Part shown: piece by piece, positions 1-34,119 of the stretch
Numbering within the stretch: the first letter of the stretch is position 1
Layout: each line of letters begins with the position of its first letter
Source of the DNA: an uncultured Zetaproteobacteria bacterium
Lineage (GTDB): Bacteria > Pseudomonadota > Zetaproteobacteria > Mariprofundales > Mariprofundaceae
NCBI GenBank assembly: GCA_947311495.1
Contig: CAMZLG010000127.1
Location: 1 to 34,119 of the forward strand
DNA length: 34,119 nt
Direction of reading: 5' to 3'
The notes under the pieces: generated by a model
The model's database searches: none
What the model saw: only the letters and a program-made list of their open reading frames with translations
Told to the model about the DNA's origin: nothing
Translations under genes and position numbers: made by a program

Positions 1-272
1 GCATTTTGAAGAATAAATTTAATTGGAGGCAGGAAATCTTCGGATATGGAACCAATCAAAATGATTGGATGCCGTTTGCGTGTTAATTCTATAATGCGGT
101 CTAAGTTTATTAGGGCGGGAATAAGCAAATATAAGTGAGCAGGGGCATTGATTAACCAGAGTAGATTTCGCACGGACAATTCATCACCATTGTTTGCCCG
201 CACAAACGCTAGCAGGTTCTGATATTCCTTGCTTTCGTTTGGAGTTTGCTTTGGATTCCTAACTTTTTTCAT
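1..272 (-). CDS. Hypothetical protein, N-terminal part, truncated by window edge
   Basis: Reverse complement from ATG at 272 reads MKKVRNPKQTPNESKEYQNLLAFVRANNGDELSVRNLLWLINAPAHLYLLIPALINLDRIIELTRKRHPIILIGSISEDFLPPIKFILQNA, open to the window edge. Absent from the ORF track because its stop is outside. Confidence 0.55.
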   Translation of the reverse strand, partial: MKKVRNPKQTPNESKEYQNLLAFVRANNGDELSVRNLLWLINAPAHLYLLIPALINLDRIIELTRKRHPIILIGSISEDFLPPIKFILQN

Positions 273-506
273 GAGTTAAAAATAACAGAAGCGTAGAAAG
301 TACATCATGAGTGACAACCATACTTTAGAAGCTTAGGCTAGCGCTCATAAGTCGTCAAATATATGGTTATGAAATTATCAATTTGAGCCCGTTTAGGTTG
401 TCATTGATGGGGATATTATGACGCTAAAATAAAGAACATTAACTATCAAGATACTGGAAACAAAGCTATTTATGACATATTATGCAACTTTACATTGTAG
501 TCATGA

Positions 507-556
507 CTGGCTTGTGATGCCGGTGGTCGCGGGTTCGAGCCCCGTCGTCCACCCCA
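507..556 (+). other. 3' fragment of tRNA-His (anticodon arm with GTG, T-arm, acceptor 3' strand, CCA); 5' half missing
   Basis: CTGGC-TTGTGAT-GCCGG is an anticodon arm with GTG (His). It is followed by GCGGG-TTCGAGC-CCCGT (T-arm) and CGTCCAC-C-CCA. No matching 5' acceptor strand (GTGGACG) or D-arm lies upstream. Confidence 0.75.
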
Positions 557-648
557 TTTGTTCTTGTCTCAATAATCCTTATTTATCAGTATGTTATAAG
601 TTTTTGGCGGGTTATTGTCTGCTGCTCCAAAGTGTGGTAAAAAACCAA

Positions 649-681
649 TGTGCCCAAAATGTGCCCAGGCTGAGCCCAAAA
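649..681 (+). repeat. Three contiguous 11-bp direct repeats TGTGCCCAAAA / TGTGCCCAGGC / TGAGCCCAAAA
   Basis: Read directly; resembles integrase arm-type sites near a tRNA-derived attachment site. Confidence 0.6.
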
Positions 682-769
682 TTTCAAATGAAAATAATAC
701 CTGAGTAAGCAAGTCGAGTATCAGCCATGTTTTTGGTTATTAAATATTTGATGGCATGGGCACAAACTT

Positions 770-1004
770 TCATTTAACTGTCGTTTCATCATAATACTCT
801 AAAAGCTCACATGGCGTACACTTAAAATACCTACACAAAGTATCTATTGTATCTGTATTTGTATTATAACCATGAATATTTGCAATTCGAGTTAAGGTTG
901 GGCGAGAAATACCTGTTGCTTCACTTACCTCGTTTAAAGTTACGCGTCTCTGCTCTTGAAACGATTTATCATCAAGCTTGTTCCTCTAATAGAAATTTAA
1001 TCAT
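770..1004 (-). pseudogene. Frameshifted Cro/C1 (XRE)-type HTH regulator
   Basis: Minus strand: ATG at 1004 reads MIKFLLEEQA then stop. The +1 frame continues DDKSFQEQRRVTLNEVSEATGISRPTLTRIANIHGYNTNTDTIDTLCRYFKCTPCELLEYYDETTVK*. Removing one base joins the two. Confidence 0.6.
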
Positions 1005-1151
1005 TGGTAAGCATCTGTTTTAGTAGGGACGCACCAATTGCTGAGACCTGTAAACATGGTTGCCAGTTTATAACCGAAAAGACAAAGAGGAAAGGCATAA
1101 AAATATTACCAAATATACTTAAGGTGCTGATATATTAGGGTTTTGTAAGAT

Positions 1152-1166
1152 TGGCACAGGGAATGC
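1152..1166 (+). promoter_or_regulatory. sigma54 -24/-12 promoter upstream of hupS
   Basis: TGGCACAGGGAATGC: GG-N10-GC spacing, about 80 bp upstream of the small-subunit ATG. Confidence 0.75.
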
Positions 1167-1244
1167 TCTGTTATTATCTAGAATGTTGGGGAGCATCGGG
1201 GTTTAATAAGTTGTTCTCCTATAATTTATATAATAGGAGCTTCT

Positions 1245-2333
1245 ATGGCAAAAATAGAAACATTTTATGAAGTGATGCGTAGGCAAGGAATTACGCGTCG
1301 TAGTTTTCTAAAGTATTGTAGTCTTACTGCTGCATCTTTGGGCTTAAGCCCATCCTTTGCACCAAAAATTGCACATGCAATGGAAACAAAACCAAGACTT
1401 CCCGTATTATGGCTGCACGGACTAGAGTGCACATGCTGCTCTGAATCGTTTATCCGCTCTGCTCATCCTTTGGCGAAAGATGTTATTCTTTCTATGCTTT
1501 CGTTGGATTATGATGACACGATTATGGCTGCAGCAGGGCATCAAGCAGAAGCAATTATCGAAGAAACAATCACAAAATATGATGGTCAATTCTTATTGGC
1601 TGTTGAGGGTAATGCACCTCTAAACCAAGATGGCATGTCGATGATTATTGCGGGCAAGCCTTTTTCAGAACAGCTTAATCGTGTTTCTCAGCATTGTAAG
1701 GCAATTATTTCTTGGGGTTCTTGTGCGTCTTGGGGTTGTGTTCAAGCTGCAGCACCTAATCCAACACGCGCTGTACCAACACATAAACACCCAGGCATTG
1801 CAAACAAACCTATTATTAAAGTGCCAGGATGCCCACCGATTGCAGAGGTGATGACTGCTGTAATCGCATACATGATAACATTCGAGAAAATACCTGAGCT
1901 AGATCGCCAAGGTCGTCCGAAGATGTTTTATAGTCAGCGGATTCATGATAAATGCTATCGTCGCCCACACTTTGACGCAGGTCAATTTGTTGAAGAGTTT
2001 GACGATGAATATGCGCGCAAAGGTTATTGCCTTTATAAGGTTGGCTGTAAAGGCCCCACAACTTATAACGCATGTTCAACGATTCGTTGGAATGAAGGCA
2101 CATCTTTCCCCATTCAAGCGGGTCACGGTTGTATTGGTTGTTCTGAAGATGGTTTCTGGGATAAAGGAAGCTTCTATGACCGCTTATCTGGCATTCATCA
2201 ATTTGGGATTGAATCAAATGCTGATGAAGTTGGTGGAACTGCTGCTGCTATCGTCGGCGGTGCTGTTGCAGTGCATGCAGCGGCTTCAGCAATTCAGCGT
2301 GCTACAAGTAAAACTGATCAGGGAGACTCATAA
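1245..2333 (+). CDS. hupS: Uptake [NiFe]-hydrogenase small subunit, Tat signal, O2-tolerant type
   Basis: TRRSFLKYC Tat motif; [35 protein letters not shown]-terminal hydrophobic anchor. Confidence 0.97.
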
Positions 2334-4144
2334 TGAGCGTAACAACTACTCCAAATGGATATAAATTAGATACGGGTGGACAACGTGTTGTCATTGATCC
2401 TGTAACACGTATTGAAGGTCATATGCGCTGCGAAGTGAATGTTGACTCAAATAATGTGATAACTAACGCTGTTTCTACAGGCACAATGTGGCGTGGTCTT
2501 GAAGTGATTCTTAAAGGTCGTGACCCTCGTGATGCTTGGGCATTTGTAGAACGTATTTGTGGTGTTTGTACAGGTTGCCATGCTTTGACCTCTGTACGTG
2601 CGGTGGAAGATGCATTGGATATTAAGATTCCAACCAATGCATTCTTAATTCGTGAAATGATGGCGAAGACATTGCAGGTTCATGACCATGTGGTGCATTT
2701 TTATCACCTTCATGCATTAGACTGGGTTAACCCTGTGAATGCATTAAAAGCTGATCCCAAAGCGACTTCTAAATTGCAACAATTAACAGGGCCTAAACAT
2801 CCAAATTCTAGCCCTGGTTATTTCCGTGATGTACAAACTCGGATTCGCAAATTCATTGAATCAGGTCAGCTTGGTCCGTTTAAAAATGGTTATTGGGATA
2901 ATCCTGCTTATAAACTAACACCTGAAGCAGATTTGATGGCGGTAACGCATTACCTTGAAGCCTTAGATTTGCAGAAAGAGTTTGTTAAAGTACATACCGT
3001 ATTTGGTGGTAAAAATCCGCATCCGAACTATTTGGTTGGTGGTGTTCCTTGCGCTATCAATATGGATGGTGATATGTCTGCTGGTGCACCATTGAATATG
3101 GAACGTCTGAACTTCGTGAAAGCACGTATTGATGAAATGAAAGCATTTAATGATAATGTGTATATCCCTGATGTGTTGGCGATTGCCAGTTTCTACAAGA
3201 AACAATTGTGGGGCGGTGGACTTGGCGCGAAAAGCGTTATGGATTATGGCGCTTATCCGACGGTTAATTATGATAAATCTACGGATCAATTACCTGGCGG
3301 CGTAATTCTTGATGATAATTGGGATAATGTGATGGAAGTTGATCCTCGCGACCCAACACATGTTCAAGAGTTTGTGAACCATTCATGGTATAAATACCCT
3401 GATGAAAGCAAGGGTTTGCATCCTTGGGATGGTATCACTGAACCAAACTATGATGTTAGCTCTGCGAAAGGTACGCGCACCAACATTGAAGAGCTTGATG
3501 AGAATGCGAAGTATTCTTGGATTAAAGCACCGCGTTGGAAAGGTCATGCTGTTGAGGTGGGTCCATTGTCACGCTACACCTTGGCTTATGCACAAGGCGT
3601 TGAGTATGTTCAAGAGCAAGTTCATAAAAGTGTTGCCGCATTTAATGCGCTTGCAGGCACTGATTTGGGCGCGAAACCAATCTTACAATCGACCACTGGT
3701 CGCACATTAGCTCGAGCTTTAGAGTCTCAATATTGTTCTGACATGTTGGTTGATGACTGGAATGCTTTGATTGCCAACATTAAGGCTGGTGATACGGCAA
3801 CTGCGAACATGGAAAAATGGGACCCATCGACTTGGCCTAAAGAGTGTAAGGGTGTTGGTGTAACAGCTGCTCCTCGTGGTGGTCTTGGTCATTGGATTCG
3901 CATTAAAGATGGTAAAATTGAAAACTACCAATGTGTTGTTCCTACAACTTGGAATGGTTCACCACGTGACCCCGCTGGGAATATCGGTGCATTTGAGGCT
4001 TGTTTGATTGGTACGCCAGTTGAGCGTGCTGAAGAGCCAGTCGAAATTCTTCGTAACCTTCACAGCTTTGACCCATGTCTTGCTTGTTCAACGCATGTGA
4101 TGAGCGAAGAAGGTGAAGAGATTGTTAGTGCTAAGGTTCGTTAA
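2333..4144 (+). CDS. hupL: Uptake [NiFe]-hydrogenase large subunit
   Basis: [23 protein letters not shown]-terminal CxxC and [10 protein letters not shown]-terminal motif followed by a cleavable extension [15 protein letters not shown]. Confidence 0.97.
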
Positions 4145-4191
4145 GGTGAGCTCGGTTATGATCATAGTGGGCAGCGAAAGCTGCTCACCTT
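4143..4191 (+). promoter_or_regulatory. Intergenic inverted repeats able to form two alternative hairpins
   Basis: GTGGGCAGC-GAAA-GCTGCTCAC (4167-4188, one G-U pair) and AAGGTGAGC (4143-4151) / GCTCACCTT (4183-4191) share the same 3' strand. Confidence 0.6.
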
Positions 4192-4209
4192 CAACCAAAG
4201 GAGGTTTTT

Positions 4210-4926
4210 ATGTCTGATAGTTCGATTTCAACAGATATGTCGCATGAGATTACCAAACATACGGAAGCTGTGTATGTTTATGAAGCTCCTGTGCGAATTT
4301 GGCATTGGGTAAATGCGCTGGCAATTACCGTCTTATGTGTTACGGGATACTTTATCGGCGCACCGCTACCTACGATGCCTGGCGACCCAAGCTCTAGTTA
4401 TTTGATGGGATATATTCGGTTTGCTCATTTCGCTTCAGGTTATGTGCTTGCTGTCGGTATGATTGGTCGAATTTACTGGGCATTTGTGGGCAACCATCAT
4501 GCCAAGCAACTGTTCATCCCGCCTATTACGAAAGAGCATATTAAAGGTATGATTCATGAAGCACGTTGGTATGCTTTTATGGAAAAAGAATCGGTGAAAT
4601 GTGTGGGACATAACCCTTTAGCACAAGCAGCGATGTTTACCATGTTTGTGTTCGGTACTTTCTTTATGATTATCACAGGCTTTGCCTTATATGGTGAAGG
4701 TGCTGGGATGGGATCATGGCAATATGAATATTTCTCAGCATGGGTAATTCCTATGTTTGGAGCTAGTCAAGATGTGCATACTTTCCATCACTTGGGCATG
4801 TGGTTTTTAATTATTTTTATCATCGCTCATGTTTATGCTTCAATTCGTGAAGATATTATGTCACGTCAAAGCATGGTGAGCACCATGATTAGTGGCTGGC
4901 GTATGTTTAAGGACAATCGGCCATAA
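4210..4926 (+). CDS. hupC: Ni/Fe-hydrogenase b-type cytochrome subunit
   Basis: RIWHWVNALAITVL, RFAHFASGYVL and FHHLGMWFLIIFIIAHVYASIRED motifs; multiple TM segments; follows hupSL. Confidence 0.95.
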   Translation: MSDSSISTDMSHEITKHTEAVYVYEAPVRIWHWVNALAITVLCVTGYFIGAPLPTMPGDPSSSYLMGYIRFAHFASGYVLAVGMIGRIYWAFVGNHHAKQLFIPPITKEHIKGMIHEARWYAFMEKESVKCVGHNPLAQAAMFTMFVFGTFFMIITGFALYGEGAGMGSWQYEYFSAWVIPMFGASQDVHTFHHLGMWFLIIFIIAHVYASIREDIMSRQSMVSTMISGWRMFKDNRP

Positions 4927-4963
4927 AAGTTTGAGACTCCACCTCCCTCGTGTGACTCAAAGC

Positions 4964-4994
4964 GGCGGCATGTTTTCATGCCGCCTTTCTTTTT
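4964..4994 (+). terminator. Rho-independent terminator after hupSLC
   Basis: GGCGGCATG-TTTT-CATGCCGCC perfect 9-bp stem followed by TTTCTTTTTT. Confidence 0.9.
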
Positions 4995-5009
4995 TATAGA
5001 GTAGGATAT

Positions 5010-5960
5010 ATGACAGTGAATAATCAGAAACAATTGTTTGACAAACTTTTATACATTGAAACCGCGCCAACAGAAAATGACTTCATTGAAATCATAAAGC
5101 ATAAACATGATTTCCTCCCTTTACTGTTGAATGAGCTGCGGTTGTTTTCCCAGATACCTGATATTATTGATGCATTTGGGGATAAATATATTCGTCATAT
5201 TGTGAGTATATTTTTACTTGCGCACTTAAGAAGTCAGGATGCTTATGTGCCTATCATTCACTTGCTTAGCAATCATGATAAGAAAATGATGCAGCTAACA
5301 GGCGAAGTTGTTTCTGAATCATTGGGGCGCATTTTAGCATCAGTATATGATGGCGATATTCAGCCCATCAAAGATATTATTGAAAATGAAAGGTTAGACC
5401 CGTGGGTTAGGGCAGGCGCTTTGGATAGCTTGATGGTTTTATGGAAAGAAGATGAGTTATCCCGTAATGAAGTCATCAGTTATTTGGCTGAATTGTTGGG
5501 TGGCAGGCTTGAGAGGCGTGCCAGTTACGTTTGGGATGCTGTTGCTCTTATCGCCCACGATATTCATCCACTTGGTTTGGAAACATTATTAAAACAAGCG
5601 ATTTCTGATAAATTAATCGAACCGATTGTCATGGATGAAGATGTGCTTGAGCGTTGCTTGGCGGAACCTTTTGACAGCATATACAAGAGTAAAACGCAGC
5701 TTGTTGATGGGTATATGAAGTCACCTTTTGAGGAGCTTTCGTGGTGGTTATACCCTGATAGAAAAACTATACAAAAAGGTCAAGATTATGCTTCTCTTGA
5801 TGTCCCAATTGTTGATAAAGAAGTGGTGCCTGGGGAGCGAGTATCGCCCATGGGGTGGCGCTCAGCTACAGTCGTAAATCAACATAAAAAAGTTGGAAGA
5901 AATTCACCTTGCATTTGCGGCAGTGGCAAAAAATACAAAAAGTGCTGTTTGTTAAATTAA
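5010..5960 (+). CDS. DUF1186-like / HEAT-like protein with C-terminal SEC-C zinc motif
   Basis: C-terminus VGRNSPCICGSGKKYKKCCLLN is a SEC-C motif; alpha-helical N-terminal region resembling DUF1186 proteins. Confidence 0.7.
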   Translation: MTVNNQKQLFDKLLYIETAPTENDFIEIIKHKHDFLPLLLNELRLFSQIPDIIDAFGDKYIRHIVSIFLLAHLRSQDAYVPIIHLLSNHDKKMMQLTGEVVSESLGRILASVYDGDIQPIKDIIENERLDPWVRAGALDSLMVLWKEDELSRNEVISYLAELLGGRLERRASYVWDAVALIAHDIHPLGLETLLKQAISDKLIEPIVMDEDVLERCLAEPFDSIYKSKTQLVDGYMKSPFEELSWWLYPDRKTIQKGQDYASLDVPIVDKEVVPGERVSPMGWRSATVVNQHKKVGRNSPCICGSGKKYKKCCLLN

Positions 5961-6146
5961 CGCAGATAAAGTGTAAATCTAGTTGTCATGAATGGTTGGC
6001 GAGGTTCTTGTATTTGCCTAATATGATAAGTTAGTATAGATTGTATCATGTAAATAGTAAACCTAATATGCACTCTATAAGAAGTCAGCATACTTAGGCT
6101 TACGTAACCCTTTGTTAAATATCATATAAAACTTGGTAAGCTAGGT

Positions 6147-6161
6147 TGGCAAACAACATGC
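6147..6161 (+). promoter_or_regulatory. sigma54 -24/-12 promoter upstream of the maturation operon
   Basis: TGGCAAACAACATGC: GG-N10-GC, preceded by T, about 45 bp upstream of the start. Confidence 0.7.
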
Positions 6162-6204
6162 TTTATTCAATGTTCAGGTTGGGTGCTTGGGGGTGAGCGT
6201 GAAT

Positions 6205-6906
6205 ATGAATAAAAAAGTCTTGGTGCTTGGTATAGGAAATATCCTATGGGCAGATGAAGGTTTTGGTGTGCGCACGCTAGAAGCATTACAAAGCCATTAT
6301 GAATTTCCTGATAATGTTACGCTCTTGGATGGTGGTACACAGGGTGTATATTTGGTTCAAGATGTTCGTGATGCTGATATTCTTATTGTATTTGATGCGA
6401 TTGATTATGGTTTAGAGCCAGGTATGATGAAAATCATTACAAATGAAGACGTGCCTAAATTTATGGGTGCAAAAAAAGTTAGCCTTCACCAAACAGGTTT
6501 CCAAGAAGTTTTAGCGCTTGCGGACATGATGGGCGACTATCCAGAGCAAATTATTTTAATTGGTGTACAGCCAGAATACATTGAAGATTTTGGTGGAAGC
6601 TTGAGGCCAGTTGTTAAAGCTCAAATTCAACCAGCGATTGACGAAGCTTTGAAGTTTATGGATGCCAATAGCATTCAGTATAACAAACGAGATGCCCCCA
6701 TTGTTCCCAGTGATGTTAGTGAAGATGCCATTCTAACCATGGATAAATATGAGCAGGGTCGACCCAGCGAAGAAGAGGCATGTCGAATGGGAGATGATCG
6801 TATTCTCACTTCAGAAGCTTTCCAAGTGACAACACCTGAATTGGCTAAAGTTGGCGATAGCCCCATGCAGGTTGAAGTAGATCATCATTTGGAGAAATAC
6901 CGCTAA
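6205..6906 (+). CDS. hupD: Hydrogenase maturation endopeptidase (HyaD/HupD/HoxM)
   Basis: VLVLGIGNILWADEGFGVRTLEAL, LLDGGTQG, DAIDYG, LHQTGFQEVL. ATG at 6205 preferred over the TTG at 6187 given in the ORF track. Confidence 0.93.
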   Translation: MNKKVLVLGIGNILWADEGFGVRTLEALQSHYEFPDNVTLLDGGTQGVYLVQDVRDADILIVFDAIDYGLEPGMMKIITNEDVPKFMGAKKVSLHQTGFQEVLALADMMGDYPEQIILIGVQPEYIEDFGGSLRPVVKAQIQPAIDEALKFMDANSIQYNKRDAPIVPSDVSEDAILTMDKYEQGRPSEEEACRMGDDRILTSEAFQVTTPELAKVGDSPMQVEVDHHLEKYR

Positions 6907-7226
6907 TGTGTCTTGGTATTCCAATGCAGGTGGTATCCGTACTCAGTGAGCATTTGTCGCATTGCCAAGGTATGGGCAAACAAAAAAATATTGATATGAG
7001 TTTGGTTGGTGAACAGCCCGTGGGAACATGGGTGGTTACATTCTTAGATGCTGCTCGAGAAGTTGTTGATGACGACAGAGCCAAACAAATGACAGATGCC
7101 TTGGAGGCAGTTGAACTGGCGATGTTTAGTGATGGATCAGGCATTGATAGTTTGTTTGCAGATATTATTGATAGAGAACCCGAATTGCCCCCACATTTAC
7201 AAGCTGAAATAGGTAAGGAGTCCTAA
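6906..7226 (+). CDS. hupF: HypC/HupF-family hydrogenase assembly chaperone (HoxL-like)
   Basis: MCLGIPMQVV N-terminus; second HypC family member besides the one at 12563. Confidence 0.92.
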   Translation: MCLGIPMQVVSVLSEHLSHCQGMGKQKNIDMSLVGEQPVGTWVVTFLDAAREVVDDDRAKQMTDALEAVELAMFSDGSGIDSLFADIIDREPELPPHLQAEIGKES

Positions 7227-7658
7227 ATGTATTCACCATTGATTGATGAGATGATAGAAAAATATGGCTATCCCGTGCTAACGGAAGAGGCAGTTGCCTC
7301 ATTTGAGAAAGAGCATAAAGATGTGGTTTTGTTCTTTACTGAAAATGCAAATAATTACCCAGAGAGCAATGATGTTGCGGTTATTTTACCTGAAATCATG
7401 AAACAATTTGAAGATAGATTGGTTGCTGCCGTGGTGAGTCGAGAAAGTGAGCGTCCTTTGCAGAGGAAGTACCGGTTTAAGGGCTACCCAGCGTTGGTAT
7501 TTCTTCGAGATGGCGAGTATGTGGGCACAATTTCTAAGGTTCGTGATTGGCTGGAATATATTGATGAGTTTAAAACCATGCTTGCAACATCTCCAACACC
7601 ACCACCAGCGTTTGATTTAGATAATGTTTGTCCTGGCTCAGCGCCAGCTAAAGTTTAA
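7227..7658 (+). CDS. hupG: HupG/HyaE/HoxO-type hydrogenase accessory protein (thioredoxin-like fold)
   Basis: Position between hupF and hupH; thioredoxin-like pattern VVLFFTENA...KYRFKGYPALVFLRDGEYVGTI. Confidence 0.85.
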   Translation: MYSPLIDEMIEKYGYPVLTEEAVASFEKEHKDVVLFFTENANNYPESNDVAVILPEIMKQFEDRLVAAVVSRESERPLQRKYRFKGYPALVFLRDGEYVGTISKVRDWLEYIDEFKTMLATSPTPPPAFDLDNVCPGSAPAKV

Positions 7659-7668
7659 GGAGTTTACC

Positions 7669-8535
7669 ATGACTGAAATTCATATCCCCATTGCAAGTAT
7701 AGGTGTTGGTTCTCAACCTGAAAGTGAAGATGGTAAAACGCTAGAATTTATTCCTATGCCGCATGAGATGAGTGTGTTTGAAGTGTCTAACATGCCAGAG
7801 CCTGAAGATGTGGCAAACCTGCAAGAAGGTATGCAAGCACTACGTTTGGTTCGAGGTGCGCTGAAGAAGTATAAAATGTCAGATGAGCTGACTATGATTG
7901 ATATTACCGATTTGGATGAACAAAACCGTGCCTGGGTAAACACCATGTTAGGTCATGGAGAAGTAAGTGTTATTTATCAAGGTGGTACGCGCACTGAAAT
8001 TCAAGAATCCGTCTTTGCGGGTGTCTGGCGCATCATATATTTGGATGCAGACCGAAATATCATCAAAGACTTTATTGAAATTTCCAGTGTACCTGAGTTG
8101 GTTAAAAACTCATCATTTATTAAGGCGAAAACCAAGCTCGAGTATGATCCAAACAATCTTCCTGAGCGGGTGATGAATGCACCAGCCTTGATTACTGAGC
8201 TTAATGATAAAGTGGCAACATGGAAAGAGGGTGATGAACCACATGTCATTAACTTCAGCTTGCTGCCTCAAACAGAAGAAGACTTGGTGTTCTTGGACAA
8301 GCTGCTTGGCTCGGGCCCCGTGGTCATTTTGTCACGAGGTTATGGTAACTGCCGCATTGCCTGCACAGAAACACAGAATGTGTGGTGGGTAAAATACTTT
8401 AATTCGGAAGATAAGCTAATTTTGGATACTTTGGAAATTAGCACAGTACCTGAAGTGGCATGTGCAGCCGAAGAAGATATTCGTGATAGCTATGATAGAT
8501 TTGTTGAGGTTATGGAACTCTACGATAATGAGTGA
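7669..8535 (+). CDS. hupH: HupH/HyaF/HoxQ hydrogenase accessory protein
   Basis: LLGSGPVVILSRGYGNCRIACTETQNVWWVKYFN motif; RBS before ATG at 7669 (ORF track start 7624 is too far upstream). Confidence 0.92.
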   Translation: MTEIHIPIASIGVGSQPESEDGKTLEFIPMPHEMSVFEVSNMPEPEDVANLQEGMQALRLVRGALKKYKMSDELTMIDITDLDEQNRAWVNTMLGHGEVSVIYQGGTRTEIQESVFAGVWRIIYLDADRNIIKDFIEISSVPELVKNSSFIKAKTKLEYDPNNLPERVMNAPALITELNDKVATWKEGDEPHVINFSLLPQTEEDLVFLDKLLGSGPVVILSRGYGNCRIACTETQNVWWVKYFNSEDKLILDTLEISTVPEVACAAEEDIRDSYDRFVEVMELYDNE

Positions 8536-8755
8536 TGATACGTTTTTTAATTCTTACGGTGGTGATGGTGAGAAGATAGAAGATGATGCTATTTTAGAGT
8601 GTAAAATTTGTTGGCATCAATACAAACCTGATGAAGGTGATGATTACTGGCAAATTGAACCTGGCACACCTTTTTCGGCATTGCCTGAACACTGGAAGTG
8701 TCCTGAATGCGATGGTCGCAAAGAAGACTTCATGGTTGTGTTAAGAGATAAGTAA
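8528..8755 (+). CDS. hupI: Rubredoxin-type hydrogenase accessory protein (HupI/HoxR)
   Basis: CKICWHQYKPDEGDDYWQIEPGTPFSALPEHWKCPECDGRKEDF, two CxxC knuckles. Confidence 0.93.
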   Translation: MSDDTFFNSYGGDGEKIEDDAILECKICWHQYKPDEGDDYWQIEPGTPFSALPEHWKCPECDGRKEDFMVVLRDK

Positions 8756-8756
8756 G

Positions 8757-9362
8757 GTGAAGTTAAAGTCATTAACGCCTATGGGAGCAGCGTATCACTT
8801 GGAACAGCTGTATGAAAATATTCGTGTAACACGTATGGTGGGTGTGCCGATATTAAATGAGAAGATTAAGGTGCAGGCTGTTGGTTTTCGAGAATGGAAC
8901 CAACATGTTTTGGGTGTGTTGATTACACCGTGGTTTATGAACTTGATGCTATTGCCAACTGAAAACACAAGCTGGGATGGGTTCAAGTTTGGCAGTAAAC
9001 ATAGCTATACTTTTGAAGCAGGTGCCTTTGAATTTATTTTGGGTGAAGAAGAAGATTTGGGACAATATATGAGCTGCTCTATGTTTTCGCCTATGTTTGA
9101 TTTTGAAAACCATCAAGCAGCGGTTGAAACTGCCGAAGCCATTGTGTCAGGTATGTTTAAGATTGAAAATAAAGAAGAACTTGGCTCAGAAGACTTGCCC
9201 AATGATGATAAGGCACAAGAAGATATAGCTGAAGAAAGTATGTTGGAAACAGTGGTTGAAGGTGCGCAGGCTATTGGCTCGATGGCTAAAGAAAGTTTGG
9301 AGAAACCTTTGTCGCGGCGCGAATTGCTGCGCGGTGGATTCTTGAAGAATGCAGTAAAATAA
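8757..9362 (+). CDS. hupJ: HupJ/HoxT (HybE-family) hydrogenase assembly chaperone
   Basis: VPILNEKIKVQAVGFREW...VLITPWFMNLMLLP motif; position in operon. Confidence 0.88.
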   Translation: MKLKSLTPMGAAYHLEQLYENIRVTRMVGVPILNEKIKVQAVGFREWNQHVLGVLITPWFMNLMLLPTENTSWDGFKFGSKHSYTFEAGAFEFILGEEEDLGQYMSCSMFSPMFDFENHQAAVETAEAIVSGMFKIENKEELGSEDLPNDDKAQEDIAEESMLETVVEGAQAIGSMAKESLEKPLSRRELLRGGFLKNAVK

Positions 9363-9379
9363 AGCGTAAAAGGAAAGGA

Positions 9380-10132
9380 ATGATGGTTAAAGGTTATAAC
9401 TTAACAAATATTGGAACACCGTTGAAGGTGCTGTTCACCAGCTATTTATGTGTAGTTGGTATTGGTTACTTGATGGCAGTAACACAAATTTTATTCACGC
9501 ATGGTATGGCAGATGGCAAGTTTGGTTTATCCGTTGATGACATTGTGTACAGTTATTATGGTGATAGGTCTGGTACGTTAATTGAACATAAATTAAACGG
9601 TTCAATGAAGGAAAATGCACCTGATGAAGATAGGTTCAAGATTATTCAATGGGTTAGGGATGGCGCTGAGGAAAGTGAGTTTAAGTCTCGCGGCATCAAT
9701 GAGATTTTCGAAAACAACTGCTTGGCTTGTCATAGTGCTGAAGCAGAAATGGGACTACCAGATTTTTCTGATTTCAAGAATATTAAAGAACGTTCAGAGG
9801 CAGACACAGGGGCAACCTTTTCATCTCTGGCACGGGTTTCGCATATTCATTTGTTTGGCATTGCCTTTATCTTTTTCTTTGTCGGAGCGATTTTTGTATT
9901 CGCCAAAAATGTCCCTGTTTGGTTGAAGGGGTTGGTTATTGCGATGCCTTTTGTTTCTCAAGTTATGGATATTAGTGCTTGGTGGCTTACTAAGTTTGAC
10001 CCTGTGTTTGCATGGTTGGTTATTATTGGGGGTAGCGGCATGGGTGCTGCGTTTGCTTTCATGTGGTTTGTTTCGGTTTATGAGATGTGGATAAGTAAGC
10101 ATGATGATACTTCTGTGATTGATGAGCATTGA
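9380..10132 (+). CDS. Membrane protein with one c-type haem motif (CLACH), hydrogenase-cluster associated
   Basis: N-terminal TM segment, soluble domain with NNCLACHSAEAEMGLPDF, then about three TM segments; between hupJ and hupK. Confidence 0.8.
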   Translation: MMVKGYNLTNIGTPLKVLFTSYLCVVGIGYLMAVTQILFTHGMADGKFGLSVDDIVYSYYGDRSGTLIEHKLNGSMKENAPDEDRFKIIQWVRDGAEESEFKSRGINEIFENNCLACHSAEAEMGLPDFSDFKNIKERSEADTGATFSSLARVSHIHLFGIAFIFFFVGAIFVFAKNVPVWLKGLVIAMPFVSQVMDISAWWLTKFDPVFAWLVIIGGSGMGAAFAFMWFVSVYEMWISKHDDTSVIDEH

Positions 10133-10135
10133 TTG

Positions 10136-11314
10136 ATGGGCTTAGAAGGCAATGTATCGATTTCACTGTTGCTTGCGAACCAAGGCGTTCAACAAGCTGC
10201 GGTGAAGTCGCAACGACCATTGCTGGCTCAAGCGCTACTTGCTGGTGTGAATGCAAAGCAAGCACCACAAAAGGTTGGGATGGTATTTAACTTGTGCGCA
10301 AAGTCTCAAGCCTCGGCATCCGTGTTTGCCATTGAGCAAGCTTCGGGAACAGCATCAACCAAAGAAGCTTGTGCTGTCCGCGCTCAATTGGTGCGCATGG
10401 AGCTGATTCGTGAACATTTATGGCGTATTTGTTTGGATTGGCCAAAGCTCAGAGGCGCACAAGCAGATAATGCTTTGATGAAACAAGTGTTGTTGCTGGA
10501 TAAAGAATGGGAAGCTTGTTTGGATGCGGATAAACAGGCTTTCATATTGGGTGGTGATGTAAAACCGCCGCTTAAAGCCAAAGCATCAAGCATTGCCATG
10601 AAACTTGGCACACTGCTTAAAGAGCATATCTTTTATATGCCTCCCAAAGCTTTTTATGCATGTAAAGGTGCTGAAGAATACTTGCTTTGGGCGCAATATA
10701 CGCAGATGAATGTGCCGCAACTGATACAAAGCTTGGTGGTTAATGGTTGGCAAGCTTCGGGTCAAACAGACACTGCGGCGTTGCCTTATTTTCAAGTCTC
10801 TTGGCTGCAGGAAATATTATCATCGGACAATGCTGAAAGCTTCATGAAGCAACCCAGTATTGAGGGTGAAACCTTTGAAAGCACACCGTATGCAAGACAG
10901 GCGTCGCACCCGCTGATAGTTGAATTGGAACAAAAATATGGTGTGGGTTTGTTGGTTCGCTTTACAGCAGTGTTGCTAGAACTTGCCAAGACGTATTTGG
11001 ATTTAGAAAAGGCATTGATGCAGTCTGAATCCAAATGTGATGTGGTGGGAAGTGCGCCTGATAAAACGGGTTTTGGTGCAGTGGAAGCTGCGCGTGGCCG
11101 TTTGCTACACAGAGTTGTTTTGGACGATGAAAACAAGGTTGAAACTTACCAAATCGTTGCGCCAACAGAGTGGAACTTCCATCCTGATGGTGTGTTGAAA
11201 CGAGCATTGGAAAAGTTGCAAGGTGATACTGAATCCATTGAGCAACAAGCCAAATTATTAATTCACGCTATGGATCCATGTGTTGCATTTGAATTAGAGG
11301 TGAGCCATGCATGA
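10136..11314 (+). CDS. hupK: HupK/HoxV hydrogenase maturation scaffold
   Basis: Large-subunit-like C-terminus: EAARGRLLHRVVLDDENKVETYQIVAPTEWNFHPDGVLKRAL...[15 protein letters not shown]; position before hypA. Confidence 0.9.
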   Translation: MGLEGNVSISLLLANQGVQQAAVKSQRPLLAQALLAGVNAKQAPQKVGMVFNLCAKSQASASVFAIEQASGTASTKEACAVRAQLVRMELIREHLWRICLDWPKLRGAQADNALMKQVLLLDKEWEACLDADKQAFILGGDVKPPLKAKASSIAMKLGTLLKEHIFYMPPKAFYACKGAEEYLLWAQYTQMNVPQLIQSLVVNGWQASGQTDTAALPYFQVSWLQEILSSDNAESFMKQPSIEGETFESTPYARQASHPLIVELEQKYGVGLLVRFTAVLLELAKTYLDLEKALMQSESKCDVVGSAPDKTGFGAVEAARGRLLHRVVLDDENKVETYQIVAPTEWNFHPDGVLKRALEKLQGDTESIEQQAKLLIHAMDPCVAFELEVSHA

Positions 11315-11648
11315 GATGTCGCTGTGCGAAGGTGTGTTAACGGTTTTGGAAGATAGCGCCAAGCAACAAGGTTTTAAAAAAGTTAAAAAAGTTTGGCTTG
11401 AAATCGGCGTGTTATCGGGTGTGGAACATGAAGCCATGTTGTTCAGTTATGATGTTGTGGTCAAAGGTTCGGTTGCTGATGGTTCAACACTAGAAATTAT
11501 TGAACTACCAGCGCAGGCTTGGTGTATGCAGTGTATGAATGAAGTTGAAATCACAGGCAGGGGCGAACCATGCCCGTCTTGTGATAGTTATCAGTTACAA
11601 ATATCCAGTGGTGATGAGCTACGGATTAAAGAATTGGAGGTGGAGTGA
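11307..11648 (+). CDS. hypA: Hydrogenase nickel insertion protein HypA
   Basis: [11 protein letters not shown]; zinc site [25 protein letters not shown]. Confidence 0.96.
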
Positions 11649-12550
11649 TGTGTACAGTTTGCGGATGTAGTGAAGGTGAAACAACCATTGAAGGGGCGGC
11701 ACACAGCCATAGTCATGACCATGAGCACCCGCACGACCACAGTCATGACCATTCCCATGACCATGAACATCATCACCATGATGATAAAACACATGATTAC
11801 GGACAAGGTCCAGCCCATGCTCATGCACCCGGATTAAGCCAGAGCCGTATGGTGCAAATTGAGCAAGATATTTTGGGTAAAAATAATCGATATGCCAATG
11901 AAAACCGCAGTTATTTCGCAGAACATGCAATTTTGGCACTTAACCTTGTTTCAAGCCCCGGTTCGGGTAAAACAACATTGCTCACCAAAACATTAACCGA
12001 CTTAAAAGATACATTGCCTTTATCGGTGATTGAGGGTGACCAACAAACCGCCAATGATGCCGATAGAATCCGTGAAACGGGTGTCAAAGCTTTGCAAATC
12101 AACACAGGCAAAGGTTGTCATTTGGATGCTCACATGGTGGGTCATGCCATGGAGCCACTTGCGCCTGAAGATAAGAGTGTATTGTTCATCGAAAACGTAG
12201 GCAACTTGGTTTGTCCTGCTGCCTTTGATTTGGGTGAAGCGCATAAGGTTGCGATTTTATCGGTGACTGAAGGCGAAGATAAACCACTGAAATACCCAGA
12301 TATGTTTTTTGCTGCAGATTTGATGATTTTGAATAAAATCGATTTGCTTCCTTATTTGAACTTTGATGTTGAGAAGTGCATGGCATATGCACGCCGCGTT
12401 AATCCTAGCATTAAGATTATCCAAGTATCAGCCACCACGGGTGAAGGTATGGACACTTGGTATCAATGGATTCAAGCCACGCATCAAATCGCCATGATTG
12501 GTTATCAACCCAAGCTTGCTGCTGTTGATGCAGATGCCAAAGCAGCATAA
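11645..12550 (+). CDS. hypB: Hydrogenase nickel incorporation GTPase HypB with His-rich N-terminus
   Basis: [10 protein letters not shown]; long His/Asp tract; P-loop [33 protein letters not shown]. Confidence 0.98.
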
Positions 12551-12562
12551 AGGAGCATTGAT

Positions 12563-12820
12563 ATGTGTTTAGCTATTCCAGCAAGAATTGTTGCCATTGA
12601 TGAAGCCGCAGATATGGCAACCGTCACATTAGGTAATGTTAAAAAAGATATATCCATTGCTTTGATTGAAGATGTTAAAGTGGATGAGTATGTATTGCTG
12701 CATGTGGGTTATGCCCTGCACAAAATATCTGAAGAAGAAGCAGCACGCACACTTGAAATGTTTGATGAAGTTGAGCTGATGGAAGAATTTACAGGCGAGA
12801 TAACTGAGGTTACATCATGA
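12563..12820 (+). CDS. hypC: Hydrogenase assembly chaperone HypC
   Basis: MCLAIPARIVAID; 85 aa. Confidence 0.95.
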   Translation: MCLAIPARIVAIDEAADMATVTLGNVKKDISIALIEDVKVDEYVLLHVGYALHKISEEEAARTLEMFDEVELMEEFTGEITEVTS

Positions 12821-13986
12821 AATATGTTGATGAATTTCGCGATGGGAAATTGGCCCGCAAACTTGGCAAGGCCATTGCACAAGAAGCAGATGATAGCCGC
12901 ACTTATAATTTGATGGAATTCTGTGGTGGGCATACCCATGCAATTTTCCGTTATGGCGTTCAAGATTTAATGCCTGACAATGTAAAATTCGTGCATGGAC
13001 CTGGTTGTCCTGTATGTGTGCTTCCGATTGGTCGCATTGATAATGCCATTGCTTTGGTGGAAGAGAATGATGCCATTCTTTGTACTTATGGCGATATGAT
13101 GCGTGTGCCTGCTTCTGGTCGAAAAAGTCTGCTTAAAGCCAAAGCGGCGGGTGCAGATGTGCGCATGGTGTATTCAACCCAAGATGCCTTGAAATTGGCG
13201 CGTGAGTTTCCTGATAAAGAAGTGATTTTCTTTGCTATTGGTTTTGAAACCACCACGCCACCAACGGCTGTGGCGATTAAACAAGCCCAAGCTCAAGGTT
13301 TGAAGAATTTTACTGTCTTTTGTAATCATGTATTAACACCTGCGGCGATTCAACATATTTTGCAGTCGCCTGAAGTGCGTGAAATGGGTGCTGTTTCGAT
13401 TGACGGGTTCTTTGGTCCTTCGCATGTGAGTTCAGTGATTGGCACAGAGCCGTATGAATTTTTTGCAGAAGAATTTCAACGCCCAGTGGTGATTGCAGGT
13501 TTCGAACCTTTGGATGTAATGCAGTCTGCCTTAATGTTGATTCGTCAACTTAATGAAGGTCGTTCTGAAGTTGAAAATGAATATACCCGCGTGGTAACAC
13601 GTGAGGGTAATCTTAAAGCCCAGTCCTTGGTGGCAGAAGTATTTGAATTACGCCGTGAATTTGAATGGCGCGGTTTGGGTATGGTTCCTTATTCAGCATT
13701 GTCGATTAAAGAAGAGTTTGCTGAGTTTGATGCAGAAGTGCGTTTCTCCGTACCTAAAATTGTGGCGTATGATGTGAAAGGTTGTGAATGTCCTTCGATT
13801 CTTAGGGGTGTGAAAAAACCAACCGATTGTAAATTATTTGGCACAGTGTGTACGCCTGAAAATCCTATGGGCTCATGTATGGTTTCATCCGAAGGCGCAT
13901 GTGCTGCGTATTGGTCTTATGGTCGCTTCCGCCAGCCTGATGTGAAGGGTGGTAAAGTGATTAAGATTGAGAAAGAGGCGGCATAA
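12817..13986 (+). CDS. hypD: Hydrogenase formation protein HypD
   Basis: MEFCGGHTHAIFRYG; GPGCPVCVLPIGRID; FFAIGFETTTPPTA; CECPSILRG. Confidence 0.98.
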   Translation: MKYVDEFRDGKLARKLGKAIAQEADDSRTYNLMEFCGGHTHAIFRYGVQDLMPDNVKFVHGPGCPVCVLPIGRIDNAIALVEENDAILCTYGDMMRVPASGRKSLLKAKAAGADVRMVYSTQDALKLAREFPDKEVIFFAIGFETTTPPTAVAIKQAQAQGLKNFTVFCNHVLTPAAIQHILQSPEVREMGAVSIDGFFGPSHVSSVIGTEPYEFFAEEFQRPVVIAGFEPLDVMQSALMLIRQLNEGRSEVENEYTRVVTREGNLKAQSLVAEVFELRREFEWRGLGMVPYSALSIKEEFAEFDAEVRFSVPKIVAYDVKGCECPSILRGVKKPTDCKLFGTVCTPENPMGSCMVSSEGACAAYWSYGRFRQPDVKGGKVIKIEKEAA

Positions 13987-13988
13987 GC

Positions 13989-15032
13989 ATGGCAGCAAAA
14001 CGATTTCCTATGAAGCTTAACCTCAAAAATGGTCAAGTTGAAATGGTGCATGGCAGTGGTGGCAGAGCCATGGCGCAGTTGATTGAAGAAATTTTTGTCA
14101 AACATTTCAGCAATGACTTGCTCAACCAAGGCAACGACCAAGCGATGTTCCATGTGGATGCTGGGCGCATGGTGATGAGTTGTGATGGGCATGTTATTTC
14201 ACCTTTATTTTTCCCCGGTGGTGATATTGGTTCGCTCTCGGTGCATGGCACAGTCAATGATGTTGCGATGTCTGGTGCGAAAGCACTGTATCTTTCTGCA
14301 AGTTTTATCATCGAAGAAGGTTATCCATTGGCAGACCTCAATCGTATCGTGGAAAGCATGGCTGCGGCGGCGAAGAAAGCAGATGTTATGATTGTCACAG
14401 GTGATACCAAAGTGGTTGAGCGCGGCAAAGGTGATGGCGTGTTTATCACCACCACGGGTGTTGGTGTTGTGCCTGAAGGTGTCAATATTTCAGGTGATAA
14501 GGCACAAGTTGGTGATGTGGTTTTGGTTAGTGGCACCATGGGTGACCATGGTGTAGCGATTATGTCTAGCCGTGAAGGTTTAGAGTTTGAAACTGAAATC
14601 TTATCTGACTCTGCGGCACTGAATGGTTTGATTACTGAAATGGTTGAGGCTGTACCTGAGATTCATTGTTTAAGAGACCCAACGCGTGGTGGCTTAGCAA
14701 CAACCTTGAATGAAATTGCCCTGCAATCGGTTGTAGGTATGCAGTTGGTGGAAGATGATGTGCCTGTGCATGAAGATGTGAAGGCTGCATGTGAACTTTT
14801 GGGTTTAGACCCGCTCTATGTTGCCAATGAAGGTAAGTTGATTTGTATTTGTGCACCAGAACATGCGGACACCTTGCTCAAAGTGATGCAAAACCATGAA
14901 TATGGTAAAAATGCAGCCATTGTTGGCAAAGTGGTTGATGATGAACATGGCTTTGTGCAAATGGAAACCACATTTGGCGGCTCGCGTATTGTCGATTGGT
15001 TGGCTGGCGAACAGCTGCCAAGGATTTGCTGA
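13989..15032 (+). CDS. hypE: Hydrogenase maturation protein HypE (carbamoyl dehydratase)
   Basis: MVHGSGGRAM; DPTRGGLATTLNEIA; conserved C-terminal PRIC ending in Cys. Confidence 0.97.
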   Translation: MAAKRFPMKLNLKNGQVEMVHGSGGRAMAQLIEEIFVKHFSNDLLNQGNDQAMFHVDAGRMVMSCDGHVISPLFFPGGDIGSLSVHGTVNDVAMSGAKALYLSASFIIEEGYPLADLNRIVESMAAAAKKADVMIVTGDTKVVERGKGDGVFITTTGVGVVPEGVNISGDKAQVGDVVLVSGTMGDHGVAIMSSREGLEFETEILSDSAALNGLITEMVEAVPEIHCLRDPTRGGLATTLNEIALQSVVGMQLVEDDVPVHEDVKAACELLGLDPLYVANEGKLICICAPEHADTLLKVMQNHEYGKNAAIVGKVVDDEHGFVQMETTFGGSRIVDWLAGEQLPRIC

Positions 15033-15038
15033 GGTAGT

Positions 15039-16742
15039 ATGCGAATTTTGCTGCTAACCCACGCTTTTAATAGCCTTACCCAAAGGCTGTTTGTGGCACT
15101 GCAGCAGGATAAACATGAGGTCACCATTGAGTTCGACATCAATGATGAAACAGCGCAAGAAGCCATTGATTTGTTTCAGCCTGATTTGATTGTTGCCCCC
15201 TATTTGAAGCGAGCCATTCCTGATTCGATTTGGCAAAATCATACATGTTTGATTGTTCACCCCGGTATTGTGGGTGACAGAGGCCCTTCATCTTTGGACT
15301 GGGCAATTATCAATCGAGAAAAAACTTGGGGTGTCACCGTGCTTCAAGCCAATGCCGAGATGGATGCGGGCGATATTTGGGCAAGCATAGAGTTTGAGAT
15401 GCGTGATGCCACCAAAGCCAGCATTTACCGCAATGAAGTGACCACGGCTGCCGTGCAAGCTGTCCAACAAGCAATTGAACATTTTAAAGGCTCCGAATTT
15501 AAACCCTCACCCTTAAAACAAAAGCTTTTATCCGCCAAAGGTAAACTTCGTCCACTGATGGCGCAGAATGTGCGCCGAATCAATTGGCAAAAAGATGATA
15601 CCGAAACTGTATTACGCAAAATCAGGTGTGCGGATGGTTTTCCAGGTGTGCGTGATGAATTATTTGGTCGGGAAGTGTTGATTTATGATGCACATATTGC
15701 TGAAGGGTTGCGAGGTAAAGCGGGTGAGGTGATTGCCAAGTCTGGGCTTGCGTTATGCAAAGCAACTGTGGATGGCGCGGTTTGGGTTGGGCATGTCAAA
15801 GATAAGTCACATCATCATGCGTTCAAATTGCCTGCTACGGTATTGTTTAAAGAGCAGTGTAAAGACCTGTATGACGCACCTACCTGTGAAGGTTATCAAG
15901 AGATACGCTATGAAGAAACCCATGATGTGGGTTATCTTCATTTTCCTTTTTATAATGGTGCGATGAGCACCAAGCAATGCCAAGATTTGTTGGCTGCATA
16001 CCAAGATGCGACCCAACACAACACAAAAGTGATTGTGTTGATGGGTGGTGCTGATTTTTGGTCGAATGGCATTCATTTGAACATGATTGAAGCCGCCAAA
16101 AGCCCTGCTGATGAATCGTGGGCAAATATCAATGCCATGGATGACTTATCCGAAGCGATTATTCGCACCACTTCACATATCGTCATTTCAGCCATGCAGG
16201 GCAATGTTGGTGCTGGTGGTGTGTTTTTGGCAAGGGCTGCTGATGAAGTCTGGGCGCATGAACATGTAATCTTGAATCCACATTACAAAGATATGGGCAA
16301 CTTGTATGGCTCGGAATATTGGACATATTTATTGCCCAAATATTGCGGTGAAGACCATGCCAAACGCATTACCCAAGCGCGTTTACCTATGGGTGTTAAC
16401 GAAGCTTTGGACTTGGGTCTGTTGGATGCTGTGATTCAAGGTGAAAAAGCAGGTTTTATTGAAGTCGTCAAAAGCAAAGCCACCGCTTTGGCGCAACAAG
16501 ATAGTATCTATGCCACGTTGCAACAAAAAGAAGTGCAGCGCGACCAAGATGAAGCTGAAAAAGCTTTGTCGGCTTACCGTGAAGAAGAGTTGCGACGTAT
16601 GAAGAAAAACTTTTATGGCTTTGACCCAAGCTACCATGTCGCAAGGTATAACTTTGTGTACAAGGTCTGTAAATCTAGGACACCACTTACGCTTGCAGGA
16701 CATCGAAATAAGGCAAGGCGTGAGATGAGGAGAGCGGCATGA
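15039..16742 (+). CDS. hypX: HypX/HoxX, CO-ligand synthesis enzyme (formyltransferase + enoyl-CoA hydratase-like)
   Basis: N-terminal formyltransferase-like region (VHPGIVGDRGPSSLDWAI...GDIWAS) and C-terminal crotonase-like region (VIVLMGGADFWSNGIHLN...NVGAGGVFLARAADEV). Confidence 0.94.
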   Translation: MRILLLTHAFNSLTQRLFVALQQDKHEVTIEFDINDETAQEAIDLFQPDLIVAPYLKRAIPDSIWQNHTCLIVHPGIVGDRGPSSLDWAIINREKTWGVTVLQANAEMDAGDIWASIEFEMRDATKASIYRNEVTTAAVQAVQQAIEHFKGSEFKPSPLKQKLLSAKGKLRPLMAQNVRRINWQKDDTETVLRKIRCADGFPGVRDELFGREVLIYDAHIAEGLRGKAGEVIAKSGLALCKATVDGAVWVGHVKDKSHHHAFKLPATVLFKEQCKDLYDAPTCEGYQEIRYEETHDVGYLHFPFYNGAMSTKQCQDLLAAYQDATQHNTKVIVLMGGADFWSNGIHLNMIEAAKSPADESWANINAMDDLSEAIIRTTSHIVISAMQGNVGAGGVFLARAADEVWAHEHVILNPHYKDMGNLYGSEYWTYLLPKYCGEDHAKRITQARLPMGVNEALDLGLLDAVIQGEKAGFIEVVKSKATALAQQDSIYATLQQKEVQRDQDEAEKALSAYREEELRRMKKNFYGFDPSYHVARYNFVYKVCKSRTPLTLAGHRNKARREMRRAA

Positions 16743-18232
16743 GTGAAACATTACCTTCAATATTATTGGTTGATGATGAAGTTAGAGTATTGGAATCCCT
16801 ACAGCGTTTGCTCGAAGATGATTTTGATGTGCATACTGCCAATTCAGCTGATGATGCGATGATGGTGCTTGCAGATGAGTTTATTCAGGTTGTGATTTCT
16901 GACCAACGTATGCCTGGAATGACTGGTGTAGAGTTTTTACAAGAAGTTCGAGGTCGTTTTCCAGAGGTGATTCGGATGATTGTGTCCGGATATACTGACT
17001 CAGAAGATATTATCACTGCAGTGAATGAAGCTGGGATTCACCAATACATTACCAAGCCTTGGGACCCTGATAACTTGCTGTTAACGGTTAGAAACGCGAC
17101 ATATTTATTTCAACTTCAACGTAAAAACCAGCAGCTCACGACAGAGCTGAAAATGTTACCATCCAGTGTTGAGGATGGTCTCGAAGAATTAAGACACCGT
17201 TTAATCAATGCTTATGATGTTGATTACGGGATTATTCGTGCGCCTGATAGCTGTATGAATAATGTGTGCGATATTATTCGGCAAGTGGCAACGTTTGACG
17301 TGTCTGTGTTGCTGATGGGTGATTCGGGTGTGGGTAAAGAGTTGTCTGCACGAGCTTTGCACTATGGGAGCCTGCGTTCGGATAAACCTTTTGTAGCAGA
17401 AAACTGTGCGGCACTTCCCGATGAACTTTTAGAGAGTGAACTTTTTGGATATAAGAAAGGGGCTTTTACGGGTGCGAATGCTAATCGCATTGGACTATTT
17501 GAAGAAGCTGATGGCGGAACCATCTTTTTGGATGAGATTGGGGATACCACGCCAGCGTTCCAAGTGAAGTTATTGCGCGTTTTACAAGAAGGTGAAATTC
17601 GCCCACTTGGCAGTAATGAGCGCAAAAAAATAAATGTTAGAGTTCTTGCAGCGACCAATAAAGATTTAGAGAAAGAAGTCAGGGAAGGACGTTTCCGTGA
17701 GGACTTATACTATCGACTTTCCACGTTTAAAATTAATATTCCCCCGCTTTCAGAGCGGCTTGATGATGTACCTTTATTAGCCCGAGCCATACTTGAAACA
17801 ACGATGCAAGAGCTTGGAAAAAAAGTGAAAGGGTTTTCTGATGAGGCGTTAGCTTGCATGAAGTCATATCATTGGCCTGGGAATGTGCGTGAACTGCAGA
17901 ACGAAGTAAAGCGTATGTTGGTGATGGCAAATGGTGATTACTTAGGTGCGGAACTTTTATCACCTCAGGTATTGCGTGCTGCTCCAAAAGAAGATGAAGT
18001 GGAATTAGAGTGGTTAACAAGCCAAGAAGGCTCTTTGCGAGAGCGGTTAGATAGCTTAGAGGCAAGAATTGTGAAAGAGGCTTTAATCCGTAATCGTTGG
18101 AATAAGAGCAAAACTGCAAAAGAACTCGGTTTATCTCGAGTAGGTCTGGGAAACAAACTCGAAAGGTATGGTCTAGAAAAGGTTGAAACACTGGATTTAG
18201 ATGATGGGCAGTTGCAGGCAACAGGAAGCTGA
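16739..18232 (+). CDS. hoxA: NtrC-family sigma54-dependent response regulator (HoxA/HupR-like)
   Basis: Receiver domain VVISDQRMPGMTG; AAA+ GDSGVGKE, ELFGYKKGAFTGA; C-terminal Fis-type HTH NRWNKSKTAKELGLSRVGLGNKL. Confidence 0.94.
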   Translation: MSETLPSILLVDDEVRVLESLQRLLEDDFDVHTANSADDAMMVLADEFIQVVISDQRMPGMTGVEFLQEVRGRFPEVIRMIVSGYTDSEDIITAVNEAGIHQYITKPWDPDNLLLTVRNATYLFQLQRKNQQLTTELKMLPSSVEDGLEELRHRLINAYDVDYGIIRAPDSCMNNVCDIIRQVATFDVSVLLMGDSGVGKELSARALHYGSLRSDKPFVAENCAALPDELLESELFGYKKGAFTGANANRIGLFEEADGGTIFLDEIGDTTPAFQVKLLRVLQEGEIRPLGSNERKKINVRVLAATNKDLEKEVREGRFREDLYYRLSTFKINIPPLSERLDDVPLLARAILETTMQELGKKVKGFSDEALACMKSYHWPGNVRELQNEVKRMLVMANGDYLGAELLSPQVLRAAPKEDEVELEWLTSQEGSLRERLDSLEARIVKEALIRNRWNKSKTAKELGLSRVGLGNKLERYGLEKVETLDLDDGQLQATGS

Positions 18233-18246
18233 GTAAAGTAAAGCTT

Positions 18247-19602
18247 ATGCCTATTGCACTCTCCAAACAAATCATCGACACAGCAGCCAATGCTTTGGAA
18301 AATGATAATGAGGGTATGTGGATTGAAGTTATCCAAAAAATGGATGCAGTGTATGCAGACTTATTACGATACCAAGTTGAATTAGAAGAAAAAAATGTTG
18401 CCTTAGAAGAAGCACAACAATTTATCCGTGGTGTATTAACATCAATGACGGATATTTTGGTGGTTTGTGATTTATCTGGCTATATCCAACAATCCAATAA
18501 AGCATTGTCCGAGTTATTTGGTCAGTCTGAGGATTCATTGGTTGGGGTGCCAATCCAAACATTTTTTGACGAGCTCTCACAATCCGCATTGTTGAAATGC
18601 CTAGACAGAGCAAGGTTGGGAATGTCTGAGGAGCATGAAGTTTCTGTGGTTGATACGCATGGTATATCATCACCACTTGTTGTTCGTTGCTCCCCCCAAT
18701 TTGACCATGAAGGTGTTTTAATCGGCATGGTGCTTATAGGGAGACCGATAGGTGAATTAAGGAAAGCCTATAATGAATTGAACCAGACCCATATAGAACT
18801 TAAAGAAGCACAAAATCAGTTGGTTCAATCTGAGAAAATGGCATCGTTAGGTCGCTTGGTGGCGGGGGTTGCTCATGAACTGAATAACCCGATTAGTTTT
18901 GTGCATAGTAATATGTATGCAATCAAAAAGTATGGCTATCGTCTTAGAGAGTATATAGAAGATTTACATGAGCAACTGGGTGATAATTTAGATGAATCAC
19001 TACGCAAAAAATTAAAAATCGATAGAATTCTAGATGATATTCCTTCGTTGGTTGATGGAGGTTTGGAAGGAACGGTGCGAGTGAGTTCCATTGTTCAAGA
19101 CTTGCGTCGTTATTCAACCTCACACCGTGAACAAAAAAATGAATTTAATCTCTTGGAGACTGTTAGAAATGCAACCCAGTGGGTTACTAAAACATCACGG
19201 GTACAAGCTACGCTTAGCATTAATGGCGAGCCATTGATGGTACGAACTTATGAAGGGTTTGTTCATCAAGTGATTGTTAACCTTATTCAGAACAGTTTGG
19301 ATGCGATGGAAGAACTAAAGGTTCGAAAAATAAATGTCGATTGCTACCAAGAGGGTAATCATGCAAAAGTAAGCATCCGTGATTTTGGTAATGGTATTTC
19401 TGAGGAACACTTATTGCAGATTTTTGACCCTTTCTTTACCACCAAAGAAGTGGGTAAAGGTACAGGGCTTGGTTTATATGTGAGTTATGGGCTGATTGTG
19501 GAGCAATGCGGCGGCATGATGAGTGCTGAAAACCACCCAGATGGTGGTGCAGTGTTCACAGTCTCTGTGCCGCTTAATGAAGGAGAAGCAGATGCCAGCT
19601 AA
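18247..19602 (+). CDS. hoxJ: PAS-domain sensor histidine kinase (HoxJ/HupT-like)
   Basis: PAS region; H-box VAGVAHELNNPISFVHSN; N-box IQNSLDAM; G-boxes DFGNGI, GKGTGLGLYV. Confidence 0.92.
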   Translation: MPIALSKQIIDTAANALENDNEGMWIEVIQKMDAVYADLLRYQVELEEKNVALEEAQQFIRGVLTSMTDILVVCDLSGYIQQSNKALSELFGQSEDSLVGVPIQTFFDELSQSALLKCLDRARLGMSEEHEVSVVDTHGISSPLVVRCSPQFDHEGVLIGMVLIGRPIGELRKAYNELNQTHIELKEAQNQLVQSEKMASLGRLVAGVAHELNNPISFVHSNMYAIKKYGYRLREYIEDLHEQLGDNLDESLRKKLKIDRILDDIPSLVDGGLEGTVRVSSIVQDLRRYSTSHREQKNEFNLLETVRNATQWVTKTSRVQATLSINGEPLMVRTYEGFVHQVIVNLIQNSLDAMEELKVRKINVDCYQEGNHAKVSIRDFGNGISEEHLLQIFDPFFTTKEVGKGTGLGLYVSYGLIVEQCGGMMSAENHPDGGAVFTVSVPLNEGEADAS

Positions 19603-20602
19603 ACCTTTGAATATGTTGTGGTTGCAATCGGGTGGTTGTGGCGGCTGTACGCTTTCCATGCTGAATGCTGAATCACCTGATGTGTTAACCAGCTTTGAAG
19701 GGGCGGGTATTCATGTGCTTTGGCACCCATCCCTTAGTTTAGAAACTGGTCAAGAAGTTGTCGATATATTAAGAGCGATAGTGGATGGTGAAATAACCTT
19801 AGACATTCTTTGTTTGGAAGGTTCTGTTGTTCGCGGTCCGAACAAAACTGGCAAATTTCATATGCTGGCTGGTACTGGCGAACCGATGATGAATTGGATT
19901 GATAAGTTATCTGCTAAAGCAGAACATGTAGTGGCAGTTGGTACATGTGCTGCCTACGGCGGGATAACAGCGGGAGGGGGCAATCCATCGGATGCATGTG
20001 GATTGCAATATGATGGCGAAAAAGAGGGTGGTTTTTTAGGTAAAGCTTTTAAAGCAAAGTCGGGTATGGGCGTGGTCAATATTGCAGGTTGCCCTACTCA
20101 CCCTAACTGGGTAACAGAAACGCTCTCACAAATTGCAATTGGTGATTTTACACAAGATAGTATGGATAAGCTTGGTCGCCCGAGAAGTTATGCTGATCAA
20201 TTGGTGCATCATGGGTGTTCACGGAATGAGTTTTATGAGTTTAAAGCCAGCGCAGAGAAGCCTGGGGATTTGGGTTGCATGATGGAAAATATGGGCTGTG
20301 TAGGTACACAAGCTCATGCTGATTGTAATATCAGGCCTTGGAATGGTGAGGGTTCTTGTATTCGGGGCGGTTATGCATGTGTGAACTGCACAGCTCCTGG
20401 TTTTGAAGAGCCGGGACATACTTTTACACAAACACCAAAAGTTGGTGGAATCCCAGTTGGTTTACCTACGGATATGCCTAAAGCTTGGTTTGTAGCTTTG
20501 GCTTCTTTATCAAAAGCAGCAACACCTGCGAGACTAAAGAAAAATGCAGTGGTAGATCATATTGAAGTTGCACCAACCATTCACCTTAAGGAGAAGTCAT
20601 GA
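19592..20602 (+). CDS. hupU: Regulatory (H2-sensing) hydrogenase small subunit HupU/HoxB
   Basis: LQSGGCGGCTLSMLNAE; no Tat signal; ATG at 19592 (MPAKPLNMLW) rather than 19523. Confidence 0.94.
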   Translation: MPAKPLNMLWLQSGGCGGCTLSMLNAESPDVLTSFEGAGIHVLWHPSLSLETGQEVVDILRAIVDGEITLDILCLEGSVVRGPNKTGKFHMLAGTGEPMMNWIDKLSAKAEHVVAVGTCAAYGGITAGGGNPSDACGLQYDGEKEGGFLGKAFKAKSGMGVVNIAGCPTHPNWVTETLSQIAIGDFTQDSMDKLGRPRSYADQLVHHGCSRNEFYEFKASAEKPGDLGCMMENMGCVGTQAHADCNIRPWNGEGSCIRGGYACVNCTAPGFEEPGHTFTQTPKVGGIPVGLPTDMPKAWFVALASLSKAATPARLKKNAVVDHIEVAPTIHLKEKS

Positions 20603-22050
20603 GCCGCAGAATTATTGGGCCATTTAATCGCGTTGAAGGTGATTTGGAAGTGCAATTGGATATTGAAAATGGGCAAGTCAATGATGCTTGGGTGGTGTCG
20701 CCTATGTATCGTGGTTTTGAACAAATGTTGCATGGCAAAAACCCTATGGATGCTATGAGTTACGTGCCGCGCATTTGTGGTATTTGTTCTGTTGCACAAT
20801 CGGTGGCTGCAGCTTATGCCATTGCCGATGCGCAAGGTGTGAAAATGCCAAAAAATGGAGAGCTTGCCACCAATCTTATTCTAGCTAATGAAAATATGTC
20901 TGACCATTTAACCCATTTTTATATGTTTTTTATGCCAGATTTCACACGAGATATTTATCAGTCTGAACCTTGGTATGCTAAAGTGAAAGACAGGTTTACC
21001 GCTGTGAAAGGCAGCGCTGCTAAAGATATGCTGCCTGCACGTGCTCAGTTTATGCATATGATGGGCATGTTGGCTGGGAAATGGCCGCATACGTTGTCCA
21101 TTCAACCTGGGGGTACGTCACGCGCCATAACGGCGGTTGAAAAAACACGACTACTTGCCATTTTACATCAATTTCGGGTGTTTCTTGAACAAACCATGTT
21201 TGGTGATGACTTGGAGAATGTTGTGTCCTTATCATCGACGAAGCAACTCGAAGCATGGTTAGATAGTGATAAACACCGCCAAAGTGATTTTGGTTTGTTT
21301 TTACAAATTGCCGCATCGCTAGACCTCGAAAGCATGGGTAGAGCAACCGACAAGTTCATGAGCTTTGGTGTTTACCCTGTTGGTGGCAAACGTTTGTTTG
21401 CATCAGGTGTGTGGGAAAACGGTGATGTTGAGCCCATGAATGCAGAAGCAATTAAAGAAGATATTTCGCATAGTTGGATGCTTCATGGCGCTGAGCCGAA
21501 ACATCCTCGTGAGGGAGTCACCATACCTGACCCTGATATGAAAGATGGCTATACATGGTGCAAAGCACCACGTTTGGCAGGGGATGTGGTGGAAGTTGGC
21601 GCATTTGCTAGACAGGTTGTGTCAGGACAAAATCTTATTGCTGACTTGGTTGAATCATCAGGTGGCAATGTACGCAATCGGATTATTGGTAGGCTTGTTG
21701 AGCTAGCGACTGTCGTGCTTGAAATGGAATCATGGATTAAAGAAATACGCCCCACTGAACCTTTTTATCATTTAACATCCATGCCTGATGAAGCTGAAGG
21801 TGCAGGGCTTATGGAAGCAGCGCGAGGTAGCCTTGGTCATTGGCTAAAAGTGAAGAATGGTAGGATTATTAATTATCAGATTATTGCTCCAACCACTTGG
21901 AATTTTTCACCGCGTGATTCGCACGGTAAGCTTGGTGCGTTGGAGCAAGCTTTGCTTGGCGCGCCTATTCGGGAGGGCGAAGATACGCCTGTTTCCGTAC
22001 AGCATATTGTACGTTCATTTGACCCTTGCATGGTTTGCACTGTCCACTAA
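20599..22050 (+). CDS. hupV: Regulatory (H2-sensing) hydrogenase large subunit HupV/HoxC
   Basis: RICGICSVAQSVAAAYAIADAQG; ends at FDPCMVCTVH with no C-terminal extension. Confidence 0.95.
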   Translation: MSRRIIGPFNRVEGDLEVQLDIENGQVNDAWVVSPMYRGFEQMLHGKNPMDAMSYVPRICGICSVAQSVAAAYAIADAQGVKMPKNGELATNLILANENMSDHLTHFYMFFMPDFTRDIYQSEPWYAKVKDRFTAVKGSAAKDMLPARAQFMHMMGMLAGKWPHTLSIQPGGTSRAITAVEKTRLLAILHQFRVFLEQTMFGDDLENVVSLSSTKQLEAWLDSDKHRQSDFGLFLQIAASLDLESMGRATDKFMSFGVYPVGGKRLFASGVWENGDVEPMNAEAIKEDISHSWMLHGAEPKHPREGVTIPDPDMKDGYTWCKAPRLAGDVVEVGAFARQVVSGQNLIADLVESSGGNVRNRIIGRLVELATVVLEMESWIKEIRPTEPFYHLTSMPDEAEGAGLMEAARGSLGHWLKVKNGRIINYQIIAPTTWNFSPRDSHGKLGALEQALLGAPIREGEDTPVSVQHIVRSFDPCMVCTVH

Positions 22051-24381
22051 ATGCGTGGTATTAAAATTCGTGTTCGTGGGGTGGTGCAAGGGGTTGGATT
22101 TCGCCCGTTTGTTGCCAACTTAGCTGAGGATTTGCATATCAGAGGGCAGGTTTGGAATGATGCAGAAGGTGTGTTGATTCGAGCTTGGGCGGATGAAAGT
22201 GTGTTAGATATATTTGTGCAAAACATCCAAGACACAGCACCACCATTGGCAAAAATTCAACATATTGAAAGTGTGGCTTTAGATGAAGTATGTCATGTAA
22301 AAGGCTTTGAAATTATTACCAGTGTTCAAGGTAAAACGGCAACGGGTGTTGCTGCTGATGCGGCGACCTGCGAGGCATGTTTGGCAGATGTGCAAAATCC
22401 AGATGATAGGCATTATCAATATCCCTTTACCAACTGCACACATTGTGGACCAAGGCTCTCTATCATTCGTGAAGTACCGTATGACCGCACCAATACCAGC
22501 ATGTCTGTATTTGAAATGTGTGACGCATGTCTGGCAGAATATCAAAATACCAAAGACAGGCGTTTTCATGCCCAACCCAATGCTTGCCCAGATTGTGGTC
22601 CACAGCTTTTATGGTTAGATGATACAGGTAAAGTTTTAGTCGTTGAAGATGCGCTTGATGAAGCAGTTAAGAGTATCAAACAAGGTTTGATTGTTGCCAT
22701 CAAAGGTATTGGAGGCATTCATTTGGCATGTGATGCAACCCATGAACATGCTGTGAAGATGTTACGCCAGCGAAAGTGCAGATTTGATAAACCTTTTGCC
22801 TTGATGGCAAAAGACATAAAACACATAAGCCAGTATGTATGTGTTTCAAAAGAAGAGATGGTAGCACTGGGCGATGTGGCTGCACCTGTTGTCGTGTTGC
22901 TGGAGAAAGAAGGTTCAATGGTTGCGAATAGTGTTTCGCCGCATCAATCAACCTTAGGCTTTATGCTGCCTTATACCCCTTTGCATCATCTGTTGATGCA
23001 GCAGCTTGATAATCCCATCGTGCTAACATCAGGCAATGTGAGTGATGAGCCGCAGTGCATTGATAATGATGATGCCGTGGCAAAGCTTTCAGGCATTGTC
23101 GATGGGTTTTTGTTACACAACCGAGATATTGTTAACCGCCTTGATGATTCGGTGTTAAAGGTGATGGCAGATGCGCCACGAACATTACGCCGCGCCAGAG
23201 GTTTCTCGCCGTCTGCATTGGTGTTGCCCCAAGGTTTTGAAAACGCGCATGGTGTGCTCGCTATGGGTGGTGAGTTAAAAAACACCTTTTGTTTGCTTCA
23301 GCATGGGCAAGCTATTATGTCTCAACATATGGGTGACTTGGAACATGCGGCAGTGCATGAGGACTATCAAAAGAATTTGGCTTTGTACCAACAGCTTTAT
23401 GATTTTACACCAGCGCATATCGCAGTCGATAAACATCCTGATTATTTCTCCACACAATGGGGCACTTATATTGCCGAGGAACAAGGGTTGAAGCTGACCC
23501 AAGTGCAACATCATCATGCACATATTGTGGCATGTATGGCAGAGCAAGGCTTACCTTTGGGTAGCGAGGTGTTGGGCATCGCTCTGGATGGTTTAGGTAT
23601 GGGCGAGGAAGGTGCGCTTTGGGGTGGAGAGTTTCTACATGTTTCTTATGCGTCTTCGAAGCGATTGGGTAGTATTCAAGAAGCACCCATGTTGGGAGGG
23701 AGCCAAGCCATGAAAGAGCCTTGGCGCAACGCCTTCGCACAATTACACGCTCTGGGTTGGGATAATGTAGCCAAGAAATACGAAGCTTTACCACTAATTC
23801 AAAAACTGACTAAAAAACCTGTGCGCAACCTGAAGATGATGTGTAATAAAGGTTTAAATTCACCGCAGGCTTCATCTATGGGGCGGTTGTTTGATGCCGT
23901 GGCTGCGGCATTGGATATATGTTTTGAACGGGCAAGTTTTGAAGGACAAGCTGCCATGCAGTTGGAAGTGCTGGCAGCACAGGTTTATTCAAATCAAACA
24001 AAGCCTTACCCAGTAGATAGAATTGAAAAAGAGGGACTGGTTCGCTTGTCGTGGTTGCCGATGTGGAAAGCGATATTGGTTGACTTGAAAGCAGGGGTGG
24101 CAAGCGCTGAGGTTGCTGCAAGATTTCATCAATCGGTGATTCAAGCAGTATCAAAGTTGGCAGTATCATTATTGCAAAAACAACATCTAAATACGGTGGT
24201 ATTAAGCGGCGGTGTGTTTCAGAATCAAATTTTATTGGAGGGTGTGCAAAGGCTGTTGCATGAAGCAGGGTTTAAAGTGCTTATTCCGCAAGACTACCCG
24301 TTAAATGATGGTGGGTTGTCATTGGGGCAAGCTGCGGTTGTACTCGCACAATCAATGAAAACTAAATATCCCTGTTTTTGA
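22051..24381 (+). CDS. hypF: Carbamoyltransferase HypF
   Basis: Acylphosphatase N-terminus IRVRGVVQGVGFRPFV; zinc fingers CEAC/CTHCGPR/CDAC/CPDCG; C-terminal VVLSGGVFQNQILLE. Confidence 0.98.
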   Translation: MRGIKIRVRGVVQGVGFRPFVANLAEDLHIRGQVWNDAEGVLIRAWADESVLDIFVQNIQDTAPPLAKIQHIESVALDEVCHVKGFEIITSVQGKTATGVAADAATCEACLADVQNPDDRHYQYPFTNCTHCGPRLSIIREVPYDRTNTSMSVFEMCDACLAEYQNTKDRRFHAQPNACPDCGPQLLWLDDTGKVLVVEDALDEAVKSIKQGLIVAIKGIGGIHLACDATHEHAVKMLRQRKCRFDKPFALMAKDIKHISQYVCVSKEEMVALGDVAAPVVVLLEKEGSMVANSVSPHQSTLGFMLPYTPLHHLLMQQLDNPIVLTSGNVSDEPQCIDNDDAVAKLSGIVDGFLLHNRDIVNRLDDSVLKVMADAPRTLRRARGFSPSALVLPQGFENAHGVLAMGGELKNTFCLLQHGQAIMSQHMGDLEHAAVHEDYQKNLALYQQLYDFTPAHIAVDKHPDYFSTQWGTYIAEEQGLKLTQVQHHHAHIVACMAEQGLPLGSEVLGIALDGLGMGEEGALWGGEFLHVSYASSKRLGSIQEAPMLGGSQAMKEPWRNAFAQLHALGWDNVAKKYEALPLIQKLTKKPVRNLKMMCNKGLNSPQASSMGRLFDAVAAALDICFERASFEGQAAMQLEVLAAQVYSNQTKPYPVDRIEKEGLVRLSWLPMWKAILVDLKAGVASAEVAARFHQSVIQAVSKLAVSLLQKQHLNTVVLSGGVFQNQILLEGVQRLLHEAGFKVLIPQDYPLNDGGLSLGQAAVVLAQSMKTKYPCF

Positions 24382-24444
24382 CATTAATGTATACTTGCTA
24401 TGCATAAAATATTCTAAGGTTGAGATGGGTAGCTGCACCTTGAT

Positions 24445-24459
24445 TGGCATATAAATTGC
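24445..24459 (+). promoter_or_regulatory. sigma54 -24/-12 promoter upstream of nickel permease-tatA
   Basis: TGGCATATAAATTGC: GG-N10-GC with full TTGC -12 box, preceded by T, 28 bp upstream of the ATG. Confidence 0.8.
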
Positions 24460-24487
24460 GTTCTATTTTATTTGGGCTGGAGGGTTC

Positions 24488-25201
24488 ATGTTAAGTGTTT
24501 TATTTTTAGGTTTCTTATTGGGTATGCGCCATGCGATTGAAGCTGATCATGTTGCGGCAGTTGCATCCATGACGACACGCAGTACATCGTTAATTGAGGC
24601 TTTGCGTCTTGGTGCCACTTGGGGCTTAGGTCATACATTGACGTTGTTTCTGTTTGGTTCGATTGTTATTTTTTCAAGCTCTGCAATTCCAGATAAAATA
24701 GCAATGTCACTGGAATTTGTTGTGGGTATCATGTTGGTTTTCTTAGGTATAGATGTCATACGCCGTATGTTAAAAGAGCGCATCCATTTTCATGCACATA
24801 AACATGCAGATGGCATCAAACATTTTCATGCACATTCGCATAAAGGTGAGGGTGTTCATAAAAAATCATCTCATGAGCACACGCATCAAAAAGGATTTCA
24901 GTTTCGTTCGCTTTTTGTGGGTATGATGCACGGTATGGCTGGATCAGCAGCTTTGATTGTACTTGCTTTGCAAACTGTTGAATCGCCATCGGTAGGTGTG
25001 ATCTACATAGCATTATTTGGTTTAGGATCGGTGGTTGGCATGGGTGTGTTAGCAACAGTGGTTATGATGTCCTTACGTCACTCTGCGAAGAAATTGACAC
25101 GGTTTTACAATGGTTTTCAAGCCATGATTGGCGCGGGCACAATTGCTTTGGGCATGTTTATGATGTACGAAATTGGTATTGTTGAAGGTTTGGTTCTTTA
25201 A
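24488..25201 (+). CDS. High-affinity nickel permease, NiCoT/UreH-like
   Basis: GMRHAIEADHVAAVASM; GATWGLGHTLTLFLFG; His-rich loop HFHAHKHADGIKHFHAHSHKGEGVHKKSSHEHTHQ; multiple TMs. Confidence 0.85.
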   Translation: MLSVLFLGFLLGMRHAIEADHVAAVASMTTRSTSLIEALRLGATWGLGHTLTLFLFGSIVIFSSSAIPDKIAMSLEFVVGIMLVFLGIDVIRRMLKERIHFHAHKHADGIKHFHAHSHKGEGVHKKSSHEHTHQKGFQFRSLFVGMMHGMAGSAALIVLALQTVESPSVGVIYIALFGLGSVVGMGVLATVVMMSLRHSAKKLTRFYNGFQAMIGAGTIALGMFMMYEIGIVEGLVL

Positions 25202-25228
25202 GACGAGTTTAAGAGAGAAGAGGTTGAT

Positions 25229-25393
25229 ATGTTTGGATTAGGAACAACAGAATTGATACTTGTTTTGGTTATTGTTGTGGTGCTGTTTGGTGCTAAGAAG
25301 CTACCCGAATTAGGCGAAGGTCTAGCGAAAGGAATCAAAAGTTTCCGAACTAATTTATCTGAAGATGGTAAGCCGCAACGCGAAGATAATTAG
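25229..25393 (+). CDS. tatA: Short Sec-independent translocase protein TatA
   Basis: [54 protein letters not shown]; classic [10 protein letters not shown] motif. Missing from the ORF track (54 aa). Confidence 0.93.
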
Positions 25394-25572
25394 GCTTTCA
25401 AAAAGCAAAACTTATTTGTGGTTGATGAGTCAATTGAGAGATGATTTTACCTTGCCCATCAAGGTGCAGCAGCAACTTAGTGACTAGGCTGTTAACCTAA
25501 GCTTGTAAGAAAGATAACTACATGACAGGCTTGTGAAATCTAATTCTATTGCGCTTCTAAAGGTTAATCTTC

Positions 25573-28074
25573 ATGTCAAAAACTCAAACACACACGCGTT
25601 CTATTACGGAAGTCCCACGCGTTGGACAAACCAGCGATGATTTAATTAATGGCATGCAGCGCCATTTCTTGCGGACACTAGGCTTGAGTGATGCATGTAT
25701 TTCAGATCATTATAAGTACCAAGCATTGGCTTTAACCATTCGCGACCGTCTGATGGAAAATTGGAAAGATACCAAGGAAGCCGTGCAAGAAGCTGATGGT
25801 AAACGAACTTACTATTTATCTTTAGAGTTTTTAATGGGCCGAGCTTTGGGTAATGCCATTCTCAACTTAGGCCTCAATGAGCAAACAACAAAAGCATTGC
25901 ATGATTTAGGTATAAATTGCGAAGAAATGATTGAAGCTGAAGCTGATGCAGGTTTGGGTAATGGTGGTTTGGGTAGATTGGCAGCATGTTTTGTGGATAG
26001 CTGCGCCACCTTGCAGCTTCCTGTCACAGGTTACGGCATTCGTTATGAGTATGGCATGTTCCGTCAAAGTATCGTCGATGGTTTTCAACAAGAAGCGCCA
26101 GACCATTGGTTGCGTGAAGGTAATGTGTGGGAAATGGAACGCCCAGAATACACCCAAGCTATTCACTTTGGTGGTTATTCTGAGTCCTATCATGATGACA
26201 ATGGGATGTTGCGTTCGCGTTGGGTAGGTACGAATGATGTGTTGGCAGTGCCATATGACACCCCAGTTCCTGGTTATAAAAATGGTACGGTAAATACATT
26301 ACGCCTTTGGAAATCAGCAGCGACTGATGATTTTGACTTGGGTGAGTTTAATGCGGGTGACTATGCAGGCTCTGTGGCGCAAAAGAATAATGCAGAGCAT
26401 ATTTCCATGGTGCTTTATCCCAATGATAGCAACGAAAATGGTAAAGAGTTACGCTTGCGCCAGCAATATTTCTTGGCATCTGCCAGTATCAAAGATGTGG
26501 TTCGCCAGTGGGTTGAAATTCATGGTGATAATTTCAGTGAGTTTGCCGATAAAAACTGTTTCCAACTTAATGATACCCACCCCACAGTCTCGGTGGCTGA
26601 ATTGATGCGCATTTTGATGGATGACTATCGCCTTGGCTGGGATGAAGCATGGGCAATCACCAGTAAAACCATGGCATACACCAATCACACCTTGCTTCCA
26701 GAAGCGTTGGAACGTTGGTCTGTGCGTTTGTTTGGCCACTTATTACCGCGCATTTTAGATATTATTTATGAAATCAATGCACGTTTTCTCAAAGAACTTG
26801 CCAAGAAATATCCAGGTGATGTGGCGCGCCAACGCCGTATGTCCATCATCGAAGAAGGTGATGAGCAGCAAGTGCGCATGGCATATTTGGCGATTGTCGG
26901 CAGCTTTTCGATTAATGGTGTAGCGCAACTGCATTCAGACTTATTGGTTGAAGGTTTGTTTGCCGATTTTTATGACTTATGGCCTGAGAAGTTTAATAAC
27001 AAGACCAATGGTGTGACCCAGCGCCGTTGGATGGCATGGTGTAACCCATCATTGACCCAATTGATTAACAAAAATATTGGTGATGGCTGGATAACCCAGT
27101 TGGATGAGCTAAGGAAACTGGCACCTTTGGCAGATAAAGCAGCCTTTAGAAAGCAGTGGGCAGCGTGCAAACGTGAAAACAAAGAAGTCTTGGCGGCGAT
27201 TGTACAAGAAGAATGCGGTGTGACGTTTAGCCCTGATGCTATGTTTGATATTCAGGTGAAACGCATCCATGAATATAAACGTCAACTGCTTAATGTCTTG
27301 CACGTGATTCATTTGTATGACCGCATCAAGCGTGGCGATACGGACAACTGGACAAACCGTTGTGTGTTGATTGGTGGCAAAGCTGCACCTGGTTATTATA
27401 TGGCGAAGAAAATCATTAAATTGGTGAACAGCGTTGCCGAAGTGGTCAACAATGACCCTGAAGTCGGTGATAAACTTAAAATCGTATTTTTCCCCAACTA
27501 CCGTGTGTCTGCCATGGAAAAAATTGCACCTGCGGCTGATTTATCTGAACAAATTTCAACTGCAGGTAAAGAAGCATCAGGCACAGGCAACATGAAATTC
27601 ATGATGAATGGTGCGCTGACCATTGGCACATTGGATGGGGCAAACATTGAAATTCGCGAAGAGGTTGGCGATGAAAACTTCTTCTTATTTGGTTTAACTG
27701 CAGAAGAAGTGGAGCAAACACGCGGCAATTATAATCCGAATACCATCATTGAAGCCGATGAAGACTTTAAACGGGTGATGAATTTGTTGCAAAGCGGGCA
27801 TTTTAATCAATTTGATTTGGGTTTATTTGATGATGTGATTAATTCGATTCGTTGCGAAAATGATCCGTGGTTAACTGCCGCAGATTTCCGCTCATTCATT
27901 GATGCACAACAAGAAGCGGCTACCGCATATCAAGATAAAACCCAGTGGTTAAAAATGAGCATTTATAACACAGCATTCAGCGGTAAGTTCTCAACCGACC
28001 GCACTATGCAAGATTATAATCGGGATATTTGGGGTTTAACGCCTGTTACACCTAAAACAAGCGGAACGGCTTAA
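25573..28074 (+). CDS. glgP: Glycogen/starch phosphorylase
   Basis: YYLSLEFLMGRALGNAI; EAGLGNGGLGRLAACF-like stretch; EASGTGNMKFMMNGALTIGTLDGANIEI PLP-site region. Confidence 0.98.
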   Translation: MSKTQTHTRSITEVPRVGQTSDDLINGMQRHFLRTLGLSDACISDHYKYQALALTIRDRLMENWKDTKEAVQEADGKRTYYLSLEFLMGRALGNAILNLGLNEQTTKALHDLGINCEEMIEAEADAGLGNGGLGRLAACFVDSCATLQLPVTGYGIRYEYGMFRQSIVDGFQQEAPDHWLREGNVWEMERPEYTQAIHFGGYSESYHDDNGMLRSRWVGTNDVLAVPYDTPVPGYKNGTVNTLRLWKSAATDDFDLGEFNAGDYAGSVAQKNNAEHISMVLYPNDSNENGKELRLRQQYFLASASIKDVVRQWVEIHGDNFSEFADKNCFQLNDTHPTVSVAELMRILMDDYRLGWDEAWAITSKTMAYTNHTLLPEALERWSVRLFGHLLPRILDIIYEINARFLKELAKKYPGDVARQRRMSIIEEGDEQQVRMAYLAIVGSFSINGVAQLHSDLLVEGLFADFYDLWPEKFNNKTNGVTQRRWMAWCNPSLTQLINKNIGDGWITQLDELRKLAPLADKAAFRKQWAACKRENKEVLAAIVQEECGVTFSPDAMFDIQVKRIHEYKRQLLNVLHVIHLYDRIKRGDTDNWTNRCVLIGGKAAPGYYMAKKIIKLVNSVAEVVNNDPEVGDKLKIVFFPNYRVSAMEKIAPAADLSEQISTAGKEASGTGNMKFMMNGALTIGTLDGANIEIREEVGDENFFLFGLTAEEVEQTRGNYNPNTIIEADEDFKRVMNLLQSGHFNQFDLGLFDDVINSIRCENDPWLTAADFRSFIDAQQEAATAYQDKTQWLKMSIYNTAFSGKFSTDRTMQDYNRDIWGLTPVTPKTSGTA

Positions 28075-28994
28075 TCTAAAAGTTTAGACGCACCTAAAAT
28101 GCCAGCGTTATCCTGCAAAGTTGATGGGATAACGCTGATTTTACCTTGAAGCGGTGGGATGAGGTTTGCGTTCAGTGCTGTCATGATATTGGGGTATAAA
28201 ATATCCCATGCGCCGATTAAACCGCCGCTGATGGTCACCGTGCGGATGTCCAAAAGTGTGATGGCTTGAGCAATGGCAGTGCCCAAATACATACTTGCGC
28301 TTTCCAAAATATCCGCCGCTTGTTGGTTACCATTTACAGCACGTTGATAAATGTCTTTGGGCGATGTGTTGATGCCTGCAAGTTCATTGTATCTGGCACT
28401 GATTGCCGTAGCAGAGGCATAAGCTTCCACGCAACCACGATTGCCGCAGCCGCATAGCCTTGATTCATTGCCATGCTCAACTTTGAGATGACCAAACTCC
28501 ATCGCCATGCCACTTTCACCTGTATATGGGGTGTTGTTCAAGATTAGACCACCGCCAATGCCTGTGCCTAATGTGATGTGCAATAGGTTGGCATGACCTT
28601 GCCCTGCACCAAAGGTTTGCTCACCGATAGCAGCGCATAAGGCATCATTTTGGGCTGTCACTGGCATGGAAAGCCGCTCGGATAGTTTCTTTGCCAGTGC
28701 GAAATTAGAAAGTTGTGGAATATTAGGAGATGCTGCCAACACACCAGAGTTACCTATAAAAAAACCAGGAAACCCTATGCCCACACCTTGGACATTATCG
28801 AGAGGTAGTTGCTGCACGGCTGCTTCAAGTGTATGTAAAATATGTTGTTCTGCTTCAAGCTTGGACATATTTTGCAAAACACTAAAGTCCGCTTGATGAC
28901 GCACCTCTTCAAGGATTAAACCATCACAAATGCGGGCAAGCCGAATGTTGGTGCCGCCAATATCTGCTGCAATAACATTGCTCGTGTTAGTCAT
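28071..28994 (-). CDS. Glucokinase/ROK-family sugar kinase
   Basis: AADIGGTNIRLARI; GIGFPGFF; GTGIGGGLILN; ROK signature CGCGNRGCVEAYAS. Confidence 0.92.
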   Translation of the reverse strand: MTNTSNVIAADIGGTNIRLARICDGLILEEVRHQADFSVLQNMSKLEAEQHILHTLEAAVQQLPLDNVQGVGIGFPGFFIGNSGVLAASPNIPQLSNFALAKKLSERLSMPVTAQNDALCAAIGEQTFGAGQGHANLLHITLGTGIGGGLILNNTPYTGESGMAMEFGHLKVEHGNESRLCGCGNRGCVEAYASATAISARYNELAGINTSPKDIYQRAVNGNQQAADILESASMYLGTAIAQAITLLDIRTVTISGGLIGAWDILYPNIMTALNANLIPPLQGKISVIPSTLQDNAGILGASKLLD

Positions 28995-30444
28995 CCAATA
29001 ACCCTGTGTATAACTTCACATAAGCTTCAGCCGATGCGTGCCATGATGAATCGCGCTTTAAAGCGCGGGTACGAATGCGCGACCATGTTGTTGGTTTTTT
29101 GTAAACGGCAACTGCTTGCTCAACCGCCATATCAAATGCCTCGGCGGTGGCATCCTCAAAGTGAAAACCTGTGCCCTGTTTCTTATCTTGGTTGTAGTCC
29201 ACCACAGTATCTTTTAACCCACCTGTTGCGCGCACCACAGGTACATTGCCATAGCGCATCGCCATCAATTGCCCCAAACCGCATGGTTCAAAGCGCGATG
29301 GCATGAGAAACATATCACCAGCCGCATAAATTTGACGGGCAAGGTCTTCACTAAAACCCTGATAAAAGTACATTTGTGTGGGGTGCGCTTTTGCCAGTGC
29401 CGTTAAAGCTTGTTCATCACCTGCATCACCCGAACCAAGGATGGCAAGCTGATAACCACGGCTTAACCATATTTCGATATTGGGAATCATCAAATCAATG
29501 CCTTTTTGTTCTGCAAGGCGCGAAATCAAGGTTAAAAGTGGTACTTTGGCATCTACTTTTAAGCCTGTTTGTTGTTGTAACGCTTTTTTGCACTTGGCTT
29601 TGCCTGTGATTTTTCCTGCACCGAAATTGCTGGCTATTGAAGTGTCAGTAAGTGGGTTCCACGCTTCCAAATCCAAACCGTTCACAATGCCCGAAAGTTT
29701 ACTGGCATGGTGCTGGAGAAAACCTTCAAGGGCACAACCATATTCAGGGGTCATAATTTCTTCAGCATAGGTTGGGCTCACTGTGGTGATGGCGTGAGAC
29801 GCTTCAATGCCAGCTTTCATACAATTGATTTGGTCGTGAAATTCATAACCATCCATGTGAAAATATTGGCTAGGCAAGCCCAAGCGGTGAATCCATTCAG
29901 ATGGGAAGACACCTTGATAGGCAAGATTATGAATAGTGAACACAACCTTGGCGCGTGTCAGATTAGGATGATGAATGTACTGTGTTTTTTTGAGCAATGG
30001 CACCATACCCGTTTGCCAATCGTGGCAATGGATGATGTCCACAGGTTTATCCATTTTTGCAATGGCTTCTAAGGCAACACGGTCAAATAAGGTGTAGCGC
30101 AGCAAGTTATCTTCATATGCGCCGCCTGCAGAGCCATAAATACCTTCACGGTCAAATAAATCATCTTGCTCGACCAAAAGAAACCTAAGATTATCAACCA
30201 CCGTTTCATGCAATGGGCATTGGCGTTGAAAACCATCTACCCACATTTCAATACTGGTATTAAGAGGCATAGTTTTAATGTTATTCTTGGTTAAATCTTG
30301 GCGGTAAAAAGGTAAAATCACTGTCACTTGATGCCCTAAGTCGTGTAAAGCTCTCGGTAATGAACCCACAACATCGGCAAGCCCGCCTGTTTTGGCAAGT
30401 GGTGCTGCTTCGGATGCGATAAAAACAATATTCAACTTGGGCAT
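28987..30444 (-). CDS. glgA: Glycogen synthase (ADP-glucose)
   Basis: FIASEAAPLAKTGGLADVVGSLPRAL; RFEPCGLGQLMAMRYGNVPVVRATGGLKDTV. Confidence 0.97.
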   Translation of the reverse strand: MPKLNIVFIASEAAPLAKTGGLADVVGSLPRALHDLGHQVTVILPFYRQDLTKNNIKTMPLNTSIEMWVDGFQRQCPLHETVVDNLRFLLVEQDDLFDREGIYGSAGGAYEDNLLRYTLFDRVALEAIAKMDKPVDIIHCHDWQTGMVPLLKKTQYIHHPNLTRAKVVFTIHNLAYQGVFPSEWIHRLGLPSQYFHMDGYEFHDQINCMKAGIEASHAITTVSPTYAEEIMTPEYGCALEGFLQHHASKLSGIVNGLDLEAWNPLTDTSIASNFGAGKITGKAKCKKALQQQTGLKVDAKVPLLTLISRLAEQKGIDLMIPNIEIWLSRGYQLAILGSGDAGDEQALTALAKAHPTQMYFYQGFSEDLARQIYAAGDMFLMPSRFEPCGLGQLMAMRYGNVPVVRATGGLKDTVVDYNQDKKQGTGFHFEDATAEAFDMAVEQAVAVYKKPTTWSRIRTRALKRDSSWHASAEAYVKLYTGLLDD

Positions 30445-30598
30445 AGTCCCTCCAACAAAATGTTGCCAAGTTTAACAGGGCTGCCCTTATCTTGCATGAT
30501 TTTAGTGACAACAGGTGTAAGGCAATGTAAAGCATGGCTTTTATTCACTTTATAGACTATGTTACCCCTTGGTTATAAGTGGACTTGGAGGTTGGGGT

Positions 30599-32242
30599 AT
30601 GACAAAGCTAACGGATATGGCAAGCTGGAAAGCACTGGAAACACATGCTGCAGAGATGAAAAAGGTGCATATGCGGGATTTATTTGCCCAAGACCCCGAA
30701 CGCTTTGATAAATATTCGCTTAAGCTCAATGACATTCTTGTTGATTATTCCAAAAATCTAATGACCGATGAGACCAAAACCAAGCTTATGGATTTGGCAC
30801 GCGAACGTGATTTGCCAGCTTGTATTGAACGTTTATTTGATGCCAAAAAGGTGAACCACACAGAAAACCGCTTGGTCTTACATACTGCTCTGCGTAACCG
30901 CTCCAACCGCCCTATGACTGTGGATGGTGAAGATGTGATGCCTGATATTAATCGTGTGCTTGGGCGGATGCGGAACATTGTGGACACGGTGCGCTCTGGA
31001 GAATGGTTGGGTAGCACAGGCAAACCGATTACGGATATTGTAAACATTGGTATTGGTGGCTCAGATTTAGGCCCTGTGATGATGACCGAAGCGCTTAAGC
31101 CTTACGGTCGCGCTGGTGGATTACATGTTCATTTTATTTCTAATGTGGATGGCACACATGCTGTAGAAATATTGCGTCACTTGCACAGGGAAACCACCCT
31201 GTTTGTTATCGCATCCAAGACATTTACCACCCAAGAAACCATGACCAACGCTAGAACTGCAAGGGATTGGTTCTTAACCCGTGGCGGCACATTGCAAGCC
31301 GTCTCCAAACACTTTATTGCGGTATCTGCCAACACCAAAGCAGCAACCAACTTCGGCATTGACCCTGATAACATCTTTGAATTTTGGGATTGGGTGGGTG
31401 GTCGCTATTCCTTGTGGAGCGCGGTGGGTTTATCCACGGCTTTGTATATCGGCATGGATAATTTTGAGGCATTACTTGAAGGCGCACATGAAATGGATGA
31501 ACATTTCAGAACCGCACCCTTAGAAGAAAATATCCCTGTGATACTTGGCATGCTTGGCGTGTGGTATAACAATTTCTTTGATGCCGATTCACATGCCTTA
31601 TTGCCTTATGACCAATACATGCATCGCTTTTCCGCTTATGTGCAGCAGCTAGACATGGAAAGTAATGGTAAACAAGTCACGGTGGATGGTGAAAAAGCTG
31701 ATTATTCCACAGGGCCTATCATTTGGGGTGAGCCGGGCACGAATGGGCAACATGCGTTTTACCAACTGATTCACCAAGGCACCAAACTTGTACCATGTGA
31801 TTTTATTGCACCCATTGAAACCAAAAACCCAGTCGGCAGACATCACCCCATTTTGCTCACTCACTTCTTTGCCCAAGCTGAAGCATTGATGTTGGGTAAA
31901 ACAGAAGAAGAAGTGCGCCAAGATTTGGCAGGCAAACCCGAAGAAGAAATTGAAAAACTTTTGCCGCATATGGTGTTTGAAGGCAATCGCCCCACCAACT
32001 CCATTTTATTCCAAATGCTCACCCCCAAAACCTTGGGCAGCTTGATTGCCATGTATGAACAAAAGGTGTTTGTGCAAAGTGAGATTTGGGGATTGAATGC
32101 TTACGACCAATGGGGTGTTGAGCTGGGCAAAGTCTTGGCGAAGAAAATCCTCGCAGAATTGGATGATTATGATGAAGTCACTAGCCATGATTCTTCGACC
32201 AATGGTTTGCTCAACTACTATAAAGATAATCGGAAAGAGTGA
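30599..32242 (+). CDS. pgi: Glucose-6-phosphate isomerase
   Basis: [50 protein letters not shown]. Start at 30599 preferred over 30569. Confidence 0.98.
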
Positions 32243-32287
32243 CTGCAATATAACTAAAAAGGCAAACTGATAGTTTAAGAGGTATTT

Positions 32288-33364
32288 ATGAAGTTAATTA
32301 TAATATTGTTCTTTTCCTTATGTTACGCCTCAAGTGTATTTGCAGGAAACTTGTGGTTAGGTTTGCGTTTGCCAAACGGAGTTATAATCCCCTTTGCGCA
32401 TTATCAGGGTGGTGATTGGCGAGAAATTTGGAATCCGCCACGAGTTTGGGCAAATGATTCTTACTATCATGAACATCATTTGCCTCTACCTGAGATGGAT
32501 AGAAATACAGAAATGCTTGCGGTGGAAAAAACAGCAAGTTTAGAAAATTTGCCTGCTGATTGGATTGAGGGCCAGAAGATTCCTCTGCGTTGGTATGATA
32601 TCCTTTCAGGAAAGGAGTACTTAGTTAATAAATTAATGCAGTATGATATGAACTGTGATGTTAGCTGGGGGTTATCAAGCCACGGGCTATCTAAAGGAAA
32701 GGGTGCCTCCTCTAGGTTAACATCAGCATATGTAACATCTAAGCCCATGCACTCATCGCCTTTCCATGAACTGGATATGGATAGTCAGGCAGAAAAAAAC
32801 ATTCGTACTAAACTTTTAACCCAAGCAGTAAACATAGAAAACAAAAACCTAAGCATATATAAGTCACCTGAACAATGTGCAAAACTTCATAATCAAAAGC
32901 ATATTGAATATGCTAAATTAGGTAATAATTATGTTTGGCCAGCAAAGTATGAAAAGAGTCTGGCTTCTGCTTGCCAAGAACTTCGGGAAAGAAAAGTAAG
33001 AGTCCCTTCATCTTTGGATCATGTCCAGATTGAACAGGCAAGGCTTAGCGATGATATATATCTCTATCATGCAACGGCATCAATGTATTTCCCTAGTATA
33101 AACGTAGCTCTTAGCATTGTTCGTCTCGATAGTTGGTTTTTAGGCGAGAACAACAATATTTATGATATTCAAGGCTGTGGAGAATCTCTTAATTGCACAT
33201 GTGCCAAAGGTAGCTATCAGTCTTTCCCCAAAGTTGTGTTTGAATTTCAGGGGCACCGGTTTGTTCTTGATGAACAATCATGTTATTTTGGTGGTAATAA
33301 AATATACGAGTTAATTGATGGAAAAATGGAAGATATATTCTCAAAAAGCTGGGGAGGTTGTTAA
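32288..33364 (+). CDS. Orphan secreted protein, Cys-containing, unknown function
   Basis: Signal peptide MKLIIILFFSLCYASSVFA-G; eight cysteines in the mature part including a C-terminal one; RBS AAGAGG upstream. Confidence 0.75.
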   Translation: MKLIIILFFSLCYASSVFAGNLWLGLRLPNGVIIPFAHYQGGDWREIWNPPRVWANDSYYHEHHLPLPEMDRNTEMLAVEKTASLENLPADWIEGQKIPLRWYDILSGKEYLVNKLMQYDMNCDVSWGLSSHGLSKGKGASSRLTSAYVTSKPMHSSPFHELDMDSQAEKNIRTKLLTQAVNIENKNLSIYKSPEQCAKLHNQKHIEYAKLGNNYVWPAKYEKSLASACQELRERKVRVPSSLDHVQIEQARLSDDIYLYHATASMYFPSINVALSIVRLDSWFLGENNNIYDIQGCGESLNCTCAKGSYQSFPKVVFEFQGHRFVLDEQSCYFGGNKIYELIDGKMEDIFSKSWGGC

Positions 33365-33369
33365 GTTTT

Positions 33370-34119
33370 CTACTCGCGATGATGAGCCTGGTTGAGTTGA
33401 TGACTTTTCTGCCAACAAGTATGGTCATGTGCAGGTATAGAATCCAACCGCCACGACCAGTTCCCACCTAAAGTTCCCGGTGTGTTAAACTTGGCTTCTG
33501 TGCCCAATTCAAGAATATCTTGCATAGGAATTACCGCCAACCTTGCAGGTGATGCAAGGGCTGCTTCAATTAAAACCCACGGCATATCTTCAGCTTTGGC
33601 ATCAAGTACGTTCAATGCATGTTGTTGCACATGTTTTTCGCTGCTTTCAAACCAACCCATGGTGGTATCGTTATCATGCGTTCCTGTATAAACCACGCTA
33701 TCTTCTTCGTGGTTATGCGGCAAATAAGGGTTGGACTCATCGCCACCAAACGCAAAGTGCAGGATTTTCATGCCGGGTAAACCAAACTGTTTACGTAAAG
33801 CCGTGACTTCTTCGGTAATCGTGCCCAAATCTTCGGCTATTAATGGTAAATTACCCAACTTATCTTGCAGGGTTTGTAACAATGCTGCGCCCGGTGCTTT
33901 GCGCCACTCGCCGATTAAACCAGTATCACTCTCGGCAGGAATCACCCAAAAGGCTTCCAAAGCAAGGAAGTGGTCAATGCGCAACATATCCATGCGTGTC
34001 AATTGATGCGCAATGCGCTTGACCCACCAATCAAAACCGTCTGCTTGCAACACACCCCAACGGTATAAAGGGTTGCCCCAGCGTTGTCCTGTTTTGGAAA
34101 AATAATCAGGGGGTACACC
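33370..34119 (-). CDS. malQ: 4-alpha-glucanotransferase, C-terminal part, truncated by window edge
   Basis: LTRMDMLRIDHFLALEAFWVIPA; PLIAEDLGTITEEVTALRKQFGLPGMKILHFAF; YTGTHDNDTTMGWF. Reading frame stays open to 34119. Confidence 0.95.
   Translation of the reverse strand, partial: GVPPDYFSKTGQRWGNPLYRWGVLQADGFDWWVKRIAHQLTRMDMLRIDHFLALEAFWVIPAESDTGLIGEWRKAPGAALLQTLQDKLGNLPLIAEDLGTITEEVTALRKQFGLPGMKILHFAFGGDESNPYLPHNHEEDSVVYTGTHDNDTTMGWFESSEKHVQQHALNVLDAKAEDMPWVLIEAALASPARLAVIPMQDILELGTEAKFNTPGTLGGNWSWRLDSIPAHDHTCWQKSHQLNQAHHRE

Follow-up and report, generated by a model that had tools for sequence, protein, structure and literature searches.

A membrane-anchored monohaem cytochrome that belongs to an unnamed bacterial family is encoded inside the uptake hydrogenase operon of an uncultured Zetaproteobacteria bacterium, where it is probably a general membrane electron-transfer part lent to H2 oxidation rather than a hydrogenase-specific subunit. 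The gene for this CLACH protein lies in a stretch of 34,119 nucleotides, referred to here as the window, which carries a hydrogenase cluster:

1245-2333, plus strand: hupS of an uptake [NiFe]-hydrogenase, group-1d-like.
2333-4144, plus strand: hupL of the same group-1d-like uptake [NiFe]-hydrogenase.
4210-4926, plus strand: hupC, the cytochrome b gene of the same hydrogenase.
5010-5960: gene for a DUF1186/SEC-C protein, inserted between hupC and hoxM.
6187-9362, plus strand: the maturation genes hoxM, hoxL, hoxO, hoxQ, hoxR (rubredoxin) and hoxT (HybE), upstream of the CLACH gene.
9380-10132, plus strand: inserted coding sequence of the CLACH protein, a membrane-anchored monohaem cytochrome of 250 aa (start possibly 9383).
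10133-11314, plus strand: hoxV (HupK-like), directly after the CLACH stop codon.
15039-25393: hoxX, hoxA, a histidine kinase gene, a second (regulatory-type) hydrogenase pair, hypF, a NicO-like nickel transporter gene and a TatA gene.

Family scans of the neighbouring genes yield the order hoxM-L-O-Q-R-T-[CLACH gene]-V, with hypA-E after hoxV, and thereby bear out the original prediction of an extra gene between hoxT and hoxV in an operon that otherwise follows the hoxM-L-O-Q-R-T-V order. The predicted anatomy, an N-terminal transmembrane (TM) helix, a soluble domain with the CxxCH motif and three further TM helices, likewise agrees with the open reading frame and with an AlphaFold2 model built on a 55-sequence alignment (mean pLDDT 93.6, pTM 0.83), in which a helical domain lies between TM helices 1 and 2:

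9369-9379, plus strand: ribosome-binding-like stretch AAAGGAAAGGA preceding the CLACH start.
9416-9499, plus strand: TM helix 1, residues 13-40 (AlphaFold2 and hydropathy).
9500-9817, plus strand: periplasmic haem domain, residues 41-146, within the first loop of the 4-TM scaffold (AlphaFold2; haemless relative L112).
9605-9607, plus strand: Met76, upstream of CxxCH and kept in 55/55 homologues; it is the candidate distal ligand of the haem.
9719-9733, plus strand: CxxCH haem c attachment motif, C114-L-A-C-H118, kept in 55/55 homologues.
9818-9895, plus strand: TM helix 2, residues 147-172, with conserved R152, H155 and H157 on the periplasmic side (AlphaFold2 and conservation).
9917-9997, plus strand: TM helix 3, residues 180-206, with conserved D197, W201 and K205 (AlphaFold2 and conservation).
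10001-10090, plus strand: TM helix 4, residues 208-237 (AlphaFold2).

Homologues start at the second Met, so translation may in fact begin at the second ATG (9383). With the CxxCH in the periplasm, both termini of the protein would be cytoplasmic.

The haem motif is invariant across the alignment of 55 diverse homologues, as are Y59, G61, M76, W91, C114, C117, H118, G144, H157, F172, P190, D197, W201 and G218. The Met originally singled out near the motif (M124) is found in only 16 of the 55 and is not conserved. M76, 38 residues upstream of CxxCH, is the sole invariant Met, which makes it the candidate distal ligand. Covalent attachment of haem is suggested by the single motif, and the same genome encodes a cytochrome c assembly protein (PF01578). 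H155, H157, D197, W201 and K205 are retained in haemless relatives, one of which (L112) lacks the stretch matching about residues 62-142; these residues are therefore part of the membrane scaffold and not of the haem c domain, and they may form a quinone or partner site.

Compared with its counterparts in three related genomes (G021, G032 and G009), the CLACH gene shows a dN/dS of about 0.04-0.13 by NG86, an approximate range given that dS is near saturation, and resembles hoxT and hoxV in this respect. The gene is under purifying selection, and the invariant CxxCH, the low dN/dS and the synteny in nine genomes together argue that the insertion is not a chance event.

The original prediction knew of no characterised function, and family, fold and literature searches returned none. 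The protein matches no Pfam family above cut-off in a Pfam profile scan, an NCBIfam scan gave nothing relevant, and a sequence search of the PDB produced weak motif-level matches only. Foldseek searches of the PDB with two models were equally unproductive, the model of pLDDT 93.6 giving 46 matches, none of them at E <= 0.001, and no description of the family was found in a literature search. The Foldseek matches to cytochrome oxidase and four-helix bundles were discarded as not significant, and the Pfam matches to PalH, Rav1p_C and Claudin as chance-level helix matches.

Comparison with known cytochromes delimits what is distinctive about the protein. Like class I cytochrome c (PF00034) it has one CxxCH, and the profile matches weakly and partially round the motif (18.9 bits, under the cut-off of 21.3); however, only that region matches, the haem domain is fused into a 4-TM scaffold, and instead of the expected distal Met C-terminal to CxxCH, of which the family has no conserved example, the invariant Met lies upstream. 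The PccH-type monohaem cytochromes (PF22297; PDB 4rlr, a one-haem cytochrome c) also share a single CxxCH and a weak partial match, again limited to the motif region and differing from the CLACH protein in its upstream Met and 4-TM scaffold. In placing a periplasmic haem c domain behind an N-terminal TM helix, the protein recalls CcoP/FixP of cbb3 oxidase, yet CcoP/FixP carries two haems, whereas the CLACH protein has one haem and three further TM helices, and its TIGR00782 score of 11.9 bits falls short of the 179.95-bit cut-off. With the HupC/HoxZ cytochrome b it has in common four helices, the same operon and a conserved His near the periplasmic side, but it has a haem c motif, a separate gene encodes HupC, and neither PF01292 nor TIGR02125 matched it in the Pfam and NCBIfam scans. 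The membrane-anchored c-type cytochromes NapC, NrfH and CymA couple quinol to periplasmic carriers; they hold several haems on one TM helix, in contrast to one haem and four TM helices here, and in the Pfam scan the NapC-family profile did not match the CLACH protein with its single CxxCH. The name 'elongation factor-1-alpha' has been misapplied to small membrane proteins. A gene so termed within the group-1d hydrogenase cluster II of Hydrogenovibrio SP-41 (PMC6501319) is the closest lead to the family in the literature, set beside it by description only.

Among Zetaproteobacteria, uptake-type HupL was detected in eight genomes, and the CLACH gene adjoins hoxV in all eight; in a ninth (G063) it is also next to hoxV, on a contig that ends before hupL. 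Wherever the contigs of these nine clusters, which span three genera, reach that far, the gene occupies the same slot between hoxT and hoxV. The insertion is thus fixed among the hydrogenase-bearing Zetaproteobacteria found. In Gammaproteobacteria, a relative lies instead between hupC and hoxM in three genomes of two families (G490, G719 and G621), that is, in 3 of 20 group-1d-like loci inspected. The other 17 loci, with HupL 62-86% identical, contain no relative in the stretch read, several of these stretches ending at contig ends. The tree separates the two sets of operon copies, and one shared origin is ruled out (lnL difference 113, p-AU 1.3e-16), so the family has been drawn into hydrogenase operons at least twice, independently. 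In G414, a divergent copy stands alone at a distance of 19 kb from the hydrogenase locus (L114, L176).

Most family members are found away from hydrogenase loci. Scanning 85,462 species genomes by pattern recovered 50 relatives, from Mariprofundus, Methylococcales and Gallionella/Nitrosomonadales, and not one of them belongs to a hup/hox operon; in three of the loci, read closely, the relative sits beside housekeeping genes. Of 369 gammaproteobacterial genomes, 64 have a family match, 49 of these 64 lack any HupL match at E <= 1e-150, and most copies inspected stand alone. The co-occurrence with group 1d hydrogenases that had been put forward as a check is weak: a strong association with HupL was sought in all 369 genomes and not found (15/59 with versus 49/310 without HupL; Fisher p 0.059, or 0.06 when rounded). 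A search of a plasmid collection by tblastn and blastn returned no homologue.

Within Zetaproteobacteria, 65 of 78 genomes carry the family, which splits into group A, with 69-83% identity to the query, and group B, with about 37-47%. Group B adjoins a trihaem and/or c5-like cytochrome c gene in 34/34 loci, some of which represent the same genome twice, and in G021 the group-B gene overlaps the cytochrome gene and is followed by a HemN-like gene. The group-B cluster may take part in the electron flow of iron oxidation. Among the gammaproteobacterial copies, linkage extends to sulfur oxidation, with one family member embedded in a sox cluster in the order soxY, soxB, gene, ResB-like, soxX, soxA (L232 1835-8430). 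Many gammaproteobacterial copies and the stand-alone group-A copies have no cytochrome or dehydrogenase neighbour in the loci inspected. The conserved group-B arrangement, in which genes for c5-like and trihaem cytochromes and a HemN-like protein accompany the paralogue, can be seen in L119 (5629-8056), L126 (5519-8825) and L069-L081. Haemless 4-TM relatives in L112 (113-712) and L111 (4699-5364) each stand beside a cytochrome c-like gene, that of L112 directly downstream of it as a separate gene.

The genomic setting also bears on how the gene may have travelled:

509-561, plus strand: 3' part of a tRNA-His on the left side of the hydrogenase cluster; it agrees with the tRNA-His region in L124 at 53/53 nt.

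The tRNA-His positions in other loci are L234 1440-1515, L124 1974-2049 and L125 5783-5858. In G021 the order is glgP, kinase, folK, tRNA-Pro-Arg-His, an integrase-like gene and the hydrogenase cluster, beyond which lies another integrase-family gene; integrase-family genes on both sides agree with the integrase and recombinase reported at the flanks of the Ghiorsea bivora TAG-1 hydrogenase cluster (PMC6501319). Behind the same kinase-folK-tRNA array, two genomes of the genus of G021 carry a stand-alone relative, in G035 60 bp after tRNA-His and in G029 behind a patatin-like gene; HupL was not found in either of these incomplete drafts (85-88%). In the tree both fall within the operon clade (99/95), where they branch together with the operon copy of G063 (98/91), and monophyly of the nine operon copies to the exclusion of these two is not rejected (p-AU 0.12). 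A surviving remnant of a lost hydrogenase cluster is the favoured, though not proven, origin of the two copies.

Three other explanations of the operon position have to be weighed against this evidence. The original prediction had proposed an additional electron-transfer or membrane-anchoring subunit of the hydrogenase; a membrane-anchored monohaem protein is indeed encoded in every zetaproteobacterial group-1d operon found, and a subunit in the strict sense is not supported. A dedicated subunit would dock on HupSL-HupC and take its electrons directly from HupS or HupC, as might be read from the gene's fixation in Zetaproteobacteria, the independent placement of a relative directly after hupC in Gammaproteobacteria and an SSVIDEH-like C-terminal tail that most zetaproteobacterial operon copies carry (window 10091-10132; L053-L059) and stand-alone copies do not. 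However, homologues lie mostly outside hydrogenase loci, an outcome that the original prediction had itself named as its refutation, and a hydrogenase-dedicated subunit is therefore unlikely; moreover, co-occurrence with HupL is weak, most group-1d operons do without the gene, and the zetaproteobacterial copy sits among maturation genes, not adjoining hupC. Operon membership fixed in one lineage is not proof of a hydrogenase subunit. The tail itself may reflect selection at the protein level or via coupling to hoxV translation.

The slot between hoxT and hoxV, abutting the latter, could also point to a redox factor that assists hydrogenase assembly or protects against oxygen, comparable in this to the neighbouring HoxR, HoxT and HoxV and active in the periplasm or membrane. 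This we consider very improbable: maturation by HoxO-V is cytoplasmic, whereas the CxxCH must be periplasmic for haem attachment, the operon position differs in Gammaproteobacteria, and many copies occur without a hydrogenase. Nor do we give much weight to the notion that the gene is cargo of an integrative island, expressed from the operon but without any part in H2 metabolism, even though the G021 cluster adjoins tRNA-His and an integrase-like gene and lone copies lie beside the same tRNA-His in G035 and G029; against it, the same operon slot is kept in three genera under purifying selection, and a second lineage independently recruited a family member into the same kind of operon.

The gene neighbourhoods appear to be explained best by a general role in membrane electron transfer, and we lean slightly towards a modular inner-membrane monohaem c-type cytochrome that, in the chains of lithotrophs, connects periplasmic cytochromes with the quinone pool or a dehydrogenase. 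With its haem c domain inserted in the first periplasmic loop of a four-helix membrane scaffold, the CLACH protein would sit at the outer face of the inner membrane and carry electrons between periplasmic c-type cytochromes and either the quinone pool or a dehydrogenase complex linked to quinone; the direction and the partners of this flow are inferred. Lithotrophs would attach this general part to different electron-donor systems, the hydrogenase operon among them, and H2-derived electrons would thereby gain, alongside the HupC/quinone route, a way into the pool of c-type cytochromes. Against this reading, no fold match tells what the scaffold does, many copies have no cytochrome or dehydrogenase neighbour, and most group-1d operons work without the gene. 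Rather doubtful is a bolder version, in which a plug-in module lets group-1d hydrogenases (and Sox enzymes) feed periplasmic c-type cytochromes directly, bypassing or paralleling the quinone pool, via a fold without a solved relative.

If the favoured reading of a general electron-transfer part is right, an inner-membrane cytochrome family found widely among iron oxidisers, methanotrophs and oxidisers of sulfur or hydrogen has been overlooked, and it becomes testable how Zetaproteobacteria that oxidise both Fe(II) and H2 join the two electron-donor pathways. Proteomes of Ghiorsea bivora reportedly exist for growth on Fe(II) and on H2.

Two minor observations concern neighbouring sequences. Small lipoprotein-like monohaem proteins in L224 (5846-6283) and L230 (3031-3414) match the family profile weakly and are divergent from a family gene. 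At the position of the DUF1186/SEC-C gene, DNA similarity to the window is also seen in G032 and G009.

Follow-up and report, generated by a model that had tools for sequence, protein, structure and literature searches.

Sigma-54 is needed at the hydrogenase promoters P_SH and P_MBH of Cupriavidus necator, which encodes the NtrC-type activator HoxA, the kinase HoxJ and the H2 sensor HoxBC (PMC10073562). Accessory Tat genes have been described close to genes for several redox enzymes. In Campylobacter jejuni a C-terminally shortened second TatA (TatA2, cj0786) ends the nap gene set and is expressed from the nap operon promoter (PMC4148689). The nos cluster of Pseudomonas contains a tatE gene beside the gene for nitrous oxide reductase, a Tat-exported cofactor enzyme (Heikkila 2001, as cited in PMC4148689). 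Tat is uncommon in methanogens; the 'MIC island' of Methanococcus maripaludis OS7 encodes an exported [NiFe] hydrogenase and the protease for it, with a TatA/TatC pair next to them (PMC6181927). Nickel permeases of the UreH and NiCoT families share an HX4DH motif. They are encoded beside genes for nickel enzymes (PMC2667541). Ghiorsea oxidises hydrogen and lives in the deep sea. An uptake hydrogenase of group 1d and a regulatory hydrogenase of group 2b are reported for it; the paper describing the Favne Ghiorsea does not mention nickel, a permease or tatA (PMC10734525).

The window, a stretch of 34,119 nucleotides, is part of a genome of 1,853,475 bases in 162 contigs. Its regulatory genes resemble those of C. 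necator, but in Ghiorsea a third conserved sigma-54 promoter is predicted ahead of a permease gene and a tatA paralogue (tatA2). As in C. jejuni, a short second TatA ends the gene set of a redox enzyme. However, the Ghiorsea copy is tied to a hydrogenase, has a predicted sigma-54 promoter of its own and keeps the polar residue 8 and Phe39 that are absent from C. jejuni TatA2. Its partner enzyme also differs from that of the Pseudomonas tatE, and whereas M. maripaludis OS7 has a TatA/TatC pair, Ghiorsea adds only a TatA to an existing TatABC. The predicted permease has the motif and the type of gene neighbours of UreH and NiCoT proteins, but falls below the family cut-offs. Precedents thus exist for additional TatA/TatE copies within the nap and nos clusters (PMC4148689), for a TatA/TatC pair next to the hydrogenase of an archaeon (PMC6181927) and for UreH-type permeases with nickel-enzyme genes as neighbours (PMC2667541). 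New is the apparent combination of a nickel-type permease and tatA in one sigma-54 unit linked to the hydrogenase regulon. The literature searched yielded no report of a hydrogenase-linked sigma-54 tatA, nor of a permease and tatA in one such unit.

Organization of the hydrogenase gene cluster

Profile searches of the window revealed genes for an uptake hydrogenase (hupSL with a cytochrome b), maturation genes, hyp genes and a HypX-like gene, followed by genes for a HoxA-type activator, a kinase and an H2-sensing regulatory hydrogenase, and by hypF (Table 1). The P3 box, the permease gene, tatA2 and glycogen genes are located 3' of hypF. The HoxA-type protein consists of receiver, sigma-54 activation (GAFTGA) and HTH domains, and its gene adjoins those of the H2 sensor and the kinase. 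Two further features were observed in this region. A gene for a DUF1186 and SEC-C protein (window 5010-5960) lies within the hydrogenase cluster in all six related genomes checked; this protein shares 43-53% identity between species, versus at least 86% for most of its neighbours. Just 5' of the cluster, at window 509-563, a match to the 3' half of tRNA-His was found, an intact copy of which is located on G000:C128. The position of this piece resembles the edge of an integrated island.

Table 1 Features of the hydrogenase locus in the window
Feature	Position	Strand	Evidence
Candidate UAS of P1, TGTAAACATGGTTGCCA	1049..1065	.	-95 from box in 6/6 genomes, leave-one-out p 0.001-0.03
P1, sigma-54 box TGGCACAGGGAATGC before hupS	1152..1166	+	conserved in 6 genomes
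Hydrogenase small subunit hupS/hyaA, Tat signal	1245..2333	+	TIGR00391 and TIGR01409, translation
Hydrogenase large subunit hupL/hyaB	2333..4144	+	
Candidate UAS of P2, TGTAAATCTAGTTGTCA	5972..5988	.	matched by P1-derived model, p=0.004
P2, sigma-54 box TGGCAAACAACATGC before hupD	6147..6161	+	conserved in 7 genomes
HoxA/HupR-type response regulator, sigma-54 activation domain (GAFTGA), Fis-type HTH	16739..18232	+	Pfam, sequence
HoxJ/HupT-type PAS histidine kinase	18247..19602	+	
Small and large subunits of H2-sensing regulatory hydrogenase, HoxBC/HupUV type	19523..22050	+	
hypF, final gene ahead of P3	22051..24381	+	TIGR00143, 821.9 bits
Candidate UAS-a of P3, TGAAAACTAAATATCCC	24356..24372	.	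second-best held-out match in P3 region
Candidate UAS-b of P3, TGTATACTTGCTATGCA	24388..24404	.	PWM from P1 and P2 upstream regions only, p ~0.01-0.02
P3, sigma-54 -24/-12 element TGGCATATAAATTGC	24445..24459	+	exact match; conserved before permease in 9/10 Ghiorsea loci
UreH/NiCoT-type metal permease, HX4DH motif, His-rich loop, 237 aa	24488..25201	+	profiles, motif, neighbours
tatA2, second TatA/TatE-type gene, 54 aa	25229..25393	+	TIGR01411, PF02416

The sigma-54 box ahead of the permease gene

The original prediction had placed a sigma-54 element, TGGCATATAAATTGC, 28 bp before the permease gene, and both its exact position and its GG-N10-GC spacing were verified on the + strand. The box (in its 16-base form TTGGCATATAAATTGC, 24444-24459) ends 28 bases ahead of the permease ATG at 24488. 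The exact pattern TGGC-N7-TTGC was found 4 times in the window versus 2.9 times expected and is no rarer than chance; the argument for P3 is one of location and conservation. A longer version, TTGGCAYNNRARTTGC, a pattern composed after the boxes of relatives had been seen, has only 2 sites in the 1.85-Mb genome, and the reversed control pattern has 0.

Upon comparison of related genomes, 9 of 10 Ghiorsea loci, representing nine species, were found to carry the box, at -43 to -51 relative to the permease ATG. It is kept in both gene arrangements, with the permease gene either following hypF on the same strand or inverted against it; five of the nine box-bearing loci have the inverted arrangement, in which the permease-tatA pair and hypF are transcribed towards each other. 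The flanks of the box are unrelated between the two arrangements, and the bases around it diverge. Since the upstream sequence in the five inverted loci is unrelated, the box has been kept with the genes and not with their neighbourhood. All 16 Ghiorsea genomes harbour rpoN. Judged from its conservation across species and arrangements, P3 most probably functions as a sigma-54 promoter. The interval from tatA2 to the glycogen phosphorylase gene (window 25393-25573) showed no terminator, and transcription from P3 could therefore continue into glgP in the colinear species.

The second genomic TTGGCAYNNRARTTGC site is located 36 bases ahead of a gene for a PilZ-domain protein (L118:1145-1781). A box ahead of this gene was seen in four Ghiorsea genomes, at 36-39 bases in the other three, which suggests an independent sigma-54 promoter.

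A palindrome upstream of the three sigma-54 boxes

Three GG-N10-GC promoters in three successive intergenic regions had originally been proposed. The boxes P1 and P2 proved to be real as well, with conservation in 6 and 7 genomes, respectively, but the three regions are not strictly successive. Upstream of all three boxes a 17-bp palindrome was found with the consensus TGGAAACTAAGTTTCCA (window 1049-1065, 5972-5988 and, in tandem, 24356-24404). A model derived only from the six P1 regions gave matches in each of the seven P2 regions (p 0.004-0.046); it also matched the four box-bearing colinear P3 regions, at a single place between -49 and -51 (p 0.01-0.06). A model built on P1 and P2, and thus blind to P3, recovered two sites 32 bp apart in the P3 region of the window; at a score of at least 11.5 only 4 non-training sites occur in the 34-kb window, two of which form this tandem. 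The centre of UAS-b lies 49 bases ahead of the P3 box, at the same place as in loci L019, L020 and L021, while UAS-a is located 32 bp before it, within the 3'-terminal part of hypF. The five inverted loci yielded no convincing site ahead of P3 (best p 0.07-0.75). An earlier model of a half-site, derived from P2 alone, failed to reach P1 and was abandoned; it was the P1-derived 17-bp palindrome that linked P1, P2 and colinear P3. To a moderate degree, the shared palindrome supports a single activator for all three promoters, with the HoxA encoded nearby as the simplest candidate.

The permease and TatA2

The label 'NiCoT-like', under which the permease had been introduced, is loose. The protein does have the HX4DH motif that marks NiCoT, in the form RHAIEADH, and both this motif and the His-rich loop are conserved in homologues from several proteobacterial classes. 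In several taxa these homologues adjoin hypB, hypD, hypE or hypF, and many are encoded inside hyp gene clusters. However, the permease misses the NiCoT cut-offs (TIGR00802 22.8 versus 333; NicO, PF03824, 19.6 versus 27.7). Its score for PF13386 (DsbD_2), a family linked to UreH, is below the curated cut-off yet significant (20.7 versus 24.9). A PDB sequence search with the permease gave no useful match. Because the named nickel-family cut-offs are missed, nickel is only the likely metal; sequence motifs and gene neighbours indicate that the permease probably functions in nickel uptake.

The 54-aa tatA announced behind the permease gene is present and scores above the TatA/TatE cut-offs (TIGR01411 64.7 bits versus 53.9; PF02416 55.1 versus 21). 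A polar residue 8, an FG hinge and Phe39 are criteria for TatA/TatE proteins (PMC4148689), and TatA2 has kept E8, F20-G21 and F39, as read from its sequence. A low pN/pS ratio of ~0.08 across species points to strong purifying selection. The original prediction would have failed had this been the only tatA of the genome. A search for other copies, however, revealed a separate, complete tatA-tatB-tatC on another contig (G000:C61), and with this housekeeping set present, tatA2 is a paralogue. Three well-assembled permease-bearing genomes of other Mariprofundaceae genera have a single tatA.

Distribution among Ghiorsea genomes

A hydrogenase is encoded in 9 of 16 Ghiorsea genomes. The permease gene was found in all nine of these and in none of the seven genomes without hydrogenase (Fisher p 9e-5), and tatA2 in 8/9 versus 0/7 (Fisher p 0.001), values that overstate independence since the species are related. 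The exception is G002 (locus L018, 5860-6990), which has kept hydrogenase and permease while tatA2 is gone. Its box region reads GG-N9-GC, one base short, and the tandem palindromes 32 bp apart are still in place. G002 is a case of natural promoter decay. The joint loss of tatA2 and box spacing fits a functional link between them, as a single case. As G002 illustrates, a genome can carry the hydrogenase with neither tatA2 nor an intact box.

A different situation is found in the Ghiorsea-like MAG NORP111 (L019:6001-7960), where a complete tatA-tatB-tatC follows the permease gene behind the conserved sigma-54 box. The TatC encoded on the hydrogenase side groups with Ghiorsea, and the other TatC of the assembly with another genus-level branch. 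In view of these groupings the hydrogenase-side tatABC may be a relocated housekeeping operon. The idea of a dedicated second tatABC in NORP111 was weakened, as the other tatABC, coming from a different genus-level branch, may be a contaminant. An assembly fault or chimera at the NORP111 tatA is possible but considered the less likely case. Its longest stretch of identity with a tatA copy from another species spans 21 bases at most, though it contains one N.

Proposed regulation of the permease-tatA2 unit and alternative explanations

The proposal that permease and tatA belong to the hydrogenase regulon was supported by the conservation of P3, by the co-occurrence of the gene pair with hydrogenase within the genus, by the palindrome that P3 of the window and of its colinear relatives has in common with P1 and P2, and by the presence of genes for RpoN and a HoxA-type activator. 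It is likely that P3 is part of this regulon and that HoxA opens P1, P2 and P3 jointly in the presence of H2, so that permease and TatA are made along with the enzyme. In this scheme H2 would be sensed by the regulatory hydrogenase HoxBC, which would relieve the signal of the kinase HoxJ. HoxA would then bind the palindromic sites upstream of P1, P2 and P3 and activate the sigma-54 polymerase. The hydrogenase would be made from P1, the maturation genes would be read from P2, and transcription from P3 would yield the permease, probably supplying nickel for the active site, together with the extra TatA. The latter could join housekeeping TatBC and increase export capacity for HupSL, a large folded complex with a Tat signal. 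The chain of events between H2 and P3 is inferred from the C. necator system (PMC10073562) and from the sites found here; likewise, we infer H2 to be the trigger, HoxA the binder, nickel the metal and HupSL the enzyme served by TatA2.

P3 might be a true sigma-54 promoter under another activator whose signal is not H2. The genome encodes five strong sigma-54 activator domains (PF00158), HoxA included, so that another of these proteins could act at P3, and in the inverted species no evident palindrome precedes P3. The tandem of the hydrogenase-promoter palindrome at P3 of the window and its presence in colinear relatives, as well as the restriction of permease and tatA2 to hydrogenase-bearing genomes, nevertheless render a different activator quite unlikely. 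Very unlikely, too, is a box of little importance, with the pair expressed mainly from a sigma-70 promoter or by read-through from the hyp operon. Such read-through is possible in the window, where the interval from hypF to the permease gene showed no terminator; a strong sigma-70 promoter was likewise sought there and not found. G002 keeps its permease without a correctly spaced box, and in other Mariprofundaceae the permease gene abuts or overlaps hypF, leaving little or no room for a promoter. However, the box has been kept in nine species while the surrounding bases diverged, and in the five loci where the pair faces hypF in convergent orientation, transcripts of the hyp operon cannot extend into it.

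With respect to the gene products, TatA2 could be a general TatE-like spare, captured beside the permease gene by chance and kept for dosage, with no special link to hydrogenase export. The nap-operon TatA2 of C. jejuni proved not to be Nap-specific (PMC4148689), and the N-terminal 45 residues of Ghiorsea TatA2 are nearly identical to those of housekeeping TatA. Set against its strict co-occurrence with hydrogenase in the genus and its persistence through gene inversion, this role is conceivable but doubtful. An accessory TatA for HupSL, co-induced from P3, is the preferred reading. A more far-reaching version, in which the Tat translocase is rebuilt on demand, the H2 sensor switching in an alternative TatA suited to HupSL and, in NORP111, a whole tatABC behind the same sigma-54 promoter being under hydrogen control, is considered unlikely. 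The permease, for its part, might move another metal or act as an exporter, as its scores under the NicO, TIGR00802 and DsbD_2 cut-offs would allow; in one organism, a UreH member encoded close to B12 genes points to cobalt (PMC2667541). The conserved HX4DH motif and His-rich loop of homologues, many of them inside hyp gene clusters, make this highly improbable and favour nickel import.

The palindrome of P1, P2 and P3 constitutes a concrete predicted HoxA site, and the Ghiorsea species with, without and with a decayed permease-tatA2 unit offer a ready comparison. If confirmed, the unit would provide a natural test case for the function of an accessory TatA, and it would mean that a chemolithotroph scales metal uptake and folded-protein export with one enzyme, via a single gas-sensing switch.
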